Source of the DNA: an uncultured Bacilli bacterium
GTDB taxonomy: Bacteria > Bacillota_I > Bacilli_A > RFN20 > CAG-826
DNA length: 64,000 bases
Reading direction: 5' to 3'
NCBI GenBank assembly: GCA_944375905.1
Contig: CALWAS010000018.1
Span: 1-64,000 of the forward strand
Positions 1 to 64,000 of the stretch are shown in pieces; positions within the stretch are counted from its first letter, which is position 1, and each line of letters opens with the position of its first letter. The translations under genes and the position numbers were made by a program. Below the pieces are notes generated by a model, which did not search any database, was not told the origin of the DNA, and was given only the letters and a program-made list of their open reading frames with translations.

Positions 1-198
1 GCCACCGTCAACGCGGAAAAGTTTATGGGTATCGTCCGAAAGCACCTTGCCTTTGAGGAACTTACCCCCACCCTCTTGCGGGAGATGATTGAGAAAATCG
101 TCGTGCATGAGTGCAGCTATGACGAGAACGGCACCCGCAGGCAAGACATTGAGATTTATTACAGCTTTGTCGGCAAGATTGACTTGCCCGAAGCCTAA
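1..198 (+). CDS. C-terminal end of a large serine recombinase (partial)
   Basis: Reading frame 1 is open from the window edge to a TAA at 196-198 and encodes 65 residues. The segment matches the C-terminal tail (DUF4368-like) of large serine recombinases from Tn4451/TndX-type and related conjugative elements of Firmicutes: it contains NAEKF, ELTPTLLREMIEKIVVHE and ends with an IEIYYSFVGKID-type strand. These enzymes excise and integrate mobile elements and usually sit at one end of the element, next to the attachment site. The catalytic N-terminal domain lies outside the window, so activity cannot be judged. The element would therefore extend to the left, with its right boundary somewhere in 198-300. 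Family recognised from motif pattern only. Confidence 0.75.
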   Translation, partial: ATVNAEKFMGIVRKHLAFEELTPTLLREMIEKIVVHECSYDENGTRRQDIEIYYSFVGKIDLPEA

Positions 199-205
199 CG
201 CCCGA

Positions 206-254
206 CCTATCCGACACAATGGCCAAGTGCCGGATAGGAACGGCAAAATTTTTT
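206..254 (+). terminator. Hairpin after the serine recombinase
   Basis: An 8-bp perfect inverted repeat (CCTATCCG at 206-213 and CGGATAGG at 231-238), extendable by three pairs after one mismatch, is followed by an A-rich stretch and a run of T at 249-254. It sits 8 nt after the recombinase stop. It may be a weak intrinsic terminator or a structure at the element end; the distance to the T run is long for a classical terminator. Confidence 0.4.
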
Positions 255-284
255 ACACTTCTATTACTTCTTTATCGCACATAA

Positions 285-890
285 GCAAAATACGCGGGGA
301 TCTTGTGCGAGTCGAAGCATTACCGGTGGAACAAGCCCGGAAGCGAGGCCCTCGCCTTCGAGAACCTGATCGGCAACCGCTGGGGCGCGTCGAGGCCGGC
401 GGAGATCCTGGTCTCGGACATGACGGCCTTCTACGCGAAGGGAACCTATTACGAACTGACGTTGTACTTCGACACGTTCAACAGGGAGATCGTGGGATTC
501 GGGCTCACGGACAGAAGGGGCGACGTCAGGCCGTACTTCGACGGGCTGGCCCAGGCCATCGAGGCCATGGAAGGGAAAGAGCAGGGCGCCCCGACCATCC
601 TGCACACGGACCGGGGCGCGGTCTATTCTTCCAGAGCGTTCAACGAGCTCCTCTCCGATCATGCCGTCGTCCATTCCATGTCGCGAGCGGGGACCCCGAC
701 GGACAACCCGATCGACGAATCCCTCAACGGCTGGATCAAGGACGAGCTCTTCATCGACTTCAACCTGAGGAAATGCGACGACGTTTTATCATTGATAAAG
801 GCCTACGTCGATTACTACAACAACGAACGGCCCATGTGCTGCCTGGGATACAAAACCCCACGTCAGTACAGGACCGACATGGGGTATTAA
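285..890 (+). pseudogene. 5'-truncated IS3-family transposase (OrfB, integrase core)
   Basis: The frame is open from 285 (in-frame TAA at 282-284) to TAA at 888-890; the first possible start is TTG at 303. The product is an rve/DDE integrase core of IS3-type OrfB: first Asp in VSDMTAFY, second Asp in HTDRGAVYSS, catalytic Glu in DESLNGWIKDEL, and a YNNERP...LGYKTPRQYR C-terminus. All three acidic residues are present. OrfB proteins of this family are normally around 270-300 residues and begin with a helix-turn-helix part (HTH_21), which is missing here, and no OrfA precedes it. I infer a dead remnant cut off at its 5' side, possibly by arrival of the neighbouring recombinase element. Confidence 0.75.
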
Positions 891-953
891 GGCTTTTTAT
901 GGATTGTCTACTTTTTGTGGACTACTCCATTAATTCCTGGCCTTTTTCCATCT

Positions 954-2165
954 TTAATCCCGACTAAAGAGATCCCTCGTGTATACCTTGTCGATGACGG
1001 GATCGAGTTCCTTGCTCAGGCGGTTGGCGAGAATGATGTCGCTCCGGCTGACAAAAGCGGAGAAGCTCTCCACCGCTTCGATTCCCCCGAAGGACGAGGA
1101 ACTGAGTTTTGGTTCGTAGACGATTAGGTTATCGAAGCTCTTTTGAAGCAAGCCGATCACGTCAATGACCGCGGATTCCCGGAAGTTATCCGAACCTTCT
1201 TTGGCCACAAGCCGATAAATCCCTATGACCGGGCAACGACCGTTCTTTTCCTCGAAATCCTTGGCCTTGGAAAGGATGTCTTCATATATGAACCGCTTGC
1301 GGGTGTCATTCGACTCGACCGTCGCGGTTATGAGCTTTTCGGGAACAGATTGGAAGTTGGCTTTGAGCTGCTTGGTATCCTTGGGCAGGCAATATCCCCC
1401 GTATCCGAAAGACGGGTTGTTGTAGTAATCGCCGATTCGCGGGTCGAGGGATACTCCCTTTACGAGGTGGGCAGTCGACAAGCCGCGACTCTTGGCATAG
1501 GTATCGAGCTCGTTGAAGAAGGCGACCCGCATCGCAAGATACGCATTGGAAAAGAGCTTGATTGCTTCGGCCTCCGACGAGGAAACAAAAAGAGTTGGCA
1601 CGTCTTTGCTCTCCGAGCAGGAAAGCAGGGCTTCGGCAAACTCTTTCCCTCTCTTCATGCTCTCATCGTCGTCTTTGGCCAAGCCGATTACGATGCGGGA
1701 AGGAGAAACCGTGTCTAGATAGGCACGGGACTCCCTCAGGAACTCCGGGGCAAAGACAAAGCGAAGAGACGGAAACCGACGGCTTATTTCTTCCGTGTAG
1801 CCGACCGGAACCGTCGATTTGATGACGACGGTCGCATCGGGGCAGCGATTGCTGATTTCTCCAATCACTTCCTCAACGTGGCTTGTATCGAAGGAATTAA
1901 GCTTGGGATCGTAATTGGTCGATGTGGCAATCACGACGACATCCGAACCTGGATAAGCCAAAGTGGGATCGTCGGTAACGAATGGAAGCTTGCCCAACTT
2001 ATCGATGGCTTTCTGGGTTTCCTTGTCTCCGATGGGCGAATGCCCATTTCGCAAGAAAGAAACCTTCCCCTCGTCCACGTCAATGGCTCTTACTTCGTAT
2101 TTCTTGCTTAGCGCGATGGCAAGGGCTGTTCCTACGTAGCCAAGGCCGGCAACAGTAATTTTCAT
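954..2165 (-). CDS. ugd: UDP-glucose 6-dehydrogenase
   Basis: UDP-glucose/GDP-mannose dehydrogenase family, 403 residues. It oxidises UDP-glucose twice with NAD+ to give UDP-glucuronate, a precursor for acidic capsule polymers. The N-terminal Rossmann motif GLGYVG lies at residues 7-12. The middle domain carries the substrate-binding stretch AIKLFSNAYLAMRVAFFNEL near 201-220. The catalytic Cys is C259 in GYGGYCLPKD. The length fits the short Ugd class. It is transcribed away from the CDP-sugar operon and is the leftmost gene of the glycan locus. The upstream sequence has a TACAAT box but no strong Shine-Dalgarno; the ATG at 2165 is supported by the GLGYVG motif beginning seven residues later. 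Confidence 0.93.
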   Translation of the reverse strand: MKITVAGLGYVGTALAIALSKKYEVRAIDVDEGKVSFLRNGHSPIGDKETQKAIDKLGKLPFVTDDPTLAYPGSDVVVIATSTNYDPKLNSFDTSHVEEVIGEISNRCPDATVVIKSTVPVGYTEEISRRFPSLRFVFAPEFLRESRAYLDTVSPSRIVIGLAKDDDESMKRGKEFAEALLSCSESKDVPTLFVSSSEAEAIKLFSNAYLAMRVAFFNELDTYAKSRGLSTAHLVKGVSLDPRIGDYYNNPSFGYGGYCLPKDTKQLKANFQSVPEKLITATVESNDTRKRFIYEDILSKAKDFEEKNGRCPVIGIYRLVAKEGSDNFRESAVIDVIGLLQKSFDNLIVYEPKLSSSSFGGIEAVESFSAFVSRSDIILANRLSKELDPVIDKVYTRDLFSRD

Positions 2166-2434
2166 TTTGCAAGCGTTCCTAGCTCGTCACGATTGTATCA
2201 ACTTGCGGCGGATTGTGGAGAAAAAGGAAACGAATATGCAAGAGCCGGCCGAAAACAAAGGAAGACAGTCGATTAGGAAGACCAAAAAAACCATAAAGGC
2301 GACTTCGGGAGCGATAAATAAAGGCAATCAATCATAAGCTCAAGAAGGTGTGCTTTCGTGAAGAAAGGTCGCTGCAAGCCGTAAGTGTATATGGGTGCAT
2401 CGGGCTTCGCAGGACATTGTAAAAGGAGGAACCC
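2166..2434. other. Intergenic region between ugd and the CDP-sugar operon
   Basis: No convincing gene. The stretch is rich in short A runs and separates two divergent units. The only notable element is a strong Shine-Dalgarno (AAAAGGAGGAA, 2421-2431) leading into a 13-codon reading frame described separately. Confidence 0.5.
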
Positions 2435-2436
2435 AT

Positions 2437-2478
2437 ATGTTATCTAGGAAGAAACTAAAATTTGTTGCTATTGATTAG
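2437..2478 (+). pseudogene. 13-codon ORF with strong SD, probable stump of a lost gene
   Basis: ATG at 2437 follows AAAAGGAGGAACCCAT, the best ribosome binding site in the left part of the window, and encodes MLSRKKLKFVAID before TAG at 2476. A basic start followed by a hydrophobic FVAID is how many polytopic polysaccharide proteins (sugar transferase or CapD-like epimerase/dehydratase N-termini) begin. I infer a 5' stump of such a gene, left after deletion; a short leader peptide is the alternative. Nothing homologous continues downstream in any frame that I can see. Confidence 0.35.
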
Positions 2479-2534
2479 TAATCTATTCTCGTAGGAAATA
2501 GTTCTTTCAGAACACTCGTCTTGATTATTAGTTT

Positions 2535-2563
2535 TTGCAAAGCGAGAAACGTTAGAATATAGC
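2535..2563 (+). promoter_or_regulatory. Sigma-A-type promoter of the CDP-sugar operon
   Basis: TTGCAA (2535-2540), a 17-nt spacer and TATAGC (2558-2563) form a reasonable -35/-10 pair about 70 nt before the start of the cytidylyltransferase gene at 2637. Confidence 0.45.
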
Positions 2564-2636
2564 CTTTACAGTGCCTCGGTTTTACGTATGCGTTCCAGAG
2601 CGTAAAATAGCGACGTTAATCCAAGGTGGAACAACC

Positions 2637-3353
2637 ATGTCTCAAAAAACATATGCATTGATAATAGCGGGTGGCGTCGGAGCCCGGATGAAAACCGACA
2701 TACCAAAGCAATTCCTGAGCGTCTTTGACAGACCAGTTATTTCCTACACCATGGAGGCCTTTGAGAATGACGAAAGGATCGACGGCATCGCCGTGGTATG
2801 CGTCGAGGGGTGGGATCATCTTCTGGATGCCATCGCCAAGCAGTACAAGATTAGTAAATACATGGGTAGTTGCCTCGGAGGCGATACCGGTCAACATTCC
2901 ATATATAACGGGCTTGCCTTCTTGAAGCAGAGGGTCGACGAAAACGACATCGTGCTGATACACGATGCCATTCGGCCGTTGGTCTCGGAGGAGATAATTG
3001 ACGACTGCATCGATAAGATCAAGGAATATGGAAACGCCGTTTCGGTCATCCCCTGCAACGAAGTGATACTTAGGAACGCCGAAGGATCGAACGAGACCTC
3101 TGACGGCACCATCGACAGATCCACCCTCAAGCGAACCCAGACGCCGCAAGGCGCCACGTTGAAAACGCTTCTCGAAATGCACGAAAAGGCGAAAAGGGAA
3201 GGAAAGGCTTACATCGCCACCGCCGACCTACTCCTGGGGTCGGGATACGTGGTCCATTACTCATTGGGGTCGGAAAAGAACGTCAAGCTCACGACGCAGG
3301 ACGATTTAGACATCATGAAAGCCCTCCTTGAGGTGTCAGGTCATGGAAAGTAA
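2637..3353 (+). CDS. IspD/TarI-family cytidylyltransferase (CDP-sugar/polyol forming)
   Basis: 238 residues. The family transfers CMP from CTP to a sugar- or polyol-phosphate. The nucleotide-binding motif AGGVGARM (11-18) and PKQ (23-25) are intact, followed by HDAIRPLV and the RTQTPQG segment typical of IspD/TarI. ATG 2637 is chosen because AAGGTGGA lies 7 nt upstream; an in-frame extension to 2571 has no such signal. IspD (isoprenoid) and TarI (CDP-ribitol) cannot be separated by motifs alone. Location in a capsule locus, overlap with an AraD-like gene and a following SDR and LicD gene argue for activation of a pentose or pentitol phosphate for surface decoration rather than the MEP pathway. 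The gene overlaps the next start by 11 bp. Confidence 0.85.
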   Translation: MSQKTYALIIAGGVGARMKTDIPKQFLSVFDRPVISYTMEAFENDERIDGIAVVCVEGWDHLLDAIAKQYKISKYMGSCLGGDTGQHSIYNGLAFLKQRVDENDIVLIHDAIRPLVSEEIIDDCIDKIKEYGNAVSVIPCNEVILRNAEGSNETSDGTIDRSTLKRTQTPQGATLKTLLEMHEKAKREGKAYIATADLLLGSGYVVHYSLGSEKNVKLTTQDDLDIMKALLEVSGHGK

Positions 3354-4053
3354 GAGCGCTTTCTTGCGTTTCCTTCGCGAGGAAAAGGAAAAAACACTTC
3401 GGGCCAATTTGCTGCTGCATGCCGAAGGGCTGGCTCCCCTTACGTGGGGCAACGTCAGCGAACGCGCCTATTTTGAAGGTAATGCCTATATCTTCATAAA
3501 GCCGTCTGGCGTCGACTACGGAGCAATGACTGCCGACGACATAGCGGTCGTAGACGAAAGCGGAAAGAAGATTGACGGGGGATTAAAGCCGTCGACCGAT
3601 CTGCCGACCCACTTAATGATCTACAGAGCCTACAAGAATGTTTTTGGCGTTTGCCATGCCCATCCTGAGTTTGCAGTTGCATGGGCCCAAGCGAAGCGAG
3701 ATATCCCAAATTACGGAACGACTCATTCCGACTTTGCCCTAGGGCCAATCAAATGCACTAGGGATCTCAGGAAAGAAGAAATCCAAAGCGATTACGAAGC
3801 CAACACCGGACTTGCCATTTTGGAATGCGCAAACGAGACCATGCCCGGGATCAACGCGAGTTCTCACGGCCCATTTACCTGGGGGAAGTCTGGTTTGGAT
3901 GCCGTTAAGAACATGATCACGCTAGAGAAAATTGCAAAGATGGCATTTCTGACTGAAGAACTGAATAGCAAGGCAAACCAGATTTCAGATACCGATCTAG
4001 CCAAAAAGCACTACTACCGCAAGCACGGGAAGGATGCCTATTATGGACAATAA
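3343..4053 (+). CDS. L-ribulose-5-phosphate 4-epimerase-like class II aldolase family protein
   Basis: 236 residues, class II aldolase/adducin fold, closest in pattern to AraD, which interconverts L-ribulose-5-P and D-xylulose-5-P using zinc. All expected residues are visible: GNVS at 36-39, Asp86 in STDLPTH, zinc ligands His105 and His107 in CHAHPEF, Asp130 in THSDF, His175 in SHGPFTWG and the terminal Tyr in DAYYGQ. ATG 3343 lies inside the end of the preceding gene with GAGGTG upstream, so translation is coupled. An arabinose catabolic gene would not be expected here: it is sandwiched between a CTP cytidylyltransferase and an SDR, so I infer that it supplies or reshapes the pentulose phosphate that becomes CDP-activated. 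The true substrate is unknown. Confidence 0.85.
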   Translation: MESKSAFLRFLREEKEKTLRANLLLHAEGLAPLTWGNVSERAYFEGNAYIFIKPSGVDYGAMTADDIAVVDESGKKIDGGLKPSTDLPTHLMIYRAYKNVFGVCHAHPEFAVAWAQAKRDIPNYGTTHSDFALGPIKCTRDLRKEEIQSDYEANTGLAILECANETMPGINASSHGPFTWGKSGLDAVKNMITLEKIAKMAFLTEELNSKANQISDTDLAKKHYYRKHGKDAYYGQ

Positions 4054-5083
4054 GCTTTACGAATATCTAAAGTCTGATTTCGAGACCATTTTTTCCACAA
4101 AACTCTCAAAAGTCTTGCCGCAGCTCAATCACTCTTCTTTTCTTATTACCGGCGCTACCGGGCTCATTGGCAAATATCTTTCATATTTCCTCATTTATCT
4201 AGTCGAGAAGAAGGGCTTCGATTTAGATCTAACCTTTTCTTCCTATGGCGAGGCAGAGTTGAATCAAGCATTTGGTTTTTCTAAGGCCAGCGTTCATTTG
4301 TTGCCGGGCGATATAACCAAAGGGCTGCCTTTTGACGGTAAGGCCGATTACGTTATCCATTTAGCTAGCAATGCGAATCCTGCCCTTTATATGCAGAAGC
4401 CGATAGATACCGAACTTGGAATCATAGTCGGAACGAACAACGTCCTTTCTTTGGCTTCGAAATCGAATTCCAAAAGAGTTTTCTTCGCCTCGACAACTGA
4501 TGTTTACGGAAACCCGATCAAATCGGGGCCTCTCTCGGAAGATGACATAGGCGTTTTCAATTGCAATAGTCTTCGAGGAGTTTATAACGAAGCCAAAAGA
4601 GCTGCTGAATCGCTTTGCCAAGGCTGGATTTCTGAAAAGGGATTAGATGTCGTCATCGGCCGGTTCTCGCGCCTTTTTGGCCCGACCGCCAACTTCAATT
4701 CATCCCTGGCCTCTGTTGCTTTCTTTAAAAAGGCCGTTTTGAATGAACCAATTGAAATTCTGAAGCCCACCACAGCTCGTTATTCGTTTACCTATGTCGG
4801 CAATGCCGTTGCCGCCATACTGCACTTATTGATCTGTGGCAAATCCGGACAGGCTTACAACATAGCTACAAAAGATTGCTTGGCGGAGGTTGATGGCTTT
4901 GCAAAGCAAATAATTACCGGGTCCGGTAGTCAGTCAGACATCATATATAAATCCGAAAGGACAAAGGGCCACGATGTCATATTAGAAACAGGGAAACTAG
5001 AAGCCAGCGGGTTTGAGGCCCCATTTGGTTCTAACTATGGAATCGAAAAAACAGCTATCAAATTAAAGGCAGGTTTGTTTTAA
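4043..5083 (+). CDS. NAD-dependent epimerase/dehydratase (extended SDR)
   Basis: 346 residues with Rossmann motif GATGLIG at 37-43, a DVYG segment and the active-site pair in YNEAKR (YxxxK). It belongs to the extended short-chain dehydrogenases acting on nucleotide sugars. A roughly 35-residue leader before the Rossmann fold is longer than in GalE-like members. ATG 4043 is preferred over ATG 4034 because GGGAAGGA (4027-4034) stands at the right distance from 4043. The gene overlaps the AraD-like gene by 11 bp, completing a three-gene coupled operon. It may oxidise, reduce or epimerise the CDP-linked product or its precursor; no closer assignment is possible from motifs. Confidence 0.8.
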   Translation: MDNKLYEYLKSDFETIFSTKLSKVLPQLNHSSFLITGATGLIGKYLSYFLIYLVEKKGFDLDLTFSSYGEAELNQAFGFSKASVHLLPGDITKGLPFDGKADYVIHLASNANPALYMQKPIDTELGIIVGTNNVLSLASKSNSKRVFFASTTDVYGNPIKSGPLSEDDIGVFNCNSLRGVYNEAKRAAESLCQGWISEKGLDVVIGRFSRLFGPTANFNSSLASVAFFKKAVLNEPIEILKPTTARYSFTYVGNAVAAILHLLICGKSGQAYNIATKDCLAEVDGFAKQIITGSGSQSDIIYKSERTKGHDVILETGKLEASGFEAPFGSNYGIEKTAIKLKAGLF

Positions 5084-5199
5084 GAATCCTCAGAATTTAG
5101 TTCATAGAACATAGCGAGCCTAAAACCATTATGGCAGTTCTTTAGTTTAATCAGCACATGGCCTTAGGCTTTAAAATGAAAGTAAAAACTGCCTAATTG

Positions 5200-6063
5200 C
5201 TAGTCTTTAATGGCATCTTCGTTGAAAGAGACACCGCATGTGAAATGGTGTGCAACGCGATCGCCTTCAGGCGGCAGTTGCATGTAGTTTCCATAAACCC
5301 ACCTAAGATACTCATCCCACTTTTTGGGGGCCGAAACTTTTCTGCCTTCAAAAACAACAGTTGTTCTCCCAACAAAAAGATCTGCCGGGCATCGTGCGAG
5401 AAGGTTGTCGCCAACATTGATGAATTTTTCTCGACCGGATGAATGTTTCCTAAGGTAGGTATTTCTTATTTTTCTGGCCTTGGTGGAGGAGCACCAGAAA
5501 AAAGCGGCATGGCCAGCAACTTGAAGCAAAAAATGTAAAAACGGGCGCTTCGGTTTCCCGAGTCTCAAAAAGTCTTTCGGGAAGCACTTAACATCAAGCA
5601 GAAGCAACCAAATGTCTCTAAGCGCCCCCCTAACAGACTTTTTAGAGGGCGTTGGCAATAAAGGAAAAATATCAATGAAAATCCCCTTGCTGGAATCGTG
5701 GCTTTGCTTGACATATTCATCATAAATAGTTCCGCGCATCATGAGCTTAGCAAAACTTTGCCAAGTTCGTGGATCTCGTTCTTCGACATCCAAATAGAAG
5801 AGATCAGTATCATCAAATGTGTCAATCAACCTGTAGTAGTCCTTGGCCGGCATTGCAACATCAAGGTCATCGTCCCAAGGAATATATCCTTTATGTCTTG
5901 CGGCCCCAAGCAAAGTGCCTCCAATAACAATGTAATCAAAAGCATTTTTGTTACAGTAATCAATAAAGAAATCTAGGATTTTCAGTTGGGTTTTACGAAG
6001 TTTTTTGCACTCTTCTTTAGTAAGTTCCACCACTGGCATTATCTCTGCATTTTTAACTACCAT
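5200..6063 (-). CDS. LicD-family phosphotransferase
   Basis: 287 residues. LicD proteins transfer a phospho-substituent (phosphocholine, phosphoribitol or similar) from a CDP donor to a surface glycan. The hallmark block lies at 48-70: IGGTLLGAARHKGYIPWDDD, followed by LDVAM; the Asp-rich metal site is intact. ATG 6063 is chosen because GGAGGTT sits 7 nt upstream (complement of 6071-6077); an in-frame extension to 6195 has no start signal. It converges on the cytidylyltransferase/AraD/SDR operon, and is the natural acceptor-side partner of that CDP-activated product. The protein continues beyond the core with a hydrophobic, basic C-terminal half. Confidence 0.88.
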   Translation of the reverse strand: MVVKNAEIMPVVELTKEECKKLRKTQLKILDFFIDYCNKNAFDYIVIGGTLLGAARHKGYIPWDDDLDVAMPAKDYYRLIDTFDDTDLFYLDVEERDPRTWQSFAKLMMRGTIYDEYVKQSHDSSKGIFIDIFPLLPTPSKKSVRGALRDIWLLLLDVKCFPKDFLRLGKPKRPFLHFLLQVAGHAAFFWCSSTKARKIRNTYLRKHSSGREKFINVGDNLLARCPADLFVGRTTVVFEGRKVSAPKKWDEYLRWVYGNYMQLPPEGDRVAHHFTCGVSFNEDAIKD

Positions 6064-6238
6064 GATTTTCAACCTCCAATTCAATCCGCTCAATCTTGTT
6101 CTTTTATGCTCATTTAAAATCGCAATAGAGCAACTGCCATTTAATGTTAACCGCTTAAAGCTTTTGATTCTTACCAATTCTTCTAAGAATTTCATTAAAT
6201 AGTGAGAAAGTTTTGAACTAGCCCCAATTTGGAGGTTA

Positions 6239-6427
6239 CTAATTTTTAAGGAACCGGTGATGAAGCGCTTCTCTAATCAACCACAAAGTCAGTAGCCCCA
6301 CGCACGTAATGAAGGACGGCAATATTTGGTTTTTCTTAAGAATATAGCCAGTTAATTTTCATATGATCATCCAGGTTATGACTCCAAACAAAAACCAATA
6401 GAGGAAAAACAACAAATGAGGACACGG
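6239..6427 (-). pseudogene. Decayed fragment of a membrane protein
   Basis: The 390 bases upstream of licD hold no intact gene. One minus-strand frame ending at TAG (6239-6241) reads as a typical membrane protein tail: LLFFLYWFLFGVITWMII, then an in-frame TGA, then KLTGYILKKNQILPSF and a second hydrophobic helix ending in HRFLKN. Two helices in one frame separated by a stop argue for a decayed gene, possibly an acyltransferase-3 or polymerase C-terminus. The fragment begins right after the glycosyltransferase gene at 6453. Family not recognised. Confidence 0.4.
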
Positions 6428-6452
6428 TTAGTCAATCGGGCCACACGAAAGG

Positions 6453-7205
6453 CTATCGTACATTCCAGTATTTCCTTAAACCGTAAAAAGCCCAATGAGC
6501 GAGGAAATAAATTCTTTTCAAAAAAGGAACGCCAACTTTTTTATATGCTCTGAATTGCCATTTGATTAGCCGGATCTTTTTACGACTTTTTGAATCCGGA
6601 TGTATCCTTAGCGTTCCAAGAACTTTTTGATTACCTACAGCATGGGTTCCATCCTTAAGGAGATTCAAAAAGAAAACCAAGTCCTCGCATTTCTTCATAT
6701 CAACGGGGAATCGGAGATCAAGATATGCATTACGCTTATATATCGTTCCAAGAGGAGCCATCGGATTGCCACCCAAGACAAGATTGAATGTGATGTCGCG
6801 GGGAACAATAAAATCAGTGACAGAGTTTGAAGCCGCCCGACGATAGCTTGACACAACTACCTTGGCATTTGTTTCAGCTACAACGTGCAACTGTTCCTCT
6901 AAATAATTTGCATCATATTCATCGTCAGCATCCAAAAACGAAACGAAATCGCCCTTTGCCATATCGAGCGCAGCATTCCTAGCCGCAGCCGTTCCGCTAT
7001 TTTTTGAAAGTTTAGCAACCTTGATGCGAGAATCGCTCTTTGCGATATTCAATGCTATTTGATAAGAGTCATCGGTTGAGCAGTCATCGACAATTATCAT
7101 TTCCCAGTTTTGATGCGTTTGTCGCAATACGCTTTCAACAGCCGCTTTCAAAAATCTTCCATAATTATAGAGGGGGGTAATTATTGTTACCAAAGGCAAA
7201 CTCAT
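6453..7205 (-). CDS. Family 2 glycosyltransferase
   Basis: 250 residues of the GT-A fold, inverting family 2. The nucleotide-sugar binding motif VDDCSTDD begins at residue 39 and the metal-binding DADDEY at residue 92; ARNAAL precedes it as in the family. It adds one sugar to the lipid-linked repeat unit at the inner membrane face; donor and acceptor are unknown. Start: ATG 7205 is preferred over ATG 7220, because the five codons between them spell a perfect TATAAT (7217-7212) six bases before ATG 7205, and no Shine-Dalgarno exists for either. The C-terminus is basic, helical and membrane-associating (IYFLAHWAFYGLRKYW). Confidence 0.88.
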   Translation of the reverse strand: MSLPLVTIITPLYNYGRFLKAAVESVLRQTHQNWEMIIVDDCSTDDSYQIALNIAKSDSRIKVAKLSKNSGTAAARNAALDMAKGDFVSFLDADDEYDANYLEEQLHVVAETNAKVVVSSYRRAASNSVTDFIVPRDITFNLVLGGNPMAPLGTIYKRNAYLDLRFPVDMKKCEDLVFFLNLLKDGTHAVGNQKVLGTLRIHPDSKSRKKIRLIKWQFRAYKKVGVPFLKRIYFLAHWAFYGLRKYWNVR

Positions 7206-7211
7206 GGCTGA

Positions 7212-7217
7212 ATTATA
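7212..7217 (-). promoter_or_regulatory. -10 hexamer 6 nt before ATG 7205 (leaderless start)
   Basis: Perfect TATAAT on the minus strand, spacer of six bases, then ATG. No Shine-Dalgarno is present, so transcription would begin at or beside the start codon. No clear -35 element. Confidence 0.5.
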
Positions 7218-7330
7218 CATATAAAGCGAATCTTTTATATACGGCTTAACAATGGCCGCATCTGCTGTGAAATGGTTTCTTTATGCGTAAAAGTAAATCA
7301 AGGATAAGATTGGCTTTCGTGAACAAATAG

Positions 7331-7636
7331 TCAACTGAAATTCAACATGCTGAGAAGTTCTTTTTCAGAATTGACATCTGCACTCTTTATTTGCCGCATA
7401 ACGTTATTGGGGCCGTTTCTTATTTCAAGCGATAACTCGAGCACTTCTCGGCACAAATAGGCTGCGTGCTTCTTGAATGCAAAAGCAGAAGAATTTTTCT
7501 GTCTAAACGAACGCTAAACTTCCTCCTTAAGAAACTTCATCAACGCTTCTGAATCCATCGAGCATATCACTGCGGCCCCATGGCCAAATACGGCATGCAA
7601 ACAAACGTCATAGGCTTTTCTGATGCAGTCCGTCAC
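7331..7636 (-). pseudogene. Unrecognised small gene interrupted by TAG
   Basis: A GTG at 7636 overlaps the TGA of the upstream glycosyltransferase (GTGA). It opens a 40-codon frame, MTDCIRKAYDVCLHAVFGHG..., closed by TAG at 7514-7516. The same frame continues without interruption for 60 more codons (KKHAAYLCREVLELSLEIRN...) to TGA at 7331-7333. Both halves are amphipathic, helix-like and protein-like in composition, so I infer one gene of about 100 codons killed by a single nonsense change, or a 40-residue protein plus relic. The fold is not recognised. The translational overlap shows it belonged to the glycosyltransferase operon. Confidence 0.45.
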
Positions 7637-8853
7637 TTCAGCTCTTCAACACATGTAATAAAATCATCCAAATAATTATCAAGATCAAACTTACAAGCCT
7701 GTTCTCTGGCCCTCAATTCATATTCTTTAATAATGGCAGGGTTGCGTTGCAGAGACTCTATTGATTCTTTCAATTGAGAAACCAAATCCTTGTTTGTGTC
7801 AATAACGATGGCAGAATCGCCAACTATTTCTGGAATTCCTCCATCGTTTGTTGTGACAAGCGCCTTTCCACAAGCTAGTGCTTCGAAAACAGTAAGGGGG
7901 CAAGGATCGCCCCAGTCGGAAGGCAAACACACAACATCGGATATGGCATATATGGCCGGCATCTGATCATGCTTGACGTAACCAGTAAAAACGATTCTAT
8001 CTTTTATTTCTAGACAACTGCCTCGCAATTCAGACTCAAACGGGCTCTTTACTGATGTGTCGTAAAAATTGTTCCCCACAATCAAAAGAACCTTATTTGG
8101 AACCGAAACACGTTTGAAGGCCTCAACTAAATATCCGATTCCTTTTTCAGCACAGATTCTTCCAACAAAAAGGATAACAAAACTACCTTTCGGTATGCCG
8201 AAGCGTTTAAATAAACATTCTTTGTCTATCTTTATCGGTTTGTATTGCTTCAGATCAACGGCATTGAACAGCGTCTTTACACTTGTTTGCTCCGACTCAA
8301 TGCAATCGATTTTGCCAAAAATGCCTGTCACATAATCGGAAACAGTAATTATTCCCATTAATGACCCCAGCACGCCCTCAACACCGTAAAGTCTTTTTGG
8401 AATTGAGTGGGCATGATAAACAACTTTTTGTTTCAAAAAGTGGCGATCGCTCTTTAAAAACGCCCTTAACACGGGAATCGAGTTTTCCTCAACCAAACAG
8501 TCAAAATCGAGTTGTTTTATTATTCTGCTGGCCTTTTTATAGTAACTGCGAGTCCTGAACATAAAACCATATGACATAGTCCTTTGGCTTTTAAGTAATT
8601 TGAGAATGCAGGTGAAAGCTGAATCCAGAAGGCAAGCGACTTTTGAAGGTTTGATAAAGATAAAGTCAGAATTTTCATATTTTTTTGATGACGCTTGGGC
8701 TTCTATGTCAAATGCGCTTATAACAACAAACTTGGCGCGTTTTAAAATCTCGTTTCTTTTTAAGAGTCCGTCCTCAATTAGGGTTTCAACCGCCCCGCCG
8801 TGTACTGCAGGAACCGGAAGCTTGTTTCCGCATAGCATTACAATTTTTTTCAT
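7633..8853 (-). CDS. Family 4 glycosyltransferase
   Basis: 406 residues, GT-B fold, retaining GT4. The N-terminal domain has a glycine-rich loop (VPAVHGGAVETL) and the C-terminal domain has FVGRICAEKGIGYLVEAF and the donor-site E-x7-E region PCPLTVFEALACGKALV followed by DGGIPEIV. It adds a hexose-type sugar to the growing oligosaccharide; the exact sugar is not predictable. ATG 8853 directly abuts the stop of the preceding gene (TAA at 8854-8856), with GGAGGC upstream, so the two glycosyltransferases are co-translated. Codon usage is AT-rich compared with the housekeeping genes of the window. Confidence 0.9.
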   Translation of the reverse strand: MKKIVMLCGNKLPVPAVHGGAVETLIEDGLLKRNEILKRAKFVVISAFDIEAQASSKKYENSDFIFIKPSKVACLLDSAFTCILKLLKSQRTMSYGFMFRTRSYYKKASRIIKQLDFDCLVEENSIPVLRAFLKSDRHFLKQKVVYHAHSIPKRLYGVEGVLGSLMGIITVSDYVTGIFGKIDCIESEQTSVKTLFNAVDLKQYKPIKIDKECLFKRFGIPKGSFVILFVGRICAEKGIGYLVEAFKRVSVPNKVLLIVGNNFYDTSVKSPFESELRGSCLEIKDRIVFTGYVKHDQMPAIYAISDVVCLPSDWGDPCPLTVFEALACGKALVTTNDGGIPEIVGDSAIVIDTNKDLVSQLKESIESLQRNPAIIKEYELRAREQACKFDLDNYLDDFITCVEELK

Positions 8854-10164
8854 TTAATGCCTCCTTTTTCCCAAATATGACATCAGATCTTTCCTAAATT
8901 TAGATGATTGCTCCCCTTTGTTAAAGAATGTCGTGGCCACGTTAAATTGATTTTCTCTTGATGTCTCGAGACGTTTAAAATTGTTCGCGTTAAATTCCGT
9001 AAGAACTATTTTTAGCGTTTCCTCATCATTAACTGACAATCCTGAATCGGTCGCCCTAAAAAAATCTATGGTGCCAGAGCTAGAAGGGCCAAATGCTATT
9101 ATTGGCTTTCCAGAACAGACATAATCGCCGACTTTAGTGCTAAGGGCGAATTCGGTTGATCGGATGTTTCCTTTTTTAAATCCTTCCGCAACTAATAACC
9201 CATCAGCTTTATTTTTAATGATCTCGATTACTTTTGAATATGGGATGCCTTTGTGTAAAGTCAAACAAGACGGCAATTTTTTCCCATCAAAACGTTCAAT
9301 ATCTGGCGCATATACATATATTTTCAAATCAGGGTATTTGTATTTGGAAATTCTAGCAAAAGTCAATATTGACTTGTCTCTCCCAAGAGAAAGATTCCCA
9401 AAGTAATATAAGTTTGTGAGTTTTTTGGAACCTGAACTCTGCGTTGGCCGTATTTCACTTGGTATATAAACCACGCTGCCATCAAGACCATACTCATCTT
9501 TGAAATGTTTCCTAATTTTGTCAGAATTAAATATTCCGTATCCATCTTTTGACATTAATCCTTTAACATATTTCAAAAAATTACGATGATAGTGGGAGTA
9601 AAGGGGCGTTTTCTTGTCGTAGTTGTATGGAAAGTCATCAGCGATGTAATAAAAAATTGGAATGTTAAAAAGTTTCTGATAATGCTCGGCTATTTCAAAA
9701 AGGAAAAAGTCATATGAAAATCCCAAAAAAATCGCTTCTGGCTTAAATGCAAGAACCTCTTTTTCAAGTTCCTTTGTGTCCCAGACACCGTTTTTCCAAA
9801 TCCATTTTCTTAAGTAATACGAAAGAATGCCTCTTTTCTTAAACGAAAGCCTTTTAATAGAATCATCTTGTTCCCATTCGTCTTTCAAGGAATCAGAAAA
9901 GAACAGTTTTCCAATTTTCCGTTTTTTATTGATCTTGTGAATCAAAAGGTCAATGTCCTTTATTTGATAAAAAGTTGAACAGTGACCTCTGCACGGAACG
10001 CGGGGATCGGCAAAGATTTGAAATAGTTTTTCAGATGGATAGGACCAAAAGCATGAATCAAAGGCCCTTGTTTGCATGGATTTATTATAGGGGACAACAG
10101 AAACTACAAGGATTCTTGGCAGCGATGCACCTAGAAGGCTTTTTTGGTCTTTTTTTTCTTTCAT
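8854..10164 (-). CDS. Glycosyltransferase, GT-B type
   Basis: 436 residues. The N-terminal part (PRILVVSVVPYNKSMQTRAFDSCF) and a C-terminal half containing YYFGNLSLGRDKSIL, FALSTKVGDYVCSGKPIIAFGPSSSG resemble GT-B enzymes in which the donor pocket is built around the KVGDYVCSGKP segment. It lacks a clean E-x7-E, so I place it only at fold level. A Shine-Dalgarno GGAGGCC precedes ATG 10164. It is first of a two- or three-gene unit with the GT4 gene downstream and lies just after an EpsG-like polymerase, which fits a role in repeat-unit assembly. Function in terms of sugar and linkage unknown. Confidence 0.72.
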   Translation of the reverse strand: MKEKKDQKSLLGASLPRILVVSVVPYNKSMQTRAFDSCFWSYPSEKLFQIFADPRVPCRGHCSTFYQIKDIDLLIHKINKKRKIGKLFFSDSLKDEWEQDDSIKRLSFKKRGILSYYLRKWIWKNGVWDTKELEKEVLAFKPEAIFLGFSYDFFLFEIAEHYQKLFNIPIFYYIADDFPYNYDKKTPLYSHYHRNFLKYVKGLMSKDGYGIFNSDKIRKHFKDEYGLDGSVVYIPSEIRPTQSSGSKKLTNLYYFGNLSLGRDKSILTFARISKYKYPDLKIYVYAPDIERFDGKKLPSCLTLHKGIPYSKVIEIIKNKADGLLVAEGFKKGNIRSTEFALSTKVGDYVCSGKPIIAFGPSSSGTIDFFRATDSGLSVNDEETLKIVLTEFNANNFKRLETSRENQFNVATTFFNKGEQSSKFRKDLMSYLGKRRH

Positions 10165-10286
10165 TTGGCCTCCTCCATATAGGCTTAGCCTCAGTCAGTT
10201 TAAACTAGCTATCAGCTATCGTTCCTAAGCTCTATTGATTATTGTTTGGTTCCAATAAGAACAAACAACGACACGTGGTAAAACCG

Positions 10287-11459
10287 TTAGAAGGCGAAAT
10301 TAAACTCATATGGATAAATGTTGATTGAAGGATCCAAGTATATCGTATAAATGAAAAATAAAGCAAAACACAATATGAATAACCAGGCAAGCGGACGTCT
10401 GATCTTTTTTACTCGCTCAACGCTTGGCACATTCGAAATTAATACGCAGACAGCAGGCAAAAAGAACCACGTAAGCCTGGGAACAATGGTTGATGCGCTT
10501 GAAAAAGCTTGAATTGCGGCTGCCAAAAAAGCAGGCCCTATGAAAGTTGCGGTTTCAATTTCATCTGATCTGGACAACGTATATCGATTTCTCCTTGGTG
10601 GCATGGAGTCGAGTGAAGCGAATAGCTTTATGCTAAAAAGGTATTTGTTCAAATAATCAAATAATTCGTTAGAAAGAAGGCAAAACGAACATCCAAGGGC
10701 CAACAATAAATACACAACCGAGAGCATTCCTACGCCTTGTTCTGTCGGAAGGTACGAAGTATGAACCGAAAACATAGAAATGGCGAATCTATAAATCTGG
10801 TTTCCGAACAGCATAACGAGAACGGTTAGCGAAGCCATTAAGGCAACCCTCGGCCAAGTCCATCTAAATTTCCAAAGGGGGGCAAAAGCAAAAGCCAAAA
10901 TAGCCGATTTGTGAAAAGTAATTGAGAGCAATACAATAACAGTAAATAAGAACAGGCCAATAAACGAATTCTTTGACTTATACAAAGCGACCAACGCCAA
11001 GCAAACAAGAGCCACTGCGCAAAATTGCCTAAGAGCGGAGAGGCCTGAGAAGAAAAGACCAATTCCAAGAAACGAAGCGGCAAAAAGAGAGATGTTTTTC
11101 GAAAAAAAGTACGCAAAAATTCCAAAACAAGTGTAGCACAGCAGGTAAATAAAGCATTGAAACCATTTGAAACTCATTCCGAGATGAGAAATTAAGCTAG
11201 CCACGAAAACAAAGCCAGGCTCAAATCCCTTGTATGAAAAGACTGGAAATTCGGCATTAGCTATCTCGTTGTATGCAATCAGATATTGCTCTGTATCGAT
11301 TCCAACAACGTTGTCTTTAAAAACGGAAACAAGAAACAAGGCGCTAAAACATAATATGCAGGCGAGCAAGCGAGACGTCTTCCTGTTTTTTAAAAACAAT
11401 ACGTCCAGTAAGGGGCCAATTATTATGGAAAACAAAAACACTGTCGAATAAACAATCAT
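10287..11459 (-). CDS. EpsG-family polysaccharide polymerase (Wzy-type)
   Basis: 390 residues, about ten hydrophobic helices. It shows the EpsG-family signatures: an early VGIDTEQYLIAYN loop after the second helix, FEPGFVF, GLSALRQFCAVAL in the middle and TFHKSAI. EpsG/Wzy proteins join repeat units on undecaprenyl diphosphate at the outer membrane face. The start ATG 11459 overlaps the stop of the upstream flippase fusion by one base (TAATG), so the polymerase is translationally coupled to the flippase. An arginine-rich insertion around residue 290 (MPPRRNRYTLSRSDE) is probably a cytoplasmic loop. Confidence 0.82.
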   Translation of the reverse strand: MIVYSTVFLFSIIIGPLLDVLFLKNRKTSRLLACILCFSALFLVSVFKDNVVGIDTEQYLIAYNEIANAEFPVFSYKGFEPGFVFVASLISHLGMSFKWFQCFIYLLCYTCFGIFAYFFSKNISLFAASFLGIGLFFSGLSALRQFCAVALVCLALVALYKSKNSFIGLFLFTVIVLLSITFHKSAILAFAFAPLWKFRWTWPRVALMASLTVLVMLFGNQIYRFAISMFSVHTSYLPTEQGVGMLSVVYLLLALGCSFCLLSNELFDYLNKYLFSIKLFASLDSMPPRRNRYTLSRSDEIETATFIGPAFLAAAIQAFSSASTIVPRLTWFFLPAVCVLISNVPSVERVKKIRRPLAWLFILCFALFFIYTIYLDPSINIYPYEFNFAF

Positions 11460-14143
11460 TAGAAATTAAGCGGCCCCCCGTCCTTCCTGGCGAAAATATC
11501 GGATCTGTCATAAAACAAAGATCGGCCGTCGCAAAATGCAGAAGCCGCCAAAAGCACAAACAATAGCCCGCAAAGTAGGGAAACGCCAGTGGACGACAAT
11601 AGAACAAACGCTATCCCAGAACAATATATAGTAGGTCGGGAAAGACACAGCAGCATAAACAAAAGAATAATTAAACTAGATAGAACAACTGGCGCCCTTT
11701 TAATCGTATTCGTCTTGTTCAAAAAGATATATGAAACACCGATTGTGACAAATGAGCACAATAAAGCAAATGAAAAAAGCAAACGCTGCAAATCATTGTT
11801 CTTCCAGTAAAACGAATGGTTAGAAATTATTGCCTTTTGCAAGTCAGAGGAAGCATTCTCTCCTGACAAAGAAACTATTGAGTATTCCGTTTCAAATTGA
11901 TTTCCAACATTTCTTAAAACTGGATTTAAAATTTGGAGCGAACTTGCAGTTTCATTTACGTTTCCTCTAAAAAGAAAGTCCAGTGAAATCCCATACATGT
12001 AATAAGTACAGTACAAGGGTCCAGCAAAACAAAGTTCATTACCGCCAGTGATCATAAAATCCGAGCAAGACTCGTCAGTAACAATTCCAACAACTACAGA
12101 ATTGAATTTATAGTCATACGGCTTTTTAATGTCCGTTTGAATCTCACGACCAACTACATCTTTAATGCTTCTTAGACCCAACGAAGCCACTAATGAGTTT
12201 GCTAGAGTTTCATTAACTAGTACATCTTGGTCGCGCATTAAAGAATCTACACTGCCATCAATAAATTCAAAATCAGAAAAGTACTCCAGCGTTGTAATCG
12301 AAGCAAAGACCGATGGCTGTATGTTTTCATTCATAACAAAGCCAGCCGAGCTACGTTGATAGTAACAAGAAACTGTTTCTTTCAGAATTGGATTAGCCGC
12401 GATGCTTCTGGCGACATCCCTAAAAGGAAGGAGCGAATCAACTGTTGCGTCGGCGTTGTCTTGGCTAATAGACAAGCAAGCGAATTCAGCACCGGCGCTA
12501 TCGACATAAGTCTGAAGAGTATATGCGTCGGCCTCAAAAGAATCGCCATCTGAAAAAGTTCCAACAGCAAGTGAAAAAACACAAAAAGTAAGAGTCGCGA
12601 CTTCAAAAAATAGGAAGGATGCTTTTTTCTTCTTAAACAGGAGTTTGAAGGATCTTCTTGCATTATCTAGCTTATCCCCCAAAAATGAAATTTTCTTAGG
12701 CAACAGTTCTCTGCAAATCACAGCGACTTCGGATTTAAAAAATATCAGCAAATAAGCAACATCTATAATTAAATATGCAAAAAAGCCAGGAATGGCCTCG
12801 TCGAAAATGAAGGCTGTGAAGTAGAAGAGCAAAACAGCTAATATGAGGCCAATAATATTTTTTGAAAAGTTGATATTGAAGTCGGCTTTCATTCTCCAAG
12901 CTACAAACAGATACCAGATTAAAGATCCCAGCACCTGAGCTAAGGCCATAACAACAATATTTCTAGTCGTAAAATAGAAAACCAGACTAAAGCAAACATA
13001 AGAAGCAAGTCCGATAATGGAATAAAGAGAGAACCTGATGTTTTTTTTGACGACTTTAAAATATGTCTGGAGGACTACGAAAAGGCACGAACAAATAAGG
13101 ACGTTAGGCATCAACAGGGTCAGTATTGTAATAGATGGGACATATTTAGTAATCCAATGTTGGATGATATATACTGCAGGAAAATATGCGACTAGCAAAA
13201 ACGATGCCGCAATACACATGGCAGCCCCTGCAACAGGATAAAACTTATCAAGTTTTTCTTTGCTAAGTCTTTTCAAAATAGGAAACATTGCAGTTGCGCA
13301 TGCAGTTAAAGCAGTATTGACAAGAGACATTACAGAAGAACAAAACGAATAATAGGCAAATTGTTCTTTTGGAAATAAAAGTTGGATGGCCTGCGGCACA
13401 GACGAGGTAGAAAAATTGATGATGGCGTCACATATCAATAGTGGCAGTCCAAATTTAAAAATTTCCAAGATGTCCTTCTTACAGTCTCTTAAACGCGCAG
13501 CCTTCCCAAATATCAAATTTCTATAGGTAAAGACGTACATTATCATTAAAACTGCAAAAATTAAGACATATGCCAACGTATAAGCCTCAAAAGAAATCAA
13601 ACTAGTTAAGCCAAAAATTTGGAAAAGCCAAAAAATGCCAACAACTGCTATTTTCAATAAAGCTTGGAGGATGAAACGCCGGGAATATTCGCCCAGTCTT
13701 AAAGTTACCTGCGAAAGCAGCTGAAAATATGTGTTGATATTTGAACAAAGAGAATATATGGAGATAAAAGCCAAAATGGATCTGGTTGTGATGTCAGAGA
13801 TAAAAAACGAAACCGAGAACAGAGATAAGCTTATAAAGATTTCGATGAATCCGAAAAAACGAGAAAACAGTCGGAATTTTTGGCTGTCTAATTCATCCAG
13901 ACACTTGTCGCCATATAGGAGGTAAATTCCGCTTGCAAAACCAATCTGGAAAAAATTTACGTAGCCGGCATATAAAGTAAACGTCCTAAATAAACCGTAA
14001 TCGTTTACACTAAGAATGTTGGGAACGACGAAACTGGCTAATACCCCGCTTAAGAGAAGGATTAGATTAGAAACGACTACGAAAGCAGTGCCTCTTAAAA
14101 GGGAGGATTTAGTAATTTTTGTTGCCTGATTGGTTTTTGACAT
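11459..14143 (-). CDS. Wzx-type flippase fused to a MacB/FtsX-like permease module
   Basis: 894 residues in one uninterrupted frame. Residues 1-480 form an oligosaccharide flippase of the MOP superfamily (opening helix FVVVSNLILLLSGVLASFVV, NDYGLFRTF, about twelve to fourteen helices) that moves lipid-linked repeats across the membrane. After a basic linker (495-507, LFKKKKA) a second module begins: one helix at 508-528, an extracellular domain of about 255 residues, and three helices at 787-807, 818-836 and 843-871. The extracellular part contains VLVNETLANSLV (641-652), DVVGREIQ (662-669) and SVVVGIVTDE (682-691), the pattern of a MacB periplasmic core domain, and the 1+3 helix layout is that of MacB/FtsX-type ABC permeases. 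No ATPase gene adjoins it. The usual flippase length is about 480 residues. The flippase call is strong; the MacB-like call rests on motif and topology. Confidence 0.8.
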   Translation of the reverse strand: MSKTNQATKITKSSLLRGTAFVVVSNLILLLSGVLASFVVPNILSVNDYGLFRTFTLYAGYVNFFQIGFASGIYLLYGDKCLDELDSQKFRLFSRFFGFIEIFISLSLFSVSFFISDITTRSILAFISIYSLCSNINTYFQLLSQVTLRLGEYSRRFILQALLKIAVVGIFWLFQIFGLTSLISFEAYTLAYVLIFAVLMIMYVFTYRNLIFGKAARLRDCKKDILEIFKFGLPLLICDAIINFSTSSVPQAIQLLFPKEQFAYYSFCSSVMSLVNTALTACATAMFPILKRLSKEKLDKFYPVAGAAMCIAASFLLVAYFPAVYIIQHWITKYVPSITILTLLMPNVLICSCLFVVLQTYFKVVKKNIRFSLYSIIGLASYVCFSLVFYFTTRNIVVMALAQVLGSLIWYLFVAWRMKADFNINFSKNIIGLILAVLLFYFTAFIFDEAIPGFFAYLIIDVAYLLIFFKSEVAVICRELLPKKISFLGDKLDNARRSFKLLFKKKKASFLFFEVATLTFCVFSLAVGTFSDGDSFEADAYTLQTYVDSAGAEFACLSISQDNADATVDSLLPFRDVARSIAANPILKETVSCYYQRSSAGFVMNENIQPSVFASITTLEYFSDFEFIDGSVDSLMRDQDVLVNETLANSLVASLGLRSIKDVVGREIQTDIKKPYDYKFNSVVVGIVTDESCSDFMITGGNELCFAGPLYCTYYMYGISLDFLFRGNVNETASSLQILNPVLRNVGNQFETEYSIVSLSGENASSDLQKAIISNHSFYWKNNDLQRLLFSFALLCSFVTIGVSYIFLNKTNTIKRAPVVLSSLIILLFMLLCLSRPTIYCSGIAFVLLSSTGVSLLCGLLFVLLAASAFCDGRSLFYDRSDIFARKDGGPLNF

Positions 14144-14158
14144 TTTTTCGTGAATAGT

Positions 14159-14315
14159 TTACTTCTTGAGAACCTGGAAGTAATCCCCAAAACGATTGCC
14201 ATATTTAGAAGCTAACTTTTCGGCTTTAGAAGGTTCTGTCATGCAAATCCATTACGTGCACAAATTAACTAAAATAGATTCAATTAAAAAAGAGGCTCTG
14301 TTCAAATCGGGCTGC
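14159..14315 (-). pseudogene. Decayed 3' end of an unidentified gene
   Basis: Minus-strand frame ending at TAA (14159-14161) reads ...FLIESILVNLCT, an in-frame TAA, then WICMTEPSKAEKLASKYGNRF and GDYFQVLKK. The last part has the look of a genuine C-terminus, and a protein-like frame persists on both sides of the stop. It lies directly upstream of the flippase fusion in the same orientation, so it is probably the tail of a lost glycan gene. Family not recognised. Confidence 0.35.
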
Positions 14316-14532
14316 AGAGAGACATTTCGGCGCCTTAATTTTTGGGACACACTTTACATTGTGAGACATGTCCAAATCAGAGCAAGACGCCCAGGCTTAT
14401 TTCTAAAGAAAGACTAACATTAAGGAAGCCCGGTATTTCAGTCGCTCAATAAACAATGCATAGTTTAATTTGATATAGAATTGCTCTTGTTATCATTTAC
14501 TATTAGTCACGATTTGAATTTGGGAGAAAACC
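14316..14532. other. Intergenic region before capG
   Basis: AT-rich, no convincing gene on either strand. A short plus-strand frame overlapping 14196-14417 has no ribosome binding site and runs antisense to the relic. A good Shine-Dalgarno (GGGAG) marks only the capG start at 14533. Promoter elements for capG must lie here but no clear -35/-10 pair stands out. Confidence 0.4.
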
Positions 14533-15666
14533 ATGGCTGGACATAAGCTGAAACTAGTAACCATCGTCGGAACACGTCCTGAGATAATTCGTCTTTCTGA
14601 AGTGTTAAAAAAAGCAGACAAATATTTTGACCACAAGCTCGTCCATACCGGTCAGAACTATGATTATGAACTCAATGGCGTCTTTTTCAAAGAGCTGGGC
14701 TTGAGAGTTCCTGACTATGTCCTTAACTGTGCAGGAAAAGACCTAGGAGAAACAATGGGCAACGTCATTGCCCAAAGCTATACGGTTCTCAAGAAAGAGA
14801 ATCCGGATGCCGTTCTAGTTCTAGGAGACACAAATTCTGCCCTGTCCGCTATCGCTGCAAAGAGGCTCAAACTACCAATCTTTCATATGGAAGCTGGTAA
14901 TAGATGCTGGGACTGGAACGTCGCAGAAATGACCAATAGGACCATCGTTGACCACATTTCGGACGTGAATCTGCCATATACAGAGAATTCAAGACTATAT
15001 CTTTTAAAAGAAGGGATCGATCCTAAACGCGTATTTGTCACTGGGTCGCCAATGCATGAGGTAATTAAAGTTCATCGCGATGAAATCATCAGTTCGAAGG
15101 CCCTAGACAAACTAGGAATTAAGAGGAATGGTTACATTATCCTTTCCGCCCACAGGGAAGAGAACATCGACATCGATGACAATCTCGATTATCTAGTTGA
15201 CTCTGTCAATACCATTGCGGAAACCTATAGGTTGCCTGTTATTTATTCACTTCACCCAAGATCCAGAAAAAAACTTGAAGCAAGGCGAATAGAACTTCAC
15301 CCCCTTGTCAAAGAAATGAAGCCGTTCGGTTTCTTCGATTACGTGAATCTCGAGATGAATGCGAAACTAGTCATCTCCGATTCCGGGACTCTTACTGAAG
15401 AAGCATCGATGGTTAACTTCCCCGCCGTCCTCCTGAGAACATCTACGGAAAGGCCAGAAGGCCTTGACGAAGGAAACATCGTCGTTGGCGGCATTAAAAG
15501 GAATGATGTTCTAAGGGCTGCCGAACTAGCCATGTCCATGCATGAAAACCGCGACGATGCCTACACACTCCATCACGACTATGAAGACACAGATGTATCT
15601 AGCAAGATTATAAAGATAATCCAAAGTTATTATCACATCGTCAAAAAAGAAACGTGGCTACAGTAA
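14533..15666 (+). CDS. capG: UDP-N-acetyl-L-fucosamine synthase (CapG/FnlC-type 2-epimerase)
   Basis: 377 residues, non-hydrolysing UDP-GlcNAc 2-epimerase superfamily. Motifs: IVGTRPEIIRL (11-21), VHTGQNYDYELN, VLGDTNSALSAIAAKRL, FHMEAGNRC and SDSGTLTEEASMV. The NYDYELN and HMEAGNRC forms resemble the Staphylococcus CapG/FnlC branch, which epimerises UDP-2-acetamido-2,6-dideoxy-L-talose to UDP-L-FucNAc, more than generic WecB/MnaA. CapE and CapF genes for the first two steps are present at 16,965-19,076, which makes the CapG assignment much more likely. GGGAG lies 8 nt before ATG 14533. The gene is on the opposite strand to capE and capF, separated from them by a glycosyltransferase gene. Confidence 0.88.
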   Translation: MAGHKLKLVTIVGTRPEIIRLSEVLKKADKYFDHKLVHTGQNYDYELNGVFFKELGLRVPDYVLNCAGKDLGETMGNVIAQSYTVLKKENPDAVLVLGDTNSALSAIAAKRLKLPIFHMEAGNRCWDWNVAEMTNRTIVDHISDVNLPYTENSRLYLLKEGIDPKRVFVTGSPMHEVIKVHRDEIISSKALDKLGIKRNGYIILSAHREENIDIDDNLDYLVDSVNTIAETYRLPVIYSLHPRSRKKLEARRIELHPLVKEMKPFGFFDYVNLEMNAKLVISDSGTLTEEASMVNFPAVLLRTSTERPEGLDEGNIVVGGIKRNDVLRAAELAMSMHENRDDAYTLHHDYEDTDVSSKIIKIIQSYYHIVKKETWLQ

Positions 15667-15671
15667 TTTTT

Positions 15672-16874
15672 ATGCTTTCTGAAAAAAAGATTTGCTATCT
15701 GAACAGTTCAACTACAGGATCAACTGGCGTCATTGTCAATTCTTTAGCAAGAGCCGCAGCGACTCATGGCTATGAAAGCATGTTCCTATCCCGCGGAACA
15801 AAAAACCCAAATTATTTAGGCGAATATACGAATATTCTGCCCCACCGCTTCTCCTATTTATTTTCTAGAACGCCAACATTTTTAATTGACGGGGACGGCT
15901 TTCGGTCTAAGAATGCGACAAAGCTTGCCCTAGGGGCTATCGATGCTTTTAAACCGCAAATTATTCATATTCACAATCCTCATGGCTCCATTATCAATAT
16001 TCAATCAATATGCAAATATGCGAAATCGAATGGCATAAAAATAATCTGGACATTGCATGACGCTTGGACAGTAACTGGCCGTTGCGGCTATCCTTTTTTC
16101 TGCAAAGGTTGGAAAACTGGATGCAAAACGTGCCCTAATCATGCCTTTTACCCACGAGTGTTTTTTTCTCAATCAAAAAAATTTTTTAGGCTGAAGCATG
16201 ATCTGATCGATTTGCTCATCACCTCGCAGGCCATATTTGTCTCTCCGTCAATGTGGCTGGTAAACTTTTTCAGGAGTTCTTATCCAAATGCTGACGTTCG
16301 CCTGATACGTAACGGGATCGACATTTCCATTTTTAAACCAGACGGCGGACAGAACGATCAAATCCTCAAGTTTGCTAGCGGACGAAAAGTCATCGGCGGC
16401 ACATCTTTATCGGCAGGAAAGGGCGGATTCTATTTTGAAGAACTTAGTAAGCACCTAGATCCCAAGAAATATTGCATTGTTGTAGTTGGATGTCCCGAAA
16501 GCAAAATCGTCTCAACAACTTTAATGAACTTAAAATCCCTTTCTTCAAGAGAAGAGATGGCAAGTTTTTACCGTACTATTTGGGTTCTTTTAAGCCCAAC
16601 GCAGAATGATAATTTCCCCACAACGCATTTGGAAAGTATTTCCTGTGGCGCTCCCGTTCTTACATTTAATGTCGGAGGGGCTTCTGAAATGATTGAACAG
16701 GGTGTAAACGGATACAGTGTTTCATTGAACGACAAAGAAGCGTTATTTAAAAAACTATTTGAGATGCTTGACCGCGATTGGGACAGAAAGATTGTTAGCT
16801 CTAGCCAAACTCTAACATCAAATAGAATGTCCGACGAATATGTTAATACCTATGATCAAATGCTAAACAGGTAA
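15672..16874 (+). CDS. Family 4 glycosyltransferase
   Basis: 400 residues, GT-B, GT4 family. Typical for a branch of capsule transferases is the block HDAWTVTGRCGYPFFCKGW followed by further Cys residues (GCKTCP), which probably forms a structural or metal-binding knot. The donor-site region is NFPTTHLESISCGAPVLTF with GGASEMI. It follows capG by 5 nt if it starts at ATG 15672; a GTG at 15654 would overlap capG by 13 bp. I prefer ATG 15672 because TACAGT stands seven bases before it and neither start has a Shine-Dalgarno. It adds a sugar, possibly using or accepting FucNAc; inference from neighbours only. Confidence 0.87.
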   Translation: MLSEKKICYLNSSTTGSTGVIVNSLARAAATHGYESMFLSRGTKNPNYLGEYTNILPHRFSYLFSRTPTFLIDGDGFRSKNATKLALGAIDAFKPQIIHIHNPHGSIINIQSICKYAKSNGIKIIWTLHDAWTVTGRCGYPFFCKGWKTGCKTCPNHAFYPRVFFSQSKKFFRLKHDLIDLLITSQAIFVSPSMWLVNFFRSSYPNADVRLIRNGIDISIFKPDGGQNDQILKFASGRKVIGGTSLSAGKGGFYFEELSKHLDPKKYCIVVVGCPESKIVSTTLMNLKSLSSREEMASFYRTIWVLLSPTQNDNFPTTHLESISCGAPVLTFNVGGASEMIEQGVNGYSVSLNDKEALFKKLFEMLDRDWDRKIVSSSQTLTSNRMSDEYVNTYDQMLNR

Positions 16875-16964
16875 CCGTTTATTGTATAAAACGTAGTATC
16901 TTCGTAACATCACAGAAAAACAAGGCGCATGGGATCAATTGTAATTGACAATAAAAGCAAAGGA

Positions 16965-18065
16965 CTATTCCCTATACGTATCTGGTTCCTTAGCTTCATA
17001 CTCCTCGCTTGCCCAGATTAGGGTCATAGCATCGGTATCTCCGACATTTTCTATTTCATGGAAATAGCCGGGAATAACATCAATGACAGTGTAGTTGTCT
17101 CCGTCGCAAGCAATATCGATGGAAGTCATTTCGTCTTTCTTTCCCACAGGCCACATTCGATAAACAACATGACCAGTGAGACAGATGAACTTTTCGATCT
17201 TGGTCTCATGGTAGTGGCCACCTTTGACCTTGTGGGGAGCGATTACGTTCATTGAAATCTGGCCCATGTTTCCAAGACGAAGAAGTTCATTAAATGATCC
17301 CCTTGGCTCCTTACTCACCGGAATCAGATAGGAAATGTCTTCGGTAGGAAGATAGCTTAGATAAGTGGCAAACAGTTTCTTTCTAAGCCCTTCCTGAAGG
17401 GGAATTTCCTTGCTAATCCGGCTTTTCCTGCACGATTTCAGAAAACCGTTAAGCCTTCCTAAATTGGTGTCGTATTCAGGAACTACATGCGGCCAAGGAC
17501 GTGGCAAGTCACTTTCCATCTCGCCGACGAACGCCCTGGCAACGTCTACGACATAAACAAGCGTTATGGGGCGATCCGGATCGTCCACCCTCGTCTTCTC
17601 GTCATGCGCTATCTGATAGCACCAGGTTGCTACGACCGAGTTATAGAAAGGCCGACACCCCTTCCCGAACACATTGGGAAGACGAAAGATCGACGGAATG
17701 AAACCATATTCCTCGCTCTTCTTTTCGATGAGAATCTCGGCCTCCCGCTTGCTGTTTCCGTATGGGCAATCGCGTTCGGCTTGAATCGAGGAAGCAAAGA
17801 TGAGTTTCTTGCCTTTTCCGCCTTCCTTCATGGCCTCGCAGATCCTCTCCGTAAGGCCGACGTTCACGGTCTCAAACGAAGAAACGTCCTTTGGGCGATT
17901 CTCTCCCGCCAAATGGATGATTGCGTCACATTTAGAAACGATAGAGGGCAAAGTCTCCGGATCGTCGTTCCGATCAAAAGGAACAACTTCGTGTCCACGC
18001 CGCAAAAGCTCGCGGTAGACGTGCTGCCCGATGAACCCGCTTGCGCCGGTAAGAAGGACTTTCAT
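16965..18065 (-). CDS. capF: UDP-2-acetamido-2,6-dideoxy-hexosulose reductase (CapF)
   Basis: 366 residues, two domains. N-terminal SDR with GASGFIGQHV at 7-16 and the catalytic YGNSK; C-terminal cupin (from about residue 250) with GGHYHETKIEKF, which supplies metal-binding His and Glu residues. This SDR-cupin layout and the length match CapF of the UDP-L-FucNAc pathway (second step: the cupin half epimerises at C3 and the SDR half reduces the 4-keto group with NADPH). GAGGA precedes ATG 18065. The gene follows capE with 9 bases between the genes, so they form one operon. Highly specific assignment because few enzymes have this fusion. Confidence 0.93.
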   Translation of the reverse strand: MKVLLTGASGFIGQHVYRELLRRGHEVVPFDRNDDPETLPSIVSKCDAIIHLAGENRPKDVSSFETVNVGLTERICEAMKEGGKGKKLIFASSIQAERDCPYGNSKREAEILIEKKSEEYGFIPSIFRLPNVFGKGCRPFYNSVVATWCYQIAHDEKTRVDDPDRPITLVYVVDVARAFVGEMESDLPRPWPHVVPEYDTNLGRLNGFLKSCRKSRISKEIPLQEGLRKKLFATYLSYLPTEDISYLIPVSKEPRGSFNELLRLGNMGQISMNVIAPHKVKGGHYHETKIEKFICLTGHVVYRMWPVGKKDEMTSIDIACDGDNYTVIDVIPGYFHEIENVGDTDAMTLIWASEEYEAKEPDTYRE

Positions 18066-18074
18066 GCAGATTCC

Positions 18075-19076
18075 TCAGAAAAGATCAGTTAGACGAAGGA
18101 GCTGCTCCTCCATGCCTTTGAGATCAAGCCTTTCAGTATTGTGGGAATTGTAGGATTCGGCAATGTCGATGTGCTTGTTGCCTTTTTCTACATACTTATC
18201 GTAATTGAGGTCTCGATTGTCGGCCTTAATGCGGAAGAACCCTCCTTCGTCGACGGCCCTTACCATTTCCTCGGAAGTGACGAGCGTCTCATAGAGTTTC
18301 TCGCCGTGTCTAGTGCCAATGTATTCAACCCCGACATCTGAGTGCTTAAGATCGAGAACCGCTTTTGCCAAGGTATCAATCGTCGCCGAAGGAGCCTTTT
18401 GAACGAAGAGATCCCCCTGCTCGCCATGCTCAAACGCATAGAGAACAAGCTCCACCGCATCCTCCAAGGTCATCATGAACCTGGTCATATCCGGATTAGT
18501 TATGGTAAGCGGCTTTCCGGCAGCAATCTGCTCGAGGAAAAGAGGTATGACGCTTCCGCGTGAAGCCATGACATTGCCATAGCGGGTAAGACAAAAAACC
18601 GTATCCCCTTCAAGACATTGCCGAGAACGGGCAATGACATTCTTTTCCATTAAGGCTTTAGTCATGCCCATGGCATTGATTGGGTAAGCTGCTTTGTCAG
18701 TCGAAAGGAACACTGCTTTCTTGACATGGTTATGAAGGCAAGCCGTCATGACATTGTTAGAGCCGATGACATTGGTCTTAACGGCTTCCATTGGATAGAA
18801 CTCGCAGGATGGAACTTGCTTGAGGGCAGCAGCCGAGAAAACGAAATCGACCCCACGGAACGCCCCTTCGATTGCCGATAAATCTCGGACGTCGCCGATA
18901 TAGAACTTAAGGCGGTCATTCGCGTAATGCTTCCGCATGTCGTCCTGCTTTTTCTCGTCGCGGGAAAGAATGCGGATCTCGTCGATGTCGGTTTTAAGGA
19001 AGCGGTCAACGGCCGCATGGCCGAAGGAGCCAGTACCGCCCGTAATAAGAAGTTTCATTCCCTTGTAGCTTTTCAT
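18075..19076 (-). CDS. capE: UDP-GlcNAc 4,6-dehydratase/5-epimerase (CapE)
   Basis: 333 residues, short-form FlaA1/WbjB-type SDR. It removes water from UDP-GlcNAc and inverts C5, the committed step to UDP-L-FucNAc. Motifs: ITGGTGSFGHAAV near the N-terminus, SAAALKQVPSCE, and STDKAAYPINAMGMTKALME, in which Met replaces the usual SDR Tyr of YxxxK, as is known for this family. ATG 19076 is chosen: GAAGAGGT lies just upstream; GTG at 19082 would overlap that signal. With capF and capG it completes the FucNAc pathway inside the window. Confidence 0.93.
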   Translation of the reverse strand: MKSYKGMKLLITGGTGSFGHAAVDRFLKTDIDEIRILSRDEKKQDDMRKHYANDRLKFYIGDVRDLSAIEGAFRGVDFVFSAAALKQVPSCEFYPMEAVKTNVIGSNNVMTACLHNHVKKAVFLSTDKAAYPINAMGMTKALMEKNVIARSRQCLEGDTVFCLTRYGNVMASRGSVIPLFLEQIAAGKPLTITNPDMTRFMMTLEDAVELVLYAFEHGEQGDLFVQKAPSATIDTLAKAVLDLKHSDVGVEYIGTRHGEKLYETLVTSEEMVRAVDEGGFFRIKADNRDLNYDKYVEKGNKHIDIAESYNSHNTERLDLKGMEEQLLRLTDLF

Positions 19077-19144
19077 ATGCACCTCTTCAATCCATCATAG
19101 AATACTCGTAACGACGTTTGGAAAAAAGGACGTGGGCTAACGGG

Positions 19145-20713
19145 TCAGGCCTCTTTCTTTCGAAGGAAGAGGGATTTGATTTCCTTATGGAATGTAAGGA
19201 AGGCCAAAAGAACGAAGACAAAGGAAAAGAGAATGGCTTCGATCAAGAACGAAGGAATGTATCCAATGCTCGAAGTCGGTATGACGGCTTTGCTGAAAAA
19301 ATAGACGGCGACCGCCGACCCAGCAGCAAAAGCCAACAAGAGAAGGGCTTTCCAAAGGTGAGAGGGAACCGGGAGTCTTAACTTCCGCCAATAAATGAAA
19401 TGGTTAACGATGCCAAACGCGATGAAGGAAGCCGATCCAAGACCGATGACCGGCCCATAGACTTTGTATTCGTCCGGGAGATAGATGACGAGGAGAGCGG
19501 CAGCAAGAGCCCCTAGAAGGGCGATTCCCAAATCGATTCCGGCGATGAGGCCGTGCTTCTTCTTGGCACGCGCAACCTCCATGGCCGCATTCCCGGTAAG
19601 CGGAATGGCAAAGCACCAAAGATAGGCGCATCCTAGGTAGAACACCGTGTCCTTGGCCCAGGAATCGAGTCCCGTATTGTTGAGCCAAGCATAGACGAAT
19701 TCATGCCCGGAAGCCGTGAATCCTCCGGCTATGAGGGCGACGACAAGAGCCGTCGCGAACGAACATTTCCGATAAAGGGCATTTGCTTCCTCACCGTTAC
19801 CGGATACCACTGCTTCGTTAATCGAAGGAATGAATACGCGGGATATGGAAAGGGCGAATAGCGACTCGTAAGTGAAGAACTCGATGCCATAGGCGACCAA
19901 CGTTACGTCCTCGACGGCTCCGAAGGCCCCGACGGCCCAGCGTCCGAAACCGGCATTGAGTTCGGAAACGACCATCGACATGAATACGAAGGCCGAGAAG
20001 GAGAGCACCTCTTTGAGAAGCGGCTTGGCCTCGTTTAGGCTCAGCCTTTCAAAGCCCATTTCATGGTGGAAAAGCGAGGCGATTAAGCAAACGATCCCGC
20101 TTATGAGATTGGCGATGATCACTGCTATGGCAACGTAGATGGCATCTCCCCCGACGGTAAGGGCGACGGCCCCGATGGTCGCGGCGATTATCTTGGTCAG
20201 TATGTGCGCCCCTTGGTAGACGACGAAGTGGGTTTTGAAGAAGAGATGCCACGAGAAAAGCGATAGGAAGAATCCGATTCCTTGCGACAATCCGAGAATG
20301 AGCACGTAATTGGTCATCAACTCGTGCTCTGGAATGTCATATCCGGTCACGACGATGCCTGATTTGAAAAACGAATAGACGATGAGGGTGCCGATGATCT
20401 CGGCCATGGCGATGGCACCAAAAAGCCAAAGGTAGAACGTGTTGACCTTCTTGAGCCGATCTGGGCCCTCTTTCTCCGCCTTGGTGGCGAAGCGGACATA
20501 GGAGTTCTCGATTCCGAACGAGAGAAGGGAAAGGAAAAGAACGATGCTAGCCGCGTATTGATAGATCCCGTCTTTCGTCTCGCCGACAATGCTCAAGCAG
20601 TATGGAGGATAGAGAAGGGAAACGACGAGGGAGACGAGAACGGCCAGAAACGACATGAAGACGCCGGTCCTTATCCCGGCTCCATGACGCGGCTCAATGA
20701 CTTTTGATGGCAT
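19145..20713 (-). CDS. Polysaccharide flippase (MOP superfamily, Wzx-type)
   Basis: 522 residues, about fourteen hydrophobic helices, PST family. N-terminal GAGIRTGVFMSFLAVLVSLVVSLLYPPYCL, the NSYVRF element after the second helix and the long alternating hydrophobic profile fit Wzx. It exports an undecaprenyl-linked repeat. This is the second flippase of the locus, unrelated in detail to the fusion protein at 11,459-14,143 and of higher GC, like the flanking housekeeping genes. AAGGTAGG lies 5 nt before ATG 20713. The pair capE/capF downstream and the polymerase upstream suggest it serves the FucNAc-containing polymer. Confidence 0.88.
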   Translation of the reverse strand: MPSKVIEPRHGAGIRTGVFMSFLAVLVSLVVSLLYPPYCLSIVGETKDGIYQYAASIVLFLSLLSFGIENSYVRFATKAEKEGPDRLKKVNTFYLWLFGAIAMAEIIGTLIVYSFFKSGIVVTGYDIPEHELMTNYVLILGLSQGIGFFLSLFSWHLFFKTHFVVYQGAHILTKIIAATIGAVALTVGGDAIYVAIAVIIANLISGIVCLIASLFHHEMGFERLSLNEAKPLLKEVLSFSAFVFMSMVVSELNAGFGRWAVGAFGAVEDVTLVAYGIEFFTYESLFALSISRVFIPSINEAVVSGNGEEANALYRKCSFATALVVALIAGGFTASGHEFVYAWLNNTGLDSWAKDTVFYLGCAYLWCFAIPLTGNAAMEVARAKKKHGLIAGIDLGIALLGALAAALLVIYLPDEYKVYGPVIGLGSASFIAFGIVNHFIYWRKLRLPVPSHLWKALLLLAFAAGSAVAVYFFSKAVIPTSSIGYIPSFLIEAILFSFVFVLLAFLTFHKEIKSLFLRKKEA

Positions 20714-20725
20714 AGCTACCTACCT

Positions 20726-20741
20726 TTTACCCAAGGGTAAA
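20726..20741. repeat. 7-bp inverted repeat between flippase and polymerase genes
   Basis: TTTACCC-AA-GGGTAAA, a perfect palindrome with a 2-nt centre, just upstream of the flippase start. It could be an operator or a small intercistronic hairpin; no regulator is assigned. Confidence 0.35.
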
Positions 20742-20794
20742 CCAGTCCGAAACGAACCGGGCAAGATGATATACGATTGGCAAAGAGGAAGCAC

Positions 20795-22894
20795 CTATTT
20801 CTTCGCGAGCTGCTTCTTGTTGCGAAGCACCTTCCTCTCGTACAAATCGTCCATCTTGGCTTCAGCGATTAGATTGTGGCGGTCGAACGCGTGTTCGATG
20901 GCCATGAAGTAATCGTCAAAGCCGCTATCGACCATCTTAGCCGGCCTTAGCACATAAACGAGCGACCAAAGAACGACCGCAAAAAGAGACGATGTAAGAA
21001 CGAGGAACCCGTCTTCGGGAATCACGACGCTGACGCCAAAAGCGAAAACTAGCGATCCGATGACGACGAAGAGATACGGAACATAATTTCTCACAAGAGT
21101 CGTGATTGGAACATTGCTTTTGAAAAGAAATGGGATCGCGATGAAAGCAACGGCCAAGGCAAGCGAAAGAATGACGGCAATGCCCGGATCGACAAGGAAA
21201 GGAACGACATAGGCAAGCACGAGAAGGATGGTTCCTCCTAAAAGGGCAAATAGCCGCGAGAATAAGGAGAACTTCTGATCATAAGAGCCGAATACAGCCG
21301 GAGCGAAGACGGCATAAATAGCCATGCAGAAGACGCAAGCCATCCCCTTCGGCGTGGAAATGCCTACTAATTCGGAAGTTAGCCAAATTCCGAAGACAAC
21401 GGGGAGGGCGCTGAAGAAAAGCGACCTCTTCAAGGCATAGTTGGTTCTTGGCCCATCGACGATGGCGTGGGTTTTGTAGGTCGAGTAATCGGCCATGACG
21501 GCTTCCTCGATTTCAGGATGCTTATGCAAATGGTTGTAAGTCAGCGGGACGAGGGCGACAACGGCATAGAAGCCAAGCGTGGCCGAATCAAAGATCATGA
21601 GTCCGCCCATCTCGAAGAAGGTTCTTACCAAAACGGCGACGTAGATTCCAAGCGACACCGTCGATTCCTTGCATCCGCGGGCCATGGCCTTGAGTATCAC
21701 GACAAGAACCGCAATCCAGACGATGACATTGAGCGAAAGGCCCAAAATGCCATTCGAAAGGTAACTGTATATCCAGTCATTATCGGTCGGAAGGCCATGG
21801 AAGACGGAACCGGAATTGGCGCCGAAGAAAACCATCAGAGAAGATTTGACGCCCAGTCCGAAGAACATGCCGATTGGACCAAATCCATTAACCGTGTCGA
21901 TGGCCTTAAGCGTCCACTCCCATCTCGCGCCAACCGTGTCGAAGCCAATGTTGATTATGCTGGCGAAGATGTCTTTGAAGACATTGAGAAGAGGGGCATT
22001 TCCCTTTTCGTCTGGAATTACGAAGTAGATGACGATTCCAGCTAAAACAAGCAAAACCCCCATCAAAATTAGTAAGTTCCTAATCTTATGGGCTTTGAAT
22101 GACCGGGCAAAGCACATGATCGGCATCACTATCATCATGAACAGCACGATGATCGAATGGGTCCTGGACATAAGCGGAATCTGCATGAGGGCAAGGAAGA
22201 CCACGATCAGCCACCGCCACCACCGCGGGGTCCGCGCCAGGACGAGAAACTCCGAAAGGAAAGCGACGAAAAGGACGAACCCGAATATATTCTTGTTAGC
22301 ATAAAAGCTCCCAATGTCTTGGTTCATTTTCCCTTCCGTGAAGAAGAGCTTCCACGCCTCGTTTTCCATGACCAGCGACCCGGCAATTGAAAGAATCGCA
22401 ATGAAGACGATTATCCTGAGAACGTACCTTATCCACATCGTTCCGCCAATAATCCTGGGAAGAACGCTGTAAGCCAAGAAAAAGGTCAGGGCATTGAGAA
22501 AGCCAAGGATGATGAACCTCGCCTTATAAGCAATATCGAAAGTGAATACTACATTGCCGTCGTAGATAACATCATTGCAGTTCATGACAACCGCGACGGT
22601 ATTGCCGGCCGCAAGCAAAAGCGCTATTAAAAGCCAGCCCCACTGAGTGGTAGTCCGATAGCCGAAATAGGCTATGGAAAGAATGGATACCCCCAATAGA
22701 AAAGCTAGTCCGGAAAGAGCAAAGAATTGAAAGTTGTCGATTTTGCCTATGAAATCGCCATTCGCCAAAAGCCCGTTTCCCTCAAGCAAGAAGAAGAAAA
22801 CGATTACGTACAGCGTCCCCAGAATCCCAACCATGAACGATTGGGGCCGAGGAGGCACGATTTTTCGATGAATGATGGACGATATGGCTGCCAT
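20795..22894 (-). CDS. O-antigen ligase/polymerase family membrane protein
   Basis: 699 residues with many helices and the large extracytoplasmic loop of the Wzy/WaaL (Wzy_C) family: GSFYANKNIFGFVLFV followed by LMSRTHSIIVLFMM, and a loop with GARWEWTLKAIDTVNGFGPIG and a conserved LPTDNDWIYSYLSNGILGL segment. It either polymerises repeat units or ligates the finished chain to a lipid or wall acceptor. It is longer than the usual 400-450 residues because of an extra C-terminal membrane block (roughly from residue 500) and a basic tail (YERKVLRNKKQLAKK). It lies between the hydrolase and the flippase, same strand, and is probably co-transcribed. Confidence 0.82.
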   Translation of the reverse strand: MAAISSIIHRKIVPPRPQSFMVGILGTLYVIVFFFLLEGNGLLANGDFIGKIDNFQFFALSGLAFLLGVSILSIAYFGYRTTTQWGWLLIALLLAAGNTVAVVMNCNDVIYDGNVVFTFDIAYKARFIILGFLNALTFFLAYSVLPRIIGGTMWIRYVLRIIVFIAILSIAGSLVMENEAWKLFFTEGKMNQDIGSFYANKNIFGFVLFVAFLSEFLVLARTPRWWRWLIVVFLALMQIPLMSRTHSIIVLFMMIVMPIMCFARSFKAHKIRNLLILMGVLLVLAGIVIYFVIPDEKGNAPLLNVFKDIFASIINIGFDTVGARWEWTLKAIDTVNGFGPIGMFFGLGVKSSLMVFFGANSGSVFHGLPTDNDWIYSYLSNGILGLSLNVIVWIAVLVVILKAMARGCKESTVSLGIYVAVLVRTFFEMGGLMIFDSATLGFYAVVALVPLTYNHLHKHPEIEEAVMADYSTYKTHAIVDGPRTNYALKRSLFFSALPVVFGIWLTSELVGISTPKGMACVFCMAIYAVFAPAVFGSYDQKFSLFSRLFALLGGTILLVLAYVVPFLVDPGIAVILSLALAVAFIAIPFLFKSNVPITTLVRNYVPYLFVVIGSLVFAFGVSVVIPEDGFLVLTSSLFAVVLWSLVYVLRPAKMVDSGFDDYFMAIEHAFDRHNLIAEAKMDDLYERKVLRNKKQLAKK

Positions 22895-22917
22895 ACAGTG
22901 CGGCTACCTTACCATTT

Positions 22918-23847
22918 TCAGTTTGACTTTGCATCCCCTTCAAAGAAGGGGGAGACAAAATCGAGGATGTCGCGATAGACTTCTTCCTTCTTCGCCTCAT
23001 TGAGAATCTCGTGGCGCATGCCGCCATATATCTTGCACGAAACATCCCTCACCCCAAGATTTTCGTACATCCGCCGGAGCCTTATCACGCCTTTCGACAT
23101 CTCGCCGACCGGATCGTCTTCGCCAGCCAGGAGAAGGAGATGCTCTTTCTTCGCGATCTTTTTCAGGTTCCCCTTTTTGTAAATTTCGCTCATGCCGCGG
23201 AGGAACTCCTTCCAAAAGCCGTTCGTGTTCACGGCCCCGCAATAGGGATCGTTCCGGTAGGAAGCGACATTTCCCTCGTCATAGGAAAGCCAGTCGAAAT
23301 CGGACTTGCGGTTCTTGATGGCTTTTGAGTATGCGCCCAAACCCATCTTTTGGACTAGATGGCTGGGCTTATCGAAGTTCTTCTCATTCGCGATGAGCGA
23401 AGAAATGGCAAAGGCCAGTTTCATTTTCATGAGACACGGCCCGTTTGAGCCAATCATCACCGCGAAGGATACCGTCGAAGGAAACAACTCGAGATAGCGC
23501 TGAACCATGAATGACCCCATCGAGTGGCCCATGATTCCAACGGGCAGCGCGCGTTCCTTCCGGAGCTTTTCGACCATCTTGTTGGCAAAGCGCACGGTAT
23601 CGTCGAAGTCCCCCTTCTTCCACACTTGAAGACGGTCGGGGGAATCGGCATTGAGACCTTGGCCCGGCGCATCGAGGACATAAAGGGAAATGCCGTTTTC
23701 GTTCAAGAAACGGGCAAAGTCCTCATAGCGGAGGGAATGCTCGTCCATCCCAGTGAGAAAAACGACATCTATCCTTGGATTTTCAACGGCAAAAGCCCTT
23801 CCTTTTAAGCATTTTCCGCGAATTCCGTCTAGAGAAAACGTTTCCAT
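22918..23847 (-). CDS. Alpha/beta hydrolase, monoacylglycerol-lipase/lysophospholipase-like
   Basis: 309 residues. The serine-hydrolase triad is visible: nucleophile in GHSMGS, Asp in AGEDDPVG, His in GGMRHEIL. The DAPGQGLN and the RYLELFP segment after the nucleophile are as in PldB/YtpA-type enzymes, which cleave monoacyl lipids. A TATAAT box lies 21 nt upstream of ATG 23847 with AAAGGA between. No signal peptide, so cytoplasmic. Position next to lipid-linked glycan genes suggests a role in recycling or trimming lipid carriers or precursors, but this is only context. Confidence 0.82.
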   Translation of the reverse strand: METFSLDGIRGKCLKGRAFAVENPRIDVVFLTGMDEHSLRYEDFARFLNENGISLYVLDAPGQGLNADSPDRLQVWKKGDFDDTVRFANKMVEKLRKERALPVGIMGHSMGSFMVQRYLELFPSTVSFAVMIGSNGPCLMKMKLAFAISSLIANEKNFDKPSHLVQKMGLGAYSKAIKNRKSDFDWLSYDEGNVASYRNDPYCGAVNTNGFWKEFLRGMSEIYKKGNLKKIAKKEHLLLLAGEDDPVGEMSKGVIRLRRMYENLGVRDVSCKIYGGMRHEILNEAKKEEVYRDILDFVSPFFEGDAKSN

Positions 23848-23894
23848 GTGGCAACCGTCCTTTTCTCAATTATAAGGGGAGGAAACGCAAGAAA

Positions 23895-24887
23895 CTACGA
23901 ACGCTTTCTAGACAAAAGGAACGCAACAAGCAAAGAGAAGATGGAAAGAATTAGGACAACGAGGATGCCATAGGCCGACATTGGGAAAAGAACATCGAAG
24001 GCATCGCCATCGACAAACGATCCAAGAAGATAGTTGACCCCGAGAGACGCAAGGTATCCAACAAGGAGCGAAGCAGTAGCTCCGACTGCAACATACTGAA
24101 CTCCCCGTTCCTTCAAATATGCGGCGACCAAGCTGCAATAGACATATCCATACATCGCGGCGATGAGCACGACCAGCACGACAAGGAAGGCCCCCATCCC
24201 AAAATCGGAAACGGAGAAGACGGCGCCGGCCAAGGCCGCGCCAATTCCGGAAAGCAAGCCAAATAAAGCCAAGAGCAGATATGTAAACCACTCATTCCTG
24301 AGATGATTTCCGAGATTGATGGGAGGGTAGACATCGCCCAGGCGTTCGTAGCGCCCGATCTCGGTTTCCCTCACATGAGGCTTGTTCCTTCTTTTGAAGA
24401 CAATAGGCAATTCCCTAGAGGTAGAAAAAAGCTTCAATAGCTCTTCTTCCCTACCGCGGTTTTCCCTTTCGTCTAAATCGAAGGATAGATAAAGGCAGTT
24501 TTCTTCTTTAAGAGACTTGAGAAGACCGGATACGCGATCTTCGTTGCTCTGTTCGTCTTCGCCCTTCTTTGGAGATAGGGAAGCAATGTGCTCGACGATC
24601 TCCTTTTGTTTCTCATAAGGGGCAAGAAAAACGGCTTTGGCGAATCCGATCTTCCTTATCGAAAGAGCCAACTCAAAAAACGGTTCCTTAACATCCTTCG
24701 AAGAGAAAATCTCCTTCTCGCCATCAAGAATCTTGACCTCGCCGTCTTCATAGTACGGGGACATGAATCCGATCAAATCAAAGTCATCGGAGTTCAGAAT
24801 GTTTACTCCAGGAGAAAGAGAAACGACGAGGGCGTCGCCGCCATCACGCTTGGCAATGAATCTAATGGAGCCCATCGACGAAATCAT
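23895..24887 (-). CDS. Membrane protein of unknown function with N-terminal soluble domain
   Basis: 330 residues, not recognised. Residues 1 to about 200 are soluble and charged; four hydrophobic helices follow (near 203-225, 230-255, 262-285 and 295-325), ending in RKRS. The N-terminal half contains no catalytic motif that I know. Start could also be ATG 24875 (MGSIRF), four codons later. The gene is divergent from the initiating sugar transferase (about 120 bp apart by the preferred starts) and downstream reads toward the hydrolase, so it may share control with glycan synthesis. Confidence 0.6.
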   Translation of the reverse strand: MISSMGSIRFIAKRDGGDALVVSLSPGVNILNSDDFDLIGFMSPYYEDGEVKILDGEKEIFSSKDVKEPFFELALSIRKIGFAKAVFLAPYEKQKEIVEHIASLSPKKGEDEQSNEDRVSGLLKSLKEENCLYLSFDLDERENRGREEELLKLFSTSRELPIVFKRRNKPHVRETEIGRYERLGDVYPPINLGNHLRNEWFTYLLLALFGLLSGIGAALAGAVFSVSDFGMGAFLVVLVVLIAAMYGYVYCSLVAAYLKERGVQYVAVGATASLLVGYLASLGVNYLLGSFVDGDAFDVLFPMSAYGILVVLILSIFSLLVAFLLSRKRS

Positions 24888-25005
24888 AAACCCTGGCCAA
24901 AGATATGAATAGGGCCGACAGACGCTGCGAACTCTGGCTCTATTTCTTTACATATTGCGACTCGGCTTTTTGACATTCGCCTCGAATTCGAAGAAGATAT
25001 GTCGA

Positions 25006-25614
25006 ATGCTGGCCCCGGGGCAAAAGATATATCTTCCTATCAAGCGGCTTGTCGACATCGGCGGTTCCCTTTTCGGAATCATCGTTTTGTCCCCCATTTT
25101 GCTTTTTGCCCTCATTGCCGGTGCGATATCCTTCCATGGCCATCCGATCTTCAAGTCGATTCGGCTGGGAAAAAACGAAAAGCCGTTCGCCTTCTATAAG
25201 TTCCGCTCGATGAAAATCGGCGCCCCGATGAAAGGAGCCGAGGACTTCACCGACGAGGAAAAGAAGAAATACACGACGAAATGGGGAACCTTCATAAGGA
25301 AAACCTCGATCGACGAAATGCTTCAGCTTTTCTCGATTCTCAAAGGCGACATGTCGTTCATCGGCCCGCGTCCGATGCTCTCGGCCGAACTCGAACCCGA
25401 GCTCTATGCTGCCCGCAAATCGTTCAAGCCGACCGCCTTTGAGATGAGGCCGGGTTTATCGGGCTATGCCCAGATCGTCATGAAACGCGACCCCGACGTC
25501 ATGGAAAAGGCCAAAAACGATTCCTATTACGTCAAGAATTTTTCCATGTGGATGGACATCAAGCTCTTCGTCCTCTCCTTCATGGTGCTGTTCGGCTATA
25601 ACGCCGGAAAATGA
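25006..25614 (+). CDS. Initiating undecaprenyl-phosphate sugar-1-phosphate transferase
   Basis: 202 residues, bacterial sugar transferase family (PglC/WbaP core). It links the first sugar phosphate to undecaprenyl phosphate and so starts the repeat unit. One N-terminal re-entrant hydrophobic helix (about 12-42, GGSLFGIIVLSPILLFALI), then KFRSMK, the catalytic Asp-Glu pair in SIDEMLQ, and DMSFIGPRPM with RPGLSGYAQ. The size equals that of the minimal monotopic form. ATG 25006 is preferred because the family normally begins close to the KRLVDI segment; a TTG at 24955 would add 17 residues without a ribosome binding site. Which sugar is used cannot be read from sequence. Confidence 0.9.
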   Translation: MLAPGQKIYLPIKRLVDIGGSLFGIIVLSPILLFALIAGAISFHGHPIFKSIRLGKNEKPFAFYKFRSMKIGAPMKGAEDFTDEEKKKYTTKWGTFIRKTSIDEMLQLFSILKGDMSFIGPRPMLSAELEPELYAARKSFKPTAFEMRPGLSGYAQIVMKRDPDVMEKAKNDSYYVKNFSMWMDIKLFVLSFMVLFGYNAGK

Positions 25615-25638
25615 AAAACAGCCGGCAAAAACCGGCTG
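25614..25638 (-). terminator. Intrinsic terminator between sugar transferase and galE
   Basis: CAGCCGG (25619-25625) and CCGGCTG (25632-25638) pair around a CAAAAA loop. On the minus strand five T follow the stem, so it best terminates galE; it may also slow plus-strand transcription. Confidence 0.75.
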
Positions 25639-25651
25639 CTTTCCTTCGATT

Positions 25652-26668
25652 CTATTGAATCCCGTTCGGGTTTTTCCTCTGGAAATTGTAGGCGTCCCGG
25701 CAAGCGTCCTCGACCGTTAGACTCGCCTTCCAATGGAGCTCCCTTTCGGCTTTGCTGCAGTCCGCGTAGTTGCTCGCGACGTCTCCAGGGCGCCGAGGGG
25801 CGATCACATAGGGAATCTTGACGCCGGTGGCCTTTTCGAAGGCGTGGACGACCTCGAGGACCGAAGTCCCCTTCCCCGTCCCGAGATTGTAGATGTCGAG
25901 CCCGTCCAAGGTGTCGAACCGCTTGATGGCCGCGACGTGTCCCCTCGCGAGATCCACGACATGGATGTAGTCGCGCACCCCGGTCCCGTCCGGCGTCGGG
26001 TAGTCGTTCCCATTGACGTTGAGGTGGTCGAGCTTCCCGATGGCCACTTGGGTGACATATGGCATGAGGTTATTCGGGATTCCGTTCGGGTCCTCGCCCA
26101 GAAGACCGGAAGGATGGGCCCCGATCGGATTGAAATAACGGAGGAGAATCACCTTGAGCGAAGGATCGGCCTTGGAGGCATCCTCGAGGATGCGCTCAAT
26201 CATGATCTTGGTCTCGCCATATGGATTCGTGGCCGATCCGACCGGGTCGGTCTCGACCAGCGGAAGGCGCTTGGGCACGCCGTAGACGGTAGCCGAGGAG
26301 GAAAAGACGATGCAATGGACGCCATGCTTCTTCATGAGCTTGAGGACCGTCAAGGCCGAGCCGAGATTGTTCTCATAGTACTCGATCGGCTTCCTCGTCG
26401 ACTCGGCGACCGCCTTGTAGCCGGCGAAGTGGATGACGGCCTCGATCTTTTCCTTGGAAAATACTTCCTCCATCGCCTTCTCGTCGCAGGCATCGACCTC
26501 GTAGAAAGGAGGGCGGACCCCGGTAAGCTCTTCGATGCGGTCGAGCACCGAGGCCTTGGCGTTGTATAGATTGTCGACGACGATCGGCTCGTAGCCATTG
26601 GCGATGAGCTCGATGGTGGTCTCGCTTCCGATGAAGCCGAGTCCCCCGGTGACCAAGATCCGTTTCAT
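25652..26668 (-). CDS. galE: UDP-glucose 4-epimerase
   Basis: 338 residues, extended SDR. NAD-binding TGGLGFIGSE at 7-16, catalytic Ser in SSSATVYG and Tyr/Lys in YGETK, and LRYFNPIGAHPSG, all diagnostic of GalE. It interconverts UDP-glucose and UDP-galactose and thereby links galactose uptake (mgl operon in this window) with glycan precursor supply. AAGGAGG stands 7 nt before ATG 26668. The start overlaps the stop of the DUF1836 gene by four bases (ATGA), so the two are coupled. Confidence 0.96.
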   Translation of the reverse strand: MKRILVTGGLGFIGSETTIELIANGYEPIVVDNLYNAKASVLDRIEELTGVRPPFYEVDACDEKAMEEVFSKEKIEAVIHFAGYKAVAESTRKPIEYYENNLGSALTVLKLMKKHGVHCIVFSSSATVYGVPKRLPLVETDPVGSATNPYGETKIMIERILEDASKADPSLKVILLRYFNPIGAHPSGLLGEDPNGIPNNLMPYVTQVAIGKLDHLNVNGNDYPTPDGTGVRDYIHVVDLARGHVAAIKRFDTLDGLDIYNLGTGKGTSVLEVVHAFEKATGVKIPYVIAPRRPGDVASNYADCSKAERELHWKASLTVEDACRDAYNFQRKNPNGIQ

Positions 26669-27390
26669 TTTCCTTCCTCCTTTTTCTTGGCTATCTTCTC
26701 TTTCCTTTTCTTTTCGCTCGTTAGTTTCTTCGCCTCGCTTTTTTCCTTCTTTCCCTCGCTCTTACTTATCTTCCGCTCGATTTTCGGGGAAGGGGGTTCC
26801 ATTTCCATGTCTTCTTTGACGAGGGAAAGGAGCGTCGAGGCAAGAAGGCGGTTCGCGACCGCCTGGACGGAGGCTCGAAGGGCAAGGAGAGCAAGGCGGT
26901 CGCGAAGGTCCTTCCTGGCCTTTTCCGGATTGTCTTCCCTTTCCTTCTCGTAGGTTTTCTTGAAAGCGCCGGCCTGCGATTCGAGGCGATGCGAGGCATC
27001 GGAGAAAATGTCCATCGACATCGTCTTGAAGAAGCCATAGAGAATCGACTTGTCCTCGCTTACCTGGGCGTCCATGTCGATGAGGAGGGAGATTTCCCCC
27101 ATCGATAGCGACTTCTTGAGAAGCGAGATGGCGATGAGATATCCGATTTGATCCTTCTTGTAACGCTTGCGTTCCGGCTCGGCGATGACGTTGGCCTTCA
27201 CGTAGTTGTTGACCATGAAAGAGGTAAGGGCCTCGCTTCCGTCCTTGCTGAAGGGGGAAAGGACCTCGTTTACGTAATCGAGGACCTGCTCCATGTAAAG
27301 CCCGACCGAAGGCAGTTCCTTGTAGGAGGGCAGCTCAAAGGAGGACAAGGCGTGGAGATAGTCCTCGAGCTGGTCGTAGATGTCCTTCAT
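26665..27390 (-). CDS. DUF1836 family protein with a basic C-terminal tail
   Basis: 241 residues. The core (about residues 18-130) matches DUF1836, a Firmicutes family with a MerR-like helix-turn-helix: LPSYKELPSVGLYMEQVLDYVN, SFMVNNYVKANVI and KKDQIGYLIAISLLKKSLSMGEI. A DNA-binding role is therefore likely but unproven. The last 50 residues are almost only Lys, Glu and Ser and are probably disordered or nucleic-acid binding. TATCAT lies eight bases before ATG 27390 and there is no Shine-Dalgarno. Being coupled to galE it might regulate sugar metabolism; that is only context. Confidence 0.82.
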   Translation of the reverse strand: MKDIYDQLEDYLHALSSFELPSYKELPSVGLYMEQVLDYVNEVLSPFSKDGSEALTSFMVNNYVKANVIAEPERKRYKKDQIGYLIAISLLKKSLSMGEISLLIDMDAQVSEDKSILYGFFKTMSMDIFSDASHRLESQAGAFKKTYEKEREDNPEKARKDLRDRLALLALRASVQAVANRLLASTLLSLVKEDMEMEPPSPKIERKISKSEGKKEKSEAKKLTSEKKRKEKIAKKKEEGK

Positions 27391-27398
27391 TCCATCAA

Positions 27399-27404
27399 AT
27401 GATA
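27399..27404 (-). promoter_or_regulatory. -10 hexamer 8 nt before ATG 27390
   Basis: TATCAT on the minus strand, eight-base spacer, then the start of the DUF1836 gene; no Shine-Dalgarno between. Confidence 0.4.
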
Positions 27405-27454
27405 GCCCATCGACGGCTTAAAGTCCCGAAGGAGGTAGGAGGCGAGGAAGAGAG

Positions 27455-27481
27455 AAAAAAGAAGCGGCTCGCCGCCGCTTC
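27455..27481 (-). terminator. Intrinsic terminator of the pcrA-ligA-gatCAB operon
   Basis: GAAGCGGC (27461-27468) pairs with GCCGCTTC (27474-27481) around TCGCC, followed on the minus strand by six T (27455-27460). It lies just after the gatB stop. Confidence 0.85.
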
Positions 27482-27495
27482 TTCCATGACGCGCT

Positions 27496-28923
27496 TCAAC
27501 GCTTGGCAAGTTCCTCCCGGAGCTTGGCCATGACCGCGGATGGCTTGGCCTTGCCCTTCGATAGTTTCATGACCTGTCCGACGAGGTAGGAGATGGCCCT
27601 CTCCTTCCCGGCCTTGTAATCGGCAATCGACTGAGGATTGGCGTCGAGGGCCGCCGTGACGAAGGAAAGGATGGCCCCTTCGTCGTCGACCATCGCCTCG
27701 ATGTGGAGTTCCTTCTTGGCCACATCGATCGAGCAATGGTCGTCGAGGCATTTGAAGAGGATGTCAGCGCATTGGCGGTGGGTGAGCTTTTCCTTTTTCC
27801 CGAGGAGGGTGATTTTCCCTAGCTCGAGCGGGTCGAAGCCGAGTTCTCCGATGGCAATGCCTTTCTTATTGAGGTAGCTATTGATCTCGGTGATGAGGAA
27901 ATTGGCCGCCTCCTTGGCCTCGCATCCCGAAGGGAGGGTTCCCTCGAAATAGGCGGCCATGTCGGGACTCGAAAGAATGATCTCGGCATCCTTTTCGGCG
28001 AGCCCGAGGGCGAGATAGCGCTCGAACTTGCTATCGTAAAGCTCGGGGCAGGTCGCGATGGCATCCTCGACGAACTCGTCGCTCAGCTTCACCGGGACGA
28101 TGTTCGGCTCGGGGAAGTACTTGTAGTCCACCGCATCCGTCTTGACGCGCATGAGGACGGTCTCGCCCCGGCTTTCGTCATAGCGGCGCGTTTCCTGGCG
28201 GATCTTCTCGCCCTTGAGGAGAAGGGCGCTTTGCCTCTCCCGCTCGAACTCGATGGCTTCCTGGATATTCTTGAGGGAGTTGAGGTTCTTGATCTCGACT
28301 TTGGTCCCGAACTCCTTTTGCCCAAACGGGCGGAGGGAGATGTTGACGTCGCAGCGGAGCGACCCCTCTTCCATCTTCCCGTCGGAAGTCCCGGAATAGA
28401 CGACGATGTTCCTTATCGCCTCGACGTACTTCATCGCCTCGTAGCCGTCGTGCATCTCCGGGCGGGAGACGATCTCGACGAGCGGCACGCCAGCCCGGTT
28501 ATAGTCGAGGAGGGTATAGTCGACGAAGTGCGTCTGCTTGCAGGTATCCTCCTCCATGTGGATTCGCTCGATGCCGATCTTCTTCTTCGCTCCGTTCTTC
28601 CTGATCTCGAGGTAGCCGTCGGAACCGATCGGCCGGCGCTGCTGGGTGATCTGGAATCCCTTCGGAAGGTCGGGGTAGAAGTAGTTCTTCCGGTCGAAAT
28701 GGAGTTCGTGGTCGATTTTCATGTGGAGGGCATTCGCGACCCTGATCGCCATCCTGACCGCCTCTTTGTTGAGGCGCGGCATCGTGCCGGGGAAGGCCAT
28801 GTCGAAGACGGTGACCTCGCTATTGGGCTTCCGGGAAAAGGAATTGGGCGAAGCGGAGAACATCTTGCTCCGCGTCTTCATCTCGACGTGGATCTCGAGA
28901 CCGATGACTGCTTCGAAATTCAT
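27496..28923 (-). CDS. gatB: Asp-tRNA(Asn)/Glu-tRNA(Gln) amidotransferase subunit B
   Basis: 475 residues, full length. GatB binds the mischarged Glu-tRNA(Gln) or Asp-tRNA(Asn), activates the acid by phosphorylation and receives ammonia from GatA. Hallmarks: VIGLEIHVEMKTRSKMFSAS at the N-terminus, GVPLVEIVSRPE, FGTKVEIKNLNSLKNIQEAI and the C-terminal YqeY-like helical domain ending in VMAKLREELAKR. It overlaps gatA by four bases. In organisms with a separate asnS (present here at 37,428) the complex mainly serves Gln-tRNA synthesis. Confidence 0.97.
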   Translation of the reverse strand: MNFEAVIGLEIHVEMKTRSKMFSASPNSFSRKPNSEVTVFDMAFPGTMPRLNKEAVRMAIRVANALHMKIDHELHFDRKNYFYPDLPKGFQITQQRRPIGSDGYLEIRKNGAKKKIGIERIHMEEDTCKQTHFVDYTLLDYNRAGVPLVEIVSRPEMHDGYEAMKYVEAIRNIVVYSGTSDGKMEEGSLRCDVNISLRPFGQKEFGTKVEIKNLNSLKNIQEAIEFERERQSALLLKGEKIRQETRRYDESRGETVLMRVKTDAVDYKYFPEPNIVPVKLSDEFVEDAIATCPELYDSKFERYLALGLAEKDAEIILSSPDMAAYFEGTLPSGCEAKEAANFLITEINSYLNKKGIAIGELGFDPLELGKITLLGKKEKLTHRQCADILFKCLDDHCSIDVAKKELHIEAMVDDEGAILSFVTAALDANPQSIADYKAGKERAISYLVGQVMKLSKGKAKPSAVMAKLREELAKR

Positions 28924-30389
28924 AGTTTTCCCTCCTTTTTGTTCATGACGGAAAGGCCGGAGAGGCCGCTTATCTCCTCAAGCGCCTTGGCAAAGGCGAA
29001 TAGCGGTCCTTCCTCATAGGCCCTGGCCATCGCGTTCACCCCGAGCGGCATCCCGCTTTCGAAAGCGAGCGGAACCGTGATCGAGGGAAGGCCGGCGAAA
29101 TTGCCGAGGGCCAGATGGTTGTCGTCGATGAGATACTCGGCGGATAGCTTGTCGGAGGCGTCGACGAAGCGCGGGGCAATCGAAGGCGCGGCCGGGAGAT
29201 AGACGATGTCGTGATTTTGATAGATCTCGCTTAGGCGGTCGACGATCATGTGGCGGAGCCGCTGGGCGCGCAGGAACAGCTCTTCCTGGTTCTCGGCCAT
29301 CAGGCAATAGCTTCCGATGACGAAGCGGCGCTTGATGAGTTCGCTGAAGCCGGCGGTCCGGGCCTTGCTCATCGCTTCCTCGTAGTTCTTGCCATCGTAA
29401 TAGGGGCCGAACTTGATGCCGTCGAGGTTTGCGTCGTTGCTCGTCGCCTCGGCGCAGGAAATGACCATGTAGGCCGGGTAGACGGCCTTGAGGAGGTCGA
29501 GGCCGAAACTGACTTCCTCGACGATGGCCCCCCGCTTCTTGAGCTCTTCGAGCGAAGAAAGGAACTTTTCCTTCATCGTCTCGTCCTTGAGGGAGGAGAC
29601 GATTTCCGAGAAATAGCAGACGCGGACGCCGGAGATTCCCTTATCGAGGTAGGAGGCGTAGTCCTCCACCGGGCGATAGGAAGAAGTCATGTCCTTGTCG
29701 TCCCTTCCGGCGAGGAAGGAAAGAAGAACGGCGGAACTCGCGACGTCGCGAGTGAAATAGCCGACGTGATCGAGGGATGGGGCAAAGGGGAAAAGCCCGA
29801 AGCGGGAAATCCTTCCCCAGCTCGGCTTCATCCCGACGAGCCCGGCGAAGGAAGCCGGCTTCCTCACCGAGTCGCCGGTGTCGCTTCCGAGGGCAAAGGA
29901 ACCGATTCCAGAGGCAAGGGCCGCGGCCGATCCGGAGGAAGAGCCCCCAACCATCCGCTCGTGGGAGGGGTCGTACGGGTTATAGGTCATGCCGATATGG
30001 GAGGTCGTTCCCGTCCCGCCCATCGCGAGTTCGTCGAGCGAGGTCTTGGCGATGAGGACGCACTTCCTTTCCTTGAGCCGGGCGATGACTTCGGCATCGA
30101 AAAGGGGAACGTAGCCCTTTAGCACATTGCTCGAGGCCGTCGTCTCGATTCCCTTCGTCGAGAAGTTGTCCTTGGCTAAATAGGGAATGCCCCAGAGGAC
30201 ATTGTCCTTTTCGGGCTCGACGAGCTGCTCGGCTTCCTTGAGCGCCTCCTCCTCGAGGATCTTCTCGAAGGCGTTGCAGTCATTTTCCTTGGCCCGCCTT
30301 ATGGCTTCTTTGCATAGTTCCAGCGGGGTCGTCTTCTTCTCCACGAGGGCCTCGTGGAGAGAGAGGATATCCATGTCGAGATAGTTCAT
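28920..30389 (-). CDS. gatA: Asp-tRNA(Asn)/Glu-tRNA(Gln) amidotransferase subunit A
   Basis: 489 residues, amidase-signature family. GatA releases ammonia from glutamine. The Ser-cisSer-Lys triad is visible: Lys73 in YLAKDNFS, the cis-Ser in GGSSSGSAAA (about 148-157) and the nucleophile Ser174 in TGDSVRKPAS, where Asp replaces the more common second Gly of TGGS. Start ATG 30389 overlaps the gatC stop by one base; stop overlaps gatB by four. The order gatC-gatA-gatB is the usual one. Confidence 0.97.
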   Translation of the reverse strand: MNYLDMDILSLHEALVEKKTTPLELCKEAIRRAKENDCNAFEKILEEEALKEAEQLVEPEKDNVLWGIPYLAKDNFSTKGIETTASSNVLKGYVPLFDAEVIARLKERKCVLIAKTSLDELAMGGTGTTSHIGMTYNPYDPSHERMVGGSSSGSAAALASGIGSFALGSDTGDSVRKPASFAGLVGMKPSWGRISRFGLFPFAPSLDHVGYFTRDVASSAVLLSFLAGRDDKDMTSSYRPVEDYASYLDKGISGVRVCYFSEIVSSLKDETMKEKFLSSLEELKKRGAIVEEVSFGLDLLKAVYPAYMVISCAEATSNDANLDGIKFGPYYDGKNYEEAMSKARTAGFSELIKRRFVIGSYCLMAENQEELFLRAQRLRHMIVDRLSEIYQNHDIVYLPAAPSIAPRFVDASDKLSAEYLIDDNHLALGNFAGLPSITVPLAFESGMPLGVNAMARAYEEGPLFAFAKALEEISGLSGLSVMNKKEGKL

Positions 30390-30685
30390 CAGCCTACCAC
30401 CTTCGGGAGCTTGATCTCCCCGTCTTTCACGTTGCCGGCGTTCTTGAGGACGTCTTCCTCGCTGAGCGGCTCGGCCGGGACGTCGTCCCGGAGATACGAA
30501 TTAGATACATCGAAGGGGAAGGTCATCGGCTCGAATTTCTCGATGCCCCTCACTTCCTTCATCATCTCCATCTGCTTGGTAAGGATGGAAAACTCCTCAA
30601 GCAGGGTGTCGAGTTCCTCGCCCTTCATCGAGAAGAGCAGGCGCGTGCTCGCGTCGATGAGGACGTCGCGGTTTACTTTCTTCAT
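30389..30685 (-). CDS. gatC: Asp-tRNA(Asn)/Glu-tRNA(Gln) amidotransferase subunit C
   Basis: 98 residues, the small subunit that wraps around and stabilises the GatA-GatB interface. Recognised by size, position directly before gatA, the pattern of an N-terminal helix pair (LDTLLEEFSILTKQMEMM) and the C-terminal LRDDVPAEPLSEEDVLKNAG, a typical GatC motif. It follows ligA by 3 bases. GatC genes are weakly conserved and easily missed. Confidence 0.92.
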   Translation of the reverse strand: MKKVNRDVLIDASTRLLFSMKGEELDTLLEEFSILTKQMEMMKEVRGIEKFEPMTFPFDVSNSYLRDDVPAEPLSEEDVLKNAGNVKDGEIKLPKVVG

Positions 30686-30688
30686 TTT

Positions 30689-35025
<4,337 letters not shown>

Positions 35026-35084
35026 AGATGAATTGAAGTCGCCAATAGTTTAGGTTCCTTCCGCTCCCTTTAGTAGTCTTGACA

Positions 35085-35099
35085 AGAGGCAAAGCCTCT
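35085..35099. repeat. Palindrome next to a TTGACA box in the pcrA upstream region
   Basis: AGAGGC-AAA-GCCTCT forms a perfect 6-bp inverted repeat directly after TTGACA (35079-35084). The matching -10 is weak, so the sequence may be an operator or a small hairpin in the divergent pcrA/membrane-protein promoter region. Confidence 0.3.
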
Positions 35100-35130
35100 T
35101 TGGCCTATCCCTAATCGGCCCGCTTTGGGC

Positions 35131-35136
35131 GATAAT
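35131..35136 (+). promoter_or_regulatory. -10 hexamer 7 nt before ATG 35144
   Basis: GATAAT, seven-base spacer, then ATG; no Shine-Dalgarno, suggesting a leaderless transcript for the membrane-protein operon. Confidence 0.45.
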
Positions 35137-35143
35137 CTAGCCA

Positions 35144-36073
35144 ATGAAAGACATCTTCAGGCCGAGGAAGGGACTAGCCGAAAACGTTGCTTTCCTTTCT
35201 CTTTTCGCGGCCATCGACGCGGTTCTTGCCCTCTTAATGTCCTTTGTTCCGCTCTCCTCCCTTTTCGTCATCGTCTTCCTGCCGGGAGTCTCTTCCTTCG
35301 CCTCTTTTTTGGCCGAGAAGAAATACCTTCCTGTCTATGCCGTCGGGGCATCGCTCCTATCGGTGGCCTTCTCCTTCCACGACCTCGGATCGGCCCTCTT
35401 TTACGTCGTTCCGGCCGTATTGAGCGGAACCCTTCTCGGGCTTTTCGTCTCCAAGGGCTACGACTTCGGGCTTGCCATCTTCGCCGCCGCCTTCTTAAAC
35501 ACCGGCTTTGCCTATCTTTCTTTGCCGATAAGCAAGGCGCTCACAGGCGTCGATTTCGTTGAATTCGCCCTTGTTTTGCTCGGAATATCGGAGAAGGAAG
35601 GGGTTTATGAGATCATTCCGTCCTTCTTCTTCGCCTATGGGGCCGCCGCCTCTTCCCTATCGGCCTTCTTCGTTTCCTACCTCTCGAAAAGATTCATGGG
35701 CGAGGAGAGGAAGGAATCCCGGGTTGGGGAACTCCTTTCCCCTGGCCTATCGCTCCTCCTCGCCGCTATCGGACTCGCCTTATCGTGGGCATCCGTTCTC
35801 TTCTCGCTTCTTCTTTTCTCGATGGCCCTGCTTCTCGCCTTCATGGGGGCCCCGTCCCTATTCAGGAAAAACCCGTGGTGGGTTTTTGCCCTGCTCGTCG
35901 TCCTCGAGTTCGGGGCCCTCTTCCTTTTCGCCTATCTCGTCGACGGCGGCATCGGCCTCGATTCCGCTGCCAAGCTTTCCCTTTTCCTTCTCCCTTTTTC
36001 TTTCCTCAGCCTCGTATCGGCCGCGTTGCCCTATCTAGGGCCAGGAACTAAAATGGGCCGAGGCAAAAAATGA
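35144..36073 (+). CDS. Polytopic membrane protein, possibly YybS/DUF2232-like
   Basis: 309 residues, about eight hydrophobic helices. The pattern of an N-terminal AFLSLFAAIDAVLALLMSFVP pair, a short loop before SFASFLAEKKYLPVYAVGA, and a later set with VVLEFGALFLFAYLVDGG is reminiscent of YybS/DUF2232 proteins of Firmicutes, which resemble the S components of vitamin (ECF) transporters in topology. I cannot confirm this. It starts a three-gene coupled operon (overlaps of four bases with the next gene) inserted between pcrA and asnS. Confidence 0.6.
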   Translation: MKDIFRPRKGLAENVAFLSLFAAIDAVLALLMSFVPLSSLFVIVFLPGVSSFASFLAEKKYLPVYAVGASLLSVAFSFHDLGSALFYVVPAVLSGTLLGLFVSKGYDFGLAIFAAAFLNTGFAYLSLPISKALTGVDFVEFALVLLGISEKEGVYEIIPSFFFAYGAAASSLSAFFVSYLSKRFMGEERKESRVGELLSPGLSLLLAAIGLALSWASVLFSLLLFSMALLLAFMGAPSLFRKNPWWVFALLVVLEFGALFLFAYLVDGGIGLDSAAKLSLFLLPFSFLSLVSAALPYLGPGTKMGRGKK

Positions 36074-36591
36074 AATTCCTCAAGAACTTCGCCTTGGGGC
36101 TCCTCTGGGCCTTCCTCTCGCCCCTTCTATTGGCCATTCTGGTCATCTTCGGGGCCTATGCGCTTTTCGTTTACCTCATCGAATGCGGCAAATGCCTGAT
36201 TCGCTTCTTCCAGGGAAAGAGCTTCTTCCCGCCCCTCGACGAGGACATCATGGTCGCCAAGATCAAGGAGAGGGAAATGAAGGAACTCCTCGGCGAAAAA
36301 GAAGAGGAGAAGAAAGAGGAAGCTCCCGCCGCCCCGGCTTCCCAAAGCGTTTACGTCCAGCAGAATTTCTATCAGGCTCCGCCGATGGGAGGAGCCCCCT
36401 TCCCCGGCTACATCCCCCCTTACCAAGGGGCCATTCCGCCTTCCGTTAGCCAAGGGACGGGCCCGGTTCCGCCCTTGGATGCCATCCCCGGCGTCGGAAC
36501 GCCTCTCCAGCCTCCCTTCGTTGACGGCTCGGTAGAGACTCCTCCCCCGCTTGAATACAAAGGCGAAGAGCAAGGAGACAAGAAGCAATGA
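36070..36591 (+). CDS. Single-pass membrane protein with Pro/Gly-rich tail
   Basis: 173 residues, family not recognised. One long hydrophobic segment at about 5-37 (FALGLLWAFLSPLLLAILVIFGAYALFV as two close helices or one hairpin), then a charged stretch (REMKELLGEKEEEKKEE), then a low-complexity tail rich in Pro, Gly and Gln (from about residue 95) that is probably disordered. ATGA overlaps on both sides couple it to the genes before and after, so the three proteins are probably made in fixed proportion and may form one complex. Confidence 0.6.
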   Translation: MKFLKNFALGLLWAFLSPLLLAILVIFGAYALFVYLIECGKCLIRFFQGKSFFPPLDEDIMVAKIKEREMKELLGEKEEEKKEEAPAAPASQSVYVQQNFYQAPPMGGAPFPGYIPPYQGAIPPSVSQGTGPVPPLDAIPGVGTPLQPPFVDGSVETPPPLEYKGEEQGDKKQ

Positions 36592-37298
36592 ACGCGCTCG
36601 TCGGCATCACGCTAAACGAAAACGACCGTCGGCTGCTCGTCATTTTCCTTATCGTCTTGCTGGTCCTCTTCATCATCCTCGGACTCGTCGGGATGGCGAT
36701 TCGCAGTCTTTTCATTAGCCAAGGAAAGAGAGTCGACAACGAGCTTCACGATGCCGTCGTCTACCGGGTCATCGGCTCGCCCGAAGCCCTCAGGAAATAC
36801 GGGCGCAAGAAAAACGCCCAGCTTTTCGTTCGCCAGTCGTCGCCTGCCATCCTCATCGGGATCTTCCTTATTGCCTTCTACCTCGTCTATTCCTCGATAA
36901 GCGGCGAATGGACAGTCGACCACTTCTCGCGCTTCGGCACCCTCTTCTACGAATACGATTGGGAAGACGAATCGATTTACGTCACCCTATGGGGAATGAG
37001 GCTTCTCAACGAGTGGCCGCCCCTCGTCCACGGGCCATACCTCGATCCGGAGTACTGGGCCTCCTACGTCATCGTCCCCCTCTTGCTCGTCTTTGCCGTC
37101 TACTACCTCGTGGCCAGCATGGCCTACCTTTCGCGCACGATCATGCTCAACCGGCGGGCGCGGAGCGTCTATGAGAAAACCCTCGAGGGATACAATTTCT
37201 ACGATGCTTTGAAGGGCGATAAGGAAAAGGCCCTCGCGAGCGAAGCCGCGAAGGCCGACATAAAGAAGGAAGAGGAAGCTAAAGAGCAAAAATCATGA
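36588..37298 (+). CDS. Membrane protein of unknown function
   Basis: 236 residues with three hydrophobic helices (about 18-40, 86-105 and 155-178), a middle extracytoplasmic loop rich in aromatic and acidic residues (FSRFGTLFYEYDWEDESIYV) and a Lys/Glu-rich C-terminal tail (KKEEEAKEQKS). Not recognised. It is the last gene of the three-gene operon; its end overlaps by 20 bp the end of a small minus-strand gene downstream of asnS, so the two operons converge without a spacer. Confidence 0.6.
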   Translation: MNALVGITLNENDRRLLVIFLIVLLVLFIILGLVGMAIRSLFISQGKRVDNELHDAVVYRVIGSPEALRKYGRKKNAQLFVRQSSPAILIGIFLIAFYLVYSSISGEWTVDHFSRFGTLFYEYDWEDESIYVTLWGMRLLNEWPPLVHGPYLDPEYWASYVIVPLLLVFAVYYLVASMAYLSRTIMLNRRARSVYEKTLEGYNFYDALKGDKEKALASEAAKADIKKEEEAKEQKS

Positions 37299-37416
37299 TG
37301 ATCTCGGCCACGATAAGGCCGAGCATCACAAGGCAAAGGGCCAAGACGAGGAAAGTGAGGCGCTTCGAGGAAAGCGCCTTTCTTTCTTCTTCGGTGACGA
37401 TCTTGCTTTCTTCCAT
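37279..37416 (-). CDS. Small single-span membrane protein downstream of asnS
   Basis: 45 residues: MEESKIVTEEERKALSSK, then a hydrophobic helix with LTFLVLALCLVMLGLIVAEI and a short end at TAG 37279-37281. The ribosome binding site AAGGAG (complement of 37423-37428) overlaps the asnS stop codon and lies 7 nt before ATG 37416, so the gene is translated together with asnS. Composition (charged N-terminus, one clean membrane helix), SD and spacing all support a real gene too short for usual gene finders. Function unknown; such miniproteins often bind larger membrane proteins. Confidence 0.65.
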   Translation of the reverse strand: MEESKIVTEEERKALSSKRLTFLVLALCLVMLGLIVAEIIMIFAL

Positions 37417-37427
37417 CTATCGGCTCC

Positions 37428-38798
37428 TTAGTAACGAAGGGTCCCGGAGGTTCTCGGGTAGGGTTCGGTGTCCCTGATGTTGGCGATACCCGTAATGTAG
37501 CTTAGGAAGCGGTCGAAGCCAAGCCCGAAGCCGGCATGGGGAGCGCTCCCGTAGCGGCGGAGGTTGTAGTACCACTCGAGCCCGTCGAAGTTGCCGAGTT
37601 TATCCATCTTGGCCTTGAGCACTTCGGGGCGGACTTCCCTCTCGCTTCCCCCGACGATTTCCCCTTCGCCCGGAACGAGAAGGTCGCAGGCGGCGACGGT
37701 CTTGCCATCGTCGTTTTCCTTCATGTAGAAGGCCTTGATCTCCTTCGGGTAGTCGATGAGGAATAGCGGGCCGCCGGCATGCTCCTCGGTAAGGTAACGC
37801 TCATGCTCGCTTTGCAAGTCCATTCCCCACTTGATGTCGGCGTTCTCGAACTTGTGGCCGTTCTTCACCGCTTCTTCGAGGATCTTGATTCCCTCGCTAT
37901 AGGTCATCCGCTTGAAGGGAGCCGATTCGACCTTCCTGAGCTTCTCGAGAAGGCCAGGCTGGATGAACTTGTCGAAGAAGGCCATCTCGTCGGGGCAAAG
38001 CCTCAGCGTTTCCCTGATGAGGTATTTGAGGAAGTCTTCGATGAGCTCCATGTCGTCTTCGAGGTGGGCGAAGGCGATTTCCGGCTCGATCATCCAGAAC
38101 TCGGCGGCGTGGCGCGGGGTGTTGCTCTTCTCCGCCCGGAAAGTCGGGCCGAAGGTATAGACGTCCTTGAAAGCCAAGGCGAAAGCCTCGACGTGAAGCT
38201 GGCCGGAAACGGTCAACGAGGCCCTCCGCCCGAAGAAGTCCTTGTAGGGATCCTTGGCGCCGGTCGCGACGGTGAATACCTGCCCGGCTCCCTCCGCGTC
38301 GTTGGCGGTGATTTCCGGGGTGTGGACATAGACGAAGCCCCGTTCCTGAAAATAGCGATGGATGTTCATCGCAAGGACCGAGCGGACCCGGTAAAGAGCC
38401 TGGAAGGTGTTGGCCCGCGGCCGTAGATAGGCCTGCTCGCGAAGGAATTCGAAAGAGGCCCGTTTCTTCTGCAGGGGATAGTCTTCGTCGACGTCTCCGA
38501 CGAGGACGATGTTCGAGGCATGGATCTCGAATGGCTGCTTGGCCTCCGGGGTAAGGAGGAAGCTGCCGGTCACTTCGATGGCCGCACCCGTGCGGAGGCG
38601 CGAGTACTCGCTTTCCCCCTTATAGACGATCTGAACGCCCTTGAAGACGGTTCCGTCATGAAGCTCGATGAAGCCGATTTGGCCGTTGTCGCGGTTCGTC
38701 CTGATCCAACCGTCGACGACGATTTCCTCTTTGGATAGTTCCGCCCCGCTATCTAGGTAGAGCGAATACAAATCGCGGACCGTAAGCTTTTTGGCCAT
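37428..38798 (-). CDS. asnS: Asparaginyl-tRNA synthetase
   Basis: 456 residues, class IIb. N-terminal OB-fold anticodon domain (VDGWIRTNRDNGQIGFIEL), motif 2 FRAEKSNTPRHAAEF, motif 3 region GFGLGFDRFLSYITG followed by IRDTEPYPRT, the end typical of AsnRS rather than AspRS. It charges tRNA(Asn). ATG 38798 is chosen because AAAGGAG lies 8 nt upstream; an in-frame extension to 38855 lacks such a site. No T-box leader fits in the short upstream region. Confidence 0.95.
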   Translation of the reverse strand: MAKKLTVRDLYSLYLDSGAELSKEEIVVDGWIRTNRDNGQIGFIELHDGTVFKGVQIVYKGESEYSRLRTGAAIEVTGSFLLTPEAKQPFEIHASNIVLVGDVDEDYPLQKKRASFEFLREQAYLRPRANTFQALYRVRSVLAMNIHRYFQERGFVYVHTPEITANDAEGAGQVFTVATGAKDPYKDFFGRRASLTVSGQLHVEAFALAFKDVYTFGPTFRAEKSNTPRHAAEFWMIEPEIAFAHLEDDMELIEDFLKYLIRETLRLCPDEMAFFDKFIQPGLLEKLRKVESAPFKRMTYSEGIKILEEAVKNGHKFENADIKWGMDLQSEHERYLTEEHAGGPLFLIDYPKEIKAFYMKENDDGKTVAACDLLVPGEGEIVGGSEREVRPEVLKAKMDKLGNFDGLEWYYNLRRYGSAPHAGFGLGFDRFLSYITGIANIRDTEPYPRTSGTLRY

Positions 38799-38865
38799 CG
38801 TTAAACTCCTTTGCTGATGCCCCGATATTGTAGAGCAAGCGCGGTTTTTTGCCATTTCGGAAATG

Positions 38866-38888
38866 AAAAAGGCGGCAAGATGCCGCCT
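38866..38888 (-). terminator. Intrinsic terminator after tsaD
   Basis: AGGCGGCA (38870-38877) and TGCCGCCT (38881-38888) form the stem; on the minus strand five T follow. It ends the tsaE-tsaB-rimI-tsaD operon. Confidence 0.85.
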
Positions 38889-38907
38889 AAAAGCGAAGGC
38901 AAAGCGA

Positions 38908-39939
38908 CTAGAACTCCCGGAAATCCTCGATTTGCCAGTTCGGATCGACGTCGATGTCCAATGAGCAGACGATGCCGGCCTTGAAGAGCTTTTCGGCCAC
39001 CTTGGTAATCATGGCCGCGTTGTCGGTCGTGCACCAAAGAGGCGGGATCGTCAGCTTGATGCCGGTTCCCTCGAAGGCCTTCGTGGCTTCCGCGCGAAGG
39101 TAGGAATTGGCGCTTACCCCTCCAGCCAAGACGACTTGCCTGACCTTGAATTCCCTTGCCGCGGCCAGGGCCCGCTCGACGATCGGGTCGATCGCCGCCT
39201 TCTCGAAGCTCATCGCGACGTCGTCGATCGAGTAGCTCTCGCCCTTGACGCGTTTATGCTCGGCGAAGTTGAGGACGGCCGTCTTGAGGCCGGAATAGGA
39301 AAACGAGTAGTCGTACTTCTCGGTCCCTGGAATGTGATGGAGGGGCTGGGACGGGAAATCGTAAATGGCCTTTCCTTTTTTCGCGTGCTGGTCGATCGGA
39401 AGGCCGCCGGGATAGGGAAGGCCGAGTATCCTGGCCACTTTGTCGAAGCTTTCCCCGACCGCGTCGTCCTTCGTCTCGCCGATGATCTTGAAGGAAAGCG
39501 GGCCTTCCATCAAAACGAGCTCGGTATTGCCTCCGGAAACGACGACCGCAAGAAGCGGGAACTCGAAGGTATCCACGAATTCGTTGGCATATATGTGGCC
39601 AGCCAGGTGATGGACCGGGACGAGAGGCTTATGGTAAAGCATGGCGAGAGCCTTGGCCGCTTCGCAAGCCGCGTGGAGGGAGCCGATGAGGCCCGGGCCT
39701 CTCGTGAAGCCGATGGCATCGAGATCCTCGTAGCCGACATTAGCCTTTTCCATCGCTTCCTTGAGGACGACCCCTATGTTCTCGACGTGCAGGCGGCTTG
39801 CCACCTCCGGCATGACGCCGCCGTACTTGGCATGGATGTCGGCTTGGGAGGAAATGACGCTCGAGAGAAGCTTCCCGTCTTCGACGACGGCCGCCGCGGT
39901 TTCGTCACAGCTCGATTCGATTCCTAGTATGAGACTCAT
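38908..39939 (-). CDS. tsaD: tRNA N6-threonylcarbamoyladenosine transferase subunit TsaD
   Basis: 343 residues. TsaD transfers threonylcarbamoyl from its adenylate to A37 of ANN-decoding tRNAs, working with TsaB and TsaE encoded just upstream. Motifs: GIESSCDETAAAVV at the N-terminus, metal ligands in HHLAGHIYA, VVSGGNTEL, and LAGGVSANSYLR. ATG 39939 has TAAGGAG upstream and overlaps the rimI stop by ATGA; a longer in-frame reading to 40521 is only the antisense-free extension through rimI and has no start signal. Confidence 0.96.
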   Translation of the reverse strand: MSLILGIESSCDETAAAVVEDGKLLSSVISSQADIHAKYGGVMPEVASRLHVENIGVVLKEAMEKANVGYEDLDAIGFTRGPGLIGSLHAACEAAKALAMLYHKPLVPVHHLAGHIYANEFVDTFEFPLLAVVVSGGNTELVLMEGPLSFKIIGETKDDAVGESFDKVARILGLPYPGGLPIDQHAKKGKAIYDFPSQPLHHIPGTEKYDYSFSYSGLKTAVLNFAEHKRVKGESYSIDDVAMSFEKAAIDPIVERALAAAREFKVRQVVLAGGVSANSYLRAEATKAFEGTGIKLTIPPLWCTTDNAAMITKVAEKLFKAGIVCSLDIDVDPNWQIEDFREF

Positions 39940-40385
39940 GAAATAAGGCTCCTTAGTAAGTAGAGGGCGTCTTCGCCGTCCTCGTAATAGGCCCGCTTCG
40001 TAGTCACGAAGACATAGCCTTTTTTCTTGTAGAGATCGATGGCCGCTTGGTTGGATTTCCTCACCTCGAGGGTTATCCACTCGACCTGATCGCCCTCTTG
40101 GCTCCGGCAGATCCGCTCCATCTCGTCCATGAGCGAAGAAGCGATTCCCCTTCTTCGATAGTCCGGGCTCACGGCAATGGCCATCACGGTCGCCGAGGTG
40201 AAGGTGATCATGAAGTCGAGCCAGGCAACGACCTTTCCGTCTTCCTCGTCGACGAGGATGCGGGAGAGCTCGTTTTCCTTGAATTCGGCCTCGATGGCTT
40301 TTTTCGGCCAGGCGCCTTTCTTGAAGGAAGCGGCCTCGACCTCGCTTATCGCGTCGAGGTCGGCCAATGTCGCCTCCCTTATCAC
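39936..40385 (-). CDS. rimI: Ribosomal-protein-alanine N-acetyltransferase (RimI-type GNAT)
   Basis: 149 residues, GNAT fold. The acetyl-CoA site is MAIAVSPDYRRRGIASSLM, followed by LEVRKSNQAAIDLYKKKGY and YYEDGEDALYL, a typical RimI ending. It acetylates an N-terminal Ala, classically of ribosomal protein bS18. GTG 40385 is chosen: it overlaps the tsaB stop (GTGA) and has AGGGGG upstream, whereas a longer frame to 40529 would lie inside tsaB. RimI between tsaB and tsaD is a common Firmicutes arrangement. Confidence 0.92.
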   Translation of the reverse strand: MIREATLADLDAISEVEAASFKKGAWPKKAIEAEFKENELSRILVDEEDGKVVAWLDFMITFTSATVMAIAVSPDYRRRGIASSLMDEMERICRSQEGDQVEWITLEVRKSNQAAIDLYKKKGYVFVTTKRAYYEDGEDALYLLRSLIS

Positions 40386-40972
40386 CGGAGAGGCCCCCTG
40401 AGGTAGGCAGGGGCGGCCTTGAGAGTATCGACCGGCTCTCCGTCCTTGGCCTCCAGCATGTTGAGGAAGACGTTTCCCTTCGCGGTAGGCTCGATCCCGA
40501 GATAGGCCGTTTCCCCGGCAATCAGGCATTCCGGATTGGCCTTGAGGTAGGCAAGGACCTCGTCATTGCCCACGATGGTGTCCTCGACGAGAGCCTCGCC
40601 GCCTTCGTAGACGGCGAAATAGCTCCTTTTTGCCCGGGCATCCATCATGATGGCCGTTTTCCTTTTCCCGTCCTTCATGATCTTGAGGCTCGAAACGAGG
40701 TAAAGCGGGACTCCGAGGGCAAGGGCCATGACCTTTCCGCCGGTCATCGCGATCCTCACCCCGGTATACGAACCGGGCCCGCGGCTTACGATGACGGAAC
40801 CGATGTCGCTTCTTTCGGTCTTCGTCTCCTTGAGCAGCCGATCGAGCGTCGGAATCATGTCCTCGCTTTGCCTCATGTAGGCCTCTTGGTCATAGGAGGC
40901 GAGAATTCTCCCGTCTTCGGCGACGGCCACCCTTAGGTGGGTGAAGGAGGTATCTAGCAGGATGTCTTTCAT
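40382..40972 (-). CDS. tsaB: tRNA threonylcarbamoyladenosine biosynthesis protein TsaB
   Basis: 196 residues, an inactive TsaD paralogue that scaffolds TsaD and TsaE. N-terminal DILLDTSFTHLRVAV and the signature RGPGSYTGVRIAM are clear, as is MMDARAKRSYFAVY. ATG 40972 overlaps the tsaE stop (ATGA). All four genes of this operon overlap by four bases, implying strict translational coupling. Confidence 0.95.
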   Translation of the reverse strand: MKDILLDTSFTHLRVAVAEDGRILASYDQEAYMRQSEDMIPTLDRLLKETKTERSDIGSVIVSRGPGSYTGVRIAMTGGKVMALALGVPLYLVSSLKIMKDGKRKTAIMMDARAKRSYFAVYEGGEALVEDTIVGNDEVLAYLKANPECLIAGETAYLGIEPTAKGNVFLNMLEAKDGEPVDTLKAAPAYLRGPLR

Positions 40973-41430
40973 TTTCCGAATATCCCCCTGAGCATTTCCT
41001 CGGCCCGCTTCCCCTTGGCCGTAAAGACGATTTTCCTTTGCTCGTCGCCTAGTTTCTCGAAATCGAGGACAAGGCACTCCTCGGGCAAAATCGCGGCAAG
41101 GTAAACGGGCCATTCGATGAAGGTGATTCCGTTTCCGTAAATCGCTTCTTCGAGGCCGATGTCGAGATTTTGCCCTTCGAGGCGGTACCCGTCGATGTGG
41201 TACATCGGGAGGCTTCCCTTGAAGTAGCACTTCAGGATATTGAAGGTCGGCGAAATGACCGGGTCCTTGACCCCGAGGGCCTCGCCCGCCCCTTTAACGA
41301 GGGTGGTCTTGCCGCTTCCAAGACCGCCGTTTAGAAGCACGACGTCGCCCGGCATCGCAAGCGACGCGATTTTCTTCCCTAGTTCCATCGTCTCCTCTTT
41401 CGAGGAGGTAATAAGACTGTTTTCCTTCAT
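40969..41430 (-). CDS. tsaE: tRNA threonylcarbamoyladenosine biosynthesis ATPase TsaE
   Basis: 153 residues from ATG 41430 (155 from ATG 41436). P-loop ATPase with Walker A NGGLGSGKTT, SPTFNIL and YHIDGYRLEG, then ITFIEWP. It resets the TsaB-TsaD complex during t6A synthesis. First gene of the tsaE-tsaB-rimI-tsaD operon. TATAAT lies nine bases before ATG 41430 and only three before ATG 41436; with transcription starting 6-8 nt after the box, the second ATG is the probable start of a leaderless message. Confidence 0.93.
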   Translation of the reverse strand: MKENSLITSSKEETMELGKKIASLAMPGDVVLLNGGLGSGKTTLVKGAGEALGVKDPVISPTFNILKCYFKGSLPMYHIDGYRLEGQNLDIGLEEAIYGNGITFIEWPVYLAAILPEECLVLDFEKLGDEQRKIVFTAKGKRAEEMLRGIFGK

Positions 41431-41439
41431 GGCCATGCC

Positions 41440-41445
41440 ATTATA
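41440..41445 (-). promoter_or_regulatory. -10 hexamer 9 nt before ATG 41430
   Basis: Perfect TATAAT on the minus strand directly ahead of tsaE, no Shine-Dalgarno between box and start. Confidence 0.5.
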
Positions 41446-41522
41446 GGCTTTTTGGGCCGCTTCTATTTGAACGGCGAGTTTTTGATGTTTCCGTTTCCTA
41501 TGCGGCTCAAAGCAACTAACCT

Positions 41523-42434
41523 ATGCGCATGGAAAAATTCGAAGCCATTGTCTTAGGCGGCGGGCCGGTTGGGATGCACGCCTTCGCCCTGCTTAGGAAA
41601 AGCGGGGTCGACGTCGCCATCTTAGAGGCATCGCCGTCGCTTGGAGGGCAACTCGAAAAACTCTACCCCAAAAAGACCGTCGACGACGTAAAGGGATATC
41701 CGCCGCTCAAGGGACATGAGCTCTTCTTGGCTTTCCTCAAGGAAATCGACATGGCTAGGGTGAGGCTAAATACCAAAGTCGCCTCCATCGAAAGGAAAGG
41801 CGATCTTTATTCAATCGCCACCTCGAAGGGGGAATACCTCGCAAAGTTCGTCTTCCTGGCAACCGGGCTTGGCTTTTACGAGCCGAGGAAGCTCGGCCTT
41901 GAGGGGGAAGAGAAAGCCGGAAACATTCTTTATTCCCTCAAGGACCCCGAGGAACTCAAAGGAAAGAGGGTCGCCGTTTTCGGCGGCGGGGACAGCGCGC
42001 TCGACTGGGCAAGGGAACTTTCCGCTCTTTCCTCCGTCTCGCTTGTCCATCGTCGGGACGAATTCAGGGGCGATGGGAAAAAAATAAACGGCCTTCCCAT
42101 CGACGTCTATCTTTCCTTCGTGCCGGACGAACTCGAATTAATAGACGGGGTTTGCAAGGGAATTTGGATAAAGTCTCTCAAAAGCGGAGGAAGAAAGCTC
42201 TTGCCGGTCGACTTCGTGCTCGTGAACTTCGGATCCGTCCCTTCCATCATCGACCTGCCATATCCGAAATCGAGCCAAGGATTCGGCTTGCTAAGCGATG
42301 AGAACTCCATGGTCGACGATAACCTTTTCGCAATCGGGGACATTTCGTACAAGGAAGGCAAAAGAAAAAGGATGGAGCCCGGCTTCGAGGAAGCCGAGCG
42401 GGCCATCCGCTTCTGTCTTTCGAGGCGCGGCTAA
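41523..42434 (+). CDS. Ferredoxin/flavodoxin-NADP reductase, thioredoxin-reductase-like
   Basis: 303 residues. Two Rossmann domains: FAD site LGGGPVGMHA near the N-terminus and NADP site FGGGDSALDWA in the middle, followed by HRRDEFR. The CxxC of true thioredoxin reductases is absent, as in the YumC-type FNR of Bacilli. It passes electrons between NADPH and ferredoxin or flavodoxin. It is shorter than most relatives (about 320-350). ATG at 41529 is an alternative start. Its end overlaps the convergent NtdP gene by four bases. Confidence 0.85.
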   Translation: MRMEKFEAIVLGGGPVGMHAFALLRKSGVDVAILEASPSLGGQLEKLYPKKTVDDVKGYPPLKGHELFLAFLKEIDMARVRLNTKVASIERKGDLYSIATSKGEYLAKFVFLATGLGFYEPRKLGLEGEEKAGNILYSLKDPEELKGKRVAVFGGGDSALDWARELSALSSVSLVHRRDEFRGDGKKINGLPIDVYLSFVPDELELIDGVCKGIWIKSLKSGGRKLLPVDFVLVNFGSVPSIIDLPYPKSSQGFGLLSDENSMVDDNLFAIGDISYKEGKRKRMEPGFEEAERAIRFCLSRRG

Positions 42435-43015
42435 TCGGCGTCCTCTTTCTTAGGCTTTCCCTCGTAAGGACGGTTGTAGGCGACGAAGAGGTCATAGAGC
42501 CTTTTGACTTCGCCGTCGATGAACGGGAAGGCCCTGGCCTTCATCATTTCCTCGACTTTCTTTTCCTGCTTGATGCAGATTTTGACCGTATCCTCGTCGT
42601 AGCCGTATTCGGCGCTATGGCGACGGAATTCCTTTTCGTCTAGTTCCTTGATGGCCTCGTCGGGGAAAAGCTTCACGTCGAGGTCGTAATCGATGTAGCG
42701 AAGGAATCCCTGGTCATAGATGGTCGGGGAGGCGATGTTCGTGTAATAGACGATGCCCTTTCCTTCCTTCATCATCGCTATGACATTCATCCACTCGTGC
42801 TTGAAAAGGAAGAATATCGCGTTTTCGGAGGTCATCCACCGCCGACCGCCGGCCTCGGTCACGAGCGAAGCCCGGGAAGCCAAGGCGTAGAAACGATCCG
42901 TTTCCTCCACGAGGAAAGCCGGCGACCATTCCCGATGGATGGAGCCGTCGTGCTTATAGGCCTGGACTTTTATCCAGCGCCAGAATCTCTTGTTGCGATC
43001 TACGGTAAAAGGCAT
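42431..43015 (-). CDS. Nucleoside tri-/diphosphate phosphatase, DUF402 family (NtdP-like)
   Basis: 194 residues. Family signatures: VQAYKHDGSIHREW at the N-terminus, VTEAGGRRWMTSENAIFFLF, VIAMMKEGKGIVYYTNIASP and YIDYDLDVKLFPD. YgaC/NtdP of Bacillus and SA1684 of Staphylococcus hydrolyse NTPs and NDPs with metal; the expected acidic residues are visible. ATG 43015 is chosen over 43051 because TATAAT, embedded in the palindrome GCGTATTATACGC, lies 15 nt upstream of 43015. No Shine-Dalgarno for either. Confidence 0.85.
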   Translation of the reverse strand: MPFTVDRNKRFWRWIKVQAYKHDGSIHREWSPAFLVEETDRFYALASRASLVTEAGGRRWMTSENAIFFLFKHEWMNVIAMMKEGKGIVYYTNIASPTIYDQGFLRYIDYDLDVKLFPDEAIKELDEKEFRRHSAEYGYDEDTVKICIKQEKKVEEMMKARAFPFIDGEVKRLYDLFVAYNRPYEGKPKKEDAD

Positions 43016-43030
43016 GCAATGCTCATGCGT

Positions 43031-43036
43031 ATTATA
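43031..43036 (-). promoter_or_regulatory. -10 hexamer of the NtdP gene inside a palindrome
   Basis: TATAAT on the minus strand within GCGTATTATACGC, 15 nt before ATG 43015. The palindrome gives a -10 box on one strand and may be bound by a regulator. Confidence 0.4.
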
Positions 43037-43138
43037 CGCGTAGGACAGCATTTGACTTAGCTATATGAGAAAAAGCGCATCGTAGGGCGCCTTTTATCCT
43101 TAATGGAGGCTTTTCTAGCCCATGAGTCGGATCAACTT

Positions 43139-43163
43139 AAAAAGGGCCGGAACGGCCGGCCCT
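43139..43163 (-). terminator. Intrinsic terminator of the acidic membrane protein gene
   Basis: AGGGCCGG (43143-43150) pairs with CCGGCCCT (43156-43163) around AACGG; five T follow on the minus strand. Confidence 0.85.
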
Positions 43164-43178
43164 CTTAATGAATCGATG

Positions 43179-44492
43179 CTATTGGCGCTCGATGCTCTTG
43201 TCGAGAGCATCGACGATGGCGAATACCTTTTCGACATCGCCTTTGAAGTGCATCGTCGGATAAGGATCGAACGGCTTCTCGAGCGGGAGAATCATGAGGT
43301 TGTCCTCATATCCAAATAGGAAGAAGGTCTTGCCCGGCTTAACAACGATCGAGAAATCGACGAGGGTAGCGTCGGTATCGATCTTCGAGATGGCCGCCCG
43401 GACATCCTTGCTCAGGAGCCGCTTTCCGTCGTGCTCGCCATAGACGATCATGGTCTTGGTGTCTTCGAGCAAATTCCGTCCCTCGAGAGTCGTCGGCGGA
43501 AGGGCCCGCTTATTGCCTTTTAGGTAAACGACGAGCTCATTGCCCTTGTAAAGGTTGTCGATGCACATGAATTTGCCGACGAAAACCGTTTCGAGCGCCT
43601 TGGCCCCTTTGACTTGGGCCGCGGCATCCGAGAAGGTCACGTGATGTCCCTTATAGTCGAAGCCAATGCAATCGCGGCTCCCGACCTTGGCAACGTCCTT
43701 GTATAGTCCCGCCTCGTTGAACGTCTCGGGCGGAAGCTTCGCGTCGACGTCGCCCGTCCTTTCCTTGGCGATGGAGCCGAAAACGAAATCGTCGCTCCCG
43801 CGATAGTAGCCGAGGAAATAGTTCCTGGTTTCCCGCTCGACTCCCTTTTTGAAGAAAATGTTGTAAACGACGAGGATGGCGAGGCCTAGGACGATTCCGC
43901 CGATGCCAATGCCAAGCGTGATTTCGCTAGGAAGGGCGATGGCGTTGCCTTCGGCGTCGGTTCCCGTCGTGATGAAGTTAGGAACCAGCCAGCAGACGAG
44001 AATGATCACGAGGATGACCGCGGTCACGATCCACTTGATCCTGTTCATCTTCTTGTAGAACTTGAAGAAAGTCTGCCTAGCGGCCTCAATTCCCTGCAAA
44101 TCCTGCTCGTTTTCCAAGATTTCGGCGCCGGATTCCTTTTTTTTGCCTTTTTGGCCTTCCTCAGCCTTGTCACCTTCTTCGGGGGAGGGCTTTTCTTCCT
44201 CTTTGTAGAGATCGATGGCCGGGGCCTTCGGCTCCTCCTCGGTGCTCTTTGCTTCCGGCTCGAGCTCGGCCTGGCTTTTATAGACGGATGAAATGTCCTC
44301 GTCCGAAGTGAACCCGTCCTCGTCCGGCTCTATCTCTTTCGGCTCGGCCGGCTTCGTTTCCTGGTCCTCTTCGGCGTCCAATGCGAAGTCGGCGCCGGTA
44401 GCCGTATCCTCTTCCCCGGCCGCCGGGGAAAGGGCTTCTCCTTCGTCTTCGATGAGCTTTTCGACTAGGCCTTCTTTTTTCTTGTCTTCCAT
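43179..44492 (-). CDS. Membrane protein with long acidic N-terminal region, unknown function
   Basis: 437 residues, not recognised. Residues 1-140 are strongly acidic and low in complexity, probably disordered and cytoplasmic. Two helices follow (IKWIVTAVILVIILVCWLVP near 152-172 and LGIGIGGIVLGLAILVVYN near 194-212). The C-terminal 220 residues form a soluble domain with alternating strands (VFVGKFMCIDNLYKGNELVV, TLVDFSIVVKPGKTFFLFG). ATG 44492 is chosen over 44498 because AAAGAGG then stands at normal distance. It has its own terminator. Perhaps a lineage-specific envelope protein. Confidence 0.65.
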   Translation of the reverse strand: MEDKKKEGLVEKLIEDEGEALSPAAGEEDTATGADFALDAEEDQETKPAEPKEIEPDEDGFTSDEDISSVYKSQAELEPEAKSTEEEPKAPAIDLYKEEEKPSPEEGDKAEEGQKGKKKESGAEILENEQDLQGIEAARQTFFKFYKKMNRIKWIVTAVILVIILVCWLVPNFITTGTDAEGNAIALPSEITLGIGIGGIVLGLAILVVYNIFFKKGVERETRNYFLGYYRGSDDFVFGSIAKERTGDVDAKLPPETFNEAGLYKDVAKVGSRDCIGFDYKGHHVTFSDAAAQVKGAKALETVFVGKFMCIDNLYKGNELVVYLKGNKRALPPTTLEGRNLLEDTKTMIVYGEHDGKRLLSKDVRAAISKIDTDATLVDFSIVVKPGKTFFLFGYEDNLMILPLEKPFDPYPTMHFKGDVEKVFAIVDALDKSIERQ

Positions 44493-44564
44493 GGTCATGC
44501 CTCTTTACCAACTATTTAGTGACTATACCATCTTTATTAACGCGTTAGGGACCGCATGGTTGGG

Positions 44565-45227
44565 TTAAATCTTCCAATTTATCGGTTGGCTTCCGTTTTC
44601 GACGAGGAAAGCGTTGCACCGAGAGAAATGGTGATTGCCGAACCAGCCGCCCCTGTTGGCAGAAAGGGGAGACGGATGGACGCTTTCCAGAACGAGCCTA
44701 TTTGGGTTCGTGACTTTGAATCTGTAGCGCCTTGCAAACGAGCCCCAAAGAAAGAAAACGATCGGTTGCGGAAGGTTGTCGATGTAGGAAAGGACGTCGT
44801 CCATGAATTCGTCGTATTCGGGTCGCTTGTGGGAAAGCGGCTTCCCGGCCACGACCGAAAGGTAAGCGTTGAGCAAGAGGACGCCTTGCTCCGCCCATGG
44901 GGTCAAATCGCCGCGTTCGTAGTCCATCTTCGTTCCCGTATCGGCCTCGATTTCCTTATAGATGTTGATGAGGCTCGGCGGCGGGTCGATGCCGATCGGA
45001 ACCGAAAAGGACATTCCCATCGCCTCGGCCGGGTTGTGATACGGGTCTTGTCCGATGATGACGGCCTTGAGGGTAAACGGCGAGGTGAAGCGAAAGGCTT
45101 GAAACATCATGTCCCGCGGCGGATAGATGGTCTTCGTCCGATATTCCTCGTCGAGAAAGGCCTTCAACGTCTTGGAGTAAGGCTTTTTTTCCACTTGCTG
45201 GAAAAGATCTTTCCAATCTTTGAACAC
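44565..45227 (-). CDS. ung: Uracil-DNA glycosylase, family 1
   Basis: 220 residues. Catalytic Asp in GQDPYHNPAEAMGMSFSVP, uracil-binding WAEQGVLLLNAYLSV, and the DNA-insertion loop HPSPLSANRGGWFG. It removes uracil from DNA. The start codon is GTG 45227: TATACT lies six bases upstream and there is no Shine-Dalgarno, so a leaderless GTG start is likely. Divergent from a glycosyltransferase gene with only 58 bases between. Confidence 0.96.
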   Translation of the reverse strand: MFKDWKDLFQQVEKKPYSKTLKAFLDEEYRTKTIYPPRDMMFQAFRFTSPFTLKAVIIGQDPYHNPAEAMGMSFSVPIGIDPPPSLINIYKEIEADTGTKMDYERGDLTPWAEQGVLLLNAYLSVVAGKPLSHKRPEYDEFMDDVLSYIDNLPQPIVFFLWGSFARRYRFKVTNPNRLVLESVHPSPLSANRGGWFGNHHFSRCNAFLVENGSQPINWKI

Positions 45228-45233
45228 CTCGAA

Positions 45234-45239
45234 AGTATA
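45234..45239 (-). promoter_or_regulatory. -10 hexamer 6 nt before the ung GTG
   Basis: TATACT on the minus strand, six-base spacer, then GTG. Confidence 0.45.
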
Positions 45240-45270
45240 CCTTTTCTCCCGGTCAAGGTGAGAAGGTGCC

Positions 45271-45276
45271 TATAAT
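45271..45276 (+). promoter_or_regulatory. -10 hexamer 9 nt before ATG 45286
   Basis: Perfect TATAAT, nine-base spacer, then the first gene of the second glycan cluster; no Shine-Dalgarno. The two divergent -10 boxes share a 58-bp region. Confidence 0.5.
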
Positions 45277-45285
45277 TCCCATCGA

Positions 45286-46410
45286 ATGAACATTTTCTGG
45301 GTCTTCAACCACCCGGCTCCCTACAAGGTGGCCCTTCACGAAGAGCTCTCGCATCGCGTCGAAGGCCTAACGGCGGTCTATGAGCGCAGCTCCGAGGGCG
45401 ACCGCAACAAAGACTGGTACCTCAAGCGCAAAGTGTCATACGAAGCGATTTGCCTGAAAGCCCTGCCGCTTGGGCCCCATAACGCCGTCTCGCTCAAATT
45501 GCCTTCCATCTATCGAAGAAAGAAATACGACATAGTCGTCGTAAACGGCTATTCGACGGTGGCCGAAATGGTTTTCATCGACTACCTTCGCCGCCATGAC
45601 ATACCCTATGTGTTCGCCATAAACGGGGGAATAGCCAAATCGCGGGAAAACCCGATAAAGGAGAAAGTCAAACGCCACTACATTTCCGGGGCCTCCCTAT
45701 ATTTGGCCCCCGACGAAAACAGCGTTTCCTATCTTTTGCATTACGGAGCGGACAAGGAGAAAATCCGTCTTTACCCGTATTCGACTGTCTATGAAAAAGA
45801 TGTCTTGAAAAAGCCTCTGACCAAAGAGGAGAAACGCGCCGGCTGGAAAGCGGATACGCTATCGCAAGGGCGCCTTGCCGGCTTTGAACGTGTATATGTC
45901 GCGGTAGGCAGCTTCATTGAGCGCAAGAACAATGCGCGCCTTCTTGAGCTCTGGAAGAAAGCGAGACGCGATTACGCCCTCGTTCTCATCGGTGACGGCC
46001 CGGAAGAGCAAAAATACCGATCCTTTGTCGAAAAGAACGGGATGGGCAATGTCTTCATCTATCCATTCCTTTCTCATCCGGAAACGCTTAAGCGCCTTTC
46101 CTATGCCGATATGTCAATCTTCCTTACGAAGGAAGACATCTACGGTCATGTAGTCAATGAATCGCTCTCTCAAGGGACGCCGGTAATCGCAAGCCGACAC
46201 GCCAACGCATCGCTTAAACTAATAGAAAACGGGTCGACTGGCTATCTTCTCGAAGATGAGGAAGACGACACCTTCCTGGCGGCAGTGAACGCAAGCGCCG
46301 ACGGGAGAATGCCGTTTGAATGTCTAAAAAAAGCAAGGGAAAACACCATCGAGAAAATGGCAGACCGCCACTATGAGATCTTCAAAGAGTATCTCGGGGA
46401 CGAAAAATGA
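45286..46410 (+). CDS. Family 4 glycosyltransferase
   Basis: 374 residues, GT-B. N-terminal FWVFNHPAPYKVALHEEL, C-terminal YVAVGSFIERKNNARLLELW, ALVLIGDGPEEQKY and the donor-site segment EDIYGHVVNESLSQGTPVIAS. The E-x7-E spacing is met by E in KEDIYGHVVNE. It opens the second glycan cluster and is coupled to the following glycosyltransferase by a four-base overlap (ATGA). Sugar unknown. Confidence 0.88.
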   Translation: MNIFWVFNHPAPYKVALHEELSHRVEGLTAVYERSSEGDRNKDWYLKRKVSYEAICLKALPLGPHNAVSLKLPSIYRRKKYDIVVVNGYSTVAEMVFIDYLRRHDIPYVFAINGGIAKSRENPIKEKVKRHYISGASLYLAPDENSVSYLLHYGADKEKIRLYPYSTVYEKDVLKKPLTKEEKRAGWKADTLSQGRLAGFERVYVAVGSFIERKNNARLLELWKKARRDYALVLIGDGPEEQKYRSFVEKNGMGNVFIYPFLSHPETLKRLSYADMSIFLTKEDIYGHVVNESLSQGTPVIASRHANASLKLIENGSTGYLLEDEEDDTFLAAVNASADGRMPFECLKKARENTIEKMADRHYEIFKEYLGDEK

Positions 46411-47501
46411 GAATCCTCTATTTCACCAAAGCCCTTCCTTCATCGCTCTACAATGCGCTTCTCAATGAAGGGCATTTGGTGAACAATCCATCAAATCAGA
46501 ATTTTCACTTAAGGATGATTGACGCTCTTTCCATGAGGAATGAAGTCGAAATAGTATCGACTTTGCCCAGTGCTTTCGAGTCGAGGCACATAGAGCGTAA
46601 AAAGAATTGGCACTTTATAGCAGATCATGGTTTCTTAAGGAACACCGCTACTATAGCCAAGGAATTTGACGGTCAAAAAATCGACGTGCTTTTGTTTGAC
46701 TCCCTTGCGATAAAACTTGGTTTCGAAGCAATTGGATTTTCTAAAAAGAAAGGCGTTTTTGCATGCGCAATCATCACCGACAATCCAATTAATCTCACTT
46801 CCTCGCCCCTCTACTTCCGATTGGCCTTTCGTAAGCTCTTATCCAAAGCTGACGGAGGGATCGCCCTCTCGCCTGGCCTTCAAGGCCTAAAGCCCGGTTC
46901 GCTTTTGCTTCCGGGGGTAGTAAGGCCGAGCACCTGCCCACCGCATAGAGAAGCAACCCCCTATCTCTACTTTGCGGGTTCTCTTCTCCCGCAGTACGGA
47001 CTCCCGAAATTGATTGACGCTTATATTAAGGCAAACTTATCCTGGCCGTTCTTTATAGCCGGCCATTCGTCTTCCCTTAAGCCGAGAGATGGGCGAGTCA
47101 GGTTCCTTGGTCAATTGAGCGAGCAGGAAAACGCTTCGTTTCAAGCGGGGGCCGGCTTGCTTCTCAATCCTCGCCCGCTTAACGCGAAACGCGACATGGA
47201 ATCAATCCCCAGCAAGCTCTTCGAATATCTTGCGAGCGGATCGCCGATTGTTTCCACTGCCCATCCTTTCTTTGCGAAGCACTTTCCCGACGACATCGAT
47301 TTCATAGATGAAAACGGGTTCTTCGACTATTTCCTCGCCCATCGGCAAAAAGACGGCAGCCTTGCCTTCTTAAAAAAGAATGCTGCCTCGGAGAGAGTCG
47401 TCAATGAATTCGGCCTCGAGGCGACAAACAGAAAATTGGGAGACTACTTGGAAGAGGTTATTTCGCGTTCCAGGGAATCCATTACTTTTTCAAAGGAATA
47501 G
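46407..47501 (+). CDS. Putative glycosyltransferase, GT-B type
   Basis: 364 residues. N-terminal MRILYFTKALPSSLYNALL and C-terminal PYLYFAGSLLPQYGLPKLIDAY, VRFLGQLSEQENASF and SIPSKLFEYLASGSPIVST agree with GT4-like capsule transferases; the PSKLFEYLASGSP block corresponds to the donor-sugar site. It is translated coupled to the gene before it. Its last 58 bases overlap the end of the convergent glycosyltransferase gene at 47,444-48,637, an unusually long 3' overlap. Confidence 0.8.
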   Translation: MRILYFTKALPSSLYNALLNEGHLVNNPSNQNFHLRMIDALSMRNEVEIVSTLPSAFESRHIERKKNWHFIADHGFLRNTATIAKEFDGQKIDVLLFDSLAIKLGFEAIGFSKKKGVFACAIITDNPINLTSSPLYFRLAFRKLLSKADGGIALSPGLQGLKPGSLLLPGVVRPSTCPPHREATPYLYFAGSLLPQYGLPKLIDAYIKANLSWPFFIAGHSSSLKPRDGRVRFLGQLSEQENASFQAGAGLLLNPRPLNAKRDMESIPSKLFEYLASGSPIVSTAHPFFAKHFPDDIDFIDENGFFDYFLAHRQKDGSLAFLKKNAASERVVNEFGLEATNRKLGDYLEEVISRSRESITFSKE

Positions 47502-48637
47502 CGATCTTCATAGGCCTCGGCATTTCTCTTTCCCATTTTGGCCAGTTGCTCATCGGATAGGAGCATCGCTTTCTTCAATGTCTCCGCGATGTGCTTTTCA
47601 CCTTCCCTTGCGATGAGGCTTCCGCCTATTTGCTCGAGGAGCTCTCTTCCGTCGCCTTCGATAATTCCGAAGATGGGTTTTCCATAAGCCAAGGAGGAAA
47701 TCAATTTGTTGGGAATGGTCTTGTAGACCGGGCTCGCTCCTCCGCGAAGGGGCACGAGAATCACGGAAGCATCCCGGTAGAAAGACGAAGCTTCTTCGAC
47801 TGAAAGCGTTCCGTAGAAAAAGACTTTGTCGGAAAGTCCCTTCTCCTCGACTTCTTTCTTGGCCTTTTCGAGATTCGATCCGGTGCCGACGACATGGAAG
47901 GAAACGTTCGCGTCTTTGCCTAGCAACGCGATGGCATCGACGACCTCCTCGATAAGCTGGAGTTTTCCGACATTGCCAACGTAAACGAGGTTGAAGCAGT
48001 TTCCAAGCTCCTTTTTATCGAGGCTTTCCCCTTTTTCCACGAGGGGAGGCTGGGGGACGAAGACGATATTGCCAGGGCTAAGGCGAAGTACCGAGACGAA
48101 ATATTCTTTGAACGAAGGGGACGAAATCAGGATCTTGGTTGCCGAAAGGTAGATTTTTCTCGACCAGCGATAGAGTATGCGATAGAAGATGCTTTCGGGT
48201 TTGATGTTTCCTGCAACGACCGCCGACTCGGGCCAGAGATCCAAACAATGGAGAACATGGGGAATATGGTGCTTCCTCGCGAATTCACCGGCGCCTTGAA
48301 CCGACATGACCGGAGACATCGACATCGAGTAAACGACATCGAAGTCGCCCTTTAGCCTCCTTAGGAACTTCCGGGACGAAAAATTGAAGCTCAGGTAGTT
48401 GGCTATGAGGGAAAGCTTTCCCTTCTTCCTTGGGCAAAGGGGCATCCGATGTATCCTTACGCCGTTCAGCTCCTCGTAAGATACTTTCCGATACTCGTCC
48501 GGTATTCCGCCGAGACCATAGTTAGGCCTCCCCGTAACGACCGTAACTTCATGCCCGCGGCGAACGAGATCTTCGGCAATCGGGGTAATGGCAACGTTTT
48601 CCGGAAAGTAATACTGACAGACTATGAGAATTCTCAT
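47444..48637 (-). CDS. WbuB-type glycosyltransferase, likely L-FucNAc transferase
   Basis: 397 residues, GT4. The N-terminus MRILIVCQYYFPENVAITPIAEDL with GHEVTVVTGRPNYG and the later HCLDLWPESAV, YVGNVGKLQ, and IPNKLISSLAYGKPIFGI are the pattern of WbuB/CapL-like enzymes, several of which add L-FucNAc. The UDP-L-FucNAc pathway (capE, capF, capG) is encoded in the same window, which makes that donor plausible. GATAAT lies eight bases before ATG 48637, with no Shine-Dalgarno. Divergent from the ATP-grasp gene. Confidence 0.85.
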   Translation of the reverse strand: MRILIVCQYYFPENVAITPIAEDLVRRGHEVTVVTGRPNYGLGGIPDEYRKVSYEELNGVRIHRMPLCPRKKGKLSLIANYLSFNFSSRKFLRRLKGDFDVVYSMSMSPVMSVQGAGEFARKHHIPHVLHCLDLWPESAVVAGNIKPESIFYRILYRWSRKIYLSATKILISSPSFKEYFVSVLRLSPGNIVFVPQPPLVEKGESLDKKELGNCFNLVYVGNVGKLQLIEEVVDAIALLGKDANVSFHVVGTGSNLEKAKKEVEEKGLSDKVFFYGTLSVEEASSFYRDASVILVPLRGGASPVYKTIPNKLISSLAYGKPIFGIIEGDGRELLEQIGGSLIAREGEKHIAETLKKAMLLSDEQLAKMGKRNAEAYEDRYSFEKVMDSLEREITSSK

Positions 48638-48645
48638 GCCCGGCC

Positions 48646-48651
48646 ATTATC
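48646..48651 (-). promoter_or_regulatory. -10 hexamer 8 nt before ATG 48637
   Basis: GATAAT on the minus strand followed by an eight-base, GC-rich spacer and ATG; no Shine-Dalgarno. Confidence 0.45.
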
Positions 48652-48705
48652 GCATAGCGCAAGCAATCCGAATTACGAAAAAGATTCTCTTTGCCAATGT
48701 TTCAC

Positions 48706-48711
48706 TATAAT
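48706..48711 (+). promoter_or_regulatory. -10 hexamer 7 nt before ATG 48719
   Basis: TATAAT, seven-base spacer GGGGCGG, then ATG of the ATP-grasp gene. A second ATG (48734) lies 15 nt further. Confidence 0.45.
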
Positions 48712-48718
48712 GGGGCGG

Positions 48719-49618
48719 ATGCTCCAAGAGGGAATGCACGAAAACCTTAGGCTCCGGGCCATCGTCGAGCCGTTCCGAGGATTGGTCAAAGCCATTTCCC
48801 CGGTTCTTTACGTCAAGCTCCAATACCGTTACCTGACCCATCGCAAGCTCAACCTTGCAAACCCCGTGCGCTACACGGAAAAGCTCCAGCACCTGCGCCT
48901 ATATGAATATCCTCGCGACCCTCTTGTCAAAGAGTGCGCTTCCCGACTCGGGGCAAGGGAATATTTGAAAAGGACCGGGCATGGCGATCTCCTGGTCCCG
49001 CTAATTGGATCGTATTCGAGTTTCGAGGAGATAGACTTTTCCGCTTTTCCGGACTCGTTTGTCCTAAAGTGCAACCACGCTTCGGGATTCAATGCCATCG
49101 TTGAAGATAAAAATGCGATGGATAAGGCGGTTTTGGCGAAGAAATTCAAAAAATGGTTGGCAACCGACTATGGAAAGATGACGGTTGAGCCGCACTATAG
49201 CGAAATCGAGCGCAAGATCGTCGCCGAAAGGATGCTAAGGGAAAACGGCCATCTTCCGACCGAATACAAAATCCACTGCTTCAACGGAAAAGCCAAGAAC
49301 CTTTATGTCGTAAGGGGGCGTGGAAAGGACATACGCTACGACCAGCTCTATATCGATTGGACTCCTTTCGACGAATCTCAGTTCAATGGCTGGAAAAAAG
49401 GAGACGTTCCGCCAGAGCGGCCGTCGAATTTCGACGAGATGGCAAAAATAGCGGAGGAACTCTCGAAGCCGTTTCCCTTTGTCCGCGTCGACCTCTACTC
49501 GATCGACGGCCGGATATACTTCTCCGAGTTGACGTTCACTCCCGCCAAGGGGACGCTCGTCTTTGACGACGACAAGGCCGATTTCATCCAGGGCGAATGG
49601 CTTAGCTTGCCCAGATAG
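48719..49618 (+). CDS. TupA-like ATP-grasp protein
   Basis: 299 residues of the TupA-type ATP-grasp family found in glycan clusters (TupA takes part in teichuronopeptide synthesis). Signatures: NPVRYTEKLQHLRLY, FVLKCNHASGFN, ERKIVAERML, EYKIHCFNGKAK and FVRVDLYSIDGRIYFSELTF, which holds the metal and ATP-binding residues. ATP-grasp enzymes join a carboxylate to an amine or hydroxyl, so this one may attach an amino acid or peptide to uronic acids made by Ugd; inference. Frame is open far upstream (to 48449) but that part is antisense to the divergent gene. Ends 17 bp inside the convergent lipoprotein gene. Confidence 0.8.
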   Translation: MLQEGMHENLRLRAIVEPFRGLVKAISPVLYVKLQYRYLTHRKLNLANPVRYTEKLQHLRLYEYPRDPLVKECASRLGAREYLKRTGHGDLLVPLIGSYSSFEEIDFSAFPDSFVLKCNHASGFNAIVEDKNAMDKAVLAKKFKKWLATDYGKMTVEPHYSEIERKIVAERMLRENGHLPTEYKIHCFNGKAKNLYVVRGRGKDIRYDQLYIDWTPFDESQFNGWKKGDVPPERPSNFDEMAKIAEELSKPFPFVRVDLYSIDGRIYFSELTFTPAKGTLVFDDDKADFIQGEWLSLPR

Positions 49619-50600
49619 AATCGACGAACATCACCTCGTAAAGCAAGAGGCCGAAGTGAGTTTCGCTTTCGTCGGAAGCAAGGGCCGATATTTTTCCGTC
49701 GCCCTCGCCAACATCCAAGAAGGAGTCGCGGTAATTGGAATAGCTGATTCCATAGCCGACTAACCCATTCGGATCGATCCCGATGTCCTCGAACGAGAAA
49801 CCGGTGAATGAGCAGGCCTCGCCGCCGTTGTCCGTATTGACATAGGTGTCCTTCAATGTCAGTTCCACGACGCTGCTCGAATAATAGAGATCAATCTTCA
49901 AATCGATGATCGAAAGGCGCGCCGTCGTATCCCCGTCATGGCTGCGGTCATCGCTTCCGCCACGGAAGGAAACAAGGAAATAATCGCTGTCGGAAAGTTG
50001 CCTCGGAAGCCTCGTCGAGAATCCCGTCTCATCGATCGAGACAAACGAGAGCGAATGGGTTCCTGCACAGTACATCTGGCCATTGTAGAGCTTGGAAAGA
50101 TAGCCATAGGCGAACGCGTCGCCCCCAACGGTCGAAAGGCATTTGGTCTTCCCGAAATCCGTCCCTATCTTTCCGTCGTCTCCGTTCGGCTCCTTGCTGA
50201 GAACCCAATTGGCGCTCACGGTCGTGGCCAAACTGCTGCCATTGTAGGAAAGCATGTCGGAATAGCCGGCATCGCGAAGGCCCAAGTGAACTGGAAGGTC
50301 TTGCCCATTGTCGATTGCCTTGCCTTGGCGGCCCTTCTGGGAGGGATCGAAGTTCTGCGATCCGTCCCCATAGACAGACCCATTGAAATAGTCGCCTGTC
50401 CCGTCCTCCAAGATCGGGGTCAGCTCCCTGCTCTCGACTTCCAAGGACCCATCATCCATTTCGTGATAGCCGAGATAATAGAAGGCCTCGAAGTCGGAAT
50501 TTATGTTGATAGACGGGTCCATGAGCCCTTTGACGTTGGAACAACCGGCTAGGGAAAGCGAAACGAGGGCCAAGGCCCACGTGGTCTTATTCTTCTTCAT
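49602..50600 (-). CDS. Lipoprotein of unknown function
   Basis: 332 residues. N-terminal lipoprotein signal MKKNKTTWALALVSLSLAGC with the modified Cys at 20. The mature part is rich in Ser, Asp and Gly with alternating strands, probably a beta-sandwich surface domain; no family recognised. GGAGGT precedes ATG 50600; a longer frame lies inside the upstream gene. Its start overlaps the end of the O-antigen-ligase-like gene by 14 bp, so both are made together, which suggests a surface protein linked to the same glycan. Confidence 0.75.
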   Translation of the reverse strand: MKKNKTTWALALVSLSLAGCSNVKGLMDPSININSDFEAFYYLGYHEMDDGSLEVESRELTPILEDGTGDYFNGSVYGDGSQNFDPSQKGRQGKAIDNGQDLPVHLGLRDAGYSDMLSYNGSSLATTVSANWVLSKEPNGDDGKIGTDFGKTKCLSTVGGDAFAYGYLSKLYNGQMYCAGTHSLSFVSIDETGFSTRLPRQLSDSDYFLVSFRGGSDDRSHDGDTTARLSIIDLKIDLYYSSSVVELTLKDTYVNTDNGGEACSFTGFSFEDIGIDPNGLVGYGISYSNYRDSFLDVGEGDGKISALASDESETHFGLLLYEVMFVDSIWAS

Positions 50601-52026
50601 TGGCGCGAACCTCCAAAGCGAATTTCCTACGGAAATAAACCGGGCGATAAGAAAGGCCCACGAGGAATAGAACGGAGCTGAATAGAACGCTTCCGCCGAA
50701 AGGCGAAACATAGGCATTGGCTTCGCTTTGGAGGACGTACGGGGTCATGTCCATGAAGAATGTCATATAGGCAGCGTAACCAAGGCCGATGCCGCCGACC
50801 AAAAGCGAGAACGGCGATTTCTTTTCGTCGTGTATCAAAAGATAGACGAGGACGATGCTTGAGAATAGAAAGGCGAGGAAGGAAAGGAAGCCGACAAGCC
50901 CGCCCTCCATAAACGGCACGATCTCGAAGGTCTTGAGATCGGTGCTGATCCAGGGAGTCGACGACCAAAGGGAACGGTTGTAATAGGTTCCGACGCTCGT
51001 CGAATAGAACGGGTTCATGCCGAAGAGAAGCGAAAGGAAAGAGGCGTCGCCATTATGGTAGAACGTCGCCGAAATCACGTCGTTGATTGGCTTTGTCCAT
51101 CTTCCGTTATTGAAAATCTTCCGCAAAATCCCTTCCGAAAAAAGAGAATTGCTATTGGAGAGAATGATTCCGAAGTAAGCTGCGAGGACGATGCCGAAGA
51201 CCGACACGATGGCAATCGAGGCGATTTTAATCCATTTCGGGGCCTCTTCTTTTAGCTTCATGAAGCGAAGGCCAAGGGCCAGCAAGTAAACGACGGCCGT
51301 AACGGCAATCGAGGCGACGAGCGGCACGCTGATGGCAAATAGGATCCCGATTCCGGCAACGACGGAAAGGAAGATCCCCTTCCCTCTTTCCTTCTTCCAA
51401 TCGATGAAAAGGAGGGCGGTGCCGGAAGAAGCGAGGACGGTTGAAAAACCGCCGGCGTAATTGATGCTCACCCGGGCGATGGAAGTTCCTAGAAGAAAAG
51501 CGGCTTCGTTATCCACATCGTATGCGACGCCGTGCCAATAGTATTGTTTCCCGGCATAGATAATCGTGTGCCACGGCCCGTAAAGGACCATCGTCGAGAT
51601 CCAGCTCACGAGGACAAGAAGCGCCAGTCCCCCGAGAAGGAAATAGACAAAAAGCCACCGGTCTATCTTCCTTTCAAGCTTGGCGGCGATTCCGAAAAAG
51701 AAACATCCGGCCATCCCAAGGAAGGAAAGCAAGCCCGCGACGATTCCCGAAAAGGCGTTCGCATAGCTGTTTATCTGAAACACGCCGAGCGAACAGGTGA
51801 GAAGGAAGAGAAGGAATGGCCCGGCGTACATCCAGAAAGATACCTTCTCGCCCTTATCGAATTTTCTATTCGCCCCGAATAGCAGGAGAATGGCCAAGGC
51901 AAAGAGGATCGTCCCGGCTACGGAGACGAGTAGGCTTTCGCCAAATGAGAAAGCGAGGACGGCTAGGACGAAGGCGCCGATGAGCGGCAAGGCATTGTCC
52001 TTCGTGAACATGGCTTTTATTTTCAT
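50587..52026 (-). CDS. O-antigen ligase/polymerase-type membrane protein
   Basis: 479 residues, about twelve helices, a large loop with KIFNNGRWTKPIND and a segment SSTPWISTDLKTFEIVPFMEGGLVGFL that matches the Wzy_C/WaaL layout (basic loop, then a conserved helix). It polymerises or ligates glycan chains. ATG 52026 is chosen: TAGCAT lies eight bases upstream; an upstream TTG at 52113 has no support. Second such protein in the window, after 20,795-22,894. Confidence 0.75.
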   Translation of the reverse strand: MKIKAMFTKDNALPLIGAFVLAVLAFSFGESLLVSVAGTILFALAILLLFGANRKFDKGEKVSFWMYAGPFLLFLLTCSLGVFQINSYANAFSGIVAGLLSFLGMAGCFFFGIAAKLERKIDRWLFVYFLLGGLALLVLVSWISTMVLYGPWHTIIYAGKQYYWHGVAYDVDNEAAFLLGTSIARVSINYAGGFSTVLASSGTALLFIDWKKERGKGIFLSVVAGIGILFAISVPLVASIAVTAVVYLLALGLRFMKLKEEAPKWIKIASIAIVSVFGIVLAAYFGIILSNSNSLFSEGILRKIFNNGRWTKPINDVISATFYHNGDASFLSLLFGMNPFYSTSVGTYYNRSLWSSTPWISTDLKTFEIVPFMEGGLVGFLSFLAFLFSSIVLVYLLIHDEKKSPFSLLVGGIGLGYAAYMTFFMDMTPYVLQSEANAYVSPFGGSVLFSSVLFLVGLSYRPVYFRRKFALEVRANEEE

Positions 52027-52034
52027 TTCACCAA

Positions 52035-52040
52035 ATGCTA
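52035..52040 (-). promoter_or_regulatory. -10-like hexamer 8 nt before ATG 52026
   Basis: TAGCAT on the minus strand, eight-base spacer, then ATG. A weaker match than the other boxes but same spacing. Confidence 0.3.
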
Positions 52041-52147
52041 CCACCCTCGCTATCTCATAGATAGGAAAGATGGGAAAAGCGCCGAGCATTTCCTTCTTGT
52101 TCAACAAGTGCAAAGAGAGCGGTCTTTTCTATAAGGAGCGCCCCGCC

Positions 52148-52190
52148 TATAATCTTTGTGCTTGCTAAGCAAGCAAGGCAATTTGAAGGA
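52148..52190 (+). promoter_or_regulatory. eno: Enolase -10 box and ribosome binding site
   Basis: TATAAT at 52148-52153 is followed by a leader of about 40 nt and GAAGGAG (52184-52190) 10 nt before ATG 52201. The leader holds a small CTTGC-TAA-GCAAG hairpin. This highly expressed gene uses a classical Shine-Dalgarno, unlike many of its neighbours. Confidence 0.55.
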
Positions 52191-52194
52191 GTAA

Positions 52195-53499
<1,305 letters not shown>

Positions 53500-53522
53500 A
53501 GCCGATTCGCGTAGGCAAAAAG

Positions 53523-53548
53523 GCCGCTCGGGAAACCGAGCGGCTTTT
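53523..53548 (+). terminator. Intrinsic terminator of eno
   Basis: GCCGCTCGG (53523-53531), a GAAA tetraloop and CCGAGCGGC (53536-53544) followed by TTTT. A preceding A run makes it usable from the other strand too. Confidence 0.9.
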
Positions 53549-53592
53549 CTTGCGCAAAGGTCGGAGTCAATGGGCCGACTCGCAGTTAACGT

Positions 53593-53841
53593 CTAAATAG
53601 GATGTTTCTCCAAATAGCCTTTTGCATACGAGCAAATCGGTACGATCTCGTATGAGTTCTCTTTCGCTTCCGCCACGGCCCTTTCCATGAGTTTGGCCGC
53701 TAGGCCCTGTCCGCGGTAGGCGGCATCGACAAAAGTATGCTCTATCGCCATCCTGTCACCGGCCAAAGCATAGGTTAGGTATCCAGCCAGCTTGCTCCCA
53801 TCGTAAAGGAAGAGGCCATTGTTTTTCTTTACAAGTTCCAT
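53593..53841 (-). CDS. Small GNAT-type N-acetyltransferase (YjdJ-like)
   Basis: 82 residues. The acetyl-CoA pocket is in IEHTFVDAAYRGQGLAAKL, followed by AKENSYEIVPICSYAKGYLEKHP, the hallmark of the short YjdJ/YidJ-type GNAT family. Substrate unknown. Convergent with eno; ends 45 bases from its terminator. Confidence 0.88.
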   Translation of the reverse strand: MELVKKNNGLFLYDGSKLAGYLTYALAGDRMAIEHTFVDAAYRGQGLAAKLMERAVAEAKENSYEIVPICSYAKGYLEKHPI

Positions 53842-53886
53842 GGCGACATTTTGGAGGAACTAAAGCGAAAAGGGAAATCAAACGCT

Positions 53887-55242
53887 CTATCTCGCCCCAT
53901 TTCCCTCGCCGCGTGAAGGAAGTCCCTCGCCGCTGTCGTTTCGATAGAGAAGCTTCAGGAAAATCGGGGTAAGGAACGAAGTGAGAACGATGAGGATGAG
54001 GGCAAAGGGCATGATCGAGGAAGACACGAGGCCGGCGTCGATTCCGGTTTGGGTCGTGACGATCAGGACTTCTGCCCGAGCCATCATGCCGACTCCGATT
54101 CGAAGACTGTCCTTGAGCTTGAATTTGCCGATGAGGGCACCCGTTCCGGCCCCGATGACCTTTCCGAGCATTCCGAGGAGAACCCAGACGATTCCGAAAA
54201 CGATGACGATCCAATTGGTCAAATCGAAGTCCGCGGAATACATCTTGAGGGCTACCGAGGCAAAGAAAATGGGGATGAAGAACACATTGCTCGTCGTTTC
54301 CGTCCGATGGTCGATGTAATCGGAAGGGGCCGTGGAGGCAAGCATCAAGCCGGCTACATATCCTCCGGTAATGTCCGCGATTTGAAAGAAGGCCTGGGCG
54401 ACATAGGCCCAAAGGAAGGCAAAGGCAAAGGCAAGGATCGGTATCCTAATATGATGGGGATATTTCTTGCCCAGCCAATTGAACCCCTTCCTTATGAGGA
54501 TTCCCACCCCAAAGGAAAGGGCGAAGAAAACGGCCATGTTGACGACGATAACCACCACTTCCGTAACCGCGTCGAGATGGCCGCCGCATGATTCGATGAT
54601 GAACTGGAGGAGATTGAAATCGGTCGTTCCTTGGCTCGTTCCCGAAAGGGAGATGACTAGCGAGAGGAGGATGATGCCGATGATGTCGTCGATGATCGAA
54701 GCGGCTACGAGAGCCGATCCAACCGGGGTGTCGAGCTTCCCCATTTCCTTGAGGGTCGCGACCGTGATGGAAACCGAAGTCGCGGTGAGGATGACTCCAT
54801 AGTAGATGTCGCTATAGATCGGATTCACGCCATCGGAAAGGAAATTGGTTGGCAATCCGCCGTATGTTCGGAAAAGGAAGGCGGCCAAAAAGCCGAAGGC
54901 AAGCGGAAACACGACGCCTAGGGACGTGATGATGACCGAAGCCTTGCCGACTGCCTTTATCTGCTTCACGTTCGTTTCGATGCCGGCGCTGAAAAGTATC
55001 AAAACCACGCCGAATTTGGCGAGGATATTTATTCCTTCCTCGGTATAAGGAGTGAGGATGCTTTCGCCCGGGACGAACGTGATGAGCCCGACCAGGAGGC
55101 CAGCCAGAAGGAAGCCTATGACCTGTGGCACTTTGAATTTCTCGAGGAAAATCGATATGAGCTTGGCGAATATGAGTATTAAGGCGACTGGCAATAGCAC
55201 TTGAAAGGCTTGCCCGGCCTCGATGATGTCAGCAAGAAACAT
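53887..55242 (-). CDS. Cation:proton antiporter, CPA2 family
   Basis: 451 residues, about twelve to thirteen helices. Typical blocks: LISIFLEKFKVPQVIGFLLAG in the first helices, LFSAGIETNVKQIKAVG, VILTATSVSITVATLKEMGKL and AASIIDDIIGIILLSLV, where the DD pair is the ion-binding site, plus GMMARAEVLIVTTQTGI. Kef/NapA-type exchangers move Na+ or K+ against protons. No TrkA-N domain is attached. A TATAAT lies about 25 nt upstream of ATG 55242, with a GGGGG stretch nearer the start. Confidence 0.9.
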   Translation of the reverse strand: MFLADIIEAGQAFQVLLPVALILIFAKLISIFLEKFKVPQVIGFLLAGLLVGLITFVPGESILTPYTEEGINILAKFGVVLILFSAGIETNVKQIKAVGKASVIITSLGVVFPLAFGFLAAFLFRTYGGLPTNFLSDGVNPIYSDIYYGVILTATSVSITVATLKEMGKLDTPVGSALVAASIIDDIIGIILLSLVISLSGTSQGTTDFNLLQFIIESCGGHLDAVTEVVVIVVNMAVFFALSFGVGILIRKGFNWLGKKYPHHIRIPILAFAFAFLWAYVAQAFFQIADITGGYVAGLMLASTAPSDYIDHRTETTSNVFFIPIFFASVALKMYSADFDLTNWIVIVFGIVWVLLGMLGKVIGAGTGALIGKFKLKDSLRIGVGMMARAEVLIVTTQTGIDAGLVSSSIMPFALILIVLTSFLTPIFLKLLYRNDSGEGLPSRGEGNGAR

Positions 55243-55332
55243 GGGACATCCCCCTTCGGACCCGATTATATGATTCGGCGGCGAAAAGGGTAGGCAAAAA
55301 AGCGCCCCATTGCCAAACGAAGGGAAAAACGT

Positions 55333-55662
55333 TTAGAAACCGGTGTACTTTATATAGCCGAAGTAACTGAGAAGGAAAATAAGGGCGACGTGAAGAACGA
55401 GGAAGGCGAGGCTGATCCAGAGGAACCGCCGCCCGTTTAGCGAATCCTCGTTCCTTATCTCCTTGAACGATATGTAGGAAATAAGGAGCCCTAGGCTTCC
55501 GAGAAGGAAGCCGCACACGAGAACTTCTCCTTCGTTTACGTGGAAGGATGGCTTGTAGTCTTCGTCATAGAGATGCCTTAGCTCTAGGGCGTAACGCGTC
55601 GAAAGGACGATGACCGAAAAGGTCATGAACACGAGAGCCAAGACGATCCAATAGAATTCCAT
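55333..55662 (-). CDS. Small membrane protein, three helices, unknown function
   Basis: 109 residues with helices at about 4-22, 48-68 and 80-102. Charged loops (ELRHLYDEDYKPSFHVNEGE) between. Family not recognised. TATAGT lies eight bases before ATG 55662 and no Shine-Dalgarno exists, as in several other genes here. Confidence 0.6.
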   Translation of the reverse strand: MEFYWIVLALVFMTFSVIVLSTRYALELRHLYDEDYKPSFHVNEGEVLVCGFLLGSLGLLISYISFKEIRNEDSLNGRRFLWISLAFLVLHVALIFLLSYFGYIKYTGF

Positions 55663-55670
55663 GTGTGAAG

Positions 55671-55676
55671 ACTATA
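55671..55676 (-). promoter_or_regulatory. -10 hexamer 8 nt before ATG 55662
   Basis: TATAGT on the minus strand, eight-base spacer, then ATG. It overlaps the end of the upstream small gene. Confidence 0.45.
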
Positions 55677-55899
55677 ACGAGCTGACGGCGCTTTCAACAG
55701 CGCTTCGGTCGCCGATCGCGCCGGTAAGAAGGAGGACGATGACCGTCACGATGAGGGCAAATCCCAGGCCAACCATGATCCAAATGGCCAGGTTGCTGAA
55801 CTTCCCCATCAGCCGTCGATGGAAGAAAAGCCATCCCGAACCGAACGGGGTGGCTTTTTCATTCTTGTCGACGGTGTATTTCTTTTCGCTATCTTCCAT
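55672..55899 (-). CDS. Small single-span membrane protein after mglC
   Basis: 75 residues, one helix (AIWIMVGLGFALIVTVIVLLL, about 43-63) preceded by a charged cytoplasmic segment and an aromatic stretch (GWLFFHRRLMGKF). It starts 10 bases after the mglC stop on the same strand, so it may be the last gene of the mgl operon. No Shine-Dalgarno; TAAACT seven bases before ATG 55899 (overlapping the mglC stop) may act as its own -10 box. Function unknown. Confidence 0.6.
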   Translation of the reverse strand: MEDSEKKYTVDKNEKATPFGSGWLFFHRRLMGKFSNLAIWIMVGLGFALIVTVIVLLLTGAIGDRSAVESAVSSL

Positions 55900-55909
55900 C
55901 GCTAGAAGT

Positions 55910-57796
55910 TTACTTCTTGACGACGTACTTCTTCATGTCGAGGGAAACGGCAATGAGAATGATCGCGCCCTTGACGAGGTTGATGTAGGCCGGTCCGGCG
56001 CCGAGGGCGAGAAGACAGCTGTCGATGATCTTGAGAAGGGCCGAGCCGAGGACGACGCCGGAAATGCGGCCGATGCCACCGGTGAACGAGACGCCGCCGA
56101 TGACGGCTGCCGTAATCGGGTCGAGTTCGCCGCCCTGCCCGGTACCGAGCTGCGCGCCGCCGTTGATCGGGTTGTAGATGAAGCCGCCGAAGCCGTAGAG
56201 GATGCCGGCCAGCATGAAGGTAAGGATGATCGTCTTGAACGAATTGATGCCGGAGACGTTGGCCGCTTCGGGATTGCAGCCGACGGCGAACATGCTCTTG
56301 CCGAATTTCGTCTTGTTCCAGACAAACCACATGATTCCGACGAGGATGATGGCGTAGAAGATGTACCATTCGAACTTGGTCTGCCCAATGAGGAAGCCGC
56401 CGGCGACGAAGTCGCGGTAATCGGTCGAGATTTGGACGGTCGAATCGCGGTAGAGAACCGAGAAGTTCATTTGGTCGCCGAGGAGAAGGATGACGCCGTA
56501 GATGATCAACTGGCTGGCGAGAGTGACGATGAATGGGTGAATCGAGAACTTAGCCGTGAAGAAGCCATTGAAGGCACCGCAGAAGCCGCCGATGGCCATG
56601 ACGATGACGAGAACGACGAGAATCCAGATCCAGGGCATCGTGGTCGTCCAAGGAAGGACGGCGCCGTCGGTAGATCCGAAGCCGAGGAGAATGCCGGACA
56701 TTAGAGCTGTAAGGCCCCAGACGCGGCCAAGCGATAGGTCGGTACCGGCAAGAACGATACAGCCGGCGACGCCGAGCGAGAGAGGCAATAGCGCCGCGGT
56801 GTTCTTGATGATGACGATGATCGTGGCAGGGTTCAGCCAACTCGGGGTGGATGCGGCCGTCACGATGACGAGGAGAAGGATGATGAGGTAGACGGCGTTA
56901 TGGACGAACCAATCCTTGAATCCGTCCCAAGAGGTGAAGGCCTTCTTCTGGCGTTCGGCGAAGCGGACGCCCCAGTTCCTCCACCAAACCCCGAACCGGT
57001 ACCAAGCCGGAGCGACGTTCGTGTAATTTTGGCGAATGGAATCGGCCTCGGCCTTGATCGGGCTGAGGGCCTTTTTCATTTCGGCCCGCTTGTTCTTCAA
57101 GAGCGTCTTCATCCGATCGTGGACGAGATCGTAATCGTTTTTGTAAGTCTTGGCCTTCTCTTTGTGGGAAGCGATAAGGGCTTTCATCTCGTGCTCTTTG
57201 GAGAGCGCCTTCAAGTCGGCTTCGCCCGAGACATGGTAGATTTCCGATTTCAGCGAATCGAGCTTCGAGGCTTTTTCCGCCCGCTTCATCGGCGTCTTCT
57301 TTACTTCTTTGTATTGATTCTTGAGCTCTTTGACTTTTTCCTTGGCTTCTAGATTGATTGAGGCGATTTCCTCCTTGATCGAGGAAAGCTCGATCTCGAA
57401 AGAGCGGTTCTCCTCCTCCATCAAAGCATCGTAGGTTCTCTTCGCGCGCTCGAGTTCCTCAGGAGACGTCGTGTTTTCCGTCGAGGTCTTGATTTTTTCG
57501 ATTTCGGCAGCAAAACGGGCTTTTATTTCCGCTATTTCGGCTTTCTTCTCGTCAAGCGCGGCACGCGTCTTGGCAACGTTGTCCTTAAAGGCTGCTTCTT
57601 CCTTGGCGTAGTCTTCGTATATCCCCTGCTTGGCCGTTTCGAAATCGGCCGCGCTCAGGCCATCGAATTGAAGATCGTAGATGCGGCCCTTGATTTCGCG
57701 CTTTTCCGCCCGAAGATTGGCTTTCTGGCGAACGAGCGGCAGTTCATCCGCCTGCTTCGCGTTGGCGATTTCGTTTTCTTTGATCGTCGCTTCCAT
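55910..57796 (-). CDS. mglC: Galactose/methyl-galactoside ABC permease with N-terminal coiled coil
   Basis: 628 residues. Residues 300-628 are a standard MglC/RbsC-type permease: ten helices, AGTDLSLGR (350-358, the GGIDLSVG equivalent), and the late NPINGGAQLGTGQGGELDPI with FTGGIGRISG. It pairs with MglA and MglB encoded upstream and imports galactose or glucose. Residues 1 to about 260 are a highly charged, almost continuous coiled coil (for example KAEIAEIKARFAAEIEKIK), and 260-300 are amphipathic and Trp-rich (WYRFGVWWRNWG). Ordinary MglC proteins are about 330-350 residues, so the extension is extra. AGGAGG precedes ATG 57796, supporting this start and hence the coiled coil. Confidence 0.88.
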   Translation of the reverse strand: MEATIKENEIANAKQADELPLVRQKANLRAEKREIKGRIYDLQFDGLSAADFETAKQGIYEDYAKEEAAFKDNVAKTRAALDEKKAEIAEIKARFAAEIEKIKTSTENTTSPEELERAKRTYDALMEEENRSFEIELSSIKEEIASINLEAKEKVKELKNQYKEVKKTPMKRAEKASKLDSLKSEIYHVSGEADLKALSKEHEMKALIASHKEKAKTYKNDYDLVHDRMKTLLKNKRAEMKKALSPIKAEADSIRQNYTNVAPAWYRFGVWWRNWGVRFAERQKKAFTSWDGFKDWFVHNAVYLIILLLVIVTAASTPSWLNPATIIVIIKNTAALLPLSLGVAGCIVLAGTDLSLGRVWGLTALMSGILLGFGSTDGAVLPWTTTMPWIWILVVLVIVMAIGGFCGAFNGFFTAKFSIHPFIVTLASQLIIYGVILLLGDQMNFSVLYRDSTVQISTDYRDFVAGGFLIGQTKFEWYIFYAIILVGIMWFVWNKTKFGKSMFAVGCNPEAANVSGINSFKTIILTFMLAGILYGFGGFIYNPINGGAQLGTGQGGELDPITAAVIGGVSFTGGIGRISGVVLGSALLKIIDSCLLALGAGPAYINLVKGAIILIAVSLDMKKYVVKK

Positions 57797-57811
57797 CTGT
57801 ACGATCCTCCT

Positions 57812-59362
57812 TTACATGTATTTGAGGGAGAGGCTCATGAGCTTCTCCTGGGTGGCGTCCTTGATGTCGACGACACCGGCAAGCCGGTGCCCGCTCATGA
57901 CGGCGATTCGGTCGCAGATGCCAAGGAGCTCTGGCATTTCGCTCGAGCACATCAGAATGGTTTTCCCTTCCTCGGCCATCTTGATGATCAATTGGTAGAT
58001 TTCGTATTTGGCGCCGACGTCGATACCCCGGGTAGGTTCATCGAGGAGCAAGACCTCGGGGTTGGTGAGAAGCCACCGCCCAAGGATGACTTTCTGCTGG
58101 TTTCCGCCCGAGAGCGAGCGAATCTGGGTTTTTTGCGACGGCGTCTTGACGTTCATCGAATCGATGACCCAGTCGGTGTCTTTCGTCATCCTCGTGTTGT
58201 TGAGGCCAAGCGGGGTTATGTAGGAAGAAAGATTGGCCATCGTGGCGTTTTCCTTGATGGTAAGCGAGCCGAAGATGCCAGTCGCCCGCCGCTCTTCGGT
58301 AAGAAGGGCAAACCCGTTCTTGATTGCCGCGATCGAATTGTGGTTATGGCATAGGCGCCCGTCGAGGAGAACGTGCCCGCCGGATTTGGTCCTAACCCCG
58401 AAAATTGTTTCTAGAAGCTCTGAGCGGCCGGATCCAACGAGGCCGGCTAGCCCGAATATCTCGCCCCTCCGAACCGAGAAGGACACATCGTGGATGGCGT
58501 TGTTTCCGTATTTGGAAGAGAGATGGGATACTTCCAGGCTGACGTTTCCCGGCTTGTTGTGCTTCGGCGGGAAGCGGTTCGTCAGCTCGCGGCCGACCAT
58601 CTTCTTGATGATCGCCCCCATCGTCAAATCCTTGGCGTAATCGGTCGAGACCCATTTCCCGTCACGCATGATGGTGACTTCGTCGGAAATGCGAAGGATC
58701 TCGTCCATCTTGTGGGAAATGTAAATGATGCCGCAGCCTTTTTTCTTAAGGCCTTCGATTATCGCGAAAAGCCGCTCGATTTCGTTGTCCGAAAGCGAAG
58801 ATGTCGGCTCGTCGAAGACGACGATCTTGGCGTTGTAGGAAACTGCTTTAGCAATTTCGATCATCTGCCGGTCGGCAACGGAAAGCGACGAAATCACGGC
58901 ATTGGGATCGATGTAGTCGATTCCGAGTTCCTGAAAGACGGCGGTCGTCATTTGGAACATGCGGCCCGAATCGATCATGAAGCCGCCCAACATCGGGTAA
59001 CGCCCGAGCCATAGGTTATCCATGACCGACATTTTCTGAGCTTGGTTCAGTTCCTGCTGAACCATGGCGATTCCATCTTCGAGAGCCTCTTTCGTCGAAT
59101 GGTAAGTGACCGAGCGGCCATTGAAGATGACATCTCCGCTGTCCCTCGTATAAAGGCCGAAAAGGCACTTCATGAGGGTAGATTTGCCAGCGCCGTTTTC
59201 GCCCATGAGCGAGTGGACGGTTCCGGGACGAACCTTGAGCTGGGCATGGTCAAGAGCTTTGACGCCAGGAAATGACTTGCAGATGTCAAGCATCTGAAGA
59301 AGATAGGTCTTGGAGTCCCTCTCTTCCCTTTCAAGGGCCGTTTCCTTTTCATCGATTGCCAT
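57812..59362 (-). CDS. mglA: Galactose/methyl-galactoside ABC transporter ATP-binding protein
   Basis: 516 residues, two ABC domains in tandem. First Walker A GENGAGKSTLMKCLFG, signature SLSVADRQMIEIAKA and Walker B IVVFDEPTSSL; second domain has the degenerate GLVGSGRSELLETIFG with signature LSGGNQQKVILGRWL and LLLDEPTRGID. This is the sugar-importer (CUT2) type. It powers MglC. AAGGAG precedes ATG 59362 and the gene follows mglB through an intercistronic hairpin. Confidence 0.95.
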   Translation of the reverse strand: MAIDEKETALEREERDSKTYLLQMLDICKSFPGVKALDHAQLKVRPGTVHSLMGENGAGKSTLMKCLFGLYTRDSGDVIFNGRSVTYHSTKEALEDGIAMVQQELNQAQKMSVMDNLWLGRYPMLGGFMIDSGRMFQMTTAVFQELGIDYIDPNAVISSLSVADRQMIEIAKAVSYNAKIVVFDEPTSSLSDNEIERLFAIIEGLKKKGCGIIYISHKMDEILRISDEVTIMRDGKWVSTDYAKDLTMGAIIKKMVGRELTNRFPPKHNKPGNVSLEVSHLSSKYGNNAIHDVSFSVRRGEIFGLAGLVGSGRSELLETIFGVRTKSGGHVLLDGRLCHNHNSIAAIKNGFALLTEERRATGIFGSLTIKENATMANLSSYITPLGLNNTRMTKDTDWVIDSMNVKTPSQKTQIRSLSGGNQQKVILGRWLLTNPEVLLLDEPTRGIDVGAKYEIYQLIIKMAEEGKTILMCSSEMPELLGICDRIAVMSGHRLAGVVDIKDATQEKLMSLSLKYM

Positions 59363-59388
59363 GTTCTTCTCCTTGGTTCGCGATTAAG

Positions 59389-59415
59389 AGGGAGGGCGAT
59401 TTGCTCGCCCTCCCT
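59389..59415 (-). other. Intercistronic hairpin between mglB and mglA
   Basis: A perfect 11-bp stem (AGGGAGGGCGA at 59389-59399 with its complement at 59405-59415) around TTTGC. There is no T run after it on the coding strand. Such structures often stabilise the 3' end of the binding-protein message, so that MglB is made in excess over MglA and MglC. Confidence 0.65.
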
Positions 59416-59429
59416 TTTTGATGATGTTT

Positions 59430-60488
59430 TTAGTTGGCGGTGTAGGTTCCGTAGGGGATACGGATCTTGCGGACGCTCGTGGACTCCCAAGCATAGTCGG
59501 TGCCGGCTAGGAAGTCGGCTCCTTCGAGGGCATTCTTCGAGAGGGCGGCAATGCACTTGGCCATCGCCTCGCCATCCTGCTTGACGGTGCCGTACATGGA
59601 GCCTTCGTCGATGGCGCTTACGCCAGCGGAAGTAGCATCGACGCCGACGACGAGGACCTTCTTGTCGTTGCCTTCGACATCGGCAACGTTCCAAGAGGAC
59701 TGTTGGAGAGCGGCAATGGCGCCGAGAGCCATGTCGTCGTTGTTGGCGATGATGAGCTCAATCGGGTTGTTCTTGCCTTCCTGTCCGGGGAGGCCGTAGT
59801 TGCCGATCCAGTTCGCGGTGGTCGACTGGGCCTTCTCCTTGTTCCACTCAGCATTGAACGGCTCGGCAAGCTGATTGAGTTTCGGAAGATTATGCTTTTC
59901 GAGGGCTTCGTTGCAGACATCAACCGAATATTTGGTGCGGCCGTCGGCTTCCGGGTTCCCCGGGTCAGCGCGGAGCATTAGGTAGTTGATCTTGCCATCG
60001 CCATTCTTGTCCCAGTCTGGGTTGAGTTTCCCCTCTTCGGTGATGAGGGCCTGGGCAAGGATTTCGCCCTGCATGACGCCGGCTTCGTCCGGATCGGTGC
60101 CGATGAAGGCTGCCTTTTCCCAATTAACGGCGGCATCGCTGACTTCACGGTTGAAGAAGATGACCGGGGTGTCGCTGTTCTGTGCCTTCTCAAGGACCGA
60201 TTCGCCAGTCGCGACGTCGACGGTGTTGACGACTAGCAGGCTCGAGCCGCCGGCGATGGCCGCTTCGATCTGCTGGGTCTGGGTCTGCTGGACGTTTTGG
60301 GCGTCGAGGAAGTTGGCCTGGATTCCGAGGCGACTGTACTCGTTTTGGAGAGCCGTGCGGACCGTCGTGATGTACGTATCAGAGAACTGATAGATGAAGA
60401 CGTTGGCCTGTCCGTTCTTTGGAGTGGAGCACGCGGCAAGTACGCCGACACAACCTAGGGCGAGGAGCGGAATAAGTTTCTTTTTCAT
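59430..60488 (-). CDS. mglB: Galactose/glucose-binding lipoprotein
   Basis: 352 residues, periplasmic-binding-protein-1 fold. Lipoprotein signal MKKKLIPLLALGCVGVLAAC. It carries the calcium loop of glucose/galactose-binding proteins (DKNGDGKINYLMLR) and the downstream PGNPEADGRT, ANNDDMALGAIAAL and VVGVDAT. It captures galactose or glucose and hands it to MglC. AAGGAGG lies 6 nt before ATG 60488. First gene of the mglBAC operon. Confidence 0.95.
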   Translation of the reverse strand: MKKKLIPLLALGCVGVLAACSTPKNGQANVFIYQFSDTYITTVRTALQNEYSRLGIQANFLDAQNVQQTQTQQIEAAIAGGSSLLVVNTVDVATGESVLEKAQNSDTPVIFFNREVSDAAVNWEKAAFIGTDPDEAGVMQGEILAQALITEEGKLNPDWDKNGDGKINYLMLRADPGNPEADGRTKYSVDVCNEALEKHNLPKLNQLAEPFNAEWNKEKAQSTTANWIGNYGLPGQEGKNNPIELIIANNDDMALGAIAALQQSSWNVADVEGNDKKVLVVGVDATSAGVSAIDEGSMYGTVKQDGEAMAKCIAALSKNALEGADFLAGTDYAWESTSVRKIRIPYGTYTAN

Positions 60489-60562
60489 TGTTTCCTCCTT
60501 GATTCCTGCTTTCGGGCCGGCTGCTCAACGCATGGGGCCCTGTCTACAGGCCTGATTTTCAA

Positions 60563-60576
60563 AGAAAGCGCTTTCA
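60563..60576. promoter_or_regulatory. cre-like catabolite operator of the mgl operon
   Basis: GAAAGCGCTTTC (60564-60575) is a perfect palindrome that fits the CcpA operator core. It lies 75 nt upstream of the mglB start, between the direct repeats and the gene, a position suited to repression. LacI-family regulators bind the same type of site. Confidence 0.65.
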
Positions 60577-60591
60577 CGATAAATGGAATTT

Positions 60592-60620
60592 TCTCTACTG
60601 AAACTTGAAAAATCTCTACT
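60592..60620. promoter_or_regulatory. Direct repeats TCTCTACT, 21 bp apart, upstream of mglB
   Basis: TCTCTACT at 60592-60599 and again at 60613-60620, exactly 21 bp (two helical turns) from start to start. AraC/YesN-type regulators bind such direct repeats, and a YesN-type regulator is encoded two genes upstream. On the mgl-sense strand they read AGTAGAGA. No clear -35 is seen, as expected of an activator-dependent promoter. Confidence 0.5.
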
Positions 60621-60679
60621 CCCGCTTTTGAAAAGCAAAAAGAAAAAATAAGGTTTTATCGAATGCTTTTGCTTGTTTT

Positions 60680-61717
60680 TTACACCAAGGAGGAATAAAT
60701 TCCTCCTTCAACGTAATAGTAGTTGCCTTCTTCTGAAACGAATTCCGGAACCTTTCCGAGCTCTTCCCCTTTTAGGAGGTGGGAAATGATCTTGGAAATC
60801 CATTCGCACTGCCCATGGGCATCATTTACGACCGTGCCAATGATATCGCCTTGATCCACCGCTTCCCGTCCTTGCGCGGTCGCATCGACGCCGACGATGG
60901 GAAAGTAGGCTTCGGTTATGGACTCTTCTTCCTTACCTGCCGAATCGACTTTCAAATAATCGACCACCCCGAGAGCCATATCGTCGTTGTTGGAAAAAAG
61001 AAGCTCGATGTCGTCGATCGGGAAAGACGTCATCTCATTGAAGGCCGATTGCCGTTCCCAGTTCCCGTACGCCGTCTTCACTACATCGATGGAATATCCG
61101 AGCTCCTCGAGTCCGGAAAGGCAGGCACTCGTTCTTTCTTCGGCATCCTGATGGCCTTGCTCTCCCTTCATCACGGCCACCTGGACGAGGCCATCTCCGT
61201 TGCGGTCGAATTCGCCCTTGGCAAATTTGCCAGGCCCCCCGAAAAAAGCGTTGGCTATTTCTGCTTGGGCCCTTCCTTCATAAAGGGGATAGCTGCCGAC
61301 ATAGAAACAGTTTTCATCGATCCACCTAGAATAGTCGGCATCAACCGCCTTTGGATTGAAGTCGCTACTGAGCGGCTTTCTGTTCGCGAATACTATCGGC
61401 ACGTCTTCGCGGTAGGCCTTCTCGATAATGGCCCCCGCCGATAGTCGATCGACGAGGTTGATGATAAGGGCGTCGGTCCCTCCTTCGATGGCCGAGATGG
61501 CGGCCAATGTCTGGGCGGCCTGTTCGCGTTCGGCAAAGGAAACGGAGAAATCGAAATCGCCGTCGAGGATACCCTCCATTTCCTCGGCGAACGAGGCCAT
61601 GAAAGTATCGTTGCTATCGTAGACGAACATCGTTACGCGAAGGCGTGGCGACCCTTGGCAGGCAAAAAGACAAAGAGATAGCAAAATCCATGGCAAAAAC
61701 CATTTATTCGCCTTCAT
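60680..61717 (-). CDS. MglB-like sugar-binding lipoprotein of a three-component sensory system
   Basis: 345 residues, same fold as MglB. Signal MKANKWFLPWILLSLCLFAC. The calcium loop DRNGDGLVQVAVMKGEQ, NNDDMALGVV and IVGVDATAQG are conserved, so the ligand is probably galactose, glucose or similar. No permease or ATPase is linked to it; its start overlaps the kinase stop by 14 bp. Gene triads of binding protein, LytS/YesM kinase and YesN regulator are known in clostridia (XylFII-LytS-YesN, BgaSRX-like), where the binding protein senses the sugar outside the cell. I infer that it presents sugar to the kinase and controls mglBAC. Confidence 0.85.
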   Translation of the reverse strand: MKANKWFLPWILLSLCLFACQGSPRLRVTMFVYDSNDTFMASFAEEMEGILDGDFDFSVSFAEREQAAQTLAAISAIEGGTDALIINLVDRLSAGAIIEKAYREDVPIVFANRKPLSSDFNPKAVDADYSRWIDENCFYVGSYPLYEGRAQAEIANAFFGGPGKFAKGEFDRNGDGLVQVAVMKGEQGHQDAEERTSACLSGLEELGYSIDVVKTAYGNWERQSAFNEMTSFPIDDIELLFSNNDDMALGVVDYLKVDSAGKEEESITEAYFPIVGVDATAQGREAVDQGDIIGTVVNDAHGQCEWISKIISHLLKGEELGKVPEFVSEEGNYYYVEGGIYSSLV

Positions 61718-63410
61718 TTTCCCTCGCTCCTTTCAACGGTATGATCAAAGTTACCTTGGTGCCTACATCGGGCGTGCTTTCGATTTTCACATCGCTTTCG
61801 TTTCCGTAGTAGACGCGAAGGCGCTCATAGACATTCTTCAGCCCTACGCCTTGATATGTTTCCTTGCTCCGCATCGAGGCATCGAGCTCGGCCAGTTTGG
61901 CCGGCAGCATCCCATAGCCGTTGTCCTCAATTGAAAGGTAAAGGTATTTTTCGTCCTTTTCGGCCCTTATTGAGATATGCCCGACTTCCCCTTCCCTCAT
62001 GCCGTGGTTGATTGAATTCTCAATGACCGGCTGCAGCACGAGCTTGACTACGTAAAGTCCGTCGAGTCCTTCCGCCTTCTCGATCTTGAAGTCGAACGCA
62101 TCCCCAAAGCGCATCTTTTGAATCAAAAGGTAGTTGCGCGCATGTTCGATCTCATCGCCGAGGGGAATGATGTTATGCCCGCGCGAGATGGAAATCCGGA
62201 AGAAACGGGAAAGCGCCACGACCATCTTTTCCGCCTTTTCTCCCTCCCCTCTATCGATGAGGGCAATTATTGAGTCGAGGGTATTGTATAGAAAGTGCGG
62301 GTTTATTTGGTTTTGAAGGGCTTTGAGTTCGCTTCTCTTCTGCTCTTCCTTCTCCTTGACCACGTCGTCCATCAGCTGGCGGATTCTCTTCATCATGTTC
62401 TCGAAGCTTCGAGAAAGCTCATTGACTTCGCGGCTTCCGCTTATGCCGGTCGAAAGGTATGCCTCGTATTCCAGCCCCTCAACCCGGCTCATCTCCCTTT
62501 GGAGGAGAAGGATGGGCTTGGTAATTCGACTGGCGAGAAGAGAGGCAAAGACGAGGTAAATGATGATGGCGGCAAGGGCAACGAGGGATATCGACCAAGC
62601 GAAGGTCGATATGGCAGTCGTGAGACTGTCGACGTTGATGAAAATGGCCACTCGCCAGGTCGTGTTGGAAATCGTCATGCAGTAAAGGTAGAAACTATGC
62701 CCTTCGAGATTCACGGTCGTCGAGCCGAGGACGAGCCGATGAATGTAAGAATAGGCCTCGTCGAGGCTCGACTCGTTTGAAGCGTAAATCGTCCGGTAGT
62801 CCCGATCGTAAATGATGAAGCGTCCTCCCTCGCCGAGGGAAACCGGCGAAATGGTCTCCACGATTTGCGAAAAATCGAAGTCGATTTTGGCTACGGCATC
62901 GATTCCGCCCTCGACGTCGCTTACCAAATAGCGCGAGAGGATGAAGGAATAGGGAACGCCGTCGGAAAAGCCTCTCGTGAAAACGTTGATATAGGGATCT
63001 TCGAGAGCGCCGAGAAACCAATCGCTGTCCATGATGTCGTAAATGAAATACGAATTGCTGTCGCGGGCGATCGGCTCTCCGTTTGAGGCGTTGTAAACAG
63101 AGATGGACAGGATTTCGGGCTTAAGCTCGATGAGGGTATCGAAATAATCGGTCAACTCGCCGGAATCGAGAGGGGAAAGCGTCGCGTATTTCGAATAGAT
63201 TCCGTCGCTAACCTGGACGGCTGAGTCGAAGTAGGTTTCGTAGTTGCGGAGGACCTGCTCGGAAGTGGCTTCCATTTGGGTATAGCTCGAGTTCCTGACG
63301 TTGCTCGAATAGATAAAGAAAGCCGAAAGGGCCAAGCCGCCGACCATCAATAGGAAAAGGAACGAGGTCGGGACGATAAGAAGCGTCCTAAGCTTAGGAT
63401 ACTTCCGCAT
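61704..63410 (-). CDS. Sensor histidine kinase, LytS/YesM type
   Basis: 568 residues. Helix at about 10-36, an extracellular domain of about 230 residues (Cache/dCache-like, FDTLIELKPEILSISVYNA), a second helix near 272-298, HAMP, then His_kinase QNQINPHFLYNTLDSI with the phosphoacceptor His, and HATPase with ENSINHG and DNGYGMLP. ATG 63410 is chosen over TTG 63440 because it lies nearer a GGAG and the first helix. The stop overlaps the binding-protein start, and its start overlaps the regulator stop by 17 bp, so all three are coupled. Confidence 0.92.
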   Translation of the reverse strand: MRKYPKLRTLLIVPTSFLFLLMVGGLALSAFFIYSSNVRNSSYTQMEATSEQVLRNYETYFDSAVQVSDGIYSKYATLSPLDSGELTDYFDTLIELKPEILSISVYNASNGEPIARDSNSYFIYDIMDSDWFLGALEDPYINVFTRGFSDGVPYSFILSRYLVSDVEGGIDAVAKIDFDFSQIVETISPVSLGEGGRFIIYDRDYRTIYASNESSLDEAYSYIHRLVLGSTTVNLEGHSFYLYCMTISNTTWRVAIFINVDSLTTAISTFAWSISLVALAAIIIYLVFASLLASRITKPILLLQREMSRVEGLEYEAYLSTGISGSREVNELSRSFENMMKRIRQLMDDVVKEKEEQKRSELKALQNQINPHFLYNTLDSIIALIDRGEGEKAEKMVVALSRFFRISISRGHNIIPLGDEIEHARNYLLIQKMRFGDAFDFKIEKAEGLDGLYVVKLVLQPVIENSINHGMREGEVGHISIRAEKDEKYLYLSIEDNGYGMLPAKLAELDASMRSKETYQGVGLKNVYERLRVYYGNESDVKIESTPDVGTKVTLIIPLKGARENEGE

Positions 63411-64000
63411 TTTTCCGATACTCCATCGGCGATTTGCCAACGATTTTCTTGAAGCAGTGACTGAAGTAGTATGGATCGTCGTATCCGACTTCGAGCGCGA
63501 TCTCAGCTATCGGGCGCTCGCTTTGAAGAAGCCTTTTCTTCGCCTCCTCCATGCGAAGGGAGGATAGGGCCTTCGTAAAGGAATTGTCATGGCGCTTCAA
63601 GATCGCCGAGACATAGGAGAGGCTATATCCGAGAGACGAAGCCAGAAGCGGAAGGCTCAAATTCCGATCGCGGTAGTTTTCCTTGATGTAGTTGAGAACG
63701 GCTTCGTAAGCCTCGTCGACCCCGCCCTTTCTTTTCTTGCCGTTTATTTCGGTAATGCGGTCGACAATCGATGACATGGCATTGGAAACGGCTGCCGCCC
63801 CGCGGGCCGAGAAAACCATTTCGGTCATCTCGATGTGAGTCATGTACCCTTCGTAGAATTGGTCAAGGGCCAAGCATCCCTTGAGGATGGCGTCGACGAT
63901 GTTGTTGGCAATTAGGAAATAGGAATCGCGGAAGTCTTCATTCGAAATGGCATTCACCAGCCGACGGATGGCGTCTTTTGCCTCGTCGGCCTTGCCAGAA
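63394..64000 (-). CDS. YesN-type response regulator, AraC C-terminal part (partial)
   Basis: The frame is open to the window edge, so the N-terminal part is missing. The visible 202 residues hold a helical linker and an AraC-type DNA-binding domain at the C-terminus: two helix-turn-helix units, LPLLASSLGYSLSYVSAILKRH and IAEIALEVGYDDPYYFSHCF, ending KIVGKSPMEYRK. The receiver domain, if present, is outside. It would be phosphorylated by the kinase at 61,704 and bind direct repeats, most simply those upstream of mglB. Confidence 0.9.
   Translation of the reverse strand, partial: SGKADEAKDAIRRLVNAISNEDFRDSYFLIANNIVDAILKGCLALDQFYEGYMTHIEMTEMVFSARGAAAVSNAMSSIVDRITEINGKKRKGGVDEAYEAVLNYIKENYRDRNLSLPLLASSLGYSLSYVSAILKRHDNSFTKALSSLRMEEAKKRLLQSERPIAEIALEVGYDDPYYFSHCFKKIVGKSPMEYRKNAEVS

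Follow-up and report, generated by a model that had tools for sequence, protein, structure and literature searches.

The question raised by this locus is whether a single bacterial protein really joins a lipid-linked-oligosaccharide flippase to a MacB/FtsX-like permease module, and what such a protein could do. The gene lies in a stretch of 64,000 nucleotides (the window), on contig C18; the draft assembly to which it belongs comprises 1.22 Mb in 27 contigs and is 97% complete. Its single open frame runs on the minus strand from an ATG at 14143 to a stop at 11459 (14143..11459) and encodes 894 amino acids; translation of 11459-14143 on the plus strand gave many stops. Direct reading of the sequence showed that the junction between the two parts is in frame and without a stop, so the uninterrupted 894-residue frame proposed by the initial annotation is present.

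Residues 1-490 (12674..14143, minus strand) were assigned to the Wzx / Polysacc_synt / MOP type on the basis of Pfam, homologues, and hydropathy. The match to PF01943 (Polysacc_synt) was weak, with an E-value of 5.6e-4, under the curated cut-off. Our protein search at the levels of order and class found full-length flippase homologues matching residues 10-484 down to E 8e-71, and hydropathy indicated 12 or more hydrophobic segments in this half. The 25 homologues are 450-507 aa long and end where the extra part begins; none of them has the tail. In length, topology, and identity (roughly 21-33% to homologues across the class), this half resembles the Wzx/Polysacc_synt proteins (PF01943) of the MOP superfamily. 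These comparisons confirmed the prediction that residues 1-490 make up a complete Wzx-type flippase, as had been proposed for the N-terminal part. A scan of genome_contigs found no close relative of it. Among the approximately 150 Polysacc_synt matches listed from 395 genomes of the class, the real open frames did not exceed 583 aa; an apparent flippase frame of 24398 residues in genome G454 was a stretch of masked N and not a real gene.

The fusion protein differs from known Wzx/Polysacc_synt proteins in two respects, the addition of a 400-residue C-terminal module and the replacement of D71 and of a later D-R segment. D71 is conserved in all 25 homologues. It belongs to an HFGxxDGIYLxYGG-type motif at residues 63-79, of which D71, H66, and G79 are lost here, and the D-R-Q segment at residues ~247-252, which most homologues keep, is lost as well. 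Most other near-invariant flippase columns are retained. Conservation of D71 and of the D-R segment is a trait of this flippase subfamily and is not required of all Wzx proteins. The two losses may point to altered coupling in the flippase, and they make the activity of this half on its own uncertain.

The C-terminal module, residues 494-894 (11462..12664, minus strand), was examined by hydropathy, by an iterated profile, and by shuffle and natural-ORF controls. Hydropathy placed TM1 at residues 510-528 (12560..12616, minus strand) and TM2-TM4, a shortened FtsX part, at residues 788-871 (11531..11782, minus strand), with the three helices at 788-806, 817-835, and 853-871. The tail thus has one TM, a loop of 259 residues, and three TMs, in agreement with the 1+3 topology claimed for it; the TM1-TM2 loop is 206-256 residues long in most single-module permeases. 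The linker at 485-509 is positively charged and fits a cytoplasmic junction, so that the long loop of the tail would lie on the outside, next to the exit of the flippase. Within this loop, residues 607-691 (12071..12325, minus strand) form a putative MacB periplasmic-core-like segment that our profile alignment shows to be collinear with the MacB/FtsX PCD core. It contains the MacB-core-like motifs quoted in the initial annotation, VLVNETLANSLV, DVVGREIQ, and SVVVGIVTDE, all of which are present in the sequence. AlphaFold predictions from the single sequence without an alignment gave pLDDT values of 39 for the tail and 32 for its extracytoplasmic part, which are too low to say anything about the fold.

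Direct searches with the tail gave no relatives. Pfam gave no hit to residues 494-894 at E-values up to 1, so the proposed match to MacB_PCD and FtsX did not hold at the level of Pfam. Other MacB/FtsX permeases, several of them fused to ATPases, were found in the same genome, and the tail was not among the matches listed when this genome was searched with MacB_PCD and FtsX up to E 10; in that search a prefilter precedes scoring, so it yields no measured E-value for the tail. No relatives of the tail were found in 145 related genomes, 395 genomes of the class, genome_contigs, viral contigs, or plasmids, and the weak matches that were read proved to be unrelated, among them RNase R and amylase-like proteins. 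The PDB sequence search returned three annexins at E ~0.8, which we took as chance, and the pairwise scores of the motif segment were at chance. The same architecture was found in no other genome searched, so that a single gene in one draft genome represents the fusion.

More remote comparisons gave a different result. A test by hhalign with a narrow MacB profile was negative, the tail scoring below its shuffles, and no signal came from a profile limited to MacB, LolC/E, and permeases related to them. After Bacteroidota-type FtsX modules had been added to the profile, the tail scored 9.2 bits (P 3.1e-5) and ranked 1/3001 against 3000 shuffles made within 25-residue blocks, which preserve hydropathy; this result came from one of four profiles tried, and two of the four single profiles gave nothing. 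With an iterated profile of 128 module sequences, from which the tail was left out, the best domain of the tail reached 15.9 bits, compared with 7.3 bits for the best of 3000 shuffles, but its whole-sequence score was only 6.4 bits (rank 2/3001). The alignment is collinear and covers residues 607-803 of the fusion protein, starting in the extracytoplasmic core and reaching to TM2. In a control with 338 natural ORFs, everything above the tail was an FtsX/MacB permease; other diverged ABC-type ORFs scored 14-15 bits, and 10.0 bits was the highest score reached by any clearly unrelated ORF. The relatedness to MacB/FtsX claimed at the outset escapes Pfam but finds support in a profile made for the purpose and checked against shuffles and natural ORFs. 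This similarity supports a reading of remote homology rather than of family membership, and the tail is very probably a remote relative of MacB/FtsX permeases.

Compared with MacB (type VII ABC) and FtsX-like permeases (PF12704 and PF02687), the tail is alike in its 1+3 topology, its loop length, and its collinear core motifs. It differs in having no family-level match, in lacking the TM2-TM3 coupling segment and the C-terminal signature, in its fusion to a flippase, and in the lack of any ATPase partner that we could see. MacB contacts its ATPase mainly through a major coupling helix located between TM2 and TM3 (PMC5985334). At the expected site of this helix the tail has a short cytoplasmic loop, residues 807-816 (11696..11725, minus strand), and the distance between the starts of TM2 and TM3 is 29 residues, compared with 38-62 in modules with parsable helices. 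The R-x-K-E-I-G-I-x-K-x-x-G-A-type signature that follows TM2 in relatives is absent from the tail, and so is the C-terminal PA-x-x-A motif, the C-terminal FtsX signature. An alternative alignment could put a degenerate coupling segment inside TM3, with the deletion behind this segment; in either alignment the FtsX part is short of about 30 residues.

No ABC ATPase gene was found among the 20 neighbouring ORFs scanned (89-28923), in agreement with the earlier statement that none is adjacent, and neither the fusion protein nor EpsG contains an ABC ATPase domain. The proposal of a half transporter that recruits an ABC ATPase was weakened by these results, because TM2-TM3 is shortened, neither the coupling-helix signature nor the C-terminal FtsX signature is present, and the scanned neighbours include no ATPase gene.

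The gene downstream (10287..11459, minus strand) encodes an EpsG-type polymerase (PF14897, E 4.7e-29), whose ATG shares one base (TAATG) with the stop codon of the fusion gene. The initial annotation had suggested that this translational coupling could tie flipping to polymerisation. The overlap is real in this genome, but conserved linkage gave this idea no support, since the ten adjacent ORFs that we tested at loci of flippase homologues included no EpsG. The third-position GC is 0.39 in the flippase, 0.36 in the tail, and 0.43 in EpsG; three genes located at 18-23 kb have values of 0.58-0.66. The similar values of the flippase, the tail, and EpsG suggest a shared history and fit a common, probably acquired block. 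The fusion gene, EpsG, glycosyltransferases, and LicD lie in a low-GC block at ~4000-17000 (GC 0.35-0.47, with flanks of ~0.5-0.6) that looks acquired.

Other genes of the window were noted as well. On one side of the cluster are genes for an IspD-like cytidylyltransferase (2571..3353, plus strand), a class II aldolase-like protein (3328..4053, plus strand), an epimerase (4034..5083, plus strand), and a LicD-family protein (5200..6195, minus strand), which suggests a phospho-substituted or CDP-sugar-based glycan. On the minus strand, 19145..20713 encodes a second flippase-like membrane protein of 522 aa (7.7 bits to our local flippase profile, no Pfam match), and the adjoining 20795..22894 encodes a 699-aa membrane protein, also with no Pfam match; the two may make up another flippase/polymerase pair of this cluster. 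Two other minus-strand ORFs without a Pfam match encode 436 aa (8854..10164) and 330 aa (23895..24887), the latter with C-terminal hydrophobic stretches.

Four other explanations of the gene were weighed. The frame could in nature be two genes, a ~490-aa flippase and an independent MacB/FtsX-like gene, brought into one frame by indels from sequencing or assembly or by a mutation that arose very recently in this strain. The junction (12667..12690, minus strand) carries a T5-G5 run exactly at the boundary between the two modules, and both other frames close within ~10 bases, where homologous flippases end; an ATG lies just 3' of the junction and is followed by an A-rich run, and the only source is one draft genome in 27 contigs. 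That ATG, however, is out of the frame of the tail, so that a second, compensating indel would be needed. The genes flanking the fusion gene look intact, which argues against widespread indels, and a stand-alone tail gene was not found in the 145 relatives or the 395 genomes of the class. We regard such a split as unlikely. Also unlikely is a tail unrelated to MacB/FtsX, that is, an orphan membrane domain of 1+3 topology with a chance resemblance in its motifs. The empty Pfam search, the missing entry in the own-genome lists of MacB_PCD and FtsX matches, the PDB search without a match of note, and the negative hhalign test would all fit it, but the prefilter of the genome scan may have dropped the tail before scoring, and the shuffle and natural-ORF controls, the collinearity from the core to TM2, and the similar loop length speak against chance.

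If the tail were instead a working ABC permease half, it would use a MacB-type ATPase encoded elsewhere and couple ATP to flipping or release. Its remote similarity to MacB/FtsX, the other such permeases in the genome, several of which are fused to ATPases, and a coupling segment that could survive in degenerate form inside TM3 are consistent with this, but the short TM2-TM3 segment, the two absent signatures, and the scanned neighbourhood without an ATPase gene make it quite improbable. The least probable of the four is a decaying or neutral fusion without function in an acquired, low-GC polysaccharide island. The loss of the invariant D71 and of the D-R segment, the second flippase-like gene at 19145..20713, and the base composition of the block would suit decay, but all 894 codons are still open and the gene is still coupled to an intact EpsG.

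The explanation that we prefer, to which we give about an even chance, is a flippase whose extracytoplasmic accessory module, derived from MacB/FtsX, works independently of ATP and gates the flippase or hands over the flipped unit. Against it count the low whole-sequence profile score, the profiles that gave no signal, the departures of the flippase half from its family, the absence of EpsG from the homologous loci tested, and the single genome, which with no relatives of the tail offers no evidence of selection. According to this model, a second membrane module would be attached to the cytoplasmic C-terminus of a Wzx-type flippase. The tail would descend from a MacB/FtsX-type permease, having retained the extracytoplasmic domain and the 1+3 layout and lost the parts that touch the ATP-binding subunit. 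The flippase half would most likely carry a lipid-linked repeat unit outward across the membrane. At the outer face the domain of the tail, without ATP, could hold or screen the unit or pass it to an enzyme there; alternatively, it may gate the flippase. EpsG is the candidate partner at the outer face, and the obvious one because it is co-translated with the fusion protein. The fuller version, in which the motor-free module receives or gates the lipid-linked unit and passes it to EpsG, making one polypeptide a flip-and-hand-over device, is put forward as a doubtful, speculative extension.

A flippase with an added domain has a partial precedent. Mycobacterial MurJ/MviN is a MOP flippase with an extra C-terminal part that bears an extracytoplasmic domain, but this extension consists of a pseudokinase and a different extracellular domain and is not MacB-like. 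To our knowledge, how flipped repeat units reach the outer-face polymerase is still poorly understood. The weight of the present case is limited by its single draft genome. A flippase with its own extracytoplasmic domain would make the hand-over to the polymerase directly testable, and would provide an example of a MacB/FtsX module that is used without its ATP motor.
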